NCBI RefSeq assembly: GCF_900109365.1 | Contig: NZ_FNZR01000002.1 | Span: forward strand, 186,001-250,000 | From: Parapedobacter koreensis | GTDB lineage: Bacteria; Bacteroidota; Bacteroidia; Sphingobacteriales; Sphingobacteriaceae | Direction: 5' to 3' | Length of the DNA: 64,000 bases | Shown here: positions 1-64,000 of the stretch, one piece after another | How the letters are laid out: the number at the start of each line of letters is the position of its first letter | Numbering within the stretch: position 1 is the stretch's first letter | Position numbers and translations under genes: made by a program | The notes under the pieces: model-generated | What the model was told of the DNA's origin: nothing | Seen by the model: only the letters and a program-made list of their open reading frames with translations | Databases searched by the model: none

Positions 1-1
1 C

Positions 2-493
2 AAAAGCCAGGATCCGAGCGTTACCCTCTCGTTTTATACCAAACAGCGGCTCGATGAAACCACGGCCGCGGACGGTATCCGACTGGAGGAGCGAACGGAA
101 GTAAAGAAGGTGACCCACGGTGGCAATGGTGCCTTCCGCATACATACCGGCAGCGGCTATTATGAGTCGCCTACCCCGCCCATACTTGCGACGGGATTCA
201 AGGGAGGCGAGGAGCAGATCCACGATTTATTCTACAACACTGGTGGCCGCCCGCAGCTTAATGAATGGGATGAATCCACGAGGACACCCAACCTCTACCT
301 TGCCGGCCCGCACGTGATGCACCAGAACGTAATTTTCTGCTTCATCTACAAATTCCGGCAGCGATTTGGCATCGTGGCTCACCGGATAGCCACCCAGCTC
401 GGTATGGATACTGATGCGGCTGTCAAACTGTACCGCCGCCACAACATGTTCCTCGATGACCTTTCCTGCTGCCAAGAGGATTGCAAATGTTAA
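2..493 (+). CDS. FAD/NAD(P)-dependent oxidoreductase, C-terminal part
   Basis: The reading frame is open from the left edge, so only the last ~163 residues are present. The segment TPPILATGF followed by TPNLYLAGP and an Arg-rich helix is typical of the C-terminal half of flavin monooxygenase/thioredoxin-reductase-like flavoproteins, where the last GP/GD motif contacts FAD. The protein ends in a striking Cys cluster, LSCCQEDCKC, with five Cys in the last ten residues; this could bind a metal or act as a redox relay (inference). It is followed after 12 nt by a small LTD-like gene and then an ACR3-like permease, probably one operon. The N-terminal FAD-binding motif lies outside the window, so substrate and exact subfamily cannot be given. 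Confidence 0.75.
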   Translation, partial: KSQDPSVTLSFYTKQRLDETTAADGIRLEERTEVKKVTHGGNGAFRIHTGSGYYESPTPPILATGFKGGEEQIHDLFYNTGGRPQLNEWDESTRTPNLYLAGPHVMHQNVIFCFIYKFRQRFGIVAHRIATQLGMDTDAAVKLYRRHNMFLDDLSCCQEDCKC

Positions 494-505
494 CCGGAAT
501 TTGAT

Positions 506-871
506 ATGGATATCACGATAGTTCACTATATCGCACCCGGAAAGGCAGGTGAAAGGCTGCAGCTGCATATCCATGCAACCGTGGACCTCAGAAGTTTCAC
601 GGTTTCCGACAGTCTTGGGCACAGCTTCGGCTTTGGCGACCGCCGGGACGTACCGGGAGACAAGATCGTGCTCTACACCGGAAAGGGCACACCGTATTCC
701 ATCGGTCCAGAGGAAAACGACGACCCGGTGGAAACCATCCATGTTTTTTATTGGGATACGGACACCGACGGCTGGGACACGGAAACCACGACCGTGTCCA
801 TCTCCGATGGAAAGGATATCGACACCTATAAGCTCGGGGAGCTGCTGTATGTTCCACCCGCGATTGATTGA
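506..871 (+). CDS. Small lamin-tail-like (LTD) domain protein
   Basis: A 121-residue protein with no signal peptide or membrane segment. The order of a beta-rich start, LYTGKGTPYSIG near residues 51-62, an aromatic YWDTDTDGWDTE stretch and a VSISDG turn resembles the lamin-tail domain, an Ig-like fold in which a GxG-type loop precedes a W-x-N/D-T-x-D strand. The domain assignment is by eye and moderately secure. It lies between a flavoprotein gene (12-nt gap) and a permease gene, so it is probably co-transcribed with them. LTD domains in bacteria are often binding modules; no enzymatic residues are visible. Confidence 0.6.
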   Translation: MDITIVHYIAPGKAGERLQLHIHATVDLRSFTVSDSLGHSFGFGDRRDVPGDKIVLYTGKGTPYSIGPEENDDPVETIHVFYWDTDTDGWDTETTTVSISDGKDIDTYKLGELLYVPPAID

Positions 872-945
872 TAGGTTCTATGCCGACCCCGCAAAACCAT
901 GGTATCCACACATTCCCTCAAAGATACCCGAAGCTTTATCAAGAC

Positions 946-1890
946 ATGAACGATAACCCCACCAGCTTTTACACCACCGCGCTTATCGTTGCCGGTATCC
1001 TTGCCGGTTCCGCAATCGGATCCATCGCTCCGGCTACAGGCGAACTGCTCGGGAACTATGTTGACCACGTTGTGCTCACACTGGTGGGTCTTTTATTCTT
1101 TGAGGTCAGATTTGAAATCCTGGCACGGGCACGCAGATACCTGCTATTCCTTACCGTAGCGTGGGTGGCCAATTTCATTATCATCTCAACCCTCGGCTTT
1201 CTGGTTGCCTCCCTCTTCCTTTCAGGGCAGCCGCTCTTTTTTACCGGCTTGCTGATTTACTTCATGGCGCCCTGCACCGACTGGATGCTTGGTTTTACCA
1301 AGCTTGCCAATGGCAATGTGACGCTCGGTGCCATCCTGATTCCCGTCAATATGGTAACGCAGCTTTTCCTCTATCCGGTCTACCTCTGGCTGTTTGCCGC
1401 CAAACAGGTTGAGCTGCCGGTATCCCTGTTGGATACGGTTATACACTGGTTCCTGATGCCGTTTGCGGGTGCGGTTATCCTGAGAATGATCCTTAAAATC
1501 CTTTTGCCCGCAAAGCTGTTCGACCGGTCCGTGGCGCTGGCGGGTGCTTCCACACCATACGTCATCGCCCTGCTGGTCACGCTGATCTTTTCCGCCAATG
1601 TCGGTATCATCCTTGATCACGCGGGCACTTTTGCCATCATCCTGCTCGCTGTCTTCCTGTTTTTTGTGACCACTTATTTTATCGGTGAAGGATTATCGAA
1701 CCTCTTCGGGTTCTCCCGCCCGGAACGTGTCCTGCTAGCCATGACCACCGCCGCCCGTAATGCACCCCTCATGCTCGGCGTGACCGTGGTAACCCTCCCC
1801 GGGCAACCGCTTATCTATGCCGCGATCATCATAGGCATGTTGGTTGAGTTCCCCCACCTTACCGCGCTTACCCATCTACTCCGGAAATAG
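946..1890 (+). CDS. ACR3/bile-acid-symporter-like permease
   Basis: An integral membrane protein of about 314 residues with roughly ten hydrophobic segments. The APCTDWMLGFTKLA segment matches the ACR3 family signature APCTAM, including the conserved Cys of TM4 that is essential in arsenite-efflux members. A frame open to 868 exists, but the ATG at 946 (MNDNPTSF) lies just before the first hydrophobic segment and is the better start. The family exports arsenite or, in relatives, takes up organic anions with sodium. No arsR or arsC gene is visible, so an arsenic role is not proved. The gene follows the LTD-like gene and converges on the zinc operon. Confidence 0.75.
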   Translation: MNDNPTSFYTTALIVAGILAGSAIGSIAPATGELLGNYVDHVVLTLVGLLFFEVRFEILARARRYLLFLTVAWVANFIIISTLGFLVASLFLSGQPLFFTGLLIYFMAPCTDWMLGFTKLANGNVTLGAILIPVNMVTQLFLYPVYLWLFAAKQVELPVSLLDTVIHWFLMPFAGAVILRMILKILLPAKLFDRSVALAGASTPYVIALLVTLIFSANVGIILDHAGTFAIILLAVFLFFVTTYFIGEGLSNLFGFSRPERVLLAMTTAARNAPLMLGVTVVTLPGQPLIYAAIIIGMLVEFPHLTALTHLLRK

Positions 1891-1918
1891 GATATTTCCG
1901 ATGGTGCCTGATTTCGAA

Positions 1919-1945
1919 TCCGCTATGTGGTTATTACGTAGCGGA
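1919..1945. terminator. Bidirectional hairpin between convergent units
   Basis: TCCGCTATGT (1919-1928) pairs with ACGTAGCGGA (1936-1945) around a 7-nt loop; nine pairs are Watson-Crick and one is G-U. An outer GATTT/AAATC pairing can extend it. It sits in the 110-nt gap between the permease stop and the end of the minus-strand operon. There is no long U-tract, so it could also be an mRNA-stabilising structure. Confidence 0.5.
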
Positions 1946-2000
1946 GCAAATCCTGATTGAAACGCATGCACTCCATCCGCTGCATCCTGCATCGGAATGA

Positions 2001-2417
2001 TCATTGCCATGTATCACCCCCATACTCCGTATAGTTGTTTTTGGTCTCCACCAACTTAACCTTGTGCAGGCTTATCCCTGCAGCCGCTACCAAGGCCTCC
2101 AGTTGGTGGAAGATCTCCCCCGCCAGTACTTCCGTCGAGGTCGGCAGCCCTTCCAGAAATGCCACGTTTTCATTGAGGTTGCGATGGTCCAGCAGGTCCA
2201 CCACGTGTTCCCTTATAATATGGCCCAGGATGCCAAGATCGATTAGGTAGCCCGTCTCCGGGTTTATTTCCCCCGAGACCGTGACAAACAGTTCATAATT
2301 GTGTCCATGGATGCCTGCACATTTACCGTACAGCCGCATGTTCTCTTCCCTTGAAAGCGCTTTATTGTACATGAAATGGGCAGCGCTGAACCGTTCGCGC
2401 CGGGTCACGTAGATCAT
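2001..2417 (-). CDS. queD: 6-carboxytetrahydropterin synthase-like protein (QueD/PTPS family)
   Basis: A 138-residue protein of the 6-pyruvoyl-tetrahydropterin synthase fold, which converts 7,8-dihydroneopterin triphosphate for preQ0/queuosine synthesis (family knowledge). The zinc triad is visible as H14 (in FSAAH), H37 and H39 (GIHGHNY), and the catalytic Cys is C33 (GKCAG). The ATG at 2417 overlaps the stop of the upstream COG0523 gene by four bases (ATGA), which favours it over a start at 2480 and implies translational coupling. It is the last gene of the putative zinc-starvation operon. It acts downstream of GTP cyclohydrolase I, also encoded here, so the two could form a short zinc-limited pterin pathway. 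Whether a second copy exists elsewhere cannot be seen. Confidence 0.88.
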   Translation of the reverse strand: MIYVTRRERFSAAHFMYNKALSREENMRLYGKCAGIHGHNYELFVTVSGEINPETGYLIDLGILGHIIREHVVDLLDHRNLNENVAFLEGLPTSTEVLAGEIFHQLEALVAAAGISLHKVKLVETKNNYTEYGGDTWQ

Positions 2418-3487
2418 ATGCCGGCCTCCGTTTCCTTTTTTTGCAGGCTGGATGCCGTTTTGTCCTGCTGCGGCAGGCAAGCATGCAGCATCGTTTCGAT
2501 GTCCAGGTCATCAAGGCCCTTGCCTATAAACACAAGGCGGTTGGAGGGTACCTCTTCTCTCCCCCACGGCGGGCCGTCCTCGATACCCAGCCGCCCGCCG
2601 ACGGATTGGACGAACGTGCGCTTGGTTTTGCCCGGAATCCGCTCGTAAAGCACCCCCTTCATCCGGTAGACGGTATCCCCATGCACCATGAAAAACGAAT
2701 ACAGGGTGAGGAACAGCTTGACGATATCCAGTTCTTCTGTAATTTCAAACGATTGGGAAGAAACATCGCCGTGCCGATGGTGACCGGTATGCCGGCCGAG
2801 TGTCCTGTCCGTATCACCCTTACCCGGGTTGGGGCTTACGTGGAAGACCATAGGCGCCGGTTTGTAGAATACCTGCCCGATCCGGTCCATCGGAAAACTC
2901 CCGGCCTGCCCGACAAATACTTGAGCAAAGGGATTGAGGCGTGCCAGCCGTTGTTCCAACGATTCTACATGACCGGCATGTACCAGGTCGGTTTTGTTGA
3001 TGACGATCACATCGCTCGCCGTGACCTGCCGCATGGCTTCGTCCCTGTCCTCCAACTGGTCCTCAATGATTTCGGCGTCCACCAGACAGACCATCCGTTT
3101 CAGCGGGAAAACGGACTTGATGACCGGATGCGAAATGAATGGTTCCGCTACGGCTCCCGGCATGGCCAGTCCGGTGCATTCGATGATGAGTTCGTCGAAC
3201 CCGTCCCGCTGCCTATGCATCTGTTCGATGGCATCATAAAGGCTGCCGTTGAGTGAGCAGCACAGGCAACCGTTCTCCAGCTCGATGAAGTCGTCGGGCC
3301 GGCGGGTAATCAGCTGCCCATCGATGCCCGTTTCGCCGATCTCGTTTTCTATGATCGCGTAACGTGTGTCCGGGTTCGCCGCCATCAAACTATTTAGAAA
3401 CGTTGTTTTTCCTGCGCCGAGATACCCGGTGAGGATGGTTACCGGCCGGGTATCGCTTCCAGTCGGGTTCTTATTGTGCTTATCCAT
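2414..3487 (-). CDS. COG0523/CobW-type G3E GTPase, putative zinc metallochaperone (first copy)
   Basis: A 357-residue GTPase. The P-loop GYLGAGKTT is at residues 21-29, the family metal motif C-x-C-C (GCLCC) gives C74, C76 and C77, NKTD is at 164-167 and a CobW C-terminal domain follows. A His-rich stretch near residues 233-239 (GRHTGHHRHG) could bind metal and is typical of zinc-linked COG0523 proteins. These GTPases (YciC, ZigA, ZNG1 types) are thought to deliver zinc to client enzymes under starvation. The gene overlaps cysS upstream by 8 bp and the QueD gene downstream by 4 bp, placing it between two zinc enzymes that are possible clients. A cobalt or nitrile-hydratase role is unlikely in this context. 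Confidence 0.9.
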   Translation of the reverse strand: MDKHNKNPTGSDTRPVTILTGYLGAGKTTFLNSLMAANPDTRYAIIENEIGETGIDGQLITRRPDDFIELENGCLCCSLNGSLYDAIEQMHRQRDGFDELIIECTGLAMPGAVAEPFISHPVIKSVFPLKRMVCLVDAEIIEDQLEDRDEAMRQVTASDVIVINKTDLVHAGHVESLEQRLARLNPFAQVFVGQAGSFPMDRIGQVFYKPAPMVFHVSPNPGKGDTDRTLGRHTGHHRHGDVSSQSFEITEELDIVKLFLTLYSFFMVHGDTVYRMKGVLYERIPGKTKRTFVQSVGGRLGIEDGPPWGREEVPSNRLVFIGKGLDDLDIETMLHACLPQQDKTASSLQKKETEAGI

Positions 3488-5003
3488 GGCTGTCCTCCAT
3501 TTTTATGGTAGTCTTATCCGGTGCCGGATCATTCACCGTAATGCCGAGTTTGATGAGCCTGTCACGGATATAATCGGAAAGTGAGTAATTCCGTTCCTCC
3601 CTCGCCCTCGACCTGAGTTCTCCTAACAGACCAAGCAGCTCCCCTGTTCTGTCGGTTTCCGCTGATTCCTGTCTATCCACTATACCAAGTACCTCATCCA
3701 TGAAACCCCGGAAGGTCAGCAACGCTTTCTGCCACGTTCCGGCATTCAGCGGAATTGCCACAAAGTTTGCCCGGATCCATTGGATTGCCTTGCCAAGCGT
3801 GAAAAGCACGGCTATCGCCTTGGCCGTATTGAAATCGTCTCCCATGGCCGCATAACATGCATCGCACTGGAAATCGACCTGCATGTCCAGCGACATGTCC
3901 GGCTTACCCAACGGGAGCTGCTCCATTTCATCGAGCATACGCAGGTATCCGTTGAGCCTTTCCAGTCCCGATTCTGCAGCCCCAAGGCCTTTGTTCGAGA
4001 AATCAAGCTCATTGCCGTAATGGGCCTGGAGCATGAACATCCGCACCGCCAGGGGTCTGTAAGCTTTTTCCAGCAGTGGGTGGTCACCGGAGAACAGCTG
4101 ACCAAGGGAAATGAAATTGCCTTTGGATTTTGCCATTTTCTGTCCCTCCAGGGTGACCATGTTATTGTGTATCCAGTAACGTACTGGAGCCTTGCCATAG
4201 GCGGCTTTCGCCTGCGCGATTTCCGCCTCGTGGTGCGGGAACCGGAGATCCATGCCCCCGCCGTGGATATCAAACGGCAGGCCGAGGTACTTGATGCTCA
4301 TGGCCGTGCACTCGATGTGCCAGCCCGGGAAACCGCGACCCCAGGGAGAATCCCATTGCATGATGTGGGAAGGCTCCGCGCTCTTCCACAGGGCAAAGTC
4401 CTCCGCGTTCTTCTTTCCGTCGCCCCCTTCCAGATCCCTCGTCCCGGAGATCTGCCCGCCAAGCGACCGCCCCGAAAGTTCACCGTAGGGGTATTCCGCC
4501 GCATAGCGGTGCACATCGAAATAAACGGATCCATCGCTCACATAGGCGAACCCCCGGTCGATTATCCGGGAAATTATGGAAATCTGGTCCGGGATATGCC
4601 CGGATGCCTGCGGTTCGATGGACGGGGGCCGTACACCCAGCTGACGCATGGTATCCCGGTACACGTTGGTATAATGCTGCGCCACCTCCATCGGTTCCAG
4701 TTGCTCGATCCGTGCGCGGCGGGCGATCTTGTCTTCCCCGCGCTCGTTCACCTCATCCTCAAGGTGCCCCACATCGGTGATGTTCCGAACATAGCGCACG
4801 TTGTAGCCCAGGAAGGTGAAATACCGGAAGATGGTATCAAAGGCGATGGCCGAGCGGCCATGGCCGAGGTGCGGCTCCCCATAGACCGTGGGACCGCACA
4901 CGTACATGCCCACCCTGCCGGAATGCAGGGGAACGAACGGTTCCTTTTTCCTCGTCAGTGAATTGTGTATATGAATGGGGTATTTATCGGATATCGTGTG
5001 CAT
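3480..5003 (-). CDS. cysS: Cysteinyl-tRNA synthetase
   Basis: A 507-residue class I aminoacyl-tRNA synthetase that charges tRNA-Cys. HLGH is at residues 45-48 and the KMSKS loop reads KMAKS at 289-293. By alignment with the E. coli enzyme the four zinc ligands are kept as C36 (YVCGP), C232 (HIECT), H257 and E261 (FPHHEAE). The zinc directly binds the cysteine substrate, so this is an obligate zinc enzyme. It sits inside the COG0523/Zur operon, 6 nt after a 29-codon ORF and overlapping a COG0523 gene. A cysS in such a setting is often a second copy; whether this is the only one in the genome is not visible here. Confidence 0.95.
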
Positions 5004-5009
5004 GGTGTA

Positions 5010-5099
5010 TCAAAGGTTTCTAAATGCTTCGGTGTGCAGGATGGAATGCGATTCCTCTCCCGGGTATTCGGCTTTGACGTATTTTTCAATTTCTTCCAT
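5010..5099 (-). CDS. Predicted 29-residue acidic peptide between zur and cysS
   Basis: A complete ATG-to-TGA frame of 29 codons fills an otherwise unexplained 108-nt gap: it begins 12 nt after the Fur-family stop and ends 6 nt before the cysS ATG. The peptide starts MEEIEKYVKAEYPGEE and contains SHSILHTEAF. It is amphipathic, acidic, holds two His and has no Cys, membrane segment or signal. All other genes of the operon abut or overlap, which makes a translated small gene likely. No family is recognised. It may be a regulatory leader for cysS, a small metal-handling peptide, or non-functional. Confidence 0.45.
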   Translation of the reverse strand: MEEIEKYVKAEYPGEESHSILHTEAFRNL

Positions 5100-5111
5100 C
5101 CGTTCAGGTTT

Positions 5112-5543
5112 TTATGGCACACGGTTGATAGCCTTATCGGAAGCGCGCCGCAGACAGTCATTGCAGGTTCCTGAAAACAACAGAACCGCATCCTCGACAA
5201 GGCAATCCCGCATGGTTGCCATGTAGGATTCCGGCAACTCGGGCAAACCCTGCACCGTCCCGCAATTCCGGCACCGGAAATGAGGATGCAATGCCGAACA
5301 TTCTGGATGGTATATGTAACGTCCTATGCCGTCGATGTCCACGAACCTTTCGATCAGGCCATGCGAATGGAAATCACCCAGTACGCGGTAGATGGTCACC
5401 CGATCCTCCTGATAACGGAACCGTGATCCCAATTCGGGAACGGAAAAGGATTTCCGCGAACCCATGAGAATTTTAAGTATCATAAGCCGGAGCCGGGTCG
5501 CCTTCAGCCCATGATCCCTGAGCAATTTCGCTAAATCTTCCAT
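5112..5543 (-). CDS. zur: Fur-family metalloregulator, probable zinc-uptake repressor Zur
   Basis: A 143-residue Fur-family protein. The N-terminal winged helix includes RVTIYRVL (residues 48-55), the DNA-recognition region. The dimerisation domain has H86-P-H88-F-x-C91-x-x-C94, and a second CxxC pair lies at C127/C130, forming the usual structural zinc site. Fur-family subtypes are hard to separate by sequence. Zur is inferred because the gene lies inside an operon of two COG0523 GTPases and zinc enzymes, and because Zur commonly autoregulates such sets. It lies 11 nt downstream of folE. Iron (Fur) or peroxide (PerR) sensing are the alternatives. Confidence 0.82.
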   Translation of the reverse strand: MEDLAKLLRDHGLKATRLRLMILKILMGSRKSFSVPELGSRFRYQEDRVTIYRVLGDFHSHGLIERFVDIDGIGRYIYHPECSALHPHFRCRNCGTVQGLPELPESYMATMRDCLVEDAVLLFSGTCNDCLRRASDKAINRVP

Positions 5544-5554
5544 GGCGCTTTTTT

Positions 5555-6214
5555 TTAAACCATCCTTAGGAATTCATCCCGTAATTTCTGGTCCGCAAAT
5601 AACCCACCGTATTCCAGTGTCGTCGTCCTGCTGTGCGGATCGCGTATGCCGCGCGCGGAAACGCACAGGTGCTCGGCTTCCACCACGACTATCACGTTTT
5701 CGGTGGAGAGTGCCCGTTTTAGTTCATTGAATACCTGGAGCGTCAGCCGCTCCTGTACCTGCGGCCGGCGGGAATAGTACTCCACAATGCGGTTGATCTT
5801 GGACAGGCCGATGACTTTTTCGCCCGCAATGTAGCCCACATGTGCCCGCCCGATAATCGGCAGGAAATGGTGTTCGCAGGCGGATGACACGTCGATGTCC
5901 TTCTCGACGAGCATCCTGCCGTATCCGTATTTGTTTTCGAACACCGACAAGTTCGGCCTGTTCGCAGGATCCAGTCCCCGGAAAAGTTCCCTCACGTACA
6001 TCTTCGCCACGCGGTGGGGCGTACCCCTTAGGCTATCGTCCGTCAGGTCAAGGCCAAGTTCCTCCATGATGGCCGCAAAATGGCGGGCGATGTTCGCTAT
6101 TTTCTCCTCGTCCGGCTTGTCAAATGCATCGGGCCGCAGGGGTGTATCAATGGAGGTCATGATATGGGCATCCCCCATCTCGTCCACCAGCAGTTGTTCG
6201 GTTTCTTCTTGCAT
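5555..6214 (-). CDS. folE: GTP cyclohydrolase I (zinc-dependent FolE type)
   Basis: Catalyses GTP to 7,8-dihydroneopterin triphosphate, the entry step to folate and to queuosine. From the chosen ATG at 6214 the protein has 219 residues. The zinc ligands are all present: C113 and H116 in ACEHHF and C184 in HLCVSARG, so this is the classical type and not the zinc-independent FolE2. The frame extends to an ATG at 6262, but that would overlap the preceding yidD-hisI gene by 28 nt and add an unconserved leader. It sits 11 nt upstream of the Fur-family gene. Its product feeds the QueD-like enzyme at the end of the same operon. Confidence 0.94.
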   Translation of the reverse strand: MQEETEQLLVDEMGDAHIMTSIDTPLRPDAFDKPDEEKIANIARHFAAIMEELGLDLTDDSLRGTPHRVAKMYVRELFRGLDPANRPNLSVFENKYGYGRMLVEKDIDVSSACEHHFLPIIGRAHVGYIAGEKVIGLSKINRIVEYYSRRPQVQERLTLQVFNELKRALSTENVIVVVEAEHLCVSARGIRDPHSRTTTLEYGGLFADQKLRDEFLRMV

Positions 6215-6234
6215 CTCTTTTAGTTTTTGGGGCG

Positions 6235-6876
6235 TTATTCCATGCCCCTGATGAATCTCCATTTTCCCGTATCGCTGTCATAATCCCTGTAAAAGCAGGC
6301 CTTTCGGTTCCTGCCGTCCCTGCCGATGGTATGACAGACGCCCTCCCCCCGGAGGGTAACCTGGTACACCAGGGCATCCTGATCGCAGTCTACGAGGATG
6401 CGGTCCACCGATAGCGTATTTCCCGAGGTGGCACCTTTTATCCATAGCTCATTGCGGGAGGTGCTCCAGAAGGCCGCTTTCCCGTGGGCAAGCGTGTAAT
6501 CAAATGCCTCCCGATTGGTATACGCCTGCATGAGTATCTGGCCGGTGGAGAACTCCTGGATGGCTACCGGGATCAGCCCGCCCCTTTTTTCAAACTGGAG
6601 GTCCAGTCCGTCCGTCTCTTCCAGGGTTTCCGGCACCAGGAGTTTCCGGGGTACTGGGTCGTAGCCCGATGTTCCCCAGGGGTGACAATGGGCAAGCCTT
6701 TTCATCCCTATCGATACACCTTTGAGTGCGCCCCATTCGGCGATGGCTTCCACCATGTACTGCGAGCAGGTGGGAATATGGCGGCATGACGGCGGGAACA
6801 GCGGGGAAACCATGAGCTGGTATGCCCGGATGGGCAGGATGGCCAGTTTCCTTGTCAGTGATTGTGTTGTAGCCAT
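6235..6876 (-). CDS. YidD-HisI fusion: membrane insertion factor domain plus phosphoribosyl-AMP cyclohydrolase
   Basis: One uninterrupted 213-codon frame joins two normally separate proteins. Residues 1-78 form a YidD (DUF37) domain with the Cys-containing motif [12 protein letters not shown] (29-40) and the [12 protein letters not shown] signature (65-76). Residues ~95-213 form HisI, the histidine-pathway enzyme that opens the phosphoribosyl-AMP ring: [24 protein letters not shown] and KACFY. The three zinc Cys are C164, C181 and C194. A short insertion separates VCHT from ACFY compared with the usual CHTGRRSCFY. YidD normally helps YidC insert membrane proteins. The gene starts 4 nt after phoA. 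The HisI half fits the zinc theme; the YidD half does not obviously. Confidence 0.9.
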
Positions 6877-6880
6877 ATTC

Positions 6881-8290
6881 CTAAACGGTTGTCAATACTC
6901 CGGTTGCCCGGAGCATGTAATCGTGCAGTTCAAAGTTTCTTACGAATGGCATCAGTTCCCCGCTGCCGGAACCGTACATCGCCAGTTCGACGAAATCCCC
7001 GGAGTGGTCCATGCTGCCCCAGCCCACGGAGAGATGGCGTTCCAGCATGCCCGCCAATGCCCTGAACGGAAGGTTCCTCGGATTGTAAAGGCCCGCTTCA
7101 TCCGCTCCCCGGTAGTGTTTGAGCAGCTCGCCTGCGTCTTCCGGCTGGATGGCCACACCGCACGCCGCCTCGATGCGCTCAATGACCTGGGCCACCGTAG
7201 ACCGCGGCGTGATCCCGTTAAGCACCCAGTGATTGGTATGCCTCGCGGTCTGCAGGCGGTCAAAGTTCGCATCCGCTTTACTGCCATAAAACAATCCGGG
7301 ATTGGCGTTCCCATGATCCGTGGTGATGATGATCAGGGTATTCCCGTCCCGGTCTGCAAAATCGATAGCAGCGGCGACGGCATCGTCAAAGGCGAGCTGA
7401 TCGTAAAGCAGGGCCGGGGCATCGTTTGCATGGGCCGCCCAGTCTACCTTGCCCCCCTCCACCTGCAGCGCAAACCCCTCGCTGTTTGCGGATAACCTTT
7501 TCAGCGCGGTGGATGTCATCTCCGCAAGGGAGGGTATGCGCCGCCGCAGTTCCGGGTCGCTGTCCCGGTCAAGGGCAAAAGGTAACCCATCCCCGTGGAA
7601 AACGCCCAGCAGCGGTGCAATCCCGGCCGGGTCGGCCGAAAGCAGCCCATCCCGGTCACGCACCACATCGAAACCACGCTCGATGAACTTCCCAAAAAGG
7701 TCGGTTTTATCCTTGCGCTGGCCTCCATCGAAGAATTCCGTTCCGCCGCCCATCATCACGTCGAACCGCAGGTCGAGGTACGTTTCTGCGATCCGGGGCT
7801 GGTCATCGCGGCTGTTGCTGTTCACGCAGAACCCGGCCGGCGTCGCATGGGTAATCGGTACGGTGGTCACGCAGCCGACAGCTTTACCTGCAGCCTTGAA
7901 TTTCTGCCAGATGGGTTTGTTGAACGAACCGTCGGCATTGACGTTGAGCGACCCGTTGGCTACACGCCGCCCCCCACCCCAGGAGGAGCTCGCCGCCGCC
8001 GAATCGGTGACCAGCGAGCTGGCCGAGGCTGTTTCCATCACCGCCCGTTTTGCCAACCCGCCCCTGTACAGGGACATCCAGTGGCTTTGGAACCCCTCTT
8101 TACGGAACCTTAATTCGTCCGCCATCGTCAGCGTCCCGAGGCTCATTCCGTCGCTGACCATGAAGATAATGTTTTTGGCCCTATCTGCCTGTCTTGGGCC
8201 GACGATCGGTTTACCGAACAGATCCATGGGGCCGGCCAGCGCCGTGCCCGCCGCCAAAGCTGAATTCCTGAAAAAATCCCTGCGTTTCAT
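6881..8290 (-). CDS. phoA: PhoA-type alkaline phosphatase, Tat-exported
   Basis: A 469-residue periplasmic phosphomonoesterase. The N-terminus [20 protein letters not shown] is a twin-arginine signal. The catalytic Ser is S97 in VTDSAAAS and the first metal Asp is D47 in VSDGMS. The other metal ligands appear as DWAAH, TTDHGN and MDHSGD, matching the two-zinc, one-magnesium centre of E. coli PhoA. It lies between a COG0523 GTPase (36 nt) and the YidD-HisI gene (4 nt), so regulation by zinc rather than by phosphate is implied. It might release phosphate or act as a zinc store. No Pho box was looked for successfully. Confidence 0.92.
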
Positions 8291-8326
8291 ATTTTCCTGT
8301 GTTTCCTATTTTATATGATATCGTAA

Positions 8327-9526
8327 TTATATGTTTTCCGGGAACTCATCCTTCCACAGCGTATAGCGCCAGTCCTCCGCCTCTTCTTCCGTCAGTAGGC
8401 ATTTTTCCAAATCGCGCAGGTGTTTTTCCTTGTCGAGGTTCTGGCCAATAAAGACCAGTTCCGTCTTCCGGTCGGCCCACTGCGGATGCCAACGGCTTTC
8501 GATGGAATCCCGGTGTTCGAGGTAGTCGGCATAGCGGAAACGCTCCGCTTCGGGGATGCTGCACCACCATGCCCCCGCGCTCTCGATGCGCAGGCTACCT
8601 CCCGCCTGGCTGAAACTGATTGCCATAGTCGGCCTGGACGCCATCCAAAATAAACCCTTAGCGCGTATCACCCCGATTGGGTAATACTCGTTGAGATACC
8701 GGTACCAACGCTGCGGATGGAAGGGTCGCTGTGTACGGAATACAAACGATGATATGCCGTATTCCTCAGTCTCAGGCGTGTGTTCGTTCTCCAGTTCCCT
8801 GATCCAACCGGCGGAAGATGACGCCTTTTCGAAATCGAAAAGTTCTGTACCCATGATCGCTTTCGTATCCACCTTCCCGAAATGGGAACGGATGATTTTT
8901 GCATCGGGGTTCAGTTTCCGGATGGTCGCTTCCAGCGTGCCCGCCGTCTCATCAGATACCAGATCCGTCTTGTTCAGCACAATCACATTGGCGAACTCAA
9001 TCTGGTCGGTCAGCAGGTTCACGATCGTACGGGTATCGTACTCATCGTCCGTAAGCGACCGATCTACCAGCGTCTCGTCCGTGCCGAAATCCCGGAAGAA
9101 ATTGTAGCAGTCCACAACGGTCACCATCGTGTCGATGTAACTGAAACGCGACAAGTCGATACCGTTATTTTCATCGATGTAACTGAAGGTCTGCGCCACG
9201 GGTACCGGTTCGGAGATCCCCGTGCTTTCGATCAACAGGTAATCAAATCGGCCTTCCTTTGCCAGCCGCTCCACCTCTACCATGAGGTCTTCCCGCAGCG
9301 TACAGCAGATGCAGCCGTTGCTCATTTCTACCAGCTTTTCGTCCGTGCGCGACAGCGTGTTCTCCCGTTCCACCAGCTGCGCGTCGATGTTCACCTCGCT
9401 CATGTCGTTGACGATGACGGCGACCTTGAGGTTTTCCTTATTGTGCAGTACATGGTTTAAAAGTGTGGTCTTCCCTGCTCCGAGGAACCCACTCAATACG
9501 GTTACAGGCAGTTTTTTTGCTCCCAT
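8327..9526 (-). CDS. COG0523/CobW-type G3E GTPase, putative zinc metallochaperone (second copy)
   Basis: A 399-residue GTPase, more like the YciC/ZigA type than its operon partner. The P-loop GFLGAGKTT spans residues 13-21, the C-x-C-C motif (GCICC) gives C72, C74 and C75, and NKTD is at 185-188. A long C-terminal CobW domain contains FWMASRP and VFIGQNLD. It shares the fold and motifs of the 2414-3487 product but is clearly diverged, so the operon carries two non-identical chaperone candidates. It is preceded by a small ORF and followed by phoA. Expected role: GTP-dependent zinc delivery during limitation. Confidence 0.92.
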
Positions 9527-9582
9527 AGATTTTCTTGTTTTTACAGTTGTTTCGTTATTTAATTTCCGTGCATCCTAATTGT

Positions 9583-9792
9583 TCAGCGTATCCGTTCGAG
9601 GGCAATCCGGCTGAACCAATCGACCATGCGCGAGCGGTGTTCCTCTCCGTAGAGCCTGACGAATTCACGTGTTTCGGGCAGCTCGCAGTTATTGTAAACC
9701 GCCAGCCGTTGCCGCGCGAAAGCGGCGGTCAGCGGTATCCGGCAATGCCGCTCGATGCAATCTTTCCAGCTTTCAAAATCCTGTGGTATCAT
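9583..9792 (-). CDS. Small hypothetical protein, first gene of the zinc operon
   Basis: A 69-residue soluble protein with two Cys (DCIERHC) and a C-terminal helix EEHRSRMVDWFSR. There is no signal peptide or transmembrane segment. I do not recognise a named family. It is the promoter-proximal gene of the operon: its ATG at 9792 lies about 27 nt from the predicted transcription start, and the COG0523 gene begins 56 nt after its stop. Position, start and codon use support a real gene. A CxxxxxC arrangement with nearby His could bind metal (speculation). Confidence 0.7.
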   Translation of the reverse strand: MIPQDFESWKDCIERHCRIPLTAAFARQRLAVYNNCELPETREFVRLYGEEHRSRMVDWFSRIALERIR

Positions 9793-9812
9793 ATCATCAC
9801 GTTTTAGTCAGT

Positions 9813-9820
9813 CAAAGTTA
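9813..9820 (-). promoter_or_regulatory. Bacteroidota -7 element of the zinc operon promoter
   Basis: On the minus strand the sequence is TAACTTTG, matching TAnnTTTG. A GTTG -33 element (complement of 9841-9844) lies exactly 20 nt upstream. It would start transcription near 9806, just before the small first gene of the operon. Confidence 0.65.
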
Positions 9821-9839
9821 TACATATAAAATAACAAAA

Positions 9840-9852
9840 GCAACAAAGTTGC
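9840..9852. promoter_or_regulatory. GCAAC-AAA-GTTGC dyad, candidate Zur operator
   Basis: A perfect 5-bp inverted repeat with a 3-nt centre lies midway between the two divergent -7 boxes. Each half-site supplies the GTTG of one -33 element, with 20-nt spacers on both sides. A repressor bound here would block both promoters at once. The Fur-family gene in the controlled operon makes it the obvious candidate ligand, but the dyad is shorter than classical Zur boxes, so part of the symmetry may simply reflect the two -33 elements. Confidence 0.5.
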
Positions 9853-9871
9853 AATTGAAAAAACTATGCAT

Positions 9872-9879
9872 TACCTTTG
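9872..9879 (+). promoter_or_regulatory. Bacteroidota -7 element of the DUF3299-metE promoter
   Basis: TACCTTTG matches TAnnTTTG. GTTG at 9848-9851 is the -33 element, 20 nt upstream. It drives the secreted protein gene at 9919 and presumably metE. An imperfect repeat, TGCATTAC/GTATTGCA (9867-9874 and 9881-9888), overlaps it. Confidence 0.65.
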
Positions 9880-9918
9880 CCGTATTGCATTCAGGTTGAA
9901 TGAGGAAAATCAGATCAG

Positions 9919-10434
9919 ATGGTTTTAAGTTTTGTGTATAGATTCCGTAATATGCTGTTTCCGGCGTGCGTCGTGATACTGTCATCATTGACCGTCCGCG
10001 CGCAGGAGGCGGATCCGAACCATCTGGTCGACCATAAACCTTTGATGAATGCGGTATGGGAAACATTTGATGAATTGATGTATAAGGTAACACACAAAGA
10101 TGGCCAGACCATCTATACACCGCATTTTCCCGAGTCGCTGAAGCGGCTCGACGGAAAGACCGTTACGTTAAAGGGTTATATGGTGCCCATCGAACCGAGG
10201 CGCCGCCACAATGTCTTCCTGCTATCCGTATTGCCTGTTTACCAGTGCATGTTCTGCGGACAGAATGGCATCCCCCCGATGGCTGAAATCACCATGGCCG
10301 ATAACACAAAACTCACGTTCGGCGAGGAGCCGATTACCATAAAGGGAACCGTCTTCCTGAACGGCAAAGATGAAAACCGCGCGGAAATACAATTACACGG
10401 GGCCATAAAACTGCAGGAGACAAATGACAATTAA
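9919..10434 (+). CDS. Secreted DUF3299-like protein with CxxC motif
   Basis: A 171-residue exported protein: a hydrophobic signal ends near VRAQ (residues 26-29). The mature part contains LDGKTVTLKGYMVPIE, FLLS and YQCMFCGQNG, the pattern of DUF3299-like periplasmic proteins with an OB-like beta core and a CxxC pair. Such proteins recur near zinc-uptake genes in several phyla, and the CxxC could bind zinc (inference). A second ATG at 9952 would also leave a signal peptide. The gene is the first of a two-gene unit: metE starts 11 nt after its stop. It shares its control region with the divergent zinc operon. Confidence 0.72.
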   Translation: MVLSFVYRFRNMLFPACVVILSSLTVRAQEADPNHLVDHKPLMNAVWETFDELMYKVTHKDGQTIYTPHFPESLKRLDGKTVTLKGYMVPIEPRRRHNVFLLSVLPVYQCMFCGQNGIPPMAEITMADNTKLTFGEEPITIKGTVFLNGKDENRAEIQLHGAIKLQETNDN

Positions 10435-10445
10435 ATATATCGGAT

Positions 10446-12782
10446 ATGTTGCGTACAAACAACCTGGGTTACCCGCGCATCGGGAACCTGAGACAGCTCA
10501 AGAAGAGCAACGAAGCCTACTGGGCCGGAAAAATCAGCCGGGAGGAATTAATCGCGGCGGGGAAGGGAATCAGGAGGGAAAACTGGCTCCTGCAACGGGA
10601 TGCCGGCATTGACCTGATCCCATCCGGCGATTTTTCGTTTTATGATCAGGTGCTGGATACTTCGCTGATGGTCGGGGCAATCCCGCCTCGCTACCATCAG
10701 TTAGTGGAGGGCAAGGGGCCGGAACGGGAACTCGACCTGTATTTTGCCATGGCCCGCGGATACCAACGGGATGGCAAGGACATCACTGCTATGGAGATGA
10801 CCAAATGGTTTGACACCAACTACCACTACCTTGTTCCGGAGTTCACCAAAGGCCAGCAGTTCGGCCTGTTTTCCGAAAAGGTGATGGACGAGTTTTACGA
10901 GGCGAAGCAACTGGGCATCCAGACCAAACCCGTACTGCTGGGACCGCTCAGTTTCCTGCTGCTGGGCAAGGAGAAGGAAGGCGGGTTCCACCGGCTCGAC
11001 CTGCTTGACAGCCTACTCCCCGTATACGGTGAGGTACTGCAGCGGCTGAAGAAGCTGGGAGCGGAATACGTGCAGTTGGACGAGCCGTGCCTGGCGCTGG
11101 ATCTCGATAAGCGCTCCAGACAGGCTTACCGCAAGGCTTACCGCGCGCTGGCCGAACAGGCGGCTGGACTGAAACTCATCGTGGCCACCTATTTCGAAGG
11201 GCTTGGCGACAACGCCAATACCGCGCTCAACCTGCCGGTGCAAGCGCTGCACATCGACCTGGTGAGGGGCGAAGGCGAGCTGTACCAACTACTGCCCAAG
11301 GTACCGCACGACCTCATCCTGTCATTAGGCGTGGTGGATGGCCGCAACATCTGGAAAAATGACTATGAAAAATCGCTGCTGATCATCCGGGATGCCCTTA
11401 ATGTCCTTGGGAAAGACCGCGTATGGATAGCCCCCTCCTGCTCGCTGCTGCATGTGCCGTGCGATCTCGATCTGGAAACGGACGAAAAAACCCTTCCGCC
11501 CGGAATCAAGGATTGGCTGGCGTTTGCCAAGCAGAAACTGGCGGAAGTATCCGACTTGGGCAAGCTGGCCGACGGAAGTGGGGATACGGACATAGATGCC
11601 CGGCTAGCTGCCAACCGGCGTTCGCAGCAGGCACGGGCAGGTTCCCGGCTCATCCACCGCCATGCGGTCAAGCAGCGCGTACAGGGGATCACCGAGGCGG
11701 ACAGCACGCGCCCGACTCCATTCACCGGGCGGAAACCGAAACAGCAGGTCAACCTTGGCCTGCCCGACTTCCCGACCACGACCATCGGCTCTTTTCCGCA
11801 GACCGGGGAAGTGCGCAGCTGGCGGGCACGGCTAAAAAAAGGGGAACTCAGCGGGGCGGAATACGATACGCTTATCAAACAGGAGATCGAAAAAACCATC
11901 CGGTGGCAGGAACAGACGGGAATCGACGTGCCTGTACACGGAGAATTCGAGCGCAACGACATGGTGGAGTATTTCGGTGAGCAGCTAAGGGGCTATGCAT
12001 TCACTGGATACGGATGGGTGCAGAGCTACGGGTCGCGCTGCGTCAAACCGCCTATCCTGTATGGCGACGTAAGCCGGCCGGAGGATATGTCCGTCTATTG
12101 GTCGTCCTATTCACAGTCGCTCACCCCCCGGCCCGTCAAGGGCATGCTCACCGGGCCGGTCACCATGCTGCAATGGTCGTTCGTCCGCAACGACCAGCCC
12201 CGGCATGACACGCTTTTCCAGATTGCGCTGGCCATACGCGATGAAGTGGTGGCGCTGGAGCGGGCAGGGATAAAAATCATCCAGATCGACGAGCCCGCTT
12301 TCCGTGAGGGATTGCCGCTGCGCAAAGCGGACCAGCAGCTGTACCTCGACCGTGCGGTGCAGGCTTTCAAACTATCGTCGAGCGGCGTGCGGGACGAGAC
12401 GCAGATCCATACCCACATGTGCTACTCCGAGTTCAATGATATCATCGGGGACATTGCCCGGATGGACGCAGACGTCATCACCATCGAGACGTCCCGCTCC
12501 CAGATGGAATTGCTTGATGTCTTCGCGGACTTCAAATACCCCAACGACATCGGCCCCGGTGTGTACGACATCCATTCGCCCAGGATACCCCCGGTGGAGG
12601 AAATCCTTTTCCTGCTGGAAAAGGCGAAGGCGGTCATCCCCGCGGAACAGCTATGGGTGAACCCTGACTGCGGGTTGAAGACACGAACCTGGGGAGAAGC
12701 CACAGCGGCTCTTGAAAATATGGTGGAAGCTGCCCGGATCCTGCGCTCTGTAAAAGAAAAAGATACCGTTGAAGCGTCATAA
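10446..12782 (+). CDS. metE: Cobalamin-independent methionine synthase MetE
   Basis: A 778-residue enzyme that transfers the methyl group of 5-methyltetrahydropteroyl-triglutamate to homocysteine. It has two homologous barrels: the N-terminal half starts TNNLGYPRIG and the catalytic half starts TTIGSFPQT. The zinc ligands are all in place: H657 and C659 (THMCYSEF), E681 (TIETS) and C742 (NPDCGLKTR). It follows the DUF3299-like gene by 11 nt, so there is no room for its own cobalamin riboswitch. Its expression should follow the shared divergent promoter. MetE is a heavy cellular zinc consumer, so placing it beside a Zur operon is notable. Confidence 0.96.
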   Translation: MLRTNNLGYPRIGNLRQLKKSNEAYWAGKISREELIAAGKGIRRENWLLQRDAGIDLIPSGDFSFYDQVLDTSLMVGAIPPRYHQLVEGKGPERELDLYFAMARGYQRDGKDITAMEMTKWFDTNYHYLVPEFTKGQQFGLFSEKVMDEFYEAKQLGIQTKPVLLGPLSFLLLGKEKEGGFHRLDLLDSLLPVYGEVLQRLKKLGAEYVQLDEPCLALDLDKRSRQAYRKAYRALAEQAAGLKLIVATYFEGLGDNANTALNLPVQALHIDLVRGEGELYQLLPKVPHDLILSLGVVDGRNIWKNDYEKSLLIIRDALNVLGKDRVWIAPSCSLLHVPCDLDLETDEKTLPPGIKDWLAFAKQKLAEVSDLGKLADGSGDTDIDARLAANRRSQQARAGSRLIHRHAVKQRVQGITEADSTRPTPFTGRKPKQQVNLGLPDFPTTTIGSFPQTGEVRSWRARLKKGELSGAEYDTLIKQEIEKTIRWQEQTGIDVPVHGEFERNDMVEYFGEQLRGYAFTGYGWVQSYGSRCVKPPILYGDVSRPEDMSVYWSSYSQSLTPRPVKGMLTGPVTMLQWSFVRNDQPRHDTLFQIALAIRDEVVALERAGIKIIQIDEPAFREGLPLRKADQQLYLDRAVQAFKLSSSGVRDETQIHTHMCYSEFNDIIGDIARMDADVITIETSRSQMELLDVFADFKYPNDIGPGVYDIHSPRIPPVEEILFLLEKAKAVIPAEQLWVNPDCGLKTRTWGEATAALENMVEAARILRSVKEKDTVEAS

Positions 12783-12790
12783 ATCAGTAC

Positions 12791-12823
12791 CCTATGCGGG
12801 CGGGCCCATTCTACCCGCATAGG
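12791..12823 (+). terminator. metE terminator hairpin
   Basis: CCTATGCGGG (12791-12800) pairs perfectly with CCCGCATAGG (12814-12823), a 10-bp G/C-rich stem starting 8 nt after the metE stop and followed by ATACTTT. Confidence 0.75.
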
Positions 12824-13104
12824 ATACTTTAGAAAACTACTTAGTTTCACTTTTTACTGGTTTGCTCGTTGGATGGTGAGATCCAATTGCAAGATATCTT
12901 CGGCTTCCTTGATCCTTCGGTGAGCATTAAGCAATTGTCAATGGCTTTTGCAGGCACAGACTTTCTGCACCACCTGCATTTCCGCCACGAAGGATTGCTG
13001 GTCTGGAATCATCATTTGCCATTCGCCCATCTGCATTCTTTAAAAGTGCATTTTGATAGTTTATTCAAGGTATCAATGTGATTATTTTTGATTATAAAAA
13101 AAAT
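12824..13104. other. Gene-poor stretch without a supported gene
   Basis: About 280 nt between the metE terminator and the tetR operator. A 70-codon plus-strand frame (12869-13081) has no recognisable family, and the minus strand reads short broken segments. Base composition shifts here from the G/C-rich zinc island to the A/T-rich accessory region, so this may be an old junction. Nothing else is supported. Confidence 0.4.
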
Positions 13105-13120
13105 TGAACCGAAAAGTTCA
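13105..13120. promoter_or_regulatory. TetR operator copy 1 (tetR autoregulation)
   Basis: TGAACCGAAAAGTTCA, a 16-bp sequence with TGAAC/GTTCA arms. It ends 9 nt upstream of the tetR -7 box, where a bound repressor would cover the -33 region. Confidence 0.75.
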
Positions 13121-13129
13121 GAATATCCT

Positions 13130-13137
13130 TATCTTTG
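13130..13137 (+). promoter_or_regulatory. -7 element of the tetR promoter
   Basis: TATCTTTG matches TAnnTTTG and lies 8 nt before the ATG at 13146, suggesting a nearly leaderless message. Confidence 0.6.
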
Positions 13138-13145
13138 CAAATAGT

Positions 13146-13724
13146 ATGGCAAGAAACATTGAATTCATACCAGAAGAAAAAGTCACCAAAGCAATGAATG
13201 TGTTTTGGAATAAGGGCTATACCGGCGCTTCCTTATCTGATTTAACGGAAGCTATGAAACTCAATAAAAGCAGCCTATATAATAGCTTCAAAGACAAACA
13301 TTCTCTTTTTATAGCATCGCTCAAAGCCTATGGCAAAATTGTAGAAAACGATTATGCCTCAGCTTTAAATAAAAAAGATACCCCGCTTGAAAAAATAGAC
13401 AGTATTATTGACAAGATAGCAATGGTAAGCATAGAACGAGAAAATTCTTGTTTAGGTATAAAAACTACTTTTGAAGTGGCAGCACAGGACAAAGAGGCAC
13501 ATGCTGTTATTAAAGCGGGCAATAGTAAAACAATAGGCCTGATAAAATCATTAATTATAGAAGCACAAACATTGGGACAAATCAGAAAGGAAAGAGATGC
13601 GGAAACAATGTCCCATTTTATATTTAATTCCTTTCCGGGTTTTCGTCAATCTTATATTATCTATGGTAACAAGAAATTGGTTAAAGGTTTGGCGAATGAA
13701 TTGAAGGGTTTTTTGAGGCAGTAA
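13146..13724 (+). CDS. TetR/AcrR-family transcriptional repressor
   Basis: A 192-residue regulator. The N-terminal helix-turn-helix reads KAMNVFWNKGYTGASLSDL then NKSSLYNSFKDKHSLF, the classical TetR pattern. The C-terminal half is a ligand and dimerisation domain. The ATG at 13146 (MARNIEF) gives the family-typical start; a frame extending to 13104 runs through the promoter and is rejected. The gene is followed by two SDR genes, and all three are preceded by a copy of the same 16-bp palindrome, so it most likely represses itself and both dehydrogenases. The DNA is notably A/T-rich. The inducer is unknown. Confidence 0.92.
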   Translation: MARNIEFIPEEKVTKAMNVFWNKGYTGASLSDLTEAMKLNKSSLYNSFKDKHSLFIASLKAYGKIVENDYASALNKKDTPLEKIDSIIDKIAMVSIERENSCLGIKTTFEVAAQDKEAHAVIKAGNSKTIGLIKSLIIEAQTLGQIRKERDAETMSHFIFNSFPGFRQSYIIYGNKKLVKGLANELKGFLRQ

Positions 13725-13741
13725 ATTTTTTTAATTAAAAT

Positions 13742-13757
13742 TGAACCAATCGGTTCA
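13742..13757. promoter_or_regulatory. TetR operator copy 2 (first SDR gene)
   Basis: TGAACCAATCGGTTCA, a perfect 6-bp inverted repeat with a 4-nt centre, 17 nt after the tetR stop and 112 nt before the first SDR gene. Confidence 0.75.
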
Positions 13758-13775
13758 TAAAAATAAATAACGAAT

Positions 13776-13850
13776 ATGCAGACAGCAAGAATTGAAACAG
13801 GAAAAAATGGCGAACTCATTGCCAAGAAATTGATAAAAGCAGAAATATAA
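13776..13850 (+). CDS. 24-codon ORF or gene remnant between operator and SDR gene
   Basis: An ATG-to-TAA frame beginning MQTARIETGKNGELIAKKL lies just downstream of operator 2 and ends 19 nt before the SDR start. It resembles the N-terminus of a longer soluble protein cut short by a stop, so it may be the stump of a deleted gene. It could instead be a leader peptide. No family is recognised. Confidence 0.25.
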   Translation: MQTARIETGKNGELIAKKLIKAEI

Positions 13851-13869
13851 ACAATAAAATTTTTTGACG

Positions 13870-14622
13870 ATGACAACCACACAAAAAGTCGCCTTTATTA
13901 CAGGGGCAGGAAAAGGAATAGGATTGGAAACAGCCAAAGGATTGGGGAAAAAGGGAGTTCACGTAGTTCTTGGCGTACGGAAACAATCGCAAGGCAAAAC
14001 CGCTCTGGATATACTCCGAAGCGAGGGTATTTCTGCTGATTTGTTGGTATTTGATTTATCTAAAACCGAAGACCACCAAAAGGCATATCATTACATCTTG
14101 CAAAAGTTTGGCAAACTCGATATGCTGATCAATAATGCCGCAGTATGGTTAGAAAGCACGAGTTCTTCCTCATCAGTGAGCAACAATGTCGCATCACTTG
14201 ATGCAAAAATTCTTAAAGATACGTTTGCTATTAATTTTTTTGGCACGGTTTCGCTAACCCAAACCTTGCTTCCGCTTGTAAAAAAATCTCCTGCTGGCCG
14301 GATTGTTAATGTGTCGAGCGTTAGGGGTTCTCTTTCACTCAACGCAACGCCCGGCAATGCGGTGTATGATGGGAAAGTATTGGCTTATGACAGCAGCAAG
14401 GCGGCCTTAAATATGTTCACAACCCATTTGGCATACGCGTTAAGAGATACGCAGGTCAAGGTCAATTCTATACACCCTGGCTGGGTAAGAAGTGATATGG
14501 GTGGCGCAAATGCGAACTTAGATTTACAGCAAGGTAGCGAAACAAGTATTCAATACGCACTATTAGGTGATGACGGTCCAACGGGAGGATTTTATTTTAA
14601 AGATGAAGTGCTTCCGTGGTAA
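13870..14622 (+). CDS. Short-chain dehydrogenase/reductase (SDR), first copy
   Basis: A 250-residue classical SDR. The NAD(P)-binding glycine motif TGAGKGIG is near residue 12, NNAA near 85, and the catalytic YxxxK is YDSSK. The protein looks like the carbonyl reductase-like branch of SDRs with a longer loop after NNAA. The ATG at 13870 is used. It is one of two SDR genes under the same TetR-type operator, suggesting detoxification or reduction of an inducing carbonyl compound (inference). The substrate cannot be derived from sequence. Confidence 0.9.
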   Translation: MTTTQKVAFITGAGKGIGLETAKGLGKKGVHVVLGVRKQSQGKTALDILRSEGISADLLVFDLSKTEDHQKAYHYILQKFGKLDMLINNAAVWLESTSSSSSVSNNVASLDAKILKDTFAINFFGTVSLTQTLLPLVKKSPAGRIVNVSSVRGSLSLNATPGNAVYDGKVLAYDSSKAALNMFTTHLAYALRDTQVKVNSIHPGWVRSDMGGANANLDLQQGSETSIQYALLGDDGPTGGFYFKDEVLPW

Positions 14623-14645
14623 TGGCAAAAAATTTTAAACAAAAA

Positions 14646-14661
14646 TGAACTGATTGGTTCA
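14646..14661. promoter_or_regulatory. TetR operator copy 3 (second SDR gene)
   Basis: TGAACTGATTGGTTCA, TGAAC/GTTCA arms in a 16-bp site, ending 20 nt before the second SDR start codon. Confidence 0.75.
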
Positions 14662-14681
14662 AAATAATAAATTAAAAGAAG

Positions 14682-15551
14682 ATGAAAGTAGTTTTTATTA
14701 CCGGAACAAGTACCGGATTTGGGAAATTAACAGCTATCACTTTATCCAAAGCAGGATATACTGTAATAGCGGGTATGCGCAACACGAAAGGCACAAACGA
14801 AAAAGTTGCAAAAGAATTGGCCGCATTGCCTCATGTAGAAGTTGTTGATATGGATGTAGCCGATGATGTTTCGGTTTCTACTGCAATTGAACAGGCGCTT
14901 AAAAAACATGGTAAAATAGATGTACTTGTCAATAATGCAGGCGTAATAGGCTTCGGATTATTGGAAGCATTTTCCATTGACCGCATCCGTCAGTTATTTG
15001 AAGTCAATTTCTATAGTGTATTGCGCACCTATCAAGCCGTTTTACCAAGTATGCGGCAGCAAAAAAGCGGTTTGGTTATCAATGTAACGTCAGGCGCAAG
15101 CGGGCACACGCTTCCTTTTATGATTCCCTACTTGGCAACAAAATTTAGCGTTGAAAGCATTACTGAAGGCTTACAAGATGAATTAAAACAATTCAGTATT
15201 GAAAACGTGTCCATTCAGCCGGGAGTTTACCCCACAGAAATGAGTGATGGAAGTAAACCCGGGCTTCACGCTGACAAAGAAGAAATCATCAAAGCCTATG
15301 ACCCAATAGCTTCCGAACAGCTTAACGCGCAATTTGGCGGTGGTTTGCTCGCAAAAATGCAGGAATTTAACATGAATCCGCAAACCATAGCAGACGGTAT
15401 TTTGAAACTGATACAAATGCCTGATGGAACACGTCCGTTGCGTTATCCGCTTGATGCAATTGCAGGGGGCACAGACCTGGAATTCATCAATGCCCGTGCA
15501 GAAATAAAAGCTAAATGGCTAACCCATTATGGTGTTAAAAACCCAAAGTGA
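14682..15551 (+). CDS. Short-chain dehydrogenase/reductase (SDR), second copy
   Basis: A 289-residue SDR with the glycine motif TGTSTGFG (residues 8-15), NNAG near 88 and YLATK as the catalytic YxxxK. A C-terminal extension of about 40 residues beyond the usual core includes RPLRYPLDAIAG, common in the retinol-dehydrogenase-like SDRs of this length. It is not a recent duplicate of the first SDR, as the two differ over most of their length. It has its own operator and ends at a strong terminator, so it is probably a separate transcript of the TetR regulon. Confidence 0.92.
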   Translation: MKVVFITGTSTGFGKLTAITLSKAGYTVIAGMRNTKGTNEKVAKELAALPHVEVVDMDVADDVSVSTAIEQALKKHGKIDVLVNNAGVIGFGLLEAFSIDRIRQLFEVNFYSVLRTYQAVLPSMRQQKSGLVINVTSGASGHTLPFMIPYLATKFSVESITEGLQDELKQFSIENVSIQPGVYPTEMSDGSKPGLHADKEEIIKAYDPIASEQLNAQFGGGLLAKMQEFNMNPQTIADGILKLIQMPDGTRPLRYPLDAIAGGTDLEFINARAEIKAKWLTHYGVKNPK

Positions 15552-15552
15552 G

Positions 15553-15588
15553 CGACAAAGGCCCTGACTTGCGTCGGGGCCCTTGTCG
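15553..15588 (+). terminator. Terminator after the second SDR gene
   Basis: CGACAAAGGCCC (15553-15564) pairs with GGGCCCTTGTCG (15577-15588) with one mismatch and is followed by TTTAATT. It overlaps the stop region and closes the TetR regulon. Confidence 0.75.
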
Positions 15589-15633
15589 TTTAATTCAACG
15601 GCCAGCAAATGGTTCGTTGACCAGCAACTGTTG

Positions 15634-16053
15634 CTAAACACCCAACACCCACCTCACATCAAAAGCATCGGTCAACTCAACCAGTTTTTGGTCATCGCCA
15701 TGCTTGACAAAAAGATGCTGTTTATTAAGTCCCAGTTTTTTAATAAGCGTTTGCCGATCATCCGTATTTTTACAATGAAGAAAAATAGCCAGGTAATTCC
15801 CAAGTGTTCTCCCTTCGTCGTGTACGAGATCCGAACCGTGGATAGTTATGCTATCGGAAACAAGCGACCCACTGACAACAGGCGTTTCCGTATAACCTGC
15901 TAATTCCTTTTCAAACGTTTCAAAGTGCAATGTACCGCCAAAGCAGGTTTGGTAATAGGTGAGTGCTTTCCTGCAATTGCCGGGAAATGTAATGAAGATC
16001 GCACTCACAAATTTACCACGACCAGGATCATTCATCGCAGCTAAATTACGCAT
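15634..16053 (-). CDS. VOC-family (PhnB/glyoxalase-like) protein
   Basis: A 139-residue protein with the vicinal-oxygen-chelate pattern of PhnB-like proteins: FPGNCRKALTYYQTCFGG at the start of the first beta-alpha-beta module and an LVELTDAFDVRWVLGV ending typical of these small proteins. The gene overlaps the upstream SRPBCC gene by 8 bp (ATGCGTAA), so translation is coupled. It belongs to a minus-strand run of small environmental-response genes. VOC proteins of this type often have no assigned substrate. Confidence 0.82.
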   Translation of the reverse strand: MRNLAAMNDPGRGKFVSAIFITFPGNCRKALTYYQTCFGGTLHFETFEKELAGYTETPVVSGSLVSDSITIHGSDLVHDEGRTLGNYLAIFLHCKNTDDRQTLIKKLGLNKQHLFVKHGDDQKLVELTDAFDVRWVLGV

Positions 16054-16495
16054 CAGGAATTTCAGGCTCTACCAGCTTTATCAACTTCTCCAGCGACTCC
16101 TGCCAGCCTAAATAACACATTTCTGCCGGTATTACTACAGGAATCCCCTCCTGTACCACGGTAAGTTCGGTGCCGCATGAAACCCCCTTCAACCGGATGG
16201 TTGTTGTCATTTCCCCGGGTAAATTAGGATCGTCAAACGTATCGGTGTATGTGATCAATTCATTGGGTTTTATATCCAGGTACGATCCACCAAAAGAATG
16301 CCCATTACCGGTACTGAAATTAATAAACTTCATGTGGTACTTACCCCCTACCTTAAAATCCATTTGCTGGACGGTGCAGATAAAGCCGTAAGGCGGCAGC
16401 CAGGTTGATTGGGCTAAAGGATCCGCAAATGCCCGGAATACCTTTTCCGGACTTGCTTTGATCACCCGGTGCAATGAAACTGAATTACTTTCCAT
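16046..16495 (-). CDS. SRPBCC (AHSA1-like) domain protein
   Basis: A 149-residue protein of the START/AHSA1 lipid-binding fold: VIKASPEKVFRAFADP near the start, STWLPP, GGKYHMKF and a C-terminal WQESLEKLIKLVE helix. These small helix-grip proteins bind hydrophobic ligands, but their partners are rarely known. The gene overlaps the VOC gene downstream. A second, truncated SRPBCC gene lies about 800 nt upstream in the same run. Confidence 0.88.
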   Translation of the reverse strand: MESNSVSLHRVIKASPEKVFRAFADPLAQSTWLPPYGFICTVQQMDFKVGGKYHMKFINFSTGNGHSFGGSYLDIKPNELITYTDTFDDPNLPGEMTTTIRLKGVSCGTELTVVQEGIPVVIPAEMCYLGWQESLEKLIKLVEPEIPDA

Positions 16496-16525
16496 GAGAT
16501 TAAAATTTACTTGTGATTAATTCGT

Positions 16526-16906
16526 TTATTTTCTGCTACTGTTAGCCTTTTCCTCATTCTCCTTTTTCCTGAAGGTGATGATTTTTTTAATGAGCCCTTC
16601 CGGCAGCGGTTCGTCGGTTGGAACCTGGATAACCGATTTGCTGGTTTTATATCCCGCTAAATCAGCTTTGAAGTGTTCCCAAAATGCATCGCTATAGGGA
16701 TGCGACAAGGAGATGTGCCTCGGAAATGCGCAGTAGTATATCAAATAGCCTTTGTACTTAAAGCAAGGGATCTGATAGCTGATGCTTTCCTCGGCATCCG
16801 GTACCACTTCGTGAATGATTTTTCGGATGATTTGCATCCGCGCTAACGATTCACCGCTAAATGCCTGGTGATACTGATCAATGCTTTGATAATCCGTCTT
16901 AGCCAT
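16526..16906 (-). CDS. DUF1801 / YdhG-like protein
   Basis: A 126-residue protein with IDQYHQAF, MQIIRKIIHEVVPDAEE and ISYQIPCFKYKG, the pattern of DUF1801 (YdhG/YjdI-like, sometimes named iron chaperone by similarity to frataxin). The last residues are rich in Lys and Glu. It overlaps the DoxX-like gene upstream by 8 bp. The frataxin-like function is family annotation only and is not proved by any residue here. Confidence 0.85.
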   Translation of the reverse strand: MAKTDYQSIDQYHQAFSGESLARMQIIRKIIHEVVPDAEESISYQIPCFKYKGYLIYYCAFPRHISLSHPYSDAFWEHFKADLAGYKTSKSVIQVPTDEPLPEGLIKKIITFRKKENEEKANSSRK

Positions 16907-17273
16907 TTGTCTGGATTTTACGGTTATACACGTAAGAAACGGCCAGAATGCCCAACACCACCAGTGGCAGCAGCATATACCCGATGTTTTGATCTACACA
17001 GGCATGACTGATGAATGCAAAGATTAAACTAAAGGTGAGCCCTGCATATGCCCATTCGGTTAGCTTAGTTGATATTTTTGGAATGGATATCGCTATTACG
17101 CCGAGCACTTTAGCGATAATAAGCGCATAAGCAAAGTAATCGGGATAGCCCAACGGTTCTGTACCTACAGTCGCATACGCTGGCGAAAACAATAGGGTGC
17201 TAAGCGGCATGACACCTTCCCAAAGGATAATGATGGTTGTTGCCACCCAAAAGATAATTTTATTCTTCTTCAT
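16899..17273 (-). CDS. DoxX-like membrane protein
   Basis: A 124-residue protein with four predicted transmembrane helices, similar to DoxX/DUF4267-like proteins: an N-terminal helix, GYPDYFAYALIIAKVLGVIA, EWAYAGLTFSLIFAF and a last helix ending VYNRK. Such proteins often accompany AHSA1 and VOC genes in Bacteroidota, as here. Function unknown; redox-linked membrane roles have been proposed for the family. Confidence 0.82.
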   Translation of the reverse strand: MKKNKIIFWVATTIIILWEGVMPLSTLLFSPAYATVGTEPLGYPDYFAYALIIAKVLGVIAISIPKISTKLTEWAYAGLTFSLIFAFISHACVDQNIGYMLLPLVVLGILAVSYVYNRKIQTNG

Positions 17274-17300
17274 GTTATTAATTGTTAAATGGTTTATGAA

Positions 17301-17510
17301 TTAGTTGATTCCGAAACTGCCATCTTTGGCTTCCATCCTGTTCTTAAACTTACCGCCTATGCGCAGATCGTTTGCACTGCTTGGGGTGTGCCAGCTGGGA
17401 TCAGGCGTGTTCCAATGAATAATATCGCTTGGTGTATTCCAAGCCTTCCAAACGTTTGTCACGGGCGCATTCACCGTTGCTTCTACCGTAATTCTTGTTA
17501 CTTGTGCCAT
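17301..17510 (-). pseudogene. Truncated SRPBCC (AHSA1-like) gene
   Basis: The 69-codon frame begins as a normal SRPBCC protein (ITVEATVNAPVTNVWKAWNTP, then GGKFKNRMEAKDGSFG shortened) but stops at GSFGIN, roughly halfway through the fold, where family members normally continue with a GTYxxV strand. About 80 C-terminal residues are missing and the next gene begins 28 nt later, so a deletion is likely. It has its own -7 element upstream. It is most likely non-functional. Confidence 0.65.
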
Positions 17511-17539
17511 TGTTCGTGCTGTCTATGAATTTTACAATT

Positions 17540-17547
17540 CAAAATTA
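17540..17547 (-). promoter_or_regulatory. -7 element upstream of the small minus-strand gene run
   Basis: On the minus strand it reads TAATTTTG, matching TAnnTTTG, about 30 nt before the truncated SRPBCC start. It probably drives the genes down to 15634. Confidence 0.5.
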
Positions 17548-17646
17548 CGATGAGGTACCGGCTTACGGCGGTTGTGAAAATGACAATCTTAGGGGTAAAT
17601 TATGACAAACTATTTTTACCTTGCGGTCTAATAACCAATAATTGAT

Positions 17647-18624
17647 ATGCAGATTTCTGTCTTTGTACCTGAGTATGGTGTCATTGAGGCCGTTACACCG
17701 CCATTCAGAACCTTTCATACCGCCAACGAGTTTTTAACCACATTTGGTAAAAAGCCCATTTTCAAGGTTGAGTATGTGGGCCTGCAAGCCTATGTACCCG
17801 CTAACAATGGCGAGTATATCATAAAGACCGATAGGTTGCTCAAAGATGTTACTGAAACGGACTTACTGATCATACCGCCTACGTTTGGCGATACGGCCAA
17901 AGGGATTCAGGCCAATGCCGAAGCGATACCTTATTTTAAAAAATTGCACGAAAAAGGTTCAAGTCTTGCCAGCTTGTGTGTCGGCGCTTTTCTTTTAGCT
18001 GAAACGGGTTTGCTCAATGGCAAAAAATGCTCGACACATTGGGCGCACATCAATGAGTTTAGAGAAAGATACCCGGATGTGGAAGTGGAAGATGGAGCGA
18101 TAATAACCGAACACGATAATATCTACAGCAGCGGTGGGGCAAGCAGTTTGTGGAATTTAATATTATACCTGGTCGAAAAGTTTGCGGATAGAGAAACAGC
18201 TGTAATGATTTCAAAATACTTTGCATTGGATATCGGGAGAGACAGCCAATCCCAGTTCGCGATATTCAAAGGTCAACGGAATCATGGTGATGATGATATT
18301 CAAAAAGTACAGGACTACATTGAAGAACACTATGGTGATAAACTATCCATAGAAACGTTAGCCACGTTGATTAATACAGGCCGTAGAACTTTTGAACGGA
18401 AATTCAAAGAGGCGACCAACAATACCCCCATAGAATATATACAACGGGTACGGATAGAAGCCGCCAAAAAATTTTTTGAAGCATCAAGAAGGAATGTAAC
18501 GGAAATCATGTTTGATGTAGGTTATACGGATACGAAAGCCTTTCGGGATACCTTCAAAAAGATTACAGGGCTTACACCAATCGAGTACAGGAATAAGTTT
18601 GCAAAGGTGGCAAATGAGGTGTGA
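17647..18624 (+). CDS. GlxA-type regulator: DJ-1/PfpI domain plus AraC helix-turn-helix
   Basis: A 325-residue two-domain regulator. Residues 1-190 form a DJ-1/PfpI-like domain with the nucleophile-elbow region ASLCVGAFLLAETGLL. Residues ~220-320 form an AraC DNA-binding domain with two helix-turn-helix units (IETLATLINTGRRTFERKF and VTEIMFDVGYTDTKAFRDTF). The gene is divergent from the SRPBCC/DoxX run, so it may control that run. The effector bound by the DJ-1 domain is unknown. Confidence 0.93.
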   Translation: MQISVFVPEYGVIEAVTPPFRTFHTANEFLTTFGKKPIFKVEYVGLQAYVPANNGEYIIKTDRLLKDVTETDLLIIPPTFGDTAKGIQANAEAIPYFKKLHEKGSSLASLCVGAFLLAETGLLNGKKCSTHWAHINEFRERYPDVEVEDGAIITEHDNIYSSGGASSLWNLILYLVEKFADRETAVMISKYFALDIGRDSQSQFAIFKGQRNHGDDDIQKVQDYIEEHYGDKLSIETLATLINTGRRTFERKFKEATNNTPIEYIQRVRIEAAKKFFEASRRNVTEIMFDVGYTDTKAFRDTFKKITGLTPIEYRNKFAKVANEV

Positions 18625-18732
18625 TATCTTGTCTTACGCATGAAACAAATGATTGCATATTATCTCCAATCCATCCGGCTTTCGTTACTGTTCGGAAACG
18701 AGCAGTCACTTGCCCGATTCGGACATTTTCAC

Positions 18733-19644
18733 CTAATAAAAGGTTTTGATTTGTTTTAGCCTTTTCTTTACCAGTTTATTTTTCATCGGCTCAAAACTTG
18801 CCACTTCCCTATTATGCTTTCTAACCGAAATGCGGAAGGGCTGGTCCAATTTATCCGTGAGGTGGTAGATTGTCACCAGTTCGGCAATATCTTCAAACCA
18901 AGATGCCATTCCGTACAGTGAGACAAAGGGTGTTTCTTGGAGCGCGCCATATATTTCCGGTGCTGACGATATAGCGACCGTGTTGCCACTGCGGAAGCGT
19001 GTTTTTTCCAATAACGGATTAATGAACGCTTCAGTCGGCACATTCATCGTATACCAAATATTTTTGGTAAACGGAGTAGGGTCAACCAGTTCCTCACTAT
19101 CATTGGGATGCGGCGTAATCGTTAAAACAGCATCCACTACGTGTGTAGCCTCATGAAGCAGGACATATTGAATAGCGTCTAATTCACCCGCGTCTATGCT
19201 AATTTCAAATTCAGGATCTGTAGAACGTTCAAAACAAGTATTTTCTTTCCAGGTAGCCCATTCCGAAATGGTCTCACTAAGAATTCCGGCGCGAAAAGTA
19301 ATGTTAAACATTTTTGTCGCGCTTGTAGTTGCTACTGGGGAAGTAAGTGCTGTATTGGGCATGTTATCCATAAAACTGATGCTCAGCAAATGCTCTTTTA
19401 GGATTTTTTGATGCAAGGGGGGTAAGGTAGCAAAGGCTTTTTCAACTTTTTCTTTTTCGCTTTCCGTGAGTTCATGGTTTACGGGATCCATTCCAGCTTG
19501 GCGAAACATGCTTAAAACATTCCTCGGAGCAATTGAAACCCGATTTGCAAGCACACCATTTGGTATATCGCCCGCTTCTTGTGCTAGTATGCTGGTTGAA
19601 AAGAAGGCAGCGAGGAGTACGATCAATAAGGATTTAGTAGCCAT
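18733..19644 (-). CDS. Exported protein with HExxH zincin motif
   Basis: A 303-residue protein starting MATKSLLIVLLAAFFSTSILA, a signal peptide cleaved near AQE. It contains HEATH at residues 164-168 within YVLLHEATHVVD, the metal-binding helix of zinc metallopeptidases. A possible third ligand lies in the later SWFEDIAELV helix. No named family is recognised. The frame extends upstream to 19728, but the added segment lacks signal features, so the ATG at 19644 is preferred. It stands alone between two minus-strand genes in the accessory region. Either a periplasmic/outer-surface peptidase or an inactive relative. Confidence 0.75.
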   Translation of the reverse strand: MATKSLLIVLLAAFFSTSILAQEAGDIPNGVLANRVSIAPRNVLSMFRQAGMDPVNHELTESEKEKVEKAFATLPPLHQKILKEHLLSISFMDNMPNTALTSPVATTSATKMFNITFRAGILSETISEWATWKENTCFERSTDPEFEISIDAGELDAIQYVLLHEATHVVDAVLTITPHPNDSEELVDPTPFTKNIWYTMNVPTEAFINPLLEKTRFRSGNTVAISSAPEIYGALQETPFVSLYGMASWFEDIAELVTIYHLTDKLDQPFRISVRKHNREVASFEPMKNKLVKKRLKQIKTFY

Positions 19645-19740
19645 ATAAATGTTTTTCTTGTTGCCTGTTCCTTCAGCTTTTATCACCAGCCAAATTAAGG
19701 CATAGTACATATTTGCAACGTTGTTCAAAACGCGCCAAAT

Positions 19741-20523
19741 TCATTTCAGCAATAAAAAGTCTCCATAGAAGTCTGGAATGTTACTTTCGTAAATGGCATT
19801 GGCAACCTCAGTAATTGGATAATCCACCTTGCAGATTTCAGCGCTTATGCCATCAGCCGATATGGTAAGCATGGCGTATGCTGCTTTACGGTCCTTTTCT
19901 TTACTTCGGCCAACAGAGCCACAATTTACAAAAAGCACTCCTGCATAATGCTGGACATAGGAAAAATGCGTATGCCCCATCACAATGGCGTCTACCTTGT
20001 TACCACCCAACATATCCAGCAGACCCTCTTTCGGATCCGATTCAAAAACATATTCGTCATTACTCCTTGGGCTCGCGTGTACCAGCAAAATACGCTTCAG
20101 CTGTTCCCCCAACTTAAATGTCAATTCGAGTTGAAAAGGAAGTTCCGCCAGCCATTTTTTATTGTCGTCGGTAATCGTGTTTTTGGAAAATCTAATAGCA
20201 AGCTCCCGATGCGCAGTTTCTATGGAATCGTGATGCGCAAGCGGAATGATAGGCTGATCATATGCGATACGTTCATCATGGTTACCGAGGATGCAAGGTA
20301 TTCCCCGATCCCGAATACGTGCAATGACCTCATTGCCCCACGGTGCAAAATCGACCAAATCACCCAAACAGTAAACCTGTGTGATTCCTTTTTTACGAAT
20401 GTCATCAAAGGCTTCCTCAAGTGCTATAATATTTGCGTGAATATCACTTATTATCGCTATTTCAATTGTTTGCATCCGTTCTGCCTTACATTGCCTATTT
20501 TTCTCGAAAGCCGTATTATCCAT
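19741..20523 (-). CDS. Metallophosphoesterase (YfcE/MJ0936-like)
   Basis: A calcineurin-like phosphoesterase of about 260 residues with the metal-binding blocks in order: SDIHAN, GDLVDF, GNHDE, VHASP and MGHTHFSY. The ATG at 20523 overlaps the nitrilase stop (TAATG), indicating translational coupling; an internal ATG at 20475 also precedes the first motif. Family members hydrolyse cyclic or nucleoside phosphodiesters. It forms a two-gene unit with the nitrilase. Confidence 0.9.
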   Translation of the reverse strand: MDNTAFEKNRQCKAERMQTIEIAIISDIHANIIALEEAFDDIRKKGITQVYCLGDLVDFAPWGNEVIARIRDRGIPCILGNHDERIAYDQPIIPLAHHDSIETAHRELAIRFSKNTITDDNKKWLAELPFQLELTFKLGEQLKRILLVHASPRSNDEYVFESDPKEGLLDMLGGNKVDAIVMGHTHFSYVQHYAGVLFVNCGSVGRSKEKDRKAAYAMLTISADGISAEICKVDYPITEVANAIYESNIPDFYGDFLLLK

Positions 20524-21461
20524 TATAAGGCTTTAATATTCTTCGTATCCGGCTGTCCCGTCGCTCCAAATGAAAACACGTCATTTCTTGCATAATGGCC
20601 CACGACATCAAAATCCAATTTCATTTTGGCCAGTAAATCGAAATCGAGATCAGCTGTCAGCAATCCTTCTGCATTCCACAATGGTCCATTGAGTATTTCT
20701 CCTGAAGGCGCTATGATTACACTTCCGCCAGCGCTCATAATTTCCGGCTCATCAGCCAAGAATTCCTGGTATCGATCCGGATAGTCCGATTTTCTCACAT
20801 ATTGGTTGCTGGCCAGCACAAAACAGCGGCCTTCTAAAGCGATATGCTGAAGCGTAGATTGCCAGGATGGCCTGGCATCCGCTGTTGGTGCCAGGTATAT
20901 ATCCACTCCTTTGCTATACATAGCCATCCGTGCCAAAGGCATGTAGTTCTCCCAGCATATCAATCCCCCAACGCGACCAATTCCCGTGTCATACGTTGCC
21001 AATGTGGTGCCGTCTCCCTCCGCCCACACAAAACGTTCCAGCCCCGTGGGCTTGAGCTTGCGGTGCTTGCCCAAAAAAGTTCCATCAGGGCCAAAATAAA
21101 ATAGGCTGCAATAGAGGCTTCCCCCAATCGATTCCCTTTCGGTGACACCCAAAGCGACAAACATCGCTGCAGCTTTTGCTGCTTCGCCGATTTGCTTTAC
21201 ATAGTCGGACGAGCCCTCCATACTATTTTTCCAATAGTCCAACCAAAGTGCCCGGCCTCTTTCTGTACGCCTGCCTACAACCGCATCATAGGAAATGCCC
21301 CGGGGATAAGCGGGTATGAACGATTCGGGGAACAGCAGTAGCTCACAGCCTTCTTTTTTTGCAGATTCAATCCATTGGACCACCAACGATACGCTTTGCT
21401 CAATATTGAATAATATGGGGGTGGCTTGAACGACACCGACTTTGGCGCTTCTTGTGAACAT
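20523..21461 (-). CDS. Nitrilase (carbon-nitrogen hydrolase, nitrilase branch)
   Basis: A 312-residue enzyme with the complete catalytic triad: E46 in FPESFIPAYPRG, K135 in HRKLKPTG and C169 in GLICWENY. The PAYPRG and CWENYMP contexts are those of true aliphatic or aryl nitrilases (nitrile to acid plus ammonia) rather than of amidases. The ATG at 21461 (MFTRSAKVGVVQAT) is the family-typical start; the frame opens 120 nt further upstream. It is coupled to the phosphoesterase downstream and lies divergent from the GH92 gene. Confidence 0.93.
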   Translation of the reverse strand: MFTRSAKVGVVQATPILFNIEQSVSLVVQWIESAKKEGCELLLFPESFIPAYPRGISYDAVVGRRTERGRALWLDYWKNSMEGSSDYVKQIGEAAKAAAMFVALGVTERESIGGSLYCSLFYFGPDGTFLGKHRKLKPTGLERFVWAEGDGTTLATYDTGIGRVGGLICWENYMPLARMAMYSKGVDIYLAPTADARPSWQSTLQHIALEGRCFVLASNQYVRKSDYPDRYQEFLADEPEIMSAGGSVIIAPSGEILNGPLWNAEGLLTADLDFDLLAKMKLDFDVVGHYARNDVFSFGATGQPDTKNIKAL

Positions 21462-21639
21462 GCTTACATACTTTATATTTCCGAACAGCCCGCATCGGTA
21501 TATCAGGCTATCCGTTTTCAAAGGTATCGAATGAACACACGCTTTACAAATTTCAACTATGCTTCTTCTGCATGCTTCCATTTGGTGTCAATATAAATAT
21601 TACCTACCTTGTCCAGGTCAAAAAATCAAATATATACCC

Positions 21640-23940
21640 ATGCATCGCATTTTCCGATTTGTCATCTGTTGGTTATTGGGATTTCCCTTGCCGATTAGCT
21701 ACGGGCAGAAATCGCCTGCAGCTTATGTCAATCCTTTTATCGGGGCAAGCACCAGTGCTGATGCGGCCGGCATATACCACGGGTTGGGAAAAACATTCCC
21801 CGGAGCTACTACGCCATTCGGCTTGGTACAGCTCAGCCCCAATACCATCACCGGCGGCGACAATGGCAGCGGCTACAGTGATGAACATTCCTTCATCGAA
21901 GGATTTGCATTTACGCAGATGAGCGGGGTGGGCTGGTATGGCGATTTGGGTAATTTCCTGGTGACGCCCACTACCGGACCGCTGCACATTGTCGCCGGGC
22001 GGCACCCCAAGCTTGGCAGCGGCTACCGATCACGCTATGACAAGGCCACTGAAAAAGCTGAGGCAGGCTACTACGCAGCAACGCTCACCGACTACGACAC
22101 CCGGGTAGAGGCCACCGCCGCCGCCCATAGCGGTATCCTACGCTTCACCTTCCCCAAACAGGATACGTCACGCATACAGATTGATCTGGCCCGCCGCGTA
22201 GGTGGTACTGCGACGTCCCAGTATGTCCGCGTAGTGGACGGGCATAGCATCACGGGATGGATGAAATGCACGCCCGACGGTGGCGGATGGGGCAACGGGG
22301 ATGGAAAAGCCGACTATACCGTCTACTTCTACGCGCAGTTCAGCAAGCCGTTGCGTCAATATGGCGTATGGAGTGCTCCAATACCGGAAGACCGCAGGAG
22401 AAAACTGCAGGATATTGAACGTGCCGCCTACGACAGCTTGATTCTCCAAGCCGAACGGTTGCCATATCGGAATGAAATACAGGGTAAGCACCTGGGCTTC
22501 TATACTGAATTTGAAACGGAAGATCGGGAGTCGGTGCTGATGAAAGTAGGCATTTCGTTTGTAAGCATGGATGGTGCAAAGCAAAACCTACAGCAGGAAA
22601 TACCGGATTGGGATTTCGACCGCACCAGGCAAAATGCCCTACGCCTTTGGAATGCTGCGTTGAGCAAGGTACACATCACGGGAGGTACGGAAGAGCAGCG
22701 CACGGTTTTTTATACCGCGCTCTACCATACGTTGATCGATCCAAGGGAAATGGCTGACGTAGACGGGGCTTATCCCGGAGGAGACGGGAATATCCACCAG
22801 AACAACCATTTTACCAAACGGACGATTTTCAGTGGCTGGGATGTATTCCGAAGCCAATTTCCGCTCCAGAGCATCATCAATCCTAAGGTAGTCAGCGACA
22901 TGATTAATTCGCTTGTTACGCTCGCTGACGAAAATGGCAGCGAATACCTGGAACGCTGGGAATTTTTGAATGCCTACAGCGGATGCATGCTCGGGAACCC
23001 TGCCGTGTCTGTAGTGGTAGACGCGTACAACAAGGGAATAAGGGATTTTGATGTGCAGCGTGCATATCGCTACGCCCGCAATACGGTAGAAAAATTCGGA
23101 AACGGTGAGCGTGGCCACTCGGGTGGCATCTCCTATACATTAGAGCATGCATATTCCGAATGGTGCCTCGCCCAACTGGCCAATAGCCTGGGGCATCCGG
23201 ATGATGCCGATCGCTACGCACGGCGGGCCCAAAGCTACCGGAATAACTTTGATCCAGATATGGGATGGTTCAGGAACAGAACCGAAGATGGCAGCTGGCA
23301 AGATTGGCCCGACGGTGGCCGCATCGCGCAACCCACCGTAGAGGGCAATTCCTACCAACAGGGATGGTTTGTCCCACATGATATCGATGGCCTGGTGCAA
23401 CTTTTGGGCGGACGGGACAAGGTGGTCGCCGATTTGGTCGACTTTTTTGAGCGTACGCCGCAGGACTTCGGCTGGAATGATTATTACAACCACGCCAATG
23501 AGCCCGTACATCAGGTACCTTTCCTATTCAACCGGCTGGGAGCACCGTGGCTGACCCAACAATGGTCGCGCATTATTTGTGAAAACGCCTACCGCAATTC
23601 GGTGGAAGGCCTGGTGGGCAACGAAGACGTCGGCCAGATGTCTGCCTGGTATGTGCTGGCATCTAGTGGCATCCACATGGTATGTCCAGGGGATAATCGC
23701 TACGAGATCACCGCGCCATTATTTGACCGGGTTTCTTTTACTGTGGGTGATAGTGCCAATCCCCGGAAATTTGAGATCATCGCGCAAGGCAATTCTCCCG
23801 CCAACCGGTACATCCAATCGGCCAAGCTCAATGGCCTTCCATATGAAAGATGCTGGATCTCACACCAGGATATCATTGCAGGTGGCCAGCTGGAATTGGT
23901 GATGGGTAGTGAGCCGAATACCCGTTGGGGAATGCGTTAA
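21640..23940 (+). CDS. GH92 family alpha-mannosidase, exported
   Basis: A 766-residue secreted glycoside hydrolase. A signal peptide ends near SYGQ, then YVNPFIGAS and GKTFPGATTPFG open the GH92 fold. Catalytic-domain signatures follow: TLIDP, YSGWDVFRSQ-like FSGWDVFRSQ, GISYTLEHAYSEWC, GNEDVGQMSAWYVLASSG. GH92 enzymes are calcium-dependent exo-mannosidases of N-glycan and mannan breakdown and are abundant in Bacteroidota. The ATG at 21640 gives the signal peptide. It stands alone, without a SusCD pair nearby. Confidence 0.93.
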   Translation: MHRIFRFVICWLLGFPLPISYGQKSPAAYVNPFIGASTSADAAGIYHGLGKTFPGATTPFGLVQLSPNTITGGDNGSGYSDEHSFIEGFAFTQMSGVGWYGDLGNFLVTPTTGPLHIVAGRHPKLGSGYRSRYDKATEKAEAGYYAATLTDYDTRVEATAAAHSGILRFTFPKQDTSRIQIDLARRVGGTATSQYVRVVDGHSITGWMKCTPDGGGWGNGDGKADYTVYFYAQFSKPLRQYGVWSAPIPEDRRRKLQDIERAAYDSLILQAERLPYRNEIQGKHLGFYTEFETEDRESVLMKVGISFVSMDGAKQNLQQEIPDWDFDRTRQNALRLWNAALSKVHITGGTEEQRTVFYTALYHTLIDPREMADVDGAYPGGDGNIHQNNHFTKRTIFSGWDVFRSQFPLQSIINPKVVSDMINSLVTLADENGSEYLERWEFLNAYSGCMLGNPAVSVVVDAYNKGIRDFDVQRAYRYARNTVEKFGNGERGHSGGISYTLEHAYSEWCLAQLANSLGHPDDADRYARRAQSYRNNFDPDMGWFRNRTEDGSWQDWPDGGRIAQPTVEGNSYQQGWFVPHDIDGLVQLLGGRDKVVADLVDFFERTPQDFGWNDYYNHANEPVHQVPFLFNRLGAPWLTQQWSRIICENAYRNSVEGLVGNEDVGQMSAWYVLASSGIHMVCPGDNRYEITAPLFDRVSFTVGDSANPRKFEIIAQGNSPANRYIQSAKLNGLPYERCWISHQDIIAGGQLELVMGSEPNTRWGMR

Positions 23941-23946
23941 TGGCAT

Positions 23947-24564
23947 TTACACCGTTGCAAGGTATACGGCAGTTGCATGGTCTATCTTTTCCAGCCGGCC
24001 CAGTACCTTTTCCACCAGCCGTTGCCGAATTTCTAGTTCCATCGTGCAACGGTTGTCGAAGTCCTGCCGTAACACGCCGATATCTTCTTCCTTCACGATG
24101 CGCATCACCTCGTTCATCTGCTCATAGCCAAACGATACGCGGTAGATGTCCTTAACCATCTGCTCCACGATTGCAGCGGCATCCAAGGCTACCTGCGTAG
24201 CGGTCTTATACGCGTTTATCAATCCCGGCACACCGAGCAGCGTACCGCCAAAATAGCGCACCACCACCACAAGGACGTTGGTCACGTCATAAGAGAGCAG
24301 CGTATTGAGCATGGGACGGCCAGCGGTACCTGACGGCTCACCATCATCGTTAATGCGGTATACCGAACGATCAGGTGTGAGGCGATAAGCCCAACAGTGG
24401 TGACGTGCCTTGGGATGCTGGGATTTCAGGGAAGCAACCAACTCCTTCACCGAAGCCTCGCTGCGCAACGGGTAGGCATAAGCGATAAACTTGCTGCCCT
24501 TGTCTTTGAACATCCCCTCCGCCGGATTGGCAATGGTCTTGTACGTATCGTCAAACAGATTCAC
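23947..24564 (-). CDS. yigZ: IMPACT/YigZ-family protein
   Basis: A 205-residue protein with the UPF0029 signature: KGSKFIAYAYPL, HHCWAYRL, NDDGEPSGTAGRPML and VVVVRYFGGTLLGVPGL. The C-terminal part is the usual ferredoxin-like extension. Eukaryotic IMPACT modulates GCN2; the bacterial role is unclear and may involve translation or proline peptide handling. It overlaps the EamA transporter gene by 4 bp (ATGA), so the two are co-translated. Confidence 0.92.
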   Translation of the reverse strand: MNLFDDTYKTIANPAEGMFKDKGSKFIAYAYPLRSEASVKELVASLKSQHPKARHHCWAYRLTPDRSVYRINDDGEPSGTAGRPMLNTLLSYDVTNVLVVVVRYFGGTLLGVPGLINAYKTATQVALDAAAIVEQMVKDIYRVSFGYEQMNEVMRIVKEEDIGVLRQDFDNRCTMELEIRQRLVEKVLGRLEKIDHATAVYLATV

Positions 24565-25424
24565 GAATAGGCAATGATAAAAACGGATATAACGGCCAAA
24601 ATTATCCCAATTTTATTAATAAATGATAATTTTTCATTGAAAAGGAAAATACCGATGAGTGCACCCAGGGCGATGACTCCCACATTCATGCCCGTAAACA
24701 CGATGGACGGATTCTCGGGCAATGCCCGATGTGCTTTCATGTAAAACAAGATATTCGCAAAGTTGAACCCGCCCAGCACCATCCCCCAAAACACGGCATG
24801 GGCGGAAAACGGTTTTCTTTTGCCCAAGATGTGATAGGCCAGGTATACAAGTGCCACCACCATCGCAAGCGTAAAAACAAGGAGCATGGATGCCGTATAA
24901 GGCACTTCAGCATGCTGGGCAACCTGCTTGAATAAAATATCAACAACCCCATAACCTAAGAATACAAGTACGGGATATAGCCATACCCGGTGATTGAGCC
25001 CAAATTGGTTTCTGCCCTTATGCCACCCGATGCTGCATAATATTCCCCCGATACCGATGGCCACGCCGATGAGCTTTGTAGGCTGCGTGCGCTCGCCAAA
25101 CAGCAGAAAAGCGGCCATTAATGCGATGAATAAGGAAAGGCGCTGGGCTATTTCGGTACGCACAATGCCTGCATAGCGAATGGAAGCACCCAAGGCAACG
25201 AAAATCCCCGGCAGCAATACAGCCAATGTGCCATACAACACAAAAGGGGCGTCGGCAAGCAGGGCAAGCGACCACTCCGGCCGGAGAAAAAACCAGGCAC
25301 ACAACACGGCAACGGGATAATTCCAAACAATGATCTGAACCGTATCCACCTGGTAACGCCTCGCCAGCTTTAGGATGACAGAAACCGTGACACTGCAAAT
25401 GACGCTAAGCAATACGTATCCCAT
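24561..25424 (-). CDS. EamA/DMT-family transporter
   Basis: A 287-residue integral membrane protein with ten hydrophobic segments arranged as two five-helix halves, the drug/metabolite transporter layout. The end of the first half carries ALMAAFLLFGERTQPTKLIG and the second ends in LFNEKLSFINKIGIIL, both typical EamA helix-9/10 motifs. The substrate is unknown. It is the first gene of a two-gene unit with yigZ, and is divergent from valS. Confidence 0.88.
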   Translation of the reverse strand: MGYVLLSVICSVTVSVILKLARRYQVDTVQIIVWNYPVAVLCAWFFLRPEWSLALLADAPFVLYGTLAVLLPGIFVALGASIRYAGIVRTEIAQRLSLFIALMAAFLLFGERTQPTKLIGVAIGIGGILCSIGWHKGRNQFGLNHRVWLYPVLVFLGYGVVDILFKQVAQHAEVPYTASMLLVFTLAMVVALVYLAYHILGKRKPFSAHAVFWGMVLGGFNFANILFYMKAHRALPENPSIVFTGMNVGVIALGALIGIFLFNEKLSFINKIGIILAVISVFIIAYS

Positions 25425-25443
25425 CTATTGATATTTTGCGTGG

Positions 25444-25451
25444 CAAAATTA
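25444..25451 (-). promoter_or_regulatory. -7 element of the EamA-yigZ unit
   Basis: Minus-strand TAATTTTG matches TAnnTTTG, 19 nt before the EamA start codon. Confidence 0.55.
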
Positions 25452-25519
25452 ATAATACTTCTCGTATAACGGCCAACCAAAAAGGGCAAGCCCGCAATCA
25501 TAGTATTTGCTTTAAACCT

Positions 25520-25527
25520 TAACTTTG
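25520..25527 (+). promoter_or_regulatory. -7 element of the valS promoter
   Basis: TAACTTTG matches TAnnTTTG, 36 nt before the valS ATG at 25564. This argues against a TTG start at 25525, which would lie inside the promoter. Confidence 0.6.
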
Positions 25528-25563
25528 GCTAAGTTTGCGTCCCTTAAAAATGCAGACGATTCC

Positions 25564-28188
25564 ATGAGCATATCGAAGACATACAACCCGAAGGAAGCCG
25601 AAGATAAATGGTATACCTATTGGATGGAAAAAGGTTTTTTCCGCTCCATCCCGGACGATCGCGAGCCGTACACCATCGTGATGCCCCCTCCTAATGTCAC
25701 CGGCGTGCTCCATATGGGGCATATGCTCAACAATACCATACAGGATGTGCTCATCCGGCGTGCTCGCATGCAGGGCAAAAACGCGTGCTGGGTACCGGGT
25801 ACGGACCATGCTTCTATCGCCACGGAAGCCAAGGTCGTGGCCATGCTTAAAGAACAAGGTATCAACAAGAAAGACCTTACCCGCGAACAATTCCTTGAAC
25901 ATGCTTGGGAGTGGAAGGAAAAATACGGTGGCATCATCCTCAAGCAATTGGAAAAACTCGGCGCATCATGTGATTGGGAGCGCACGAAATTCACCATGGA
26001 ACCCGATCTGTCAGATGCCGTCATTGACACGTTTATCCGGCTATACCGGAAGGGCTACATCTACCGGGGTGTGCGGATGGTCAACTGGGATCCACAGGGG
26101 CGCACTGCACTCTCCGATGAGGAGGTCATCCGAAAGGAGGTCAACCAAACGCTTTACTACGTGCGCTATGCCGTGAAGGGCACCGGGGATACCCCCTCTT
26201 ACCTCACCATTGCTACCACGCGTCCGGAAACCATCATGGCCGACACCGCCGTATGCATCAATCCCAACGACCCAAGGTATGCCCATCTCAAAGGCAAGAC
26301 GGCATTGGTGCCACTCATCAACCGCGAAATACCCATCATCGAAGATGAGTATGTAGACATGGAGTTTGGTACCGGTTGCCTCAAAGTAACGCCAGCCCAT
26401 GATTTGAATGATTACGAACTTGGCCAGAAGCACAACCTGGAGGTCATCGACATCCTGAATGACGATGGCACACTCAACGATAAAGCACAACTGCTGGTGG
26501 GCGAAGATCGCTTCAAAGCCCGCAAATCGGTGGCCAAGTTGCTGGAAGAAGCCGGGCAGCTCGAAAAGACAGAACCTTATAAGTCGCAAGTAGGCTTTTC
26601 CGAGCGCACCGATGCAGCCATTGAGCCGAAGCTTTCGATGCAGTGGTTTTGCCGGATGCAGGAACTGGCCAAACCGGCGCTTGACTACGTGGTTAATGGC
26701 GAAGTGAAGCTCATCCCCGACAAATTCATCAGCACCTACCGCCACTGGATGGAAAACATCAAGGACTGGACCATCAGCCGCCAGCTGTGGTGGGGCCAAC
26801 GCATTCCGGCATGGTACAACACCCAGAACGAGTGGGTCGTAGCCAAGACCGAGGCAGAAGCCCGGGCGCTTTTCGAGGCAGAAGGCAAATCTACCGAAGG
26901 TATCCGGCAGGAAGAAGATGTGCTGGATACGTGGTTTTCTTCAGGCCTCTGGCCAATGTCGGTATTCGATGGCACACGCCATCCGGACAATGCAGACATC
27001 CGCTATTACTACCCGACCAGCGACTTGGTGACGGCTCCCGAAATCCTGTTTTTCTGGGTGGCCCGCATGATCATCTTTGGCCATGAATATAGGGGTCAGC
27101 CGCCTTTTAAAAATGTATACCTTACAGGTATTGTCCGCGATAAGCTGGGCCGCAAAATGTCCAAGTCGCTGGGCAATTCGCCGGATCCCATCGAGTTAAT
27201 GGCCCAATATGGTACCGATGGGGTACGCGTGGGCATGCTGCTCTCCTCTCCTGCGGGTAATGACCTGATGTTTGACGTGGCGTATTGCGAGCAGGGCCGT
27301 AACTTTGCTAACAAAATCTGGAATGCATTCCGGTTGGTAAAAGGTTGGGAAGTCGCAGCCATCCCCGCTTCTTCTGCGCAGCACGAAGCGGCCAGTTGGT
27401 TTGGTCACCGCTTCAACCAAGCTATCGCCGAAATTGAAGACCACTTTACCAGCTATCGCATATCCGATGCGCTCATGGCCACCTATAAGTTCGTATGGGA
27501 TGATTTCTGCTCGTGGTACCTCGAATTGGTGAAACCGGCATACCAGCAGCCCATCGCCAAGGAAACCTTCGAGGCGACCAAAGGATTCTTTGAAGCTGTG
27601 CTGAAGCTTATCCATCCGTTCATGCCATTCATCAGCGAAGAATTGTGGCACGACGAACTTTTTGGCGAACGCTCCGAACAAGACTGCTGCATGATAGCGG
27701 AATATCCCACAGCAGGCGTTTTTGACGAGCCAACGTTAAGCGACTTCGCGGTATTGCAACAGGTTATATCCGAAATCCGCAACCTCCGCAATGCGAAACA
27801 AATCTCGCCAAAAACCCCCTTGCCGCTGGCGATCCATGCTTCATCCGGTATCGATTTCAAGCGCTATGCCGAAAGCATCCAGAAAATGGCAAACGTGTCA
27901 GCCGTTAGTTTTGCCGATGGCAAGCAGGCCGGATCCACCAGCTTTTTGGTGGGCAAAGACGAATTTTATGTAAGCCTCGCCCAAAGCATCGATGCCGATG
28001 CCGAACGGGAACGTATTACCAAAGAAATTGACTACCTTAATGGGTTCCTGAAAGCTGTGAATGCCAAGCTCGCCAACGAACGCTTTGTGCAGAACGCCAA
28101 GCCGGAAATTGTAGCCAACGAACGGAACAAGAAAGCGGATGCTGAGGCAAAAATAAAACGATTGGAAGAGCATCTCGCGAATCTTTAG
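25564..28188 (+). CDS. valS: Valyl-tRNA synthetase
   Basis: An 874-residue class I synthetase that charges tRNA-Val. HMGH is at residues 50-53 and KMSKS at 531-535. The editing domain that hydrolyses mischarged threonine (TTRPETIMADTAV) lies between, followed by the anticodon-binding domain and a C-terminal coiled coil (ERERITKEIDYLNGFLKAV). The ATG at 25564 gives the usual MSISKTYNPKEAEDKWY start. A monocistronic housekeeping gene. Confidence 0.96.
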   Translation: MSISKTYNPKEAEDKWYTYWMEKGFFRSIPDDREPYTIVMPPPNVTGVLHMGHMLNNTIQDVLIRRARMQGKNACWVPGTDHASIATEAKVVAMLKEQGINKKDLTREQFLEHAWEWKEKYGGIILKQLEKLGASCDWERTKFTMEPDLSDAVIDTFIRLYRKGYIYRGVRMVNWDPQGRTALSDEEVIRKEVNQTLYYVRYAVKGTGDTPSYLTIATTRPETIMADTAVCINPNDPRYAHLKGKTALVPLINREIPIIEDEYVDMEFGTGCLKVTPAHDLNDYELGQKHNLEVIDILNDDGTLNDKAQLLVGEDRFKARKSVAKLLEEAGQLEKTEPYKSQVGFSERTDAAIEPKLSMQWFCRMQELAKPALDYVVNGEVKLIPDKFISTYRHWMENIKDWTISRQLWWGQRIPAWYNTQNEWVVAKTEAEARALFEAEGKSTEGIRQEEDVLDTWFSSGLWPMSVFDGTRHPDNADIRYYYPTSDLVTAPEILFFWVARMIIFGHEYRGQPPFKNVYLTGIVRDKLGRKMSKSLGNSPDPIELMAQYGTDGVRVGMLLSSPAGNDLMFDVAYCEQGRNFANKIWNAFRLVKGWEVAAIPASSAQHEAASWFGHRFNQAIAEIEDHFTSYRISDALMATYKFVWDDFCSWYLELVKPAYQQPIAKETFEATKGFFEAVLKLIHPFMPFISEELWHDELFGERSEQDCCMIAEYPTAGVFDEPTLSDFAVLQQVISEIRNLRNAKQISPKTPLPLAIHASSGIDFKRYAESIQKMANVSAVSFADGKQAGSTSFLVGKDEFYVSLAQSIDADAERERITKEIDYLNGFLKAVNAKLANERFVQNAKPEIVANERNKKADAEAKIKRLEEHLANL

Positions 28189-28254
28189 GCCAACGGGTTT
28201 TGAAACCGGGCAGGTTTTTTTATTTTAGCGAGCGTAAATTGAAAAACATAAACG

Positions 28255-28905
28255 ATGATGAATAAATTGCACCGTATTGCATTGATCGGTTTGGTGGCGT
28301 CAGCCTGCCAACAAGGACAACAGCAACAAGAAGAAACAACGCCTGCCGCAGATCCGAACGCCATCACCTGCGAAGGCATCGGGCCCGTCAAACTTACGTA
28401 TTCTTACGCGGCACTGGATAGCGCCGTCGGCGCCGATAAGCTGGAAAACGGAACGGTAGAGGAAGGGGGCAGCACTGTACACATCACCAAGGTATTCCCC
28501 AATGAAGCAGAAGAAATCACCGTATACTGGGCGGAAAGCCAAGAGCCTTATACCACCATCACGAAGATCACCATAGCCAATAACTTTGGGCCATACCAAA
28601 CCGCGGAAGGGCTCCGCGTGGGCTCCACGCTGAATGAAATCAAACAATACAACAATTTCATGCCCGTCACCATGACCAACTTCTACAACAGCTTGGATGG
28701 ATTTGCTACCATTTTGGGGTTCAATGGCGGTGACATTGAAGTGAAGTATCCCTGCCTGGGCGGCAAACTCGATATCACGAAACAACGTGGCGTGGATGTC
28801 CGCACCTTGGATGAAATAAAGCCTGAAAACGAGCTGCAATCCTCCCATAAACTATTCAACTCCATTGATGTGGAGGTGGTAGAACTGAGTATTTCAGCGA
28901 AATAA
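28255..28905 (+). CDS. Hypothetical lipoprotein
   Basis: A 216-residue predicted lipoprotein: a short signal ending LVASAC places the lipidated Cys at residue 18, followed by a Gln-rich linker (QQGQQQQEE). The mature part is beta-rich and acidic, with TITKITIANNFGPYQTAEGLRVGSTLNEIKQY in its centre region, resembling small secreted Bacteroidota proteins of unknown function. It stands between valS and a convergent outer-membrane barrel gene. Confidence 0.82.
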   Translation: MMNKLHRIALIGLVASACQQGQQQQEETTPAADPNAITCEGIGPVKLTYSYAALDSAVGADKLENGTVEEGGSTVHITKVFPNEAEEITVYWAESQEPYTTITKITIANNFGPYQTAEGLRVGSTLNEIKQYNNFMPVTMTNFYNSLDGFATILGFNGGDIEVKYPCLGGKLDITKQRGVDVRTLDEIKPENELQSSHKLFNSIDVEVVELSISAK

Positions 28906-28914
28906 AGATACAGC

Positions 28915-28935
28915 GTAGGGGCGGCATGCCCCTAC
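28915..28935. terminator. Bidirectional terminator hairpin
   Basis: GTAGGGGC (28915-28922) pairs perfectly with GCCCCTAC (28928-28935) around a 5-nt loop between two convergent genes. It overlaps the last codons of the barrel gene. Confidence 0.65.
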
Positions 28936-29582
28936 TCTATCCCTATCACACGTGCTACGTTGTCTTTCAGCTTGGTCACGTCCGTCTTCAATCCGCCATA
29001 TAACGATATCACATTGACCGATCGCTGCTGTATCTGCCGGAAATTGTGCAGCCATCCCGCTTCTACAAATAGGAAAAAACCACCGATTCGGTAGTCGGCT
29101 CCCACCCCCGCCCTTAACGTAGGCGTGATATGCGAAGCGCTTTCAATTGTGACCTTATCTTCACTGGAAGAAACCATTGCCCGTGGTTGTATTACTACAC
29201 CAGCTCCCGGGCCGGCGTATGCATGTGTATTTAGCTTACCAAATCGCTTCCGCATTCCCCCGGCAAGGTTAAGGATATAGAAATTGCTCCTCCCCTTTTC
29301 CAGGTTATAAGGGTAATCCGGATCGGGCACTTGCTGGTCATACCTAAACGTGAGAAAATCAAGCGATGGGTAAACAAAATACCGGTTGTTGGCCAGTGAA
29401 ATGTCCAAGCCCAGGCTGTTGGAAAATTTTGCCTGCAAAACATCTTTGGTTTCACCCATCGCGAATCCCCATCCCATGCCGCTGGTGACAAACACCTTCC
29501 GTTGTGTTGTATCCGTATTGGACTGCGCCGTCGCATCTATCACTGCGATGAGGGACGAAATGAGCAAATATTGTTTCAGCAT
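28932..29582 (-). CDS. Outer-membrane beta-barrel protein (PorT-like)
   Basis: A 216-residue exported protein: signal ending DATAQS, then alternating hydrophobic/polar strands with glycine-rich turns (GMGWGFAMG, LNLAGGMRKRFG, AYAGPGAG, LRAGVGADYRIGG, FVEAGW). This pattern is that of eight-stranded Bacteroidota OmpA/PorT-like barrels. No plug, OmpA-peptidoglycan or enzyme domain is present, so the function is unknown. Confidence 0.82.
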   Translation of the reverse strand: MLKQYLLISSLIAVIDATAQSNTDTTQRKVFVTSGMGWGFAMGETKDVLQAKFSNSLGLDISLANNRYFVYPSLDFLTFRYDQQVPDPDYPYNLEKGRSNFYILNLAGGMRKRFGKLNTHAYAGPGAGVVIQPRAMVSSSEDKVTIESASHITPTLRAGVGADYRIGGFFLFVEAGWLHNFRQIQQRSVNVISLYGGLKTDVTKLKDNVARVIGIE

Positions 29583-29645
29583 AATTTCCTTTAATTAATA
29601 GGTAATGACACTAAAACAGGGATTGGCCCAAAAAGTTTTCAAGCG

Positions 29646-30257
29646 TCAGAGATACATCCGGCTTTGGGGTCCATGGTTAAACAGGAGATCCACGATGCTA
29701 AGACCGGGGATAAAACCATGTTTATTTTCGAATACCTGGTAGTAGGGTTTGGGGTCGTCCCCTGCATAGTCCATCTTAGGATGGATGGTTTCCCTGAAAT
29801 CCAGGGCAGGCACATAGTCTTCGCGGTAGCTTTCGGTACGCCCAACCGTCCGCGTTATTTTCAGCAGGCGAAGCAACAGTTGTAGCTGAAGCTCATTATA
29901 ATCAAATAGCCACTCATGCCGCTGCTGGTAAAAAGGAGCGAAATCATCTTCATAATATTCGAAATAAGCCGAACTGCGGTAGGCCGTCTGTAGACTCATC
30001 CAATGCAGCCGCTGCCAATCCGATTCATAGCTGATCCGTACGTCTTTCATCTGCGTGTGGCCATGGTTTCCCCGTTGTACCGGTACAATCAGATCCAATT
30101 TTCCATTGGCCGAGTAGACCGACGCCCGCGTGCGGTAAGTCTGCTTGGGGTAATGCTCGTATTGCTCCAGCAAAATCGGCAGCGACGAAACCTGGATCAC
30201 ACTGAAATAGGAAACCGGAGGTAAGTAAAACGCAGGTAAGATGAGCTGATTGTCCAT
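29646..30257 (-). CDS. WbqC-family protein
   Basis: A 203-residue protein with ILPAFYLPPVSYFSVI at the N-terminus, YRTRASVYSANGKLDLIVPV and a C-terminal SIVDLLFNHGPQSRMYL, the signature layout of WbqC-like proteins. Family members are found in O-antigen clusters and in core genomes of Bacteroidota; a role in sugar or amide transfer has been proposed but is unproved. It stands alone, divergent from the lipid A-type acyltransferase gene. Confidence 0.87.
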   Translation of the reverse strand: MDNQLILPAFYLPPVSYFSVIQVSSLPILLEQYEHYPKQTYRTRASVYSANGKLDLIVPVQRGNHGHTQMKDVRISYESDWQRLHWMSLQTAYRSSAYFEYYEDDFAPFYQQRHEWLFDYNELQLQLLLRLLKITRTVGRTESYREDYVPALDFRETIHPKMDYAGDDPKPYYQVFENKHGFIPGLSIVDLLFNHGPQSRMYL

Positions 30258-30330
30258 GTATTACAAGAAATATAAGTTTGTGCTGTAAAAATAACTTAAA
30301 TTAAGGATATTTGCAGCTTTACGCACTTGA

Positions 30331-31206
30331 ATGGCCGTAATGCGAAAATCTTCCATCGTATCTTTCTTTGTTTACCTGATTTCCCTGCTGCCTTTTTGGG
30401 CGCTTTATGTGCTTTCTGATCTGCTGTATCTCTTGCTGTATCACCTTATTGGCTACCGAAAAGCTGTGGTGTATGAAAATCTACGGAATGCATTTCCGGA
30501 AAAAACCAACGAAGAACACAAGCAAATTGCCCGAAAATTCTACCGCTTTCTACCTGATTTGATCGTGGAAGCCATCAAAATGCGTAGTATCGCGGCTGAC
30601 GAGGTTGAAAAGCGTATAGTCATCCATCAATTAGAAGAAGTGGAACGCCACTTTAAGGCAGGCAAAGGCGTGATAGGCGTCACTGCACATTATGCCAATT
30701 GGGAATTGGGTATCCATCGATTGAGCTTGCTCACGAAAAATCCGGTGCTTATCATCTACAAACCCCTGCATAACCAGACGGTGAACTTCATTTACAATGC
30801 GATAAGGAGCCGTTTCGGTGCCACCATGGTGCCCATGAAACAAACCTTGCGCCAGATTATTGCCCATCGGCAGCAACCGCATATCAGCATCTTTGTGGCC
30901 GACCAAACACCGATGTACAGGGATTCCGACTATTTTATCCCCTTCCTCAACCAAGATACCCTGGTATATACAGGGGCCGAGAAGATTGCTAAAATGACTA
31001 ACTTTCCGGTGGTATTTTGCCACATCGACCGTATCAAACGTGGCTACTATTCGTGTACGTTTACAACATTGGTAGAAAACCCTGCGGAAGTGCCAGGGCA
31101 CGGCATTACGGATATTCACAATAAATTTACGGAAGATATCATCCGCCGAAAGCCTGAATGGTGGCTGTGGTCCCATCGGCGATGGAAAAGAAAGCCCAAA
31201 CCATGA
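30331..31206 (+). CDS. LpxL/HtrB-type lipid A acyltransferase
   Basis: A 291-residue membrane-anchored acyltransferase. An N-terminal hydrophobic segment (FFVYLISLLPFWALYVLS) is followed by the catalytic HxxxxE motif at H120-E125 (HYANWE) and FVADQTP later. The enzyme adds a secondary acyl chain to lipid A or to a related aminolipid. It overlaps the downstream glycosyltransferase gene by 4 bp (ATGA), suggesting both act in envelope glycolipid synthesis. Confidence 0.92.
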   Translation: MAVMRKSSIVSFFVYLISLLPFWALYVLSDLLYLLLYHLIGYRKAVVYENLRNAFPEKTNEEHKQIARKFYRFLPDLIVEAIKMRSIAADEVEKRIVIHQLEEVERHFKAGKGVIGVTAHYANWELGIHRLSLLTKNPVLIIYKPLHNQTVNFIYNAIRSRFGATMVPMKQTLRQIIAHRQQPHISIFVADQTPMYRDSDYFIPFLNQDTLVYTGAEKIAKMTNFPVVFCHIDRIKRGYYSCTFTTLVENPAEVPGHGITDIHNKFTEDIIRRKPEWWLWSHRRWKRKPKP

Positions 31207-32234
31207 AGCAGTATCCGAGAGTAGCCGTTGTCATCTTGAATTGGAACGGAAGGTTTTTTTTAGAGAAATTCCTCCCCGCTGTGTATAACAGTAATTATCC
31301 GAATGTGGAATTTGTGGTGGGCGACAATGCTTCCTCGGATGATTCCATTCAATTTGTCACCACACATTTCCCCACAGTCCGCATCGTCCGAAATACGAGC
31401 AACCTTGGTTTTGCAGGGGGGTATAATGAGGTGCTGAAAGCGGTGGATGCGGACTACTATGTATTGCTCAACTCAGACGTGGAGGTGACGCCAAATTGGA
31501 TAGCTCCGGTCATCGAATTATTGGAAAACCATCCGGACATGGCTGCTGCCCAGCCCAAGATCCGCTCCTATTACCAGCGTGATCATTTTGAGCACGCCGG
31601 TGCGGCGGGCGGGTTCATTGACCACTATGGTTTCCCGTTTTGCCGCGGGCGGATGCTGCATGTCATCGAAAAGGACAATGGGCAGTACGATGACGCTTGT
31701 GAGGTATTCTGGGCTAGTGGGGCCGCGTTTTTCATCAAACGCCACTGCTGGGAATTGTCGGGCGGGTTTGATGCCGACTTTTTTGCACACATGGAGGAGG
31801 TAGACTTGTGCTGGCGCCTCAAGCTCGCGGGCTACCGTATCGGGTATTGCCCGCAATCCGTGGTATACCATGTAGGCGGCGGCACATTGGCTGCCAGCAA
31901 CCCAAAGAAAACGTACCTTAATTTCCGCAATAGCCTGTTTATGATGCAAAAGAATTTGCCCTTCCTACAGGCCGTATGGGTGATATTTGCGCGCATGTGG
32001 ATAGATTTCATCGCACTTGCCCATTTCCTCATCGCCGGAAAACCGAAGGATGCCTGGGCCATCAGCCGGTCACACCAGCGTTTCTTTCTTGATTTTTTTA
32101 AAACCGCAAAGAAAAGAAAGCGGCACAATCAAAAATTTGGCACCAAGGGCATCTATCACGGGAGCTTCATCTGGGCTTTCTATGTGCATGGAAAGGCCTA
32201 TTTCAGTCAGCTCAACCCAAGAAATTTTTTGTAA
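31203..32234 (+). CDS. Family 2 glycosyltransferase (rhamnosyltransferase-like)
   Basis: A 343-residue GT-A enzyme of the WbbL type: VVILNWNG at the start, GDNASSDDS, NLGFAGGYNEVL and LLNSDVEV as the nucleotide-sugar and metal-binding regions, and HMEEVDLCWRLKLAGY as the acceptor/catalytic block. It is translationally coupled to the acyltransferase gene before it. The ATG at 31203 sits in the ATGA overlap and gives the standard family N-terminus. The sugar cannot be inferred. A paralogue with the same layout lies at 36048-36968. Confidence 0.92.
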   Translation: MKQYPRVAVVILNWNGRFFLEKFLPAVYNSNYPNVEFVVGDNASSDDSIQFVTTHFPTVRIVRNTSNLGFAGGYNEVLKAVDADYYVLLNSDVEVTPNWIAPVIELLENHPDMAAAQPKIRSYYQRDHFEHAGAAGGFIDHYGFPFCRGRMLHVIEKDNGQYDDACEVFWASGAAFFIKRHCWELSGGFDADFFAHMEEVDLCWRLKLAGYRIGYCPQSVVYHVGGGTLAASNPKKTYLNFRNSLFMMQKNLPFLQAVWVIFARMWIDFIALAHFLIAGKPKDAWAISRSHQRFFLDFFKTAKKRKRHNQKFGTKGIYHGSFIWAFYVHGKAYFSQLNPRNFL

Positions 32235-32316
32235 AATACCAGCTACACGACAACTTTTTATCCGATAGCTTGTTATTTTAGGACTTTGTAAGCCAAAAAC
32301 AACAAACAACAAAATC

Positions 32317-33048
32317 ATGAAAAGATATCTGATTCTTTCATTACTCACCATTTGTGCAACAAGCCTGCGTATCCAAGCTTATCAGGCGGATGCACTGGCC
32401 GGAGCTTGGCACACCCAACAAGGCGACATTGAGCAAACGGCTGTGTTCGTAGATGGATACGTATCACACAGTACGTATGATGTCAAAAACAAAACATTCG
32501 TCGCCACAAGAGGCGGCACCTATTCAGCTACGGGCGGCAAACTCACGATCACTTGGCAGTATGACACGGAAAAGGCTGCCAATGAGACGCCCATCAATAC
32601 GTGGTTGGGTCAGTCCAGCACATTTGCATACCAAGCGGGCACCACCCTGACCACCGATTTGTCAGGCTCCAATGCTGCCTGGCAACGTATTGACGGCAAT
32701 GAAGGGCCCATGGCGGGGGTGTGGTACATGTCCGGACGCATGCAAGGGGATGAGATCGCCCAGCGGACGCTTCAAGATCGGCGGACGCTTAAAATCTTGT
32801 CGGGGAAACGCTTCCAGTGGGTAGCCATCAACATCAAGACGGGCCAGTTCTCGGGCACTGGTGGCGGCACCTATACCTTTGGAAATGGCAAATACACGGA
32901 AAACATCGATTTTTTCTCCAGGGGCGGTGATCGTGTGGGCATGTCCCTTCCATTTGATGACCAAATCATTGACGGCCAATGGCACCATACTGGGAAAAGC
33001 TCCGCAGGAGACCCGATGCATGAAGTGTGGAGCAGGCTGAAGGAATAA
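32317..33048 (+). CDS. Secreted protein with two repeated lipocalin-like modules
   Basis: A 243-residue protein with a signal ending near RIQAYQ. Two similar halves follow: the first opens GAWHTQQGD with GGTYSATGGKLTITW later, the second opens GVWYMSGR with GGTYTFGNGKYTENI later. The two share a G-x-W start and a GGTY-x-x-x-(G)GK strand pair, which suggests an internal duplication of a small beta-barrel module. No catalytic residues are apparent. The gene lies before ligA and is not clearly part of an operon. Confidence 0.75.
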   Translation: MKRYLILSLLTICATSLRIQAYQADALAGAWHTQQGDIEQTAVFVDGYVSHSTYDVKNKTFVATRGGTYSATGGKLTITWQYDTEKAANETPINTWLGQSSTFAYQAGTTLTTDLSGSNAAWQRIDGNEGPMAGVWYMSGRMQGDEIAQRTLQDRRTLKILSGKRFQWVAINIKTGQFSGTGGGTYTFGNGKYTENIDFFSRGGDRVGMSLPFDDQIIDGQWHHTGKSSAGDPMHEVWSRLKE

Positions 33049-35106
<2,058 letters not shown>

Positions 35107-35131
35107 TTATCGTAAAATCATTTATTTACCT

Positions 35132-35139
35132 TAATTTTG
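35132..35139 (+). promoter_or_regulatory. -7 element of the dapA promoter
   Basis: TAATTTTG matches TAnnTTTG, 22 nt before the dapA ATG. Confidence 0.55.
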
Positions 35140-35161
35140 GCCGCTTATAAAACGTAACAAC

Positions 35162-36046
35162 ATGGACGAGCTTTACGGCGCTGGGGTGGCATTGGTTACC
35201 CCATTTCATTCGGACGGAACAATTGATTACCCGGGTTTGGAAAAGCTCATTGAGCACCAAATCAGCGGTGGCATGGATTACCTGGTTTCATTGGGCACTA
35301 CCGGTGAAGCAGCTACCCTCACTGCCGATGAACGAAAGGCCGTATGGAAATTTACCGCAACAAAAGCAGCCGGACGTATACCGCTCGTAGCAGGCATAGG
35401 CGGCAATAACACCGCCGAAGTTGCACGTCAGCTGGAAACCTTCGATCATGAAGGATATACAGCCATCCTGTCCGTGAGCCCCTACTACAATAAGCCCACG
35501 CAGGAAGGCATTTACCAGCACTATAAAGCGATAGTGGCCGCTTCTCCCCTACCACTCATCTTGTACAATGTACCCGGGCGCACAGGCAGCCAAATAAGCC
35601 CGGAAACCACCGTACGGCTGGCCAACGAATTCGGACGCATCGTGGGTACGAAGGAGGCTTCGGGCAGTTTCGATCAATTCAGCAAAATCATGCGCGACAA
35701 GCCTGATGGCTTCTTGTTGATTTCGGGCGATGATCCGGTGACATTGCCCATGATAGCGCTGGGCGCAGCCGGGATCATTTCCGTGATCGGCAATGCATTC
35801 CCCGCCGCGGTAGCGAGGCTTGCCAAGCTATGCCTTGAAAACCAATATGCCGAAGCGCGGAAAATACACAACCAATTGATTCGCATCACCGAGCTTTGTT
35901 TTGCCGAAGGGAATCCTGCAGGGGTGAAAGCTATCCTCGAAGAGCTGGGTATCTGCGGTGCTGCGGTGAGGCTGCCACTGGTAGGTGCCAGTGATCGGCT
36001 GAAAGAGGCCATTCGTGCAGAGCTGGCAAAAACCGGCACCTTGTAG
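35162..36046 (+). CDS. dapA: 4-hydroxy-tetrahydrodipicolinate synthase
   Basis: A 294-residue class I aldolase that condenses pyruvate with aspartate semialdehyde in lysine and meso-diaminopimelate synthesis. GTTGEAATL is the pyruvate-binding loop, YYNKPTQEG and YNVPGRTG carry the catalytic Tyr, and the Schiff-base Lys lies in GTKEASGSF. Length and motifs are typical. It ends 1 nt before the convergent glycosyltransferase gene, so the polysaccharide region starts directly after. Confidence 0.96.
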   Translation: MDELYGAGVALVTPFHSDGTIDYPGLEKLIEHQISGGMDYLVSLGTTGEAATLTADERKAVWKFTATKAAGRIPLVAGIGGNNTAEVARQLETFDHEGYTAILSVSPYYNKPTQEGIYQHYKAIVAASPLPLILYNVPGRTGSQISPETTVRLANEFGRIVGTKEASGSFDQFSKIMRDKPDGFLLISGDDPVTLPMIALGAAGIISVIGNAFPAAVARLAKLCLENQYAEARKIHNQLIRITELCFAEGNPAGVKAILEELGICGAAVRLPLVGASDRLKEAIRAELAKTGTL

Positions 36047-36047
36047 T

Positions 36048-36968
36048 TTAGTTCGCAGGAAGTTCAATCCCCAAATCGCCACTCGTGGTGGAATGCGTGG
36101 TGTTCCATACCATCCCCCTTAAAACGGCTTTTGCCAAATCAAACCTCCCGCGGGCCAGGTGCTTGATGATTAGGTAAGGCATAGGGATAAGCAGGTAATA
36201 ACAAGCGAAGAAGAGCGTAGCTGGCCACGGCGCATTGCGCCGGATGAATAACCACCGGTTACGGGCCATGAAATAAGTCTTTAAAGCGCTTGCTTTGCCC
36301 ACACTCATCGATTCCTTGTGGTAAATTTTGGCTTTTCCGGTGAATCCCATGCTAAATCCCGCACGTTTAAATTTTTCACACCAATCCAATTCTTCATAAT
36401 ACAGGAAAAAATGCTCCGCCATCAGCCCTACCCTGGCTAAGTCCGCCTTACGGCACATCATGGCCGCCCCATGGCAATAGCCGGTCACCGTGGTCATCGC
36501 ATCGTATTGCCCGTGGTCATCCTCCAATGCCCCGATGCTTTTATTCCGTCCCGTCAAGTAATTCATTGGCGTATAACCCGCATATTGGATTTTATGCTTA
36601 TCCTCAAAGAATAGGATGAGTGGCGAAATCAAACCGATTTCCGCATGGTGATCTAATTCATCGCGCAGTGCTCTCACAAAATTCTGGGTGATTTCAGTAT
36701 CATTATTGAGGAACAAGAGGTACTCCCCCCGTGCGTGGCCAATTCCAAGATTATTTCCACCGGCAAACCCAAGATTCTTCTCGGATCGGATATAAATCAG
36801 CTGCGGGTATACCGCTTTGAACATCAATCCATGGTCTTCGCGGCTACCGTTGTCTACGACAATGACCTCAATAGTCTCCAAAGGGTCATGATCCAATATC
36901 GAACGTAAAAAAAGGCAAGTAAGCTGCGGCTGGTTATAGTTGACAGTAATGATGGATGTCAATTTCAT
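36048..36968 (-). CDS. Family 2 glycosyltransferase (rhamnosyltransferase-like), paralogue
   Basis: A 306-residue GT2 with SIITVNYNQPQL, VDNGSRED, NLGFAGGNNLGIG and LFLNNDTEI followed by YYEELDWCEKFKRAGF, the same block order as the 31203-32234 product. Its C-terminal region is hydrophobic and may be membrane-associated. The ATG at 36968 (MKLTSIITVNY) is chosen; the longer frame to 37064 runs across its own -7 box. It begins the polysaccharide region, divergent from another GT2. Confidence 0.9.
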   Translation of the reverse strand: MKLTSIITVNYNQPQLTCLFLRSILDHDPLETIEVIVVDNGSREDHGLMFKAVYPQLIYIRSEKNLGFAGGNNLGIGHARGEYLLFLNNDTEITQNFVRALRDELDHHAEIGLISPLILFFEDKHKIQYAGYTPMNYLTGRNKSIGALEDDHGQYDAMTTVTGYCHGAAMMCRKADLARVGLMAEHFFLYYEELDWCEKFKRAGFSMGFTGKAKIYHKESMSVGKASALKTYFMARNRWLFIRRNAPWPATLFFACYYLLIPMPYLIIKHLARGRFDLAKAVLRGMVWNTTHSTTSGDLGIELPAN

Positions 36969-37061
36969 TGCGTGTGACGGTGCTCCCATGCCTCCAAAAA
37001 TAACACAATACGATTTATATAAAAAGAAAAGCGTACAAACTAAAAAGAAAACGGCACTAAA

Positions 37062-37069
37062 CAAAAATA
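37062..37069 (-). promoter_or_regulatory. -7 element of the GT2 gene at 36048
   Basis: Minus-strand TATTTTTG matches TAnnTTTG, about 94 nt before the ATG at 36968. It supports the shorter start. It lies next to the divergent -7 box. Confidence 0.45.
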
Positions 37070-37072
37070 TTA

Positions 37073-37080
37073 TATATTTG
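37073..37080 (+). promoter_or_regulatory. -7 element of the GT2 gene at 37124
   Basis: TATATTTG matches TAnnTTTG, 43 nt before the ATG at 37124. Confidence 0.5.
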
Positions 37081-37123
37081 GACGCTTAAATAATTGTCTA
37101 ATTACTATACCAATACCTGCTGC

Positions 37124-37960
37124 ATGGGCAATGTACTGCTATCGATTATTATTCCGTGCTACAACCATGGCCAATATTTGATGGAAGCAATCAATTGTTT
37201 TCCGGACTATTGGCACCAAGAAAAATATGAAATAGTCATTATCAATGATGGCTCCACTGAAACCCACACGCTGGAGACCTTACAGGAGCTGGCACGGCAG
37301 GGATACCGCGTCATCCATCAGCAAAACCAAGGGTTGTGCAGCGCAAGGAATAACGGCATAAACGCCTCTGCCGGCAAATACATCCTTCCGTTGGATAGCG
37401 ATGACAAGGTGTCCATTCAGTACATCTACGAAGCGATTGAAATCTTGGAAAACCAACCGGAATATACGGTAGTTTATTGCGACGGGGAATATTTCAATGC
37501 CAAGACGGGGCCATGGATCATTGGTGAATTTAATTTGCAGCGGCTGATGCTTTGGAATTACATGCATGTCAGTGCCGTATTCCGTCGTGAAGCTTGGCAG
37601 AAAGTAGGGGGCTACGACATGAACCTCAATCGGTTGGGTTTTGAAGATTGGGATTTATGGTTGTCCATTGCATTTACAGGGGGAAAATTCTATTACCTCA
37701 AAAAATCATTATTTGCTTACCGAATCAGCCCCAACTCCATGGTGCGAAGCTTCACCGGAAGCAAATACAAACAAATGCAGGATTATATCCACCAGAAACA
37801 CCGGACCTACCTGAGCCGGGATCACCTCAATAACCACTTGGTCTTGTTTATGAAACGAAGCAAAAGATTGTGGATAAAACTGTTCCTCCGGATTTATTTC
37901 CCGGGATATTTATCTAAGTTGGTGAAAAAAGGAAAAGTGGACGATGTCAATATTTTTTAA
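37124..37960 (+). CDS. Family 2 glycosyltransferase
   Basis: A 278-residue GT2 with LLSIIIPCYNHGQYL, IINDGST, QQNQGLCSARNNGI and LPLDSDDKV (DxDD metal site), then GFEDWDLWLSIA as the acceptor-side block. The C-terminus is basic. The ATG at 37124 gives the normal start. It meets the GT14-like gene tail to tail with an 8-nt gap. The sugar donor is unknown; it is probably part of surface glycan assembly. Confidence 0.88.
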   Translation: MGNVLLSIIIPCYNHGQYLMEAINCFPDYWHQEKYEIVIINDGSTETHTLETLQELARQGYRVIHQQNQGLCSARNNGINASAGKYILPLDSDDKVSIQYIYEAIEILENQPEYTVVYCDGEYFNAKTGPWIIGEFNLQRLMLWNYMHVSAVFRREAWQKVGGYDMNLNRLGFEDWDLWLSIAFTGGKFYYLKKSLFAYRISPNSMVRSFTGSKYKQMQDYIHQKHRTYLSRDHLNNHLVLFMKRSKRLWIKLFLRIYFPGYLSKLVKKGKVDDVNIF

Positions 37961-37968
37961 CGCTGGTT

Positions 37969-38808
37969 TTACCCTTCAGCGTCTATTAAATCGAAAATAC
38001 GGGCATCCTTCGCCAGATCGAATTTTCTGCCAAACAGCATTCCGCTGCGCTTTATATCGTCAAAATCTTCTGCACGAAGCAATTTAGGATGCGGACCACC
38101 CCCGGACCAATCGATGTAACGGTGGTTGTCATTGACAAGCTGCTCCCGATAAGGCGAATTCATCAATATCGTTTGAAATACAAACTCGTCACTTGCCCAA
38201 GAAAGGAAAAAGAAACGGCGTAGCTTCGGATCCAGCTCCACCTTATCCGCTACGTATAAAGCGGCTGCTGGACTAAGCATCCAAAACATGGAGCCGCCAT
38301 AAGGATGGAAACCATACGGAAGCCTCCGCATAGGTGTCAGGCTATTAATGATGCGTTCCAATAAGTAGCGCCCCTTGAACGTATAATCAGCCAAATAGTA
38401 CTTTTGGTACCTTAGCCGCCCTTCCTGCCATTCGCTTTCAATATCGAGATAGGACATGAATTCCTTGCCTGAATTTTTTTTAAAAAAATCGGCCAGCACC
38501 GGCGCCGGTTTCAACGCGTAATCCTGTCCACTGAGGAAATTGATAAAGTTATAATCCGTCTTACTTTCACAGATTTCACGGATGCCGTTGAAGGTGGCTT
38601 TTACGATGCTGTAACCCGCCCATTTTACATCCTCACGTTTCTTGACAAAAAAAACATTAGGCAATCTACCCAAGTGGCGGTGAGTAGCCATGTCCGTTTT
38701 TTTATCCAAGTGGATATAAAAATCAAAATCGGGATGTGACATCCGCTTGATGAGCCGCTCGGTTTGCCCGGGATTTGCATGGGTAAGTATAAGATGTGCT
38801 GTCCGCAT
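37969..38808 (-). CDS. GT14-like (core-2/I-branching type) glycosyltransferase
   Basis: A 279-residue enzyme with AHLILTHANPGQTERLI, FYIHLDKKTD, WAGYSIVKAT, NFLSGQDYAL and LSWASDEFVFQTIL, the block order of the Branch/core-2 N-acetylglucosaminyltransferase family (GT14). Bacterial members add branching GlcNAc or xylose to surface glycans (family knowledge). GT14 does not require a DxD motif. It stands alone with its own -7 element. Confidence 0.88.
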   Translation of the reverse strand: MRTAHLILTHANPGQTERLIKRMSHPDFDFYIHLDKKTDMATHRHLGRLPNVFFVKKREDVKWAGYSIVKATFNGIREICESKTDYNFINFLSGQDYALKPAPVLADFFKKNSGKEFMSYLDIESEWQEGRLRYQKYYLADYTFKGRYLLERIINSLTPMRRLPYGFHPYGGSMFWMLSPAAALYVADKVELDPKLRRFFFLSWASDEFVFQTILMNSPYREQLVNDNHRYIDWSGGGPHPKLLRAEDFDDIKRSGMLFGRKFDLAKDARIFDLIDAEG

Positions 38809-38839
38809 ATATCCGTAAAAATTGCCTTTCCTAACGCTT

Positions 38840-38847
38840 CAAAAGTA
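38840..38847 (-). promoter_or_regulatory. -7 element of the GT14-like gene
   Basis: Minus-strand TACTTTTG matches TAnnTTTG, 31 nt before the start codon. Confidence 0.5.
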
Positions 38848-38895
38848 GGTCAATTTTTTGCGTATTCCCTTAGCGATATGATTGATAATGCCTTG

Positions 38896-38915
38896 CTGTA
38901 GTACAATAACTACAG
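38896..38915. repeat. Perfect 7-bp inverted repeat in the 296-nt intergenic region
   Basis: CTGTAGT (38896-38902) and ACTACAG (38909-38915) with a 6-nt centre. It stands in the A/T-rich space between the GT14-like gene and the beta-helix lipoprotein gene (38809-39104). It may be an operator or a small hairpin. Apart from the minus-strand -7 box nothing else is seen in this stretch. Confidence 0.4.
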
Positions 38916-39104
38916 AATCCTTTATTTCCGGCCAAAATGCCTTGATCGCCAGTTAAGTGTCCGAAGATATTTCTATTATTGCGGTGGAAATATGAAAAAT
39001 TTTGATTGAAAAAATTCATCAACTCCTGATAGCTGTTCCTTGTAAAAGTAATGTCTTAATTTTCATTGTTTTTTCATCGCTTCATTCGTTTAGTCAGCAT
39101 AAAC

Positions 39105-40499
39105 ATGATCAAGTTTATTATTAATCATTCAAAAATGACTTCAATTTTAATAAGCATACTGGCTACGCTGGCCACATGTACGGGAGACGGGGACATCCAG
39201 CAGCAATCCACTGGATCCGATTCGATAAATGAACACCGCTCGGACAGTGAACTAGCCGCAGATAAAGAAGAAGCCGGGAAATTTATCGTATTGGGAACGG
39301 GAGAAGGCGAGCATTTGGTCATCGATGGTGCAGAACGGCACTTCTCGTGCGACACGCTTATCAAAATTAAGGGGGGTACTTACGCCATGATAGACATCCT
39401 AAATTTAGAAGGACGCGAAGGATGTCCCATAATCATTGAAAACGAGGGTTTGGTCGATATGACTGGAGGCGACAAGGCAATGCGCATGATGGACCTAAGC
39501 CACGTCGTAGTTACCGGAAATGGTGTACCGACGATAGACAAGGGATTTATTTTCGGGAAGACACGACAAGCCGCCGTCCAGCTATACGGCGTGCTCAACG
39601 ATTTCAAGTTATCGTACTTTTCATTTAAAGATATGTTAGATGGCAAAGCCATCATCTGCGAACACGAGGAGGAATACAATGGGCGGGAAGGCTCGTATTC
39701 CAACAAGGTGACGTTTTCCCATATAACCTGTGATCGGGTCGGTGTCCTTTTGAATGGCGATGCAGGTGTAGATGGCGGCAAGGTGATGGGGATGATTAAG
39801 AACCTGGAAATTGCTTATGTAGACTACCGCAATTCGCCTTATGTAGGTTCGATCGTCTGGATGTCCAATCTGGAGGATTACAATGTGCACCACAATACGA
39901 TTACCGACGTAAATTCATCAAGCAAGCTCCACAATGGCATTTTTGTACTAATGGGCAATGGAAAATTCCACAACAACATGGTCACGAATCACCAAGGCAA
40001 TGTATTAAGGGCATGGGGCTACACCGTAGGATCGACCCCCAAGGATATCCAGATTTACAATAACATCGTCTACAATTCGTTCAAATATTCGGCCTTTGAA
40101 GTGCAATCATTTGACTATTATATCCACCCCGGGAAGACCACCTACGCAAATGCCCAGGTCTTTAATAACACGTGCGGCAAAATGAATACCAGCCAAGACT
40201 GGGTTGGCGCTGTCGTAGACGTATACAGCTTACAAGGCGGAAGCTGCGATGTCTACAATAACCTCGCTTTTGAACTGGTAAACGCCGAAGATGTTTGGAA
40301 TCAACAAGCTGATCTCATTCCCACGGCTTCGCATAATTTGTATTTCAATACGCCCCAGGAAGCGGGCATTGTCGATGAAAAGGAATTTAAATTGTCTGCC
40401 GATTCAAAAGCCAAACAGGCGGGCAGGCCAGCTCCGGTAACTGAAGATTTTTATGGCCACAAACGCGCCGGCACACCATCTGTGGGTGCTGTAGAATAG
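39105..40499 (+). CDS. Right-handed parallel beta-helix lipoprotein
   Basis: A protein of about 464 residues with a lipobox (LATLATC; Cys near residue 25 from this ATG) and a polar linker. The main body has repeated short strands with Asn/His/Asp ladders (YNVHHNTITDV, GKFHNNMV, IQIYNNIVYNS, AQVFNNTC, CDVYNNLAFE), the pattern of right-handed parallel beta-helix proteins such as polysaccharide lyases, epimerases and pectinases. A specific catalytic triad is not identified. Position at the start of the GT block suggests a glycan-modifying or degrading role. Start could also be the ATG at 39135. Confidence 0.78.
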   Translation: MIKFIINHSKMTSILISILATLATCTGDGDIQQQSTGSDSINEHRSDSELAADKEEAGKFIVLGTGEGEHLVIDGAERHFSCDTLIKIKGGTYAMIDILNLEGREGCPIIIENEGLVDMTGGDKAMRMMDLSHVVVTGNGVPTIDKGFIFGKTRQAAVQLYGVLNDFKLSYFSFKDMLDGKAIICEHEEEYNGREGSYSNKVTFSHITCDRVGVLLNGDAGVDGGKVMGMIKNLEIAYVDYRNSPYVGSIVWMSNLEDYNVHHNTITDVNSSSKLHNGIFVLMGNGKFHNNMVTNHQGNVLRAWGYTVGSTPKDIQIYNNIVYNSFKYSAFEVQSFDYYIHPGKTTYANAQVFNNTCGKMNTSQDWVGAVVDVYSLQGGSCDVYNNLAFELVNAEDVWNQQADLIPTASHNLYFNTPQEAGIVDEKEFKLSADSKAKQAGRPAPVTEDFYGHKRAGTPSVGAVE

Positions 40500-40520
40500 C
40501 TGCAAACTAATCTAACTATC

Positions 40521-41855
40521 ATGCGTTCTTTAACACACGATTTCAAACAAACCGGAAAAGTTGCACGTCTATTTTTATTTATCATCTCGCTTAATCTCCT
40601 GTATGCTTTTGTATTGACCCTTATCCATAGCAAACCCAATGCGTTCAGTCAAGTAAAATGGTTGTTCTATAGCAAACCCTATCAAAATGACTCCTGGAAA
40701 GCAATGACCAATGCATTGATGTACATGAAGCAATTCCCTGATTCCAATGCCTATCAAACCTTATTGATGGAAAAGGGCATCAAATTCCAATATCCACCAA
40801 GCAGCTTATTGCTGTTTGATATACCGCAAAGGATCACGGGATTGGATTATACGGAGATTGCCCGTCTATGGGATGTCCTTTCCTTTTTTTCCGTATTTCT
40901 AATAGCGTTTTTTGCGTCGAAGATTTTATCCCTCACACTGGCAACGTATAGGTTCAGCGAACTTAATATATCCTCCACGGCTAACGCTTTTCAACAATAT
41001 ATCCTCGTACTTGCCATTACCGTATTGTTTTACCCGCTGATACGGTCATACCAACTTGGGCAAATACAAACCCTATTGACGCTTTTTGCGACGATGTCAA
41101 TCTATTTTTGGCTGGCGAATAAAAAGGGCTTAAGTGGGCTTTTTATCGGGTTGGTGTGCCTTGTAAAACCGCAGCTTGGATTGCTATTCGTGTGGGCACT
41201 CATTCGCCGGCAATGGACCATGATCATCGCTGGTGGCATCACGGTCGTCGCTGTGCTTGCGGTATCCATTGCGCTGTATGGATTTCATAATCACCTGGAT
41301 TATTTATCAGCACTATCCTTTTTATCCAGGCACGGCGAGGCGCAATATGCAAACCAATCGGTTAATGGATTGGTTCACCGTTTGCTCTTCAACGGCGAAA
41401 ATGTATTCTTTCAGGAAAACGAATTTCCACCGTATTCGCCAGTTGTTTATATATCCACGATGATTTCCACGCTTATCCTCACGTTTTTAGGGTTGTTGTG
41501 GAATCGTAAGAAAAGCGAACCGGATGCGATTGATTTGGCTATCATGATGCTCTGTACAACCATCGCATCGCCCATTGCTTGGGAACATCACTACGGTATT
41601 CTGCTGCCAATTTTTATTTTATTGACACCATTTGCGTGTCATTTCTATCGCCAAAAGAAATGGAAACTGCTGTTGTTTTCCCTGGCGTTTGTCATTGCAT
41701 CACAATACCTTGAAATTGCCAAGAAGCTGGCCGATACCCGCTTTAACATCCTTCAGTCTTATCTTTTTTTCGCGGCGCTAATTATACTGATGTATTCATT
41801 GGTGATATCAAAGAAATTGAAAACGAATGGATTACAACATATTGAGACATACTAA
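40521..41855 (+). CDS. GT87-like polytopic glycosyltransferase
   Basis: A 444-residue membrane protein with about ten hydrophobic segments. The first extracytoplasmic loop (FQYPPSSLLLFD) and GLVCLVKPQLGLLFVWAL with TTIASPIAWEHHYGIL match the DUF2029/GT87 family of polyprenyl-phosphate-mannose-dependent alpha-mannosyltransferases (PimE-like). A lipid-linked sugar donor is implied for this GT-C enzyme. It starts 21 nt after the beta-helix gene and is followed by a GT2 gene, so the genes are probably one transcript. Confidence 0.82.
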   Translation: MRSLTHDFKQTGKVARLFLFIISLNLLYAFVLTLIHSKPNAFSQVKWLFYSKPYQNDSWKAMTNALMYMKQFPDSNAYQTLLMEKGIKFQYPPSSLLLFDIPQRITGLDYTEIARLWDVLSFFSVFLIAFFASKILSLTLATYRFSELNISSTANAFQQYILVLAITVLFYPLIRSYQLGQIQTLLTLFATMSIYFWLANKKGLSGLFIGLVCLVKPQLGLLFVWALIRRQWTMIIAGGITVVAVLAVSIALYGFHNHLDYLSALSFLSRHGEAQYANQSVNGLVHRLLFNGENVFFQENEFPPYSPVVYISTMISTLILTFLGLLWNRKKSEPDAIDLAIMMLCTTIASPIAWEHHYGILLPIFILLTPFACHFYRQKKWKLLLFSLAFVIASQYLEIAKKLADTRFNILQSYLFFAALIILMYSLVISKKLKTNGLQHIETY

Positions 41856-41865
41856 GGATATTGCT

Positions 41866-42657
41866 ATGCTGGTTCATCATTTTGATGAGGTGACGCTCCT
41901 TATAACCCATTATAACCGGAGCCAATCCCTGGAAAGGCTGCTAAGCGCTTTCGTTGCACTAAACTGTTCATTCCAGGAAATCGTCGTATCAGATGACGGG
42001 AGTAGCAGCGATCACCTCAGCTACATCAATAAGTTGAGGGCAACATATAATTTCTCGCTCATCACCACGGCATCAAACAAAGGATTGGGAAATAATATCA
42101 ATAAAGGCCAGGACGCCGTCAAAACAGCTTACACGCTGTATATCCAGGAAGACTTTATTCCAAAACCGGCTTTTATAGCCAGTTTCAAAGATGCGCTTCA
42201 AATCATGCACGATGAGGAGCAGTGGGATTTGGTTACGTTCTATTCGTACATCCCCTACCCTTATCTGGTGCCCTATAAAATGGGGTTCTCGGAGAAAAAA
42301 TTCAGGCCCCAACCTTGGTATACCAACCTATTGAAGTTTTATGTCTACGGTGATCACCCCCATCTGCGCAGAAGCTCCTTCCTCGAAAAATTCGGGCGGT
42401 ACCAGGAAGGCGGCAATGGCGACAATGCCGAAATGTCCATGGCCCTTTCGTTCATTAAACATAACGGCAGGGCGTTGCTTTATGATCAGCTAAACGCATT
42501 GCTTGAACAAAAGAATACCACCGTAGAACCCAGTACCGCCGATTTCAGAAAAGATTGGAAACAAAGCCAGACACCGGCAATCCTGCTATTGAGAAGAGCC
42601 TATCTTTGTTTCAAATTCATAAAACTTAATATTCAGCTTATCACGCTCAGAAAATGA
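41866..42657 (+). CDS. Family 2 glycosyltransferase, paralogue of the 62247-63038 product
   Basis: A 263-residue GT2: LLITHYNRSQSLERLL, VSDDGSSSDH, NKGLGNNINKGQDAVKT and YIQEDF (ED site) then a GDHPHLRRSSF block. The ATG at 41866 (MLVHHFDEV) is chosen because the homologue at 62247-63038 starts at the same place; the frame opens further upstream, overlapping the GT87 gene. The two homologues share long identical segments (THYNRS-x-SLERL, NKGQDAVKT, DHPHLRRS), so they are probably functionally similar. Confidence 0.88.
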   Translation: MLVHHFDEVTLLITHYNRSQSLERLLSAFVALNCSFQEIVVSDDGSSSDHLSYINKLRATYNFSLITTASNKGLGNNINKGQDAVKTAYTLYIQEDFIPKPAFIASFKDALQIMHDEEQWDLVTFYSYIPYPYLVPYKMGFSEKKFRPQPWYTNLLKFYVYGDHPHLRRSSFLEKFGRYQEGGNGDNAEMSMALSFIKHNGRALLYDQLNALLEQKNTTVEPSTADFRKDWKQSQTPAILLLRRAYLCFKFIKLNIQLITLRK

Positions 42658-42675
42658 GCCTTTAATAAAACACCC

Positions 42676-43569
42676 ATGAATCAATCAGCTACCATTACCA
42701 TTGTCTGTGTATGCGATAATCATTATGCGATGCTGTTAGCCGCTTTGATTAAATCCATTGAAGCAAACCACCATACTCCGGAAAAACTTGAATTTTATAT
42801 CGTTGATGATAATATCTCGAAGAAAAACCGGCTAAAACTATCGGCCTCCATTAATGCAGATACAACGACCATTCACTGGAAACCAATGCGCGACTGCATT
42901 CCTAAAGGCACGGTGTTGCCTACCGACAAGAGCAGTTCACCGCTCAATATCTATGTTCGGCTTTTCATCCCATTTTTTGTTTCGCCCGGAACCGAAAGGG
43001 TCATTTTTTTGGACGTAGACATGATCATGCTCGAAGACATCAGCAAATTGTGGTATACCGATCTGCAAACAAATATTGTGGGAGCGGTCCAAGACCAGTT
43101 TATACAAATCGTCAGCCGCTGGGGGGGAATAAGCAATTATGAGCAATTCGGCTACACGAAGGATAGCAAATATTTCAATGCGGGTTTAATGCTTATGGAC
43201 ATAAAAAAATGGCAGGCAAACGATATTTCGAATAAGGTGCTTAAATGCCTGGCAGAAAATAAAGAGCATGCCCAGTTCCAAGATCAATACGGCTTAAACG
43301 CTATACTGGGCCACCATTGGCTGGAGCTTGATCCATTATGGAACCGTTTTGCATATTCTGAAGATAAAAACCCTTACCTTATACACTTTACCGGCAGAAA
43401 ACCCATCTACGAAACGTACAATTTCAGCGAAGACTATCGGGAGATATTCTTATCATACTTACGTCAAACGGCTTGGACTACCTACAAGCCCATTGGCGAA
43501 ACCAGGAGATACCTTAAAAAATTCACGAATATCTTGCAGAAAGCCCGCAATTTAATTCCGCGTAAGTAA
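42676..43569 (+). CDS. GT8-family glycosyltransferase (LgtC-like)
   Basis: A 297-residue GT8 enzyme. CVCDNHYAMLLAALIKSI opens the fold, the DxD metal site lies in FLDVDMIM, KYFNAGLMLMDI and QDQYGLNAIL follow, and HFTGRKP is the C-terminal donor-binding loop. GT8 members usually transfer galactose or glucose from UDP-sugars with retention. It follows the GT2 gene after 18 nt and precedes a GT-C-like membrane protein gene. Likely a surface-glycan enzyme. Confidence 0.92.
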   Translation: MNQSATITIVCVCDNHYAMLLAALIKSIEANHHTPEKLEFYIVDDNISKKNRLKLSASINADTTTIHWKPMRDCIPKGTVLPTDKSSSPLNIYVRLFIPFFVSPGTERVIFLDVDMIMLEDISKLWYTDLQTNIVGAVQDQFIQIVSRWGGISNYEQFGYTKDSKYFNAGLMLMDIKKWQANDISNKVLKCLAENKEHAQFQDQYGLNAILGHHWLELDPLWNRFAYSEDKNPYLIHFTGRKPIYETYNFSEDYREIFLSYLRQTAWTTYKPIGETRRYLKKFTNILQKARNLIPRK

Positions 43570-43609
43570 TCACTTGTGTCTTCAGAAATTTCACCCTGCT
43601 AAATTCAAT

Positions 43610-45343
43610 ATGATGTACATGCCCAAGCTCCCGTTATTCTTCTTTTCAATCGGCTTTTTTTTAGTTAGCTCCTTGGTCATTACACTTTTAGGTGCTTCAA
43701 TCACCTTTTTCCTCGGGGGAACGATAAACGGTTGGTTATTCCCGCTTGCTGTCCTAATCTCATTGGGTTTAAGTTATGGTTTTTTTGTCAACTATATTGG
43801 AACAGCTACACTCCGCAGTGTTTTGTTTTATGTTCTTCTCCTGCTTTTGCCCTTAATACTGGCCCTCCTTATCTCGAGCTATTTTTACGACGTTTCCGTC
43901 GATGGCCAAGCCTATCACCAGGAAGCGCTCATTCAACTAAAGCAAGGCTGGAATCCTTACTGGCAATATTTGCCGGACAGTGTCAACCAGGCGATATGGG
44001 TAAATCATTACGCCAAAGGCATGGAAACCATCCAAGCGGCAATCTATTGCACGTTTCATGACATCGAAGTGGGAAAGGCGACGAACATGGTGCTTTGGAT
44101 AGGGAGTTTTTTCCTGACCTTGTCTTTCCTTTCTCAAATCGAGTCTATCGGGTTAAAAAAAGGAATATTGATCAGTGGATTGCTGGCAAGCAGCCCAACC
44201 GTGCTGAATCAATTGCTCACCTATTATGTAGACGGCGCACTGGCATCTTCGTTATTGATACTGTCGGTATTATGTGTTTATATCATCAAAAAAGCAACTA
44301 CTTTTCATTTGCTTTTGTTGTCATTGATCATCATCCTATTGATAAATATCAAATTCACGGGGATATTATATGTGTGCCTATCACTGGGCGGTTTTTTACT
44401 TTGGCTGCTTGTCAAAAAATCTTTTCCTGCTCTAAAGAAGTTATTACTGGTGTCTGTTATTGCTGGTTTTGCCGCAATTGTCGTGGGGTATAATCCATAC
44501 GTTACCAATTCGATAAAATACCACCATCCGCTGCATCCCTTAATGGGCAGCGCCCGCGTAGACATCATGAAAGATCTAAATACGCCCGCCGGGTTTAATG
44601 GTAAGTCGGGGCTTGAACGTTTCTTGCTATCGACTTTTGCGCATACAAATAACCTCTTCCCTTCGTCGGAAGAAAAAGGCATTCCATTGAAAGTCCCCTT
44701 TACATTCAACAAGATTGATGTGGTAAATGCTGCGCGGGTTGACGCACGGCTTGGGGGCTTTGGGCCATTCTTCAGCGGTATATTACTGCTATCGTTGGGA
44801 TTGTTTTGCATTCTTTTTGTCAAAGCAAGGAATCAGGCGATCTTCAACTATTTGGTATGGTTCATCGCGTTGATTATCCTGTCCGTCATTATCATGCCGG
44901 AATCTTGGTGGGCAAGGTATGTGCCGCAATTTTGGTTCATCCCGCCCGTATTGCTCCTTGCGGGCGAATTGCTGCTCAAGAACCAATATACAATCCTAAA
45001 AAGGTTGATTTATGCTTCGGGTATACTAAACATGATGTTCAGCTTAATCGGCATCTTCTTTAACATCACCTTGACCGAACTCATTAAGTATGACCTTGAT
45101 GTCTTCAAAGCTTCTGGAAAAACTGTTGTCGTAGACTGGCAAGGGTCGGCGAGCAACCGTATTCGGTTTATCGAACGCGGGATACCCTACGAGGAGCAGG
45201 ATTTAGACGAAGCTACGCACCACGGCATGACTGGTTCGGAAGCGTTGTTTATCAAATCTGAAGAGATGGACAACACGGCTATCCAAAAGTCCGTTTGGCT
45301 AAGGCTAACGGAAAAATGGCTGCCGAATACATGGCGTTATTGA
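43610..45343 (+). CDS. GT-C-like polytopic membrane protein, paralogue A
   Basis: About 577 residues with roughly a dozen hydrophobic segments and a soluble tail. The first outer loop carries VDGQAYHQE with the acidic residue expected of GT-C transferases, followed by WNPYW and INHYAKGMETIQAAIY-like VNHYAKGMETIQAA. Later blocks are GYNPYVTN, HPLMGS, RFLLSTF, PESWWARYVPQFWFIP and a tail motif SASNRIRF...GIPYEEQ. These blocks recur in the three proteins at 45361, 47739 and 49471. A lipid-linked sugar donor is inferred from the GT-C layout; no named family fits. The ATG at 43610 replaces a TTG at 43574. Confidence 0.75.
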   Translation: MMYMPKLPLFFFSIGFFLVSSLVITLLGASITFFLGGTINGWLFPLAVLISLGLSYGFFVNYIGTATLRSVLFYVLLLLLPLILALLISSYFYDVSVDGQAYHQEALIQLKQGWNPYWQYLPDSVNQAIWVNHYAKGMETIQAAIYCTFHDIEVGKATNMVLWIGSFFLTLSFLSQIESIGLKKGILISGLLASSPTVLNQLLTYYVDGALASSLLILSVLCVYIIKKATTFHLLLLSLIIILLINIKFTGILYVCLSLGGFLLWLLVKKSFPALKKLLLVSVIAGFAAIVVGYNPYVTNSIKYHHPLHPLMGSARVDIMKDLNTPAGFNGKSGLERFLLSTFAHTNNLFPSSEEKGIPLKVPFTFNKIDVVNAARVDARLGGFGPFFSGILLLSLGLFCILFVKARNQAIFNYLVWFIALIILSVIIMPESWWARYVPQFWFIPPVLLLAGELLLKNQYTILKRLIYASGILNMMFSLIGIFFNITLTELIKYDLDVFKASGKTVVVDWQGSASNRIRFIERGIPYEEQDLDEATHHGMTGSEALFIKSEEMDNTAIQKSVWLRLTEKWLPNTWRY

Positions 45344-45360
45344 CATAAAGGTTAATACCA

Positions 45361-47124
45361 TTATTGCCCTATCCCTCCCCAAGGCTTGAGCTTGATTCTA
45401 AGTCCGCCCAACAACCTCAGGATGACCGGGGGCGTTAGTTCCCTGTTGATATTTTCAGGCGGCAAAAACCGGGCTTCCGAACGAATGATCCATTCGCCCA
45501 CGCTGTCGTTTTCAAAGGATTGCTGTATATAGGGAATCTCATGCTCCTGGAAACGGATGCGATTACTCGCGGATTTCCTGAAATCAATAACAATAGGCTG
45601 GCTTGTATCTTTAAGGATAGCCAGCTGGTGGTTGATCTGGCTGGTAATAACGATGTTCTGAACAATCGCCGAAAAGGCAAAAATCACATTGGCAGCGAGG
45701 GTTGTATATACCGCAAACTTGAGCACCTTATGCTTACCGGGCAGTAACCATTCACTTGTAACCAGCAAGATAATTGGAATAAACCAAAATTGCGGCACAT
45801 ACCTTGCCCACCAGGACTCTGGTATAATGACAATGGTTACAACCAGGGTGATGATTATAGAAAGTATGTTTTTAAACCTTCTTTCTTTACGGCATTGGAT
45901 AGCAAGCAGGATAAACAATAGGATAGCAAGTATCACTATACCGCTGAAGAACGGCCCAAAACCCGCTACCCTTGTATCTACTTTGCCCGAATTGACGATA
46001 TCTACCTCATTAAGCGTGAAGGGAACTTTCAATACCGGTTTTCCGCCGGTTTCCATGATGGCATTATCCGTATGGGAAAAAAGGGAAATAAAAAACCGCT
46101 CTGCGGGGGATCGCTCCCCAAAGGTCGCAGGCGAATTGCGCGTCATGATATCCACTTTTTTGGACCCCATCAAGGGATAAAAGGGATGCCCAAAATTGAG
46201 CGTATTGGTAACATACGGATTAAACCCCGCCAGGATGCCCAATACAACTCCAGAGACAAAGCCAACAATGAGAATTTTATGGCTTTTCAGCTTCTTATGG
46301 AATAATAGCCAGCAAAAAACCGCCGCCATCAGCATGGCCATATAAACCACTGCAGTAAATTTTATGCCAAAAGCGAGCGTGATAATCACGACTATCAACA
46401 GATAGTGCATCCATTGTTTTTCCTTCAATGCCAGTATAGTAGCCGCGATAAAAATCAGGAAAATAGATCCCAAGACGCCATCCACATAATACGTCAGCGC
46501 TTGGACTATGACCACGGGGTTGCAGGTCAGCAATATGCTGGTTATCCACGCCTTAGGCGTTGAAATTTTGGGCACGAGTATGGATAACGAAAAAAATAAG
46601 CCTGCAACGATAAGCAGCAGATTGGTAGCCTTCCCCGTTTCTATCCTTCCGGTCGTCGCATAGATGGCAGCTTGGATGGTTTCCATGCCTTTGGCATAAT
46701 GATTTATCCAAATCGAATGCGTCGTAATGCTGTCATCCAGTGCTGTCCGGTAGGGATTCCAACCTTGCCTAAGCTGAATGATTGCCTCCTGGTGGTACTC
46801 CTGCCCGTCTTCGGATATATCATAAAACTGACCTGAAATAAGGATGGCCAGCAAGACAAACAGTACGGATGCGCCCAGCGTATAATATTTGCCCTTAATC
46901 TCAGCGGTGCCCATCCATTGGGATCGAAACAAGATATAGGCATTTATGCCTGTAGCGACAACCAATGCCAGGGGAAACTGCCAACGTCCGACGTGACCAT
47001 CCAGGAAAAAGGTAAGCGACAGGATGACCAGGGTCAGGCCAAGCACGAGCATCAAAAAAAAGCCAATCAGAAAATAGTGTTTTGCTAAGCCACTTGCTTT
47101 ATCCATTGCCTTTATTCTTATCAT
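45361..47124 (-). CDS. GT-C-like polytopic membrane protein, paralogue B
   Basis: A 587-residue membrane protein of the same family as paralogue A, which it faces tail to tail (17-nt gap). Shared blocks: SEDGQEYHQE in the first outer loop, INHYAKGMETIQAAIY, GFNPYVTN, HPFYPLMGS, RFFISLFSHT, PESWWARYVPQFWFIP and SASNRIRF with EIPYIQQ in the soluble tail. It differs from the others by D/E usage around the loop and by a longer C-terminus. It is the last gene of the minus-strand run and follows the HAD phosphatase gene by 36 nt. Confidence 0.75.
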   Translation of the reverse strand: MIRIKAMDKASGLAKHYFLIGFFLMLVLGLTLVILSLTFFLDGHVGRWQFPLALVVATGINAYILFRSQWMGTAEIKGKYYTLGASVLFVLLAILISGQFYDISEDGQEYHQEAIIQLRQGWNPYRTALDDSITTHSIWINHYAKGMETIQAAIYATTGRIETGKATNLLLIVAGLFFSLSILVPKISTPKAWITSILLTCNPVVIVQALTYYVDGVLGSIFLIFIAATILALKEKQWMHYLLIVVIITLAFGIKFTAVVYMAMLMAAVFCWLLFHKKLKSHKILIVGFVSGVVLGILAGFNPYVTNTLNFGHPFYPLMGSKKVDIMTRNSPATFGERSPAERFFISLFSHTDNAIMETGGKPVLKVPFTLNEVDIVNSGKVDTRVAGFGPFFSGIVILAILLFILLAIQCRKERRFKNILSIIITLVVTIVIIPESWWARYVPQFWFIPIILLVTSEWLLPGKHKVLKFAVYTTLAANVIFAFSAIVQNIVITSQINHQLAILKDTSQPIVIDFRKSASNRIRFQEHEIPYIQQSFENDSVGEWIIRSEARFLPPENINRELTPPVILRLLGGLRIKLKPWGGIGQ

Positions 47125-47160
47125 TCATTAACCATTAGGCATACAAGGCACTCCTGCCGG

Positions 47161-47775
47161 CTAAAAAGTCCGGTAAAACGGGTGATCTGCCGCTGCCAAT
47201 AATTCCCGGTCTCCTTCGGTATCACCATATGCGTACAATTCATAGCTATCCCTATCCGGATATTGTTCCAAAAACCTACTTAATTTTTCCGGCCCATAGC
47301 AATTCCGTGATAAAAATTTACCCGTGATTAAGCCATTGTGAACTTCAATTTTCGTGGCAAGAACGTGCTGGATCCCGTTTTTGACGGCCCATGGGATTAT
47401 CCAGTTTGCGATGGAAGCACTAATGATGACGACTTCGTGTCCCTGCTTAAGATGCCAATTCAATTTTGCAACGGCTTCAGGACGGAGTATTTTCGTCAAC
47501 TTCTCCGCAAAAGCCACACAACGCCTGTCAAATGCTTCGATGGGCACTCCTTTATAAAAATTGCCGAATAGTTTTTCTTTCGCTTTGTAATTTGGGATGA
47601 GATGAAGTTTATATCCCACCAGGTACAATGAAGATGCAACGGCATTTGCCATTAACCTGAAAAAGCCGATTCTAAACAATAAAAAGAGCAGTAAGCTGTC
47701 TTTTGTAGTAATCGTGCCGTCAAAATCAAAAGCGGCAATTATTCTTCTATTCCCGGCAATGTTCCCGTTGTCCAT
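47161..47775 (-). CDS. HAD-IB family phosphatase
   Basis: A 204-residue HAD-superfamily hydrolase, subfamily IB (phosphoserine-phosphatase-like). The nucleophile motif DFDGTIT contains D17 and D19, the second motif is VVIISAS, and YGDTEGDRELL is the acidic magnesium motif. Between them is a helical cap typical of HAD-IB members. It overlaps the GT-C gene before it by 37 nt. In this locus it is a good candidate for dephosphorylating polyprenyl-phosphoryl-5-phosphoribose made by the neighbouring UbiA protein (inference), a role filled by a different phosphatase type in mycobacteria. Confidence 0.87.
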   Translation of the reverse strand: MDNGNIAGNRRIIAAFDFDGTITTKDSLLLFLLFRIGFFRLMANAVASSLYLVGYKLHLIPNYKAKEKLFGNFYKGVPIEAFDRRCVAFAEKLTKILRPEAVAKLNWHLKQGHEVVIISASIANWIIPWAVKNGIQHVLATKIEVHNGLITGKFLSRNCYGPEKLSRFLEQYPDRDSYELYAYGDTEGDRELLAAADHPFYRTF

Positions 47776-49451
47776 TTTATGATGAGTGGTATTTGTATGC
47801 TATCTATATTATCAGGGACTATAAATCTCGAAGTTGATCGTACGATGCCCACCGCACCCGCGACTCCCTCCAAATCTTGCTCGATATAGGGAATATCATT
47901 TTCCCAAAAACGGGCACGATTGCTTGATGCGCTGCCCCATTGCACTACTATCGGTTCATTGGCCGATTTCAATACACGAAGCTGGTAGTTAATTCGGCTG
48001 GTAACCGCCAAATTCCAAAGTATGCCCGTCAGCGTGAATCCAACATTCAACAGCAGCAGTATATAGAGGGATCGATTGAACCACCTCAACCGGTTCGGTT
48101 GGACGGCATCTGCAGCTAAAAGGATAACAAGGGGAATAAACCACAATTGCGGCACATACCTTGCCCACCAGGACTCGGGAATAATGACGACAGACAAAAC
48201 CAGCACAAGCAAGAGGTACCCCATGTTTCGGACCAGGCGCCCGCCATGGAATTTGACGACAAGAATGCCAAACAAAACTATCGCCAATAAAAGTATCCCA
48301 CTGAATAATGGGCCAAACCCACCGATGCGTACATCCACTTTGGGGGCACTGGCAATATCGGTCTTGTTAAACGTAAACGGTATTTTCAGCTTAGGAACCC
48401 GGCCATTGTCCAGCATCACATTGTCTGTGTGCGAAAATAGCGATATAAAAAACTTTTCGGAACCTGATTTTTCGTCGAAGCTGACGGGCAGGTTAGCCGT
48501 CATGATATCCACTTTGTTTGGGCCCATAAGGGGGTAAAACGGATGCCCGTAGCCTACTGTATTTGTAACATAAGGGTTGTAGCCCGCCACGACAGCGAGC
48601 GTGACCGCGACTGCCGATACACCGATTACTTTTTTCATCGCGCCCCAGTTTCGATGGATCACAAGCCAGCCAATAAACATTGCCGTAAACAAGGCCACGT
48701 AAACAACCGCGGTGAATTTCACATTGAACGCGAGCACAAAGACGGCAGCATAAAGGAAATAAACTTCCTTCGTAGCTATCCCGCCTCTGGCAATGAAAAA
48801 AAAGGTAGCCAGCAGGCAGAGCAAAAGCGAGGCCAGTGCGCCATCCACGTAATAGGTCAGCAGTTGGTTGATCACCACTGGATTACTCGCCAGCAATGCC
48901 GAAACAACCAATTTTTTGAAGAATGAATGCCACTGAAATTGACAAAGCAGGGAGAGCACCAAAAAGAAACTGCCCAGCCACAACAGGATATTTGTCGCCT
49001 TACCTGCCTCGATGCTGCCAATGGCACAATAAATAGCCGACTGGATGAGCTCCATTCCCTTGGCATAATGACTGATCCATATCGCTTGGTTGACACGCTC
49101 AGGCAATGGCCCATCCCAATACGGGTTCCAACCCGCCTTTAGCTGAATCAAGGTTTCTTGATGATAGGCTTGGCCATCATGCGAAACATCATAAAAGCTA
49201 TTTGCTATCCCTATCGAAAAAACGATTAGCAATAGGGGTACCGCAACGCGATAAACCAATAGATCACGTTTGCGCTCGTGCGCGGTTTTCGCTGTCGCTA
49301 CCACCCCTACCAGGCAAATCAATACCGCAAGCGGGAATTGCCAGGCACCTACCTGCGCACCAACCAGCAACGTCAATGACGATAAAAGCAGGGTGAGTAC
49401 GAGAACCCCAATCAATTGAAAACCAATGTTGAAAAAACGCGACGCTAACAT
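47739..49451 (-). CDS. GT-C-like polytopic membrane protein, paralogue C
   Basis: A 570-residue paralogue of the same family: SHDGQAYHQE (D92), ISHYAKGMELIQSAIY, GYNPYVTN, HPFYPLMGP, RFFISLFSHT, PESWWARYVPQLWFIP, and SASSNRARF with DIPYIEQ in the tail. The tail motif is the most diverged of the four (SSNRARF). It overlaps the HAD gene downstream by 37 nt and lies 19 nt after paralogue D. Membrane segments and loop acids are conserved, so all four are expected to work the same way on different acceptors or donors (inference). Confidence 0.75.
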   Translation of the reverse strand: MLASRFFNIGFQLIGVLVLTLLLSSLTLLVGAQVGAWQFPLAVLICLVGVVATAKTAHERKRDLLVYRVAVPLLLIVFSIGIANSFYDVSHDGQAYHQETLIQLKAGWNPYWDGPLPERVNQAIWISHYAKGMELIQSAIYCAIGSIEAGKATNILLWLGSFFLVLSLLCQFQWHSFFKKLVVSALLASNPVVINQLLTYYVDGALASLLLCLLATFFFIARGGIATKEVYFLYAAVFVLAFNVKFTAVVYVALFTAMFIGWLVIHRNWGAMKKVIGVSAVAVTLAVVAGYNPYVTNTVGYGHPFYPLMGPNKVDIMTANLPVSFDEKSGSEKFFISLFSHTDNVMLDNGRVPKLKIPFTFNKTDIASAPKVDVRIGGFGPLFSGILLLAIVLFGILVVKFHGGRLVRNMGYLLLVLVLSVVIIPESWWARYVPQLWFIPLVILLAADAVQPNRLRWFNRSLYILLLLNVGFTLTGILWNLAVTSRINYQLRVLKSANEPIVVQWGSASSNRARFWENDIPYIEQDLEGVAGAVGIVRSTSRFIVPDNIDSIQIPLIIKWTTGTLPGIEE

Positions 49452-49470
49452 AAACCTATCACCTAAAACG

Positions 49471-51228
49471 CTAATAATGTTGCCACCGTAAGGGTATCCA
49501 ATGCTCCGTGAGCCTGAGCCACGGTGATTTTGTTATCGACCGATCCGCATCGTCGGGCCATATAAACATCGCTTGAGAGCCCGCTATTTTTTCCACTCGG
49601 GCTCCCTCTTCGCGTAATTTCAATAAATTCTTTTGCTCGTGAAACGGGATGCCACGGTCATCGAAACGAATCCGGTTGCTCGCCGAATCACCCCATTCCA
49701 CGACAATCGGTTGGTTGGATGAAGCCAAAACTTCCAGTTGGTAATTGATTTTGCTCTTCAGTATCGCATTCAACAAAAAGCCTGCAAAACTGAATCCGAT
49801 ATTCAATACAAGGGCTACATATAGGCATCCCTTCAGCAACCGGTAGTTTCCGGGCAAAAGCAACTCCGATCCAAGCAATATCGCTATGGGCACAAACCAA
49901 AAATGGGGGACGTATCTCGCCCACCAGGATTCCGGCATGATGATTAATGATACAATGGTGATTGCGATAAACCCCATGATGCCGTAAAAAACCGGCTTAT
50001 TCCTTCCCTTGGGGTATTGGATAGCCAACAATGCGATTGCGAGCAGCAGGATTCCACTAAAGAATGGGCCAAAACCACCCAGGCGGCAATCCACTCGTGG
50101 CGTACTGATGATTTCGCCCTCGTATACAGTAAAGGGGATTTTTAGCTTCGCAATACCAACGTCCCAAGGGTACACGATTTCAGTACGCGAAAAGAGGGAA
50201 ATGAAAAACCGCTGCAATTCGGATTTCCCTTCAAAGTCCAATGGTGTATTGATAACCATAATATCCACCGGATCTTTACCCATCAATGGATAGAACGGAT
50301 GCCCATAGCCTACCGTGTTGGTGACATAGGGATTATACCCAACCACCAGCGATAGGATCCCTATAGCAACAGCTGCCAGTAGGAACATCTTGAAAACGGG
50401 CCATTTTTTTTGGAACGCCAACCAAAGTAAAAATCCCCCAACAATAAATACCACATATACAATGGCCGTGAATTTTACATTGACAATCAAGATGACGATA
50501 AACGCAAACAACAGCAGGAGCCGCCGTTCAAGGCGGTACAAGAAGCAGATACCCGTTGCCAGCAAGGCCAACAACAACGATGCGAGAACGCCATCTACAT
50601 AGAAGGTAATCAATTGATTCATCACAACGGGGTTGCTCGCAAACAGCGCCCCCAAAAGCACCGCCTGTTTTAAGGACAGCCAACCCATATAACCAATACA
50701 GGATACGACAAGGGAGAAACTCCCCATCCACAGCATCATGTTCGTCGCCTTACCCGCTTCTATTGTACCAGAAGCAGCATATATGGCGGCCTGTACGGTT
50801 TCCATCCCCTTAGCATAGTGGTTTATCCAAATCGCCTGGTTTACACGTTCGGATAACGGGGCATCCCAGTAGGGATTCCATCCATTTGCCAATTGAATGA
50901 CGGCCTCTTGGTGGTAAGCCTGGCCATCGTAAGATACGTCATAAAAACAAGCAGAAACCAGTAAAGACAATAGGACCAGCAGCAACGGAACACCAACTGT
51001 GGCCACATATGAGCGCCGTGAACTTCCCCGCGTATTGACGCCGCGCTGTAAATAGTGGCTTGAAAGGATAGCGAAAAGAATGGCTACCGGGAATTGCCAA
51101 AAGCCGATGCTCCCCCCGAGATAAAAGGTGACACTCGAAAGCAGCAACGTAAAACCAAGCACCGCGATAAGGAAATATCCCAGGTGAAAAAAGGTTTTTG
51201 AATACCCGTAAGCCCGGTCCACTACCAT
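49471..51228 (-). CDS. GT-C-like polytopic membrane protein, paralogue D
   Basis: A 585-residue paralogue: SYDGQAYHQE, INHYAKGMETVQAAIY, GYNPYVTN, HPFYPLMGK, RFFISLFSRT, PESWWARYVPHFWFVP and SASNRIRF with GIPFHEQ. It overlaps the end of the UbiA gene by 7 nt, showing direct operon linkage with the proposed lipid-pentose pathway. The four proteins differ most in segments between conserved blocks, where acceptor specificity would be expected. Confidence 0.75.
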   Translation of the reverse strand: MVVDRAYGYSKTFFHLGYFLIAVLGFTLLLSSVTFYLGGSIGFWQFPVAILFAILSSHYLQRGVNTRGSSRRSYVATVGVPLLLVLLSLLVSACFYDVSYDGQAYHQEAVIQLANGWNPYWDAPLSERVNQAIWINHYAKGMETVQAAIYAASGTIEAGKATNMMLWMGSFSLVVSCIGYMGWLSLKQAVLLGALFASNPVVMNQLITFYVDGVLASLLLALLATGICFLYRLERRLLLLFAFIVILIVNVKFTAIVYVVFIVGGFLLWLAFQKKWPVFKMFLLAAVAIGILSLVVGYNPYVTNTVGYGHPFYPLMGKDPVDIMVINTPLDFEGKSELQRFFISLFSRTEIVYPWDVGIAKLKIPFTVYEGEIISTPRVDCRLGGFGPFFSGILLLAIALLAIQYPKGRNKPVFYGIMGFIAITIVSLIIMPESWWARYVPHFWFVPIAILLGSELLLPGNYRLLKGCLYVALVLNIGFSFAGFLLNAILKSKINYQLEVLASSNQPIVVEWGDSASNRIRFDDRGIPFHEQKNLLKLREEGARVEKIAGSQAMFIWPDDADRSITKSPWLRLTEHWIPLRWQHY

Positions 51229-52115
51229 TTCAGATTATAATAAATGATGGCAAAGAAAGACAATATCCATCCCAGGATAATCACTTGCAAAAACCTGTTT
51301 TTCAGCAATACGGCGGTAGGGCTCCCGCTAATCAACCATACAAACGTCAATTGGAGGTACCTCAGCATGCCCAGGATAACAAAGAAGGAGGTCAAATAGA
51401 CATTCTTCCCAAAACGGTTGATGACTTCTTCTGACGTACAATACATGACATAGCACACGACAACGACCGTAGCCATACACGTTATCGCTACGTTGAGGAA
51501 TTCCAAATTGTACCCCTGCAAGTTCTTCCTTGGGCTGACCCCCGTCCTGACAAAGTTGAACACATCGTCCCGCCGCTTGGCCAACGCAAGAAACAGCGCC
51601 AATACAAACGTCATCAAGATAATCCAATGGGAAAGCACCGTGTCAGAAATCAGTCCGCCCAATGCAATCCGCAATACAAATCCCACGGCGATTATCACGA
51701 TGTCCAAAATTGAGATGTGCTTAAGTTTAATGGTGTACAGCACATTCTGCACCAAATAAAGCAGCACGATCAGCAGCACCAATGGATCCTGGATGAAAAA
51801 CAAAAAGATGGATAGCCCAATCGCCAATAACACACCAATTAAACCAATTCCCTCAGCCGTCGAAACAAGGCCGCTGGCAAGCGGTCTATTTCGTTTTACA
51901 GGATGCAGTCTATCTTCTTTGACATCCAACATGTCATTGAATACGTATACCGAGCTGGCTATTAACGAAAAGCCGATAAACGACACCAGCAATTGCAGCA
52001 CCACATGGGTATCGGTAAGCTTTAGTGAAAAGAAGGCTGGCAGGAAAATAAAACTATTTTTTACCCACTGGTTTACACGGATTAGTCGGAGGTAGGAAAG
52101 TAATTTTTTCATCAT
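51222..52115 (-). CDS. UbiA-family polyprenyl-phosphate phosphoribosyltransferase-like protein
   Basis: A 297-residue polytopic prenyltransferase-fold protein. The two Asp-rich motifs are N60-D61-x-x-D64-x-x-x-D68 (NDMLDVKEDRLHP) and YTIKLKHISILD (127-138). The pattern NDxxDxxxDxxHPxKxxRPxAsG followed by LKxxxxxD and FVLRIALGG is that of decaprenyl-phosphate phosphoribosyltransferase (Rv3806c type, which uses PRPP as donor), distinct from quinone or haem branches. It is expected to form polyprenyl-phosphoryl-5-phosphoribose. The gene lies between GtrA-like and GT-C genes. The start may be Met1 or Met2. Confidence 0.85.
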   Translation of the reverse strand: MMKKLLSYLRLIRVNQWVKNSFIFLPAFFSLKLTDTHVVLQLLVSFIGFSLIASSVYVFNDMLDVKEDRLHPVKRNRPLASGLVSTAEGIGLIGVLLAIGLSIFLFFIQDPLVLLIVLLYLVQNVLYTIKLKHISILDIVIIAVGFVLRIALGGLISDTVLSHWIILMTFVLALFLALAKRRDDVFNFVRTGVSPRKNLQGYNLEFLNVAITCMATVVVVCYVMYCTSEEVINRFGKNVYLTSFFVILGMLRYLQLTFVWLISGSPTAVLLKNRFLQVIILGWILSFFAIIYYNLKW

Positions 52116-52174
52116 GAATAGAAGTCTGAATACAATAGGCGTTTATGAATAAGCAAAATAATGCATTGGGATTA

Positions 52175-52570
52175 TCACTGTTTAAATACCAAATATTTCT
52201 TAGTGCTGAAGTTAAATATCGCGACAATGATAATCGTCATCGCTTTTCCCAGTTGGATGTTGGTGATAAGGGCTTGTTCGACAAAAAGCCACAAAATCAA
52301 TTGATTTAAGGCAATAGCCATCAATGAAAACACCACAAATGATATCACTTCCATCGATCTGGAATACTTGCTTTTTTGAAACACGTACTTCCTGGATAAC
52401 ACATAGTTCAGGATAATTGCTATCACCACCGCGATTACATTAGCAATGAGGTAATCGATAGCCTGGATATGGACCAGGAAACTAAAGACACCGAACTCAA
52501 CCGCCGCGCAGCATAAACCGACGATGACAAATTTTGTTAGTTGATATTTAAAAACTAGCTTGAGGAACAT
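52175..52570 (-). CDS. GtrA-like membrane protein
   Basis: A 131-residue protein with four transmembrane helices and the GtrA-family pattern (KFVIVGLCCAAVEFGVFSFLV, ANVIAVVIAIILNYVLSRKYVF, FNFSTKKYLVF). GtrA proteins are proposed to flip or assist transfer of lipid-linked sugars; Rv3789, the mycobacterial member, acts in decaprenyl-phosphoryl-arabinose use. It sits 4 nt after the GMC oxidoreductase gene and 59 nt before the UbiA gene, which supports a lipid-linked pentose pathway here. Confidence 0.9.
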   Translation of the reverse strand: MFLKLVFKYQLTKFVIVGLCCAAVEFGVFSFLVHIQAIDYLIANVIAVVIAIILNYVLSRKYVFQKSKYSRSMEVISFVVFSLMAIALNQLILWLFVEQALITNIQLGKAMTIIIVAIFNFSTKKYLVFKQ

Positions 52571-52574
52571 AAAA

Positions 52575-54275
52575 TTATAAATTTCCTTTTTTTAACTGAT
52601 TGACTGCAAAACTACAAGCCCTTGCGGTCAGTGCCATGTACGTGAGTGAAGGGTTTTGGTTGGCAGAGGAAGTCATGCAACTACCATCCGTAATGAAAAC
52701 ATTTTTGACTGCGTGCATCTGGTTATATCCATTCAAGACGGAAGTTTTCGGGTCTTTCCCCATCCGCGCCGTTCCCATTTCATGCACGGTAGCCCCCCCC
52801 GGCTTTTCATAATTAAACGCGTTGACCTGTTGGAATCCGGCTTCCTCCAACATCCCGGCGCAGGTTTCCTTGATGTCATCCATCATGCGATACTCATTTT
52901 CTTTGAAAGAAAAGTTGACTTCAACGAGCGGCAGCCCCCATTTATCCTTACGTGTCGTACTCAATTGCACTTCATTATCATAATATGGCAGGCACTCTCC
53001 CCATCCGGCCATCCACACCGTCCATGGGCCCGGCTTGGTCAGTTTTTCCTTAAATTCGCTGCCAAATCCTTTTATGTTGGGCGATGTACTTTTCCACCCT
53101 TGCCTTTCGCCCCTCCCCTGTACGGCATACCCCCTGATGAATCCATTTTTTTCCGTGGCGGATAGATTGCGGTAGCGCGGAATTAAAAAGCCGCAAGGTC
53201 TTCTTCCTTTATAATAGCGATCTTCAAATCCGTCATGGATGCCAAAGGCACCAGCCGAAGAGTGGTGATCCATTAAGTTGTGCCCTACTTGCCCACTGTC
53301 ATTGCCAAGCCCATTTGGAAACCTATCCGTGCGCGACTGCAATAAAATCGCTGCTGTACCGATGGTGGATGCATTGATAAAAATAACGTTCGCGTAAAAT
53401 TCCGTGACCTCATGCGTCAACGCATCGATGACGCGGACGCCCGTTGCCCTGTCCGCCTGTTCATCATGGAGCACTTCCGCGACGATGGAGAAGGGCCTAA
53501 GCGTCAGATTACCCGTGGCCATGGCTGCCGGAATGGTGGCGCTATTGCTGCTAAAATACCCCCCATAGGGACATCCCCTGGAGCAAAGATTACGATTGAG
53601 ACAGGGCCCCCTGCCATCCCAGCCACGAGTAAGGTTGGCCACGCGCGCTATGGTAAGCAATCGATGCTCATGGTTATTTTTAATCGATTGTGCTAAATGC
53701 TTTTCGATGCAATTGAGTTCCATAGGTGGCAGGAAGTTACCGTCTGGCAAGTGCGGTAGCCCCTCGTTTTTCCCACTGACGCCAATGTAAGACTCCACAT
53801 AATCATACCAAGGTGCAATATCCCGGTAACGTATTGGCCAATCTACCGCTGTGCCATCCTTTTCATTCGCTTCAAAATCCAAGTCGCTGAGCCGGTAACA
53901 TTGCCTACCCCACGTCAACGACCTTCCCCCTACCTGGTATCCCCTAAACCACATAAACGGTTTCTTTTGGATATAGGGATGATCTTGGTCATTTGCGAAA
54001 AAAAGCATGTCGGTATCGTCAGAAACGTTGGTCTGCACCGGGTTGTTTTGCTTATAGGCAAGTGGGACATTGCCCCTGAGTTTGAAATCCCAAGGATTGA
54101 GCAATGCCGTAGGGTAATCCTTGATATGTTCGACATTCCTTCCCCGTTCAAGCAGCAATGTTTTTAATCCTTTGAGGCAAAGCTCACGTGCAGCCCACCC
54201 GCCACTGATGCCGGAGCCGACAACAATGGCATCATAGGTATTGCTCATTTTAGCTTTTCCAATTAAATTAGACAT
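52575..54275 (-). CDS. GMC-family FAD oxidoreductase
   Basis: A 566-residue flavoenzyme with the dinucleotide motif GSGISGGWAA near residue 22, GYQVGGRSLTWGRQC as the flavin-attachment and GMC signature region, CSRGCPYGG (possible Fe-S or structural Cys), and VHEMGTARMG with NPSLTYMALTARA at the C-terminus carrying the catalytic His. Family members oxidise alcohols of sugars and polyols. The product of the gene upstream is a gluconate-2-dehydrogenase-subunit-3-like protein, the usual partner of this GMC type, suggesting a membrane-bound dehydrogenase. In this cluster it could epimerise or oxidise the lipid-linked pentose (inference). A second ATG at 54248 is possible. Confidence 0.88.
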   Translation of the reverse strand: MSNLIGKAKMSNTYDAIVVGSGISGGWAARELCLKGLKTLLLERGRNVEHIKDYPTALLNPWDFKLRGNVPLAYKQNNPVQTNVSDDTDMLFFANDQDHPYIQKKPFMWFRGYQVGGRSLTWGRQCYRLSDLDFEANEKDGTAVDWPIRYRDIAPWYDYVESYIGVSGKNEGLPHLPDGNFLPPMELNCIEKHLAQSIKNNHEHRLLTIARVANLTRGWDGRGPCLNRNLCSRGCPYGGYFSSNSATIPAAMATGNLTLRPFSIVAEVLHDEQADRATGVRVIDALTHEVTEFYANVIFINASTIGTAAILLQSRTDRFPNGLGNDSGQVGHNLMDHHSSAGAFGIHDGFEDRYYKGRRPCGFLIPRYRNLSATEKNGFIRGYAVQGRGERQGWKSTSPNIKGFGSEFKEKLTKPGPWTVWMAGWGECLPYYDNEVQLSTTRKDKWGLPLVEVNFSFKENEYRMMDDIKETCAGMLEEAGFQQVNAFNYEKPGGATVHEMGTARMGKDPKTSVLNGYNQMHAVKNVFITDGSCMTSSANQNPSLTYMALTARACSFAVNQLKKGNL

Positions 54276-54302
54276 CGCTCAATTTGAATAAGGATGATGG
54301 CA

Positions 54303-54878
54303 CTAATTAGTTGCCCATACCCGTTGACTTTCCCCCATCGCTATGCACGACTGATAATGCACAGGAATATAATCGTATGCCAATCCCATGGTGGCCCCAA
54401 GTTCTGACGTACAATACCCTTCAACAACCAGGGATTTCAATGTCACAATAAACGGCTCTCCAAAAAACAGCCTATTTAACTCGCCGATTAGCGGCATGCG
54501 ATAAGTTGCTTTCGCTTCTAAATGATTAAGCACCGAAACCCTATCTGTCATCCCACATTCAATAAACGCTTGATGATAGGTAGCCCTGCAATAGTCATCC
54601 ACCTCCGCTAAGCCTGCCAAAAACCGGCGCTGCCGACTGGTATCAAAACATGCATCTACCATATTAACAACAAAATCTGCGACATTGGCCTCCGCCGCCC
54701 CGGGCGATTCGGTTTTTGGGATAATTGTATCTGCCAAAATTGCTATTGTTTCTCTTTTTAAATGCAAAGCAGCTAAGTTTACCTTTTGGCGGGTGCGTAT
54801 CCATTGAAAAATTGAAAAAGAAGAAACCGTTGCCAAACCGATAGTCACTGCATACTTAATATATGTTCTTCTATTCAC
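54303..54878 (-). CDS. Gluconate 2-dehydrogenase subunit 3-family protein
   Basis: A 191-residue protein that begins with a signal or anchor (YIKYAVTIGLATVSSFSIF) preceded by NRR, possibly twin-arginine-like. The body, with ETIAILADTIIPKTESPGA, VADFVV and MPLIGELNRLFF, matches the gluconate 2-dehydrogenase gamma-subunit family that pairs with GMC-type flavoproteins and can carry them across the membrane. The GMC gene follows after 27 nt. It is the first gene of the long minus-strand run reaching to 45361. Confidence 0.87.
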   Translation of the reverse strand: MNRRTYIKYAVTIGLATVSSFSIFQWIRTRQKVNLAALHLKRETIAILADTIIPKTESPGAAEANVADFVVNMVDACFDTSRQRRFLAGLAEVDDYCRATYHQAFIECGMTDRVSVLNHLEAKATYRMPLIGELNRLFFGEPFIVTLKSLVVEGYCTSELGATMGLAYDYIPVHYQSCIAMGESQRVWATN

Positions 54879-54900
54879 TTAACTTTGGAATTTTCGGAAG

Positions 54901-54908
54901 CAAAAGTA
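54901..54908 (-). promoter_or_regulatory. -7 element of the lipid-pentose/GT-C gene run
   Basis: Minus-strand TACTTTTG matches TAnnTTTG, 22 nt before the first gene of the run. No other promoter-like site was seen inside the run. Confidence 0.5.
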
Positions 54909-55155
54909 GGCATAAATACCGAATCCGATGTGCGAAAACGGCCTCTACGTGTAGTTTTTCCACTACAAGCTGCATTTTTGCAGGGTTTGAAGCGTAGCCC
55001 AGGAAACAAGCCCCTACAATATCCATTCTGCGGATTTTGAGCATATTTGGGTTTCCTTCCCGCCAAATTCTTGCCGTTGTTCCCCGATAAAAGTCGGAGC
55101 TGGCCATTTCTTTTACTAATATTTTGCAGTAATTTGGCAGATATTTACAAACAAA

Positions 55156-55992
55156 ATGGCAGGTTTTAGGAATCCAAAATGGCTTACTAAATTTCAATTT
55201 TCCGTTGAGCGTTTTGAAGATATTACGGAAGAAACGTTTACCCAAGTCAACGCAAAGTTGGATAGTCTCTCCCATCCCGATCCGGTGGTGAGCATCGTCG
55301 TCATTGCATGGAATGAAGAGACCAATATTTTGAGGTGTATTTCAAGTTTAGCAGAAACGATTTCAGCCTATCCCTTGGAGATCATTGTAGTCAATAACAA
55401 CTCAACAGATAAAACACAACATACGATAGACCAACTGCATGTCCGCGCATTCATTGAATTGAAGCAAGGTGCCGGGCCAGCCAGGCAAAAGGGTCAGGTA
55501 CACGCCAAAGGCAAATATATCCTCACAGCGGACGCGGATTGCATCTATCCGCCCTATTGGGTAGACGAAATGGTTCATGTTTTGAAACAGCCCAAGGTTG
55601 TCTGTGTCTATGGCCGGTATTCCTTTATCGGGGAGGGCGGATTTCCCCGGTGGCAGTTGCTCGTCCTTGAAAAATTGAAAGATATCATGGCAGAGATCAG
55701 GCATTTCAGGCAACCTTATTTCAATTGTTTCGGAATAAGCATGGGTTACATCAAAGAATATGGCCTCAACATCGGATTCATTCAGGAAAACCGACGCGGA
55801 GAAGACGGGCAATTATGCCTTGATTTGATGAAATACGGCAAAATCAAACAGGTGAGATCAGCAAAGGCCCGCGTATGGACAGATATTCGCACGTTACAGA
55901 AGGAAGGAAATTTCGTAAATGTCATCTATAACCGTTTCATGGCGGATATCAAACGATTCAAATACAATTTTATACACCGAAAGTTGTCTTAG
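55156..55992 (+). CDS. Family 2 glycosyltransferase
   Basis: A 278-residue GT2 with SIVVIAWNEETNILRCI, VNNNSTDKT, GPARQKG and LTADADCIYPP (metal site) followed by GEDGQLCLDLM, an acceptor-side acidic block. It lacks membrane segments. The N-terminal 40 residues (WLTKFQFSVERFEDITEET) are an extension before the fold. It is divergent from the gluconate-dehydrogenase-like gene (277-nt gap, otherwise empty apart from the -7 box) and starts the run of two acyltransferase genes, 5 nt upstream of the first. Confidence 0.88.
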   Translation: MAGFRNPKWLTKFQFSVERFEDITEETFTQVNAKLDSLSHPDPVVSIVVIAWNEETNILRCISSLAETISAYPLEIIVVNNNSTDKTQHTIDQLHVRAFIELKQGAGPARQKGQVHAKGKYILTADADCIYPPYWVDEMVHVLKQPKVVCVYGRYSFIGEGGFPRWQLLVLEKLKDIMAEIRHFRQPYFNCFGISMGYIKEYGLNIGFIQENRRGEDGQLCLDLMKYGKIKQVRSAKARVWTDIRTLQKEGNFVNVIYNRFMADIKRFKYNFIHRKLS

Positions 55993-55997
55993 GAGCT

Positions 55998-57089
55998 ATG
56001 ACAAAAAATCATCAAAATCAAAAGCGTATACTTTGGATTGACTATGCAAAGTTTATCGGCATTAGCCTGGTGGTGTGTGCTCACCAGACCGACAGGGATG
56101 GTTGGTTTACCTTTATCTCGGCATTTACGCTACCCTTATTTTTCTTCTTGTCAGGCTATTTATTTTCCTTCAAAAAATTTGACAGCTATGCTTCTTTTCT
56201 AAAAGCTCGCACCAAGCAGCTACTCATCCCCTATTTTCTTTTAAACCTAATCGCTTATGCGCTTTGGCTAGTTTTCTTCAGGAAATTTGACGAAAATTTT
56301 GCGATCAGCCAACCTTCATACAGGCCATTCATTGGAATATTCTATGGCAACGGGCACGATAGCTGGCTGATACATTGTGTGGCCTCGTGGTTTATCATCT
56401 GTCTATTTACGTTGGAAAACATCTATTTCCTGCTATTTAGGAACGCAAAAGGCGCATTCCGGTTTATACTATTGGCCGGTATTTTTATCGTCTCCTTGCT
56501 GGATCAAAAATATGACCCGATAAGATGGCCTTGGGGTTTTAATCCAGCTATCATTGGTTTGATATTCTACGGAACCGCAAATATCCTCAAAGAAGAGACA
56601 CAACGAATCATGAATCTGCCCTTGCCCAGATTGATTGCGCTATCGGTGCCCTCCCTGCTTGTTGTATACTTCGTTTCTACAAGAAATTATGTAGATATGC
56701 TTGAAAGTACTTACGGCAATTTTTACCTGTTCATCATAGGCGCATTTTCAGGAATTTTATTTGCTTTGACATTAAGCCGTATGTTGGATATCGTATTGGG
56801 TCCTGTCTGGGTTTTCCAGTATCTAGCGCAAAACACATTGGTTATCCTTGCCTTCCACACCTTCCTGATAAGTCTTTCAAGGAATTTTATTGCATTGGCG
56901 TTTGATATTCCCAGTGCCGTCGTTATACATAGCAGGTACCTCAGCCTTATCGTTGTAGCAGCCACCTTGGCACTGTCATTACCGCTCATACATTTGTGCA
57001 ACAAATATTTGCCCATCATGGTTGGAAGGCCTTATAAGCCGAAACAACAGCTATTTAGGAGGCCCCAAGAAATTATCTCCCAATCCTAA
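55998..57089 (+). CDS. Acyltransferase family 3 protein, tandem copy 1
   Basis: A 363-residue polytopic acyltransferase-3 (OatA/NolL-like) protein with about ten transmembrane segments. The N-terminus LWIDYAKFIGISLVVCAH carries the catalytic His of the first helix loop, and FFLSGYLFSFKKF is the family's second signature. Such enzymes O-acetylate or O-acylate exported glycans. A clear AGGAG ribosome-binding site lies 3-7 nt before the ATG. It is followed after 27 nt by a very similar copy, so the locus carries two acyltransferases, possibly for different sugar positions. Confidence 0.9.
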   Translation: MTKNHQNQKRILWIDYAKFIGISLVVCAHQTDRDGWFTFISAFTLPLFFFLSGYLFSFKKFDSYASFLKARTKQLLIPYFLLNLIAYALWLVFFRKFDENFAISQPSYRPFIGIFYGNGHDSWLIHCVASWFIICLFTLENIYFLLFRNAKGAFRFILLAGIFIVSLLDQKYDPIRWPWGFNPAIIGLIFYGTANILKEETQRIMNLPLPRLIALSVPSLLVVYFVSTRNYVDMLESTYGNFYLFIIGAFSGILFALTLSRMLDIVLGPVWVFQYLAQNTLVILAFHTFLISLSRNFIALAFDIPSAVVIHSRYLSLIVVAATLALSLPLIHLCNKYLPIMVGRPYKPKQQLFRRPQEIISQS

Positions 57090-57116
57090 CATTCAATTCA
57101 ATATTTTATCAGGGTT

Positions 57117-58220
57117 ATGGCGAATACATCCGTTACCAAAAATTCAAAACGCATACTTTGGATTGATTATGCAAAGTTCATAGGCATCACCCTCGTCGTA
57201 TGTGCTCACCACACGGGCAGGGGGAATTGGTTTGCCTTCATCTCAGCGTTTGCCCTGCCTTTGTTTTTTTTCTTGTCGGGCTATCTGTTTTCCTTCAAAA
57301 AATTCGACAATTACACCGCGTTCTTGAAGGCTCGAACCAAGCAGTTACTTATTCCTTATTTTATCCTAAATTTTGTAACGTATATTCTTTGGTTGTTTTT
57401 CTTCAGAAGGTTTGATTACCATTATGTCATATCGGAGCCTTTATACACCCCATTTATCGGGATATTTTATGGCAATGGACACGAGGATTGGCTAATACAT
57501 AGCATTGCTTCCTGGTTTATTATTTGCCTGTTTGTCTTGGAAAATATTTATTTTCTTTTGTTCAGAAACGTGACTGGAGCACGGCGTTATGTGTTATTGG
57601 CAGGAATCCTTGCCGTTTGTTTCATTGATCAAAAGTATGATCCCATTAGGTGGCCATGGAGCTTAAATATCGCCATCATCGGGATAGTATTCTACGGCGT
57701 CGCGAACATGCTGAAAGAAAACGTCAATAAAATCATGGCGCTTTCTTTGCCAAAGCTAATAACGCTTTCGGCATGTTCCGGATTCCTACTGTACGTTATT
57801 TCTTCACGGAACTTCATAGACATGAACAAAAGCACGTATGACAGTTTTACCCTGTTTTTTATGGGTGCCTTTTCGGGAATCCTCTTCGCTTTGACATTGA
57901 GCCGGGTACTGGAAATGTTGTTGGGCCCCGTTTGGCTGTTCCAGTATTTAGCACAGAACACATTGGTCATCATTGCTTTCCATCTGATGGTCATGAGTGT
58001 TGTCAAAAAGGCCATTTCAATGGCTTTTCAGATCCCGGATGATTTGCTTACAGACAACCTGTATTTGAATTTTACGGTCGTGGCGGCGACGCTACTGCTC
58101 TCGTTGCCGATCATTTATATATGCAACAAATACCTCCCTGTGATGGTGGGAAGGCCCGCTAAACCGAAACAACGCGACGCCGCGGCGCCACAAGTCATCA
58201 GCAACTCGCAAACGGTTTGA
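57117..58220 (+). CDS. Acyltransferase family 3 protein, tandem copy 2
   Basis: A 367-residue protein highly similar to its upstream neighbour: LWIDYAKFIGITLVVCAHH, FFLSGYLFSFKKFDNY, ARTKQLLIPYF, PFIGIFYGNGHEDWL and ASWFIICLF are almost unchanged. The C-terminal quarter differs more. The pair is a tandem duplication that has diverged in loops, consistent with new acceptor or acyl preference. It converges on the GH-A lipoprotein gene with a 2-nt gap. Confidence 0.9.
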   Translation: MANTSVTKNSKRILWIDYAKFIGITLVVCAHHTGRGNWFAFISAFALPLFFFLSGYLFSFKKFDNYTAFLKARTKQLLIPYFILNFVTYILWLFFFRRFDYHYVISEPLYTPFIGIFYGNGHEDWLIHSIASWFIICLFVLENIYFLLFRNVTGARRYVLLAGILAVCFIDQKYDPIRWPWSLNIAIIGIVFYGVANMLKENVNKIMALSLPKLITLSACSGFLLYVISSRNFIDMNKSTYDSFTLFFMGAFSGILFALTLSRVLEMLLGPVWLFQYLAQNTLVIIAFHLMVMSVVKKAISMAFQIPDDLLTDNLYLNFTVVAATLLLSLPIIYICNKYLPVMVGRPAKPKQRDAAAPQVISNSQTV

Positions 58221-58222
58221 AC

Positions 58223-59827
58223 TTAAAGCCCGGGCACACCGATTGGTTCCACGAACACGGGCGTTTCAGTGACGTGGATTTTTAGTTTTCCGGCGACGAC
58301 GTCTTCAATGCGCACAGCCATTTTGTCTTGGCCTACTTGCAAGGTATATATCTTCACTTTTTCCGCCTCGGGCATTTCCAGTTCATGGTCTACTTCCCTA
58401 CCCTGCTCGTCCGGCACCATCAATACATACATCCTTTTATCATCCAATGCATAGACATCCACGATTGGATCGCTGTTCAGCGTGTGCAAGTATGCATATT
58501 CACCCATCAATTCGTTTGCTTGCAAGAAATAATCTGCAGCGGGCTTCCTTTCCGACCCCTGCACAAAACCGGAAGATGAAAATTGGATTGAACTGCGGAT
58601 GTCCACATCATTCAGCATATAAAAATGCAACCGCTTAATTCCATGTCTGGCATAAAGTAGGCTTGAACGCAGCGACCAATCCGCATGGGTAATCAACGGG
58701 CTTTTATCCTTTATTTTCAGCGTTCTTAAAGGACTCTTTTTATTCACGTCGTATCCCAGTTCCGTTATCCAAACGGGTGTCCCATTGGCCTCTTCCTTAG
58801 CCAGGCTTACTACCTTTATCGCCGCTTCAGCAGCACTGGATCGTTCGGGAGCCCTGCCACGGGTGCCCTTCGCAAACAAATCTTCATTCGAAAAAGAATA
58901 ATGGTGGTAATTAATCACATCAAAACATAAATTTACCGTGCCATCTTCCTTTAACCCCCGATTCACACGGCACCATTCGATCATTTTCGAAAGGTAATCC
59001 ACGTCGCCTTTCGTCAATCCCCCCATGACCACCTGCATTTCCGGATCGGCATTCTTCACCCCTACACCGGGGCCTAATTGGCCAAGATGCCCATCATAAA
59101 ATGCGGAAAGATTGGCTGCATATTCTTCGGCTGTCTGATGTGCATTTTCGCCTTTCCATGTCCTATCGGGTTCATTATTGCATTCGATATACGTTACCAG
59201 GCCCAGCCCGATTTTCCGCTGGTTGGGGCTCCATGCCGGATCGGGCGATACAGAGACCAAGCCAGTGTCTACCTGCGCATTGTGGCCATACCGTGCGGCA
59301 AACTGAAATCCCAATTTGGCAAATTGCCTATATGAAGCCGGATCCGCCTTATCCTGCCCATAGGGCAAAGGCGCGTTCTCATAATCGTCTTCGCCTTCGG
59401 GATACGTGGCCCGCAGCCAGTCCGGTATTGTTTTGAGGCAAACCAGTACAGGGATGCCATTGGTTTTGCACCATTGGTAAATATCATCATACCCCCAGTT
59501 GCCGTTTAAAGACGGTTGATAAGCGTATACGTTTTCTTCCGTCTCTATTCGATTCCAATCCAGGTAATGCCTGAATCCGCCAAACGGCTTTATTAATGCG
59601 GTTTTTTCCGCATCGATTTCATTATTTTCATTCAAAAACTCCCACTCAAAGCCATTGATTCCCAGCATATCTTTGAATTTGATACTGCTGATGGTATCAG
59701 CAGCTGGTGGAGCAACATAATCCGTATCTATCGGCGTCCCCTTCCGTTCCGAGCATTGTATATGATAAATGCCAAAGCACAATGCCAGCAATGCGCTGCT
59801 CATCCGATTTAAGCGAAAAATTTCCAT
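58223..59827 (-). CDS. Clan GH-A-type glycoside hydrolase-like lipoprotein
   Basis: A 534-residue lipoprotein: signal ending FGIYHIQC, then a linker. A TIM-barrel-type domain follows (GGFRHYLDWNRIE, PVLVCLKTIPDWLRAT). IECNNEPDRTW shows the NEP motif with the acid/base Glu, and WITELGYD the likely nucleophile Glu, both diagnostic of clan GH-A. A C-terminal beta-rich domain (from about residue 440) is usual for GH39-like enzymes. The exact GH family is uncertain. It probably trims or turns over the locus's own glycan at the cell surface. Alternative start at Met9. Confidence 0.82.
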   Translation of the reverse strand: MEIFRLNRMSSALLALCFGIYHIQCSERKGTPIDTDYVAPPAADTISSIKFKDMLGINGFEWEFLNENNEIDAEKTALIKPFGGFRHYLDWNRIETEENVYAYQPSLNGNWGYDDIYQWCKTNGIPVLVCLKTIPDWLRATYPEGEDDYENAPLPYGQDKADPASYRQFAKLGFQFAARYGHNAQVDTGLVSVSPDPAWSPNQRKIGLGLVTYIECNNEPDRTWKGENAHQTAEEYAANLSAFYDGHLGQLGPGVGVKNADPEMQVVMGGLTKGDVDYLSKMIEWCRVNRGLKEDGTVNLCFDVINYHHYSFSNEDLFAKGTRGRAPERSSAAEAAIKVVSLAKEEANGTPVWITELGYDVNKKSPLRTLKIKDKSPLITHADWSLRSSLLYARHGIKRLHFYMLNDVDIRSSIQFSSSGFVQGSERKPAADYFLQANELMGEYAYLHTLNSDPIVDVYALDDKRMYVLMVPDEQGREVDHELEMPEAEKVKIYTLQVGQDKMAVRIEDVVAGKLKIHVTETPVFVEPIGVPGL

Positions 59828-59855
59828 AGGATGCTCCTTTCTTTTTATGGGCTAA

Positions 59856-61010
59856 TCAACTGCGGGCATGTTTTGTCGCCACAGAACGTTTATTCGCACT
59901 CCTTGCATGTAAAAGTGCCCTAAACTGGTGGAATACAAAAAACGGTATTCTTGCCAGGGATTGATATATTGCTTTGTTGGTCGGGTAATTCCATAAAGCC
60001 ACGAAAAACCCGAGTATGAATAACGATAAGGCTGCCAGCCAGACCAGTCCACTGATAGGGCTTAGGAAGAAACTTGCCAGCATGCACACCACCGATAAGG
60101 ACAGGAAAATAAACAGCGGCGGCCGCAGTAAAATAAAACCAAACAAGAGTTGGTTTAAGCTGCGGTTTACTATTCCCTTGGACAAAATCAGGAATCCATA
60201 ACGAAGGTACTTAAACCATGTGTTTATCCAGCGCGCACGCTGATTGACCAACTGATCGGCATAAGCCGTCTTTCCGTCATACACAATGGCTTCCCCGTTA
60301 AAACTGATTCGATACCCCCTCAGTACCAGTTCTGCCTGCAGTACTTTGTCAAACCCAGCCCCTTTTACATCAACGGCAGCCATACAGTCGACATACAACG
60401 CCGTTTTCATCGCCATTCCCGATCCGGCCAACGTAGCTGACGACCCCAAATGAAAGAGTACCTCGCCATCATAAAAATGATAGTAAATGTCCCTTGCGGC
60501 ATCCAATGCAGCATAGTGTGTATTCGTATTCTTTGCAACCCGCAATCCCTGCACCACGTCATAGCCACTATCGAAAGATCGGTTGCATTCATTCAGAAAC
60601 TCCGGATGCACCATGTTGTCACTGTCAATGATGGCAAATACTTCATGCGCCCTTATAAACCGATGTATCGCATAGAAATGGGAACCGACGTTACTGGCTA
60701 ATGTTTTTTCCGGTCTCAAGATGACTACCCGGGGGTCGCTGAATTGGAGATCCGTAACATCGCATTTGTCTGCCACGACATAAATCACATAATTATCGTA
60801 GTTGAGATTCAGCAATGAATTAACCACCTGGGGGAGAAACTTGGTTTCTTCATAGGCTGTAACAATCAAGCCGTAGTCATAAGCTTGTTTTCTTACGGTA
60901 GCTATTCTGCTTTTTGTCCGCTTCTTGAGTCTAAACAGCAAAAAAAAGAACAACGGCACCATGAGATGGTATCCGATAAACACCTGAAAAAGTAACCATA
61001 AAAATTCCAT
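59856..61010 (-). CDS. Membrane-embedded processive GT2 (cellulose/hyaluronan-synthase-like)
   Basis: A 384-residue GT2 with an N-terminal membrane segment, then LIVTAYEET, VVADKCDV, IIDSDNMV (DxD), GAGFDKVLQAEL and the QxxRW motif QRARWINTW, the hallmark of processive beta-glycosyltransferases. Three to four hydrophobic segments follow, and a Lys/Arg/His-rich tail ends the protein. It may polymerise or extend the glycan backbone (inference). It lies 27 nt from the downstream GT4 gene's end and 28 nt before the GH-A lipoprotein gene, so all run in one minus-strand unit. Confidence 0.88.
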   Translation of the reverse strand: MEFLWLLFQVFIGYHLMVPLFFFLLFRLKKRTKSRIATVRKQAYDYGLIVTAYEETKFLPQVVNSLLNLNYDNYVIYVVADKCDVTDLQFSDPRVVILRPEKTLASNVGSHFYAIHRFIRAHEVFAIIDSDNMVHPEFLNECNRSFDSGYDVVQGLRVAKNTNTHYAALDAARDIYYHFYDGEVLFHLGSSATLAGSGMAMKTALYVDCMAAVDVKGAGFDKVLQAELVLRGYRISFNGEAIVYDGKTAYADQLVNQRARWINTWFKYLRYGFLILSKGIVNRSLNQLLFGFILLRPPLFIFLSLSVVCMLASFFLSPISGLVWLAALSLFILGFFVALWNYPTNKAIYQSLARIPFFVFHQFRALLHARSANKRSVATKHARS

Positions 61011-61037
61011 AAGCCAATACGTTAAAAAGATGCACGC

Positions 61038-62237
61038 TTATGCGTCGGCTAAGCGTGCCGCTATTCTACTATACATTTCACCCACCGAATTTTCCCAGGT
61101 GTGGGAAGCTGCAAACGCCTTCCTTGCCGTCCTGGTTGCCTCGTTGTCTTCCGCAAATGCTTTGGCTATGCATGCAATATAGCCTTCTTTGCTGGCGGTC
61201 AGGTATACAAAATCCTTGAAAATATCCATGGTCTCTGTGGCCGTAGCCACAACAGGCTTGCCTAACGCGAGGTATTCATCAATCTTCCGTGGATAGTTGC
61301 CCACCGTAATGGCATTTACCAGTTGTGGATTGATGCACACATCAAACGCATTGATGTAAGCAGGAAGATCCTGTACGGGCTTTTTTCCAAGAAAATGTAC
61401 GTTTTTCAGTTGATGCAACGGGCTCGATAGGAACGCATCATCTTCGGGTCCCACCAATACAACAGCGCAATCCGGAAAATGCTCCGCGATATGCGCGATA
61501 ATGCCAATATCCAACCGGTTGCTATCCAATGATCCCACATAGCCAATGATAGGCGAAGTGATGCCGCGGAAGTCATCACCACTTCGATTCGCTGGAACTT
61601 CAGCCATAAAATCAATATCACAACCTTGCCCAACGTAATATGACCGGGCGTTATATCGGTTGCAATAGTTTCTTAAATACATGGAATTGCTAAAGCACAG
61701 GTCGCTTTTTGCTATCAGCAAAGGCTCCAGCCGCTCACCTTGCCGTCTCCAGTATTCAACGCCCAGCATGTAATCGCGGGAATAGTAAATGCTAAGCTTA
61801 GGCCTAAGCAGTTCCTTTAAATAAAACGCTTTGAACATTTCATTGTCATTGAACAGGATGACGTCCCCGAATCCCAATGACCGGATCGCTGAATGAATTG
61901 AATTGGCGAATAACCTGTTGTTCCGCTTATTCAGTCGGTCATACAGCTTAGGAAATTTTATCCAATTAATGGACTCGACTAAACAATCGGGATATAAGTT
62001 CCATAAATTTTCATTTATCCGGATAAGCCCATCAGCTTTTCCTTTGATAATGGCTATGCGTTTCTGGACATGGGGATCCTTCCGGTTTCGCCACAACGTT
62101 ATCCTATCCAGGGGGGAATTTACATACAATACCCGGTGATGTTTGCTCAGCTCCAGCGCAATATTCTTGCAGTTGCTGCCGATATCCGTATCCCAAGGCT
62201 GCTGGCCGACGATGATGAAATGTTGCTGGTTAGTCAT
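61038..62237 (-). CDS. GT4/GT1-type glycosyltransferase (GT-B fold)
   Basis: A 399-residue enzyme with a GT-B layout: FIIVGQQPWDTDIGSNC at the N-terminus, IGYVGSLDSNRLDIGIIA as the linker to the second Rossmann domain, and VHFLGKKPVQDLPAYINAFDVCINP and YPRKIDEYLALGKPVVAT as the E-x7-E-like donor-binding block. The acceptor and sugar are unknown. The gene is 9 nt after the GT2 gene at 62247 and 27 nt before the processive GT2 gene. Confidence 0.9.
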   Translation of the reverse strand: MTNQQHFIIVGQQPWDTDIGSNCKNIALELSKHHRVLYVNSPLDRITLWRNRKDPHVQKRIAIIKGKADGLIRINENLWNLYPDCLVESINWIKFPKLYDRLNKRNNRLFANSIHSAIRSLGFGDVILFNDNEMFKAFYLKELLRPKLSIYYSRDYMLGVEYWRRQGERLEPLLIAKSDLCFSNSMYLRNYCNRYNARSYYVGQGCDIDFMAEVPANRSGDDFRGITSPIIGYVGSLDSNRLDIGIIAHIAEHFPDCAVVLVGPEDDAFLSSPLHQLKNVHFLGKKPVQDLPAYINAFDVCINPQLVNAITVGNYPRKIDEYLALGKPVVATATETMDIFKDFVYLTASKEGYIACIAKAFAEDNEATRTARKAFAASHTWENSVGEMYSRIAARLADA

Positions 62238-62246
62238 AGGAGCATA

Positions 62247-63038
62247 TCATGACAGCCATAATGGCCTACCGGATAAATAACCAAAATAATAATTGAGATA
62301 CCGGTATATTGTCCTGATGAACACAATAAACACATTGCTGCTGTTCCGGAAAAAACCCCTTTTCATCGTGCTGGGTTCCACCGCCGTATTGGCTTGTTCG
62401 AATACACCTTTATAGTCGTTAAAGAAGAAAGCTTTGCCACTATTCCTCAAAAAGGACATCATCATGATAAATTCCGTTTTGTCGCCGGACAGTCCTTCAG
62501 GGTAGCGCCCGAATTTATCGGTGAATGTACTCCTCCGCAGGTGCGGGTGATCGCTGTAATAAGGGAATTTATCCAGTCCGGGGCTCCACAACTTAAATAC
62601 CATCTCCGAAAAACCATTTTTGTCTGGCTTAAGGAACGGGTAATTTACATAAGCATAAAACCGAACCATGTCGAAATCTGCCCGCTCTTCAAGAAGTTTC
62701 CTGCCGTTTTGCAGGTGTAAGCAGCTGCCATCAAGCGCGATGAAGTCTTCCTGCACATAAAGGGTATAAGGTGTTTTGACAGCATCCTGCCCTTTATTCA
62801 TGTTGCTTCCCAGCCCGCCATTTTGTTTGGCGGAAACAAGTGTAAAGTCAAAATTTGCACGTAGTTTTTCGATGAACCGCAAATGCTCCTCATTGCTGCA
62901 ATCATCAGAGACGATGATCTCCCTGAAAAAACAGCCCTGCCGTTCGAATGACACGAAGAGCCTTTCCAGGGATTTGCTCCGGTTATAATGGGTTACCAAA
63001 AGCGATACATCTTCAAAATAATGTCTGGTGTTCATCAC
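62247..63038 (-). CDS. Family 2 glycosyltransferase, paralogue of the 41866-42657 product
   Basis: A 263-residue GT2 with LLVTHYNRSKSLERLF, VSDDCSNEEH, GGLGSNMNKGQDAVKT, YVQEDF and SDHPHLRRSTF. Each block has its counterpart in the 41866-42657 product, about 20 kb away and on the other strand. Length is equal. They are probably ancient duplicates of one transferase used at two steps of one glycan. Met1 and Met2 are both possible starts. Confidence 0.88.
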   Translation of the reverse strand: MMNTRHYFEDVSLLVTHYNRSKSLERLFVSFERQGCFFREIIVSDDCSNEEHLRFIEKLRANFDFTLVSAKQNGGLGSNMNKGQDAVKTPYTLYVQEDFIALDGSCLHLQNGRKLLEERADFDMVRFYAYVNYPFLKPDKNGFSEMVFKLWSPGLDKFPYYSDHPHLRRSTFTDKFGRYPEGLSGDKTEFIMMMSFLRNSGKAFFFNDYKGVFEQANTAVEPSTMKRGFFRNSSNVFIVFIRTIYRYLNYYFGYLSGRPLWLS

Positions 63039-63062
63039 TAAGCCATAGTTTTCAGCAAATTG

Positions 63063-63677
63063 TCAAAGCCTTTCCCAACGCTGTGTTTCGAAATTAAAGC
63101 GCTTGATCACTTTCGCAGGATTTCCTACCGCCACGGAAAAAGCCGGCACATCCTTTGTAACCACGCTACCGGCACCGATCACAGCTTGTTTTCCGATGGT
63201 GACACCACTGGTAACCACGCTATTGGCACCGATCCAGACACCGTCCGAAATGGTAATCTGCCGGCAGACCACACCTTGTTCTTTTGGTGGGATACTGGTG
63301 TCTTCGTATCCGTGATTAAGACCGGATACCACCACATGCTGCGCAAGCATGACGTCATTCCCTATGGAAACAGGGCCTATAATGACATTGCCCAAACCGA
63401 TGATTGTTTTGTCGCCTATATGGACATCACCTACCCCGTTATTGATGGTTGCAAAATCTTCTATAATTGAAGCCCGCCCCAACGTAAACGCATTGAAGGG
63501 GAATACATCCATCCGTACCCGGCGCCTTATTTTTGCGCGTTTTCCTCTTTTATGTTTTAACGGATTGAGAAACAGCCTAACCCAGAGTCTCGGTTTATTG
63601 TCATTGATTGGCATCAGCATCCATAACGCAACTTTCTTTGTTCTTGGATTGGATTTGACAAAAGATGAGATAGACAT
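63063..63677 (-). CDS. Hexapeptide-repeat (LbH) acetyltransferase
   Basis: A 204-residue acyl-CoA-dependent transferase with a left-handed beta-helix: repeated hexapeptides from IIEDFATINNGVGDVHIGD to VTSGVTIGKQAVIGAGSVVT, and AVGNPAKVIKRF as the usual C-terminal end. The likely catalytic His lies in SGLNHGYED. Such enzymes O-acetylate sugars of surface glycans in the cytoplasm, complementing the membrane acyltransferases of this locus. It starts 2 nt after a 33-codon ORF. Confidence 0.92.
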   Translation of the reverse strand: MSISSFVKSNPRTKKVALWMLMPINDNKPRLWVRLFLNPLKHKRGKRAKIRRRVRMDVFPFNAFTLGRASIIEDFATINNGVGDVHIGDKTIIGLGNVIIGPVSIGNDVMLAQHVVVSGLNHGYEDTSIPPKEQGVVCRQITISDGVWIGANSVVTSGVTIGKQAVIGAGSVVTKDVPAFSVAVGNPAKVIKRFNFETQRWERL

Positions 63678-63679
63678 CG

Positions 63680-63781
63680 TTAATAATTCTTCTGCCGCTG
63701 TTTTTCCATCGTTCTATAGCCGATAATAAAACCCAGTGTAAAACAAATCAAAATCGGTAAAGCAAATATTTCGTAAGGCAT
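63680..63781 (-). CDS. Predicted 33-residue single-pass membrane peptide
   Basis: An ATG-to-TAA frame lies exactly between the O-antigen-ligase-like gene (15 nt after its stop) and the acetyltransferase gene (2 nt before its ATG). The peptide begins MPYEIFALPILICFTLGFII, one hydrophobic helix, and ends in the basic tail YRTMEKQRQKNY. Tight packing in the operon and helix-plus-basic-tail layout favour a real small protein. No family is recognised. Confidence 0.5.
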   Translation of the reverse strand: MPYEIFALPILICFTLGFIIGYRTMEKQRQKNY

Positions 63782-63796
63782 ATGACTAGTATTTAT

Positions 63797-64000
63797 TTAA
63801 GAGGCCAATTTTTTTCTCGCCAGGATTTCCCGCTCCAATTTTGGCCCCAAGAACACGAAAACCCAAGATACATACACAACCATCGACGATGGAAACACAT
63901 TGATCACCTCGTTGCCATAACTGCAAAACAGTATCCCCGCATAACCCGAAGTCAACGCGATAAGCTTAGTCTGTAGCCCTTTATCTTTAATGTTCCAGAC
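63797..64000 (-). CDS. O-antigen ligase/polymerase-like membrane protein, C-terminal end
   Basis: A frame open to the right edge gives the last 67 residues: VWNIKDKGLQTKLIALTSGY, AGILFCSYGNEVINVFPSS and a hydrophobic segment YVSWVFVFLGPKL, then a basic end. GYAGIL-x-x-SYGNEV-x-x-FP is the C-terminal pattern of O-antigen ligase/Wzy-like proteins of Bacteroidota. Most of the protein, including the periplasmic active-site loop, is outside. The polysaccharide locus therefore continues to the right. Confidence 0.65.
   Translation of the reverse strand, partial: VWNIKDKGLQTKLIALTSGYAGILFCSYGNEVINVFPSSMVVYVSWVFVFLGPKLEREILARKKLAS

Follow-up and report, generated by a model that had tools for sequence, protein, structure and literature searches.

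A candidate extracytoplasmic ribofuranosylation cassette within a surface-polysaccharide locus of Parapedobacter koreensis

We consider it quite probable that a surface-polysaccharide locus of Parapedobacter koreensis harbors an extracytoplasmic ribofuranosylation cassette of the three-component type, here with four parts. It lies in a 64,000-nucleotide stretch of contig NZ_FNZR01000002.1 (positions 186,001 to 250,000), called the window below. The pathway is likely to yield polyprenyl-P-ribofuranose for addition to a glycan. From the gene content, the homologies, the retained site residues, the conserved linkage and the GT-C fold of one model we infer the catalytic steps, together with the lipid, the sugar, its linkage and the acceptor. 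The UbiA-type polyprenyl-phosphate phosphoribosyltransferase (PPPRS) would convert PRPP and polyprenyl-P to polyprenyl-P-ribose-5-P. The HAD-IB enzyme would remove the 5'-phosphate from the lipid-linked ribose phosphate, and the GtrA-like protein would carry polyprenyl-P-ribofuranose to the periplasmic face. There, the four related GT-Cs may differ in the position or acceptor to which each adds ribofuranose on the polysaccharide that the flanking genes serve.

All nine genes named by an earlier sequence-only reading were found where it had placed them (Table 1). Pfam backed its UbiA, HAD, GtrA, GMC and gluconate 2-dehydrogenase subunit 3 assignments, and its three GT-C-like ORFs within the interval, with a fourth just outside, were also present, the GT-C fold being borne out by one model. 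Going by gene coordinates, the run from 54878 down to 45361 has intergenic gaps of 4, 19, 27, 36 and 59 bp and two overlaps (UbiA/GTC3, 7 bases; GTC2/HAD, 37 bases), a spacing that fits a predicted single transcription unit.

Table 1. Genes of the candidate cassette and of the adjoining dehydrogenase pair, in window coordinates
Feature	Coordinates	Strand	Basis
GT-C transferase GTC4, 589 aa; convergent with the run, outside 45361-54878	43574..45343	+	alignment A1, tree
GT-C transferase GTC1, 587 aa	45361..47124	-	alignments, tree, sub-threshold PMT_2
HAD-IB phosphatase, 204 aa; proposed 5'-phosphatase of lipid-linked ribose phosphate	47161..47775	-	PF12710, TIGR01490, DxDGT motif
GT-C transferase GTC2, 570 aa; adjoins HAD as in relatives	47739..49451	-	alignments A1, A4
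GT-C transferase GTC3, 585 aa	49471..51228	-	AlphaFold model, ArnT match
UbiA-family PPPRS (predicted), 297 aa	51222..52115	-	homology to Rv3806c, NCBIfam, site residues
GtrA-family protein, 131 aa; proposed polyprenyl-P-ribose flippase	52175..52570	-	PF04138
GMC oxidoreductase, fructose-dehydrogenase-like, 566 aa	52575..54275	-	PF05199 + PF00732
Gluconate 2-dehydrogenase subunit 3-like GMC partner	54303..54878	-	PF13618

The UbiA protein matches the Rv3806c structure 8j8j (E 1.7e-37). Its best NCBIfam model is the decaprenyl-phosphate phosphoribosyltransferase NF008977 (217 bits, just below the equivalog cut-off of 234), and phosphoribosyltransferase models are far ahead of all others. Thirteen Rv3806c positions were transferred by the UbiA/Rv3806c alignment, and residues were compared by alignment, without a structural model. 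Eleven of these positions are PRPP, Mg or lipid contacts in Rv3806c according to passages of PMC10994848; D74 and D81 complete the set as two further aspartates, their counterparts having been mutated in PMC11127046. Eleven of the thirteen residues are identical in the window protein (R22, K28, Y70, N73, D74, D77, D81, K87, R90, Y138 and K143) and two are changed (Q135 to N, Y157 to F), while four other UbiA-family proteins of the same genome keep 3-8 of them. Judged by sequence, the protein is a putative PRPP-using phosphoribosyltransferase making polyprenyl-P-ribose-5-P. An ordinary or aromatic prenyltransferase function of this protein, with the GT-Cs drawing on another polyprenyl-P-sugar, is very improbable. 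UbiA is indeed a broad family, and an aromatic UbiA-like enzyme is known in Bacteroidota (UbiA-297 of the ebo cluster, in passages of PMC9235831), but K28 and Y70 of Rv3806c are present in all 15 rows of UbiA alignment A2, against 0/4 and 1/4 of the other genomic UbiA proteins. The lead of the phosphoribosyltransferase models and the frequent presence of a phosphatase gene and a GT-C nearby also argue against a prenyltransferase. The specific identity EboC/UbiA-297 was ruled out by site residues and gene context.

The HAD-IB protein matches PF12710 (122.9 bits), passes the cut-off of TIGR01490 (128.1 bits against 98.3) and has the DxDGT motif; at E 0.001 it has no relative in the PDB. HAD-IB is a broad family, so sequence does not fix the substrate. 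The HAD gene adjoins UbiA/GT-C in relatives, both in family loci and in GTDB loci. The GtrA-like protein (PF04138, 84.5 bits) is the likely flippase. A GtrA gene is also found upstream of UbiA in four other loci (L055, L057, L061 and L127). Beside the core, none was present in 4 of the 7 family relatives carrying UbiA/GT-C/HAD, and therefore another flippase must act there.

The four GT-C paralogs form a family without Pfam or NCBIfam assignment. GTC1 has two sub-threshold Pfam matches (PMT_2, 20 bits against 26.1; DUF6057, 15.7 against 29.8); GTC2, GTC3 and GTC4 have none. The AlphaFold model of GTC3 (pLDDT 93.7, pTM 0.94) has ArnT as its best VIA match (Z 17.8, 404 residues, 5.7 A, 10% identity), with further matches to AftD (15.4), AftA (12.8), AftB (10.7) and EmbB (9.8). 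This confident model, of one paralog, has the ArnT/Aft-type GT-C fold. ArnT, an undecaprenyl-P-aminoarabinose transferase, has the same fold but a different donor and acceptor, as passages of PMC11127046 indicate. Among the window paralogs, GTC2 best matches the GT-Cs in the operons of the seven relatives, and GTC1 is closest in the tree to a solo GT-C of L058. By eye only, the conserved D97/D101, Y105, H137 and R438-Y439 of the GT-Cs recall D31, Y35, H106 and R349-Y350 reported for ORF12 (CAZy family GT136) of Citrobacter youngae in passages of PMC11127046. ORF12 has a carbohydrate-binding module at 503-652, whereas the GTC3 model has about 80 residues beyond its last long helix.

Co-occurrence of the gene set had been proposed as a check by the sequence-only reading. 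The UbiA/GT-C/HAD core is contiguous in 7/7 same-family relatives with UbiA and a strong GT-C match, and the UbiA/GT-C link extends across phyla. Among 399 family genomes, GT-C was found in at least 11, UbiA in at least 26 and both in 8 (Fisher p = 1.5e-8, uncorrected for kinship), tallies that, like the one for GMC below, are lower bounds, with up to 3 candidates per genome scored for GT-C and GMC and up to 6 for UbiA. The matches listed in this search include 3 of the 4 window GT-Cs. Three of the 11 GT-C genomes (G072, G214 and G382) have weak matches only (E about 1e-60), with no UbiA gene adjoining. For GTDB, the best 80 of 162 GT-C relatives were taken as loci (L189, without a GT-C ORF, is counted in the denominator). 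Thresholds were 120 bits for UbiA, E 1e-4 to profiles from few seeds for HAD, DUF212, SMR and GtrA, and 80 bits to single-sequence profiles for DprE1 and DprE2. A UbiA gene lies within 4 kb of the GT-C, on the same strand, in 51 of these 80 loci, which span what we take, by organism names, to be three phyla. Phosphatase genes are present in 49 of the 51 (HAD 12, DUF212 37), and 44 of the 49 also have an SMR-type or GtrA gene (37 SMR+DUF212, 2 SMR+HAD, 5 GtrA+HAD); by the Pfam names of example loci, Bacillota relatives have an SMR/EamA-like protein. Chance neighborhood was rejected, because the UbiA gene was found in 26 of the 399 family genomes yet stands beside the GT-C in 51 of 80 GTDB loci. 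No UbiA gene was found within 4 kb of the GT-C in the other 29, some of which end at contig ends. The GT-C family may thus also use other donors, a point in favor of the prenyltransferase explanation weighed above. The linkage exposes an unassigned GT-C family: it accompanies a putative phosphoribosyltransferase across at least three phyla, with phosphatase (HAD/DUF212) and flippase (GtrA/SMR type) varying between loci.

The mycobacterial decaprenyl-phosphoryl-arabinose pathway consists of Rv3806c, Rv3807c, DprE1/DprE2, Rv3789 and Emb/Aft. The window shares with it a homologous first enzyme (11/13 checked residues) and GT-C acceptor enzymes, but no DprE1 was found, the phosphatase is of another family and ribose is the predicted sugar. 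The DprE1/DprE2 pair was not found, DprE1 having been sought genome-wide in 8 cassette genomes and DprE2 in the 80 locus neighborhoods. No DprE1-like protein exceeded 31 bits in the window's genome. The genome-wide best match to a DprE1-like query was 23-32 bits in the 8 cassette-bearing family genomes; the same query gave 457, 465 and 1023 bits in three genomes of the DprE1 type, with 1023 in its own genome. None of the 80 GT-C loci holds a DprE1- or DprE2-like protein above 80 bits, and the run has no SDR/epimerase gene. Of the sugars offered by the sequence-only reading we predict ribose, and not arabinose or xylulose, because the genome yielded no DprE1 and the run holds no epimerase gene. 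Those same two absences make xylofuranose or arabinofuranose from an unlinked epimerase unlikely, although one SDR of C. youngae O2 turns ribose into xylose in a system of this type (passages of PMC11127046).

Missing DprE1 near UbiA is not peculiar to the cassette, since among 18 UbiA loci without GT-C (within about 1.5 kb) 10 have DprE1, 4 HAD only and 4 neither, so that 8 of 18 also have no DprE1 nearby. Ten relatives' UbiA loci were read, with a DprE1-like protein in L025, L029, L030 and L033; L026 has UbiA without such a partner, L027 has a 500-aa neighbor without Pfam match, and L028, L031, L032 and L034 are left out here. L029, L030 and L033 are Bacteroidota clusters of UbiA, a DprE1-like FAD oxidoreductase, an SDR-sized gene and HAD-IB, with UbiA 42-46% identical to that of the window. 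They share HAD-IB beside UbiA with the cassette and differ by the DprE1-like protein, and the stretches read contain no ORF similar to the window GT-C. Plasmid CP139022.1, grouped with these clusters, carries annotated decaprenyl-phosphate phosphoribosyltransferase, FAD-binding oxidoreductase and SDR genes.

The window cassette likely represents a variant form of the three-component systems described by Kelly et al. 2024 (PMC11127046). In the passages of that paper on C. youngae O1, alpha-ribofuranose is added by a GT-C together with a predicted flippase and a PPPRS that carries a HAD domain, and several candidate epimerases or GT-Cs per system are mentioned for Xanthomonas and Bacillus. The window has a predicted UbiA-superfamily PPPRS, by homology and site residues, and a GT-C fold enzyme encoded with it. 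The O1/O2 system, as these passages present it, has a PRPP-dependent UbiA-type PPPRS, a HAD phosphatase, a small flippase, a GT-C and the setting in a polysaccharide locus, and the window has putative counterparts of each; as in the ribose type, there is no epimerase in the run. However, HAD is fused to PPPRS in C. youngae and separate in the window, the flippase is a predicted MATE-family protein there and the proposed one is GtrA-type here, and the window has four GT-C paralogs and a Bacteroidota host. The claim that no such Bacteroidota pathway had been described is not contradicted by the literature searched, but the same logic was already described in 2024 for Citrobacter. The PMC texts searched contained no Bacteroidota lipid-linked ribofuranose or decaprenyl-phosphate arabinose pathway, and no match for Pedobacter ribofuranose, Paenibacillus polyprenyl-ribofuranose or GMC with gluconate 2-dehydrogenase subunit 3; the ebo paper alone linked decaprenyl-phosphate phosphoribosyltransferase with Bacteroidota. 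The cassette suggests that Bacteroidota polysaccharides are glycosylated with pentose derived from PRPP, and it offers a donor prediction for an unnamed GT-C family, with the suggested rule that a DprE pair indicates arabinose and its absence ribose.

The lipid-linked pentose pathway of the sequence-only reading is supported for UbiA, HAD, GtrA and GT-C, with a contiguous core and a cross-phylum link, and is not supported for the GMC dehydrogenase as oxidation step. The GMC protein resembles the fructose dehydrogenase 8k6k (E 7.7e-35; PF05199 and PF00732). Its partner (PF13618, 97.8 bits) has a Tat-like N-terminus, MNRRTYIK, read by eye, the N-termini of three orthologs being inspected. It is improbable that the two oxidize lipid-linked ribose in the manner of DprE1 to form arabinose or a keto-pentose, even though both lie in the same tight run (GMC/GtrA gap 4 bp) and adjoin the cassette on the opposite strand in three relatives (L055, L057 and L061). 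GMC orthologs, defined as the rows at 66-73% identity (next row 63%), occur in at least 55 of 399 family genomes, 5 with the UbiA gene, 50 without it and 27 with neither UbiA type, so that no enrichment is seen (5/55, Fisher p = 0.38, uncorrected for kinship). Among 51 further GMC-ortholog genomes, the four with GMC beside the cassette being excluded, 20 loci were read, chosen for the most part by top score and including three from the genus of the window, and the ribose cassette was absent from all 20. Eighteen of them are the same kind of locus, having at least 3 marker genes in common with the polysaccharide locus of the window; for L111 and L114 the overlap is limited to the gene labelled PL (477 aa). 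PL (39066-40499) and GH39 (58223-59827) are shorthand labels, with a Pfam match for neither. GMC is also not beside the core in 4/7 family relatives with the core, the run has no reductase partner gene, and the Tat-like partner hints that the enzyme works in the periplasm. Probably the GMC/subunit-3 pair forms a periplasmic dehydrogenase of its own, part of the polysaccharide locus but outside the ribose pathway.

A periplasmic counterpart of the DprE1 step, in which exported GMC enzymes would oxidize lipid-linked or polymer-bound ribofuranose to an oxidized pentose, is a similarly doubtful idea. If true, it would apply to the window, and more clearly to the UbiA-like/GMC/Tat-peptide operon seen in Pedobacter relatives. 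In favor of GMC oxidation, a second UbiA-like gene of relatives lies directly beside another GMC gene in 24/29 genomes, and 25/29 also hold the first GMC. An example of this operon is found at L061:15824-18721.

The minus-strand gene run that the sequence-only reading took for a lipid-linked pentose pathway is present as described, its gene coordinates extending from 54878 down to 45361 in the order subunit 3, GMC, GtrA (the proposed flippase), UbiA, GTC3, GTC2, HAD-IB and GTC1. By their coordinates the genes overlap or are separated by small gaps, and a fourth GT-C paralog, GTC4, lies beyond the end of the run. Ten flanking proteins were scanned; GT87, GT2, GT8, GT group 1, acyltransferase and hexapeptide transferase are among them, and two gave no match. 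By these domains, the surroundings of the UbiA/GT-C/HAD cassette look like a polysaccharide locus. Two adjacent acyltransferase genes (55998-57089 and 57117-58220) are closely alike by eye; the first, the only one scanned, is Acyl_transf_3.

Features of the window and of the related second set (L, loci of relatives)
Feature	Position	Strand	Pfam or remark
GTC4	43574-45343	+	beyond end of minus-strand run
UbiA		-	PF01040
HAD		-	PF12710
GtrA		-	PF04138
GMC		-	PF05199/PF00732
subunit 3		-	Gluconate_2-dh3 PF13618
second UbiA-GMC set	L061:14138-18721		also L057:1338-3884, L108, L109, L230-L258

The top NCBIfam model for the window UbiA is decaprenyl-phosphate phosphoribosyltransferase (217 bits, below the cut-off of 234), and its best PDB sequences are two entries of Rv3806c, the mycobacterial phosphoribosyltransferase (E 1.7e-37 and 8.7e-29). 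Through the PDB-search alignment 13 Rv3806c positions were mapped onto it: 11 are named in PMC10994848, while D74 and D81 were added as counterparts of residues mutated in PMC11127046. The window UbiA and every row of a 15-protein alignment share eleven of the 13 with Rv3806c; at the other two, Q135 -> N and Y157 -> F occur in all 15 rows. Four other UbiA-family proteins of the genome keep 6, 5, 8 and 3 of the 13. None of the Flavobacteria genomes examined in a 2022 paper (PMC9235831) yielded a decaprenyl-phosphate phosphoribosyltransferase, whereas the present searches, judging from sequence, clearly turn up proteins of this type in other Bacteroidota. A phage collection contains a UbiA protein with 50% identity to that of the window (MT837543.1:4874-5740); this 6.6-kb record from human faeces, labelled Bacteriophage sp., may be mis-binned host DNA.

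Among 399 same-family genomes, GT-C is present in at least 11, UbiA in at least 26 and both in 8 (Fisher p = 1.5e-8, not corrected for kinship). All seven relatives having both (L025, L055, L057, L059, L061, L062 and L064) show UbiA, GT-C and HAD side by side in this order; GtrA and the GMC pair, the latter on the opposite strand, stand beside the cassette only in L055, L057 and L061. Of 162 GT-C relatives from a GTDB scan the best 80 were examined: UbiA lies no more than 4 kb away on the same strand in 51, and 29 have none in that range. Within these 51 (best 80 of 162), 37 loci hold DUF212 and an SMR/EamA-like gene, five HAD, five HAD and GtrA, two HAD and SMR, one SMR only, and one none of HAD, DUF212, SMR or GtrA, the Pfam names being taken from example proteins. 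Given this variation, the phosphoribosyltransferase and the GT-C form a constant pair in many genomes, and it is the phosphatase and flippase that are exchanged.

The DUF212 loci, in L118-L197, belong to Brevibacillus, Paenibacillus and Pelosinus, which we take from the organism names to be Bacillota. UbiA, SMR-like, DUF212 and GT-C stand there in one row (e.g. L148:5804-9443 and L156:6156-9710), which suggests that DUF212, a divergent PAP2 protein, may be the phosphatase of the ribose-5-phosphate lipid. The GT-C is followed by a DUF4127 protein in Pelosinus (L156:9679-11259) and by a 758-aa protein without Pfam match in Paenibacillus (L148:9596-11872), possibly acceptor-related partners.

Kelly et al. 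2024 (PMC11127046) used mutants, NMR and assays in vitro to show that alpha-ribofuranose is added in C. youngae O1 by a GT-C (GT136) together with a polyprenyl-phosphate phosphoribosyltransferase that carries a HAD domain; a MATE-family flippase is predicted, and in O2 an SDR converts the ribose type to xylose. The window cassette seems to work like this system, as a variant of it. It differs in an unfused HAD, a GtrA-type flippase candidate, the number of GT-Cs (four) and, as it seems, their family, in which the resemblance to GT136 ORF12 is one seen by eye.

In three Bacteroidota loci (L029, L030, L033) and one plasmid, a related UbiA is coupled with a DprE1-like FAD oxidoreductase; the L030 protein scores 422 bits against the NCBI DprE1 model (cut-off 500). 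Used as query, it reaches at best 23-32 bits in the eight cassette genomes, against 457 and 465 bits in two DprE1-type genomes and 1023 bits in a third, its own. Since no DprE1-like match there exceeds 32 bits, ribofuranose is the likely product of the window cassette. No DprE1- or DprE2-like protein above 80 bits occurs in the 80 GT-C loci (best 80 of 162). FAD_binding_4 is present in three proteins of the window genome, whose open frames measure 985, 500 and 349 aa. An SDR unlinked to the cassette could yield xylofuranose; this sugar and arabinofuranose, taken together, are improbable products. What speaks against a strict DprE rule is that, among 18 further UbiA loci in the family, 8 lack both GT-C and DprE1 in the roughly 1.5 kb around them.

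GTC3 shares 50, 49 and 43% identity with the other three GT-C paralogs, and a genome search found no GT-C match outside this locus. Pfam gave sub-threshold matches in one of the four, NCBIfam a single weak match in another (17.6 bits, cut-off 100), and the GT-C profile no PDB relative at E 0.1. With the GTC3 model (51 sequences, pLDDT 93.7, pTM 0.94) Foldseek found nothing below E 0.001, the top rows being ALG12, AftA, ALG9 and PimE. VIA-align, where unrelated helical models may score a Z of up to about 13-14, placed ArnT first (Z 17.8, 404 residues, 5.7 A) and Pmt4, AftD, AftA, AftB and EmbB lower. D97, K160, P200, Q205, D212, K252, G297, P365, G387, W435, W436, R438 and P441 are kept in all 51 rows, D101 and Y105 in 50 each, H137 in 45 and Y439 in 48. 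An acidic residue and an R-Y pair resemble by eye the ORF12 active site described in PMC11127046; the acidic residue comes right behind a helix, early in the ArnT-aligned part. Strong GT-C copies stand solo in L054, L056, L058, L060 and L063; in the tree, GTC1 pairs with that of L058, and GTC3 and GTC4 group with those of L054, L056 and L060.

The GMC protein is similar to fructose dehydrogenase (E 7.7e-35), and its subunit 3-like partner has a Tat-like N-terminus. At least 55 of the 399 genomes, counting that of the window, have orthologs (66-73% identity); five of these 55 carry the UbiA gene, about 0.6 Mb apart in one (G319). The proposal that GMC serves as the oxidation step of the cassette, in a DprE1-like role, was not borne out: UbiA is not enriched with GMC orthologs (p = 0.38, 399 genomes), and the cassette is absent from all 20 further ortholog loci read. 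As 18 of these 20 are polysaccharide loci like the window's, the GMC pair probably belongs to that type of locus, and the cassette was probably inserted there.

A second UbiA-like gene, absent from the window genome, is found in Pedobacter relatives, within or close to these loci (29/399 genomes; L061:15824-16825). Its product keeps 10 of the 13 Rv3806c residues in all 29; a GMC-type gene directly follows it in 24, and 26 have next to it a PMT_2-type GT-C like that of L061. In L061 this GMC gene is followed by one for a 143-aa protein whose N-terminus looks Tat-like. The second set co-occurs with the first GMC in 25 of 29 (p = 1.7e-20), which kinship may explain, most of these genomes being from one genus. 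With this composition it may be a system for a lipid-linked sugar in which a GMC dehydrogenase does take part, and so keeps the GMC idea alive for a system other than the window cassette.
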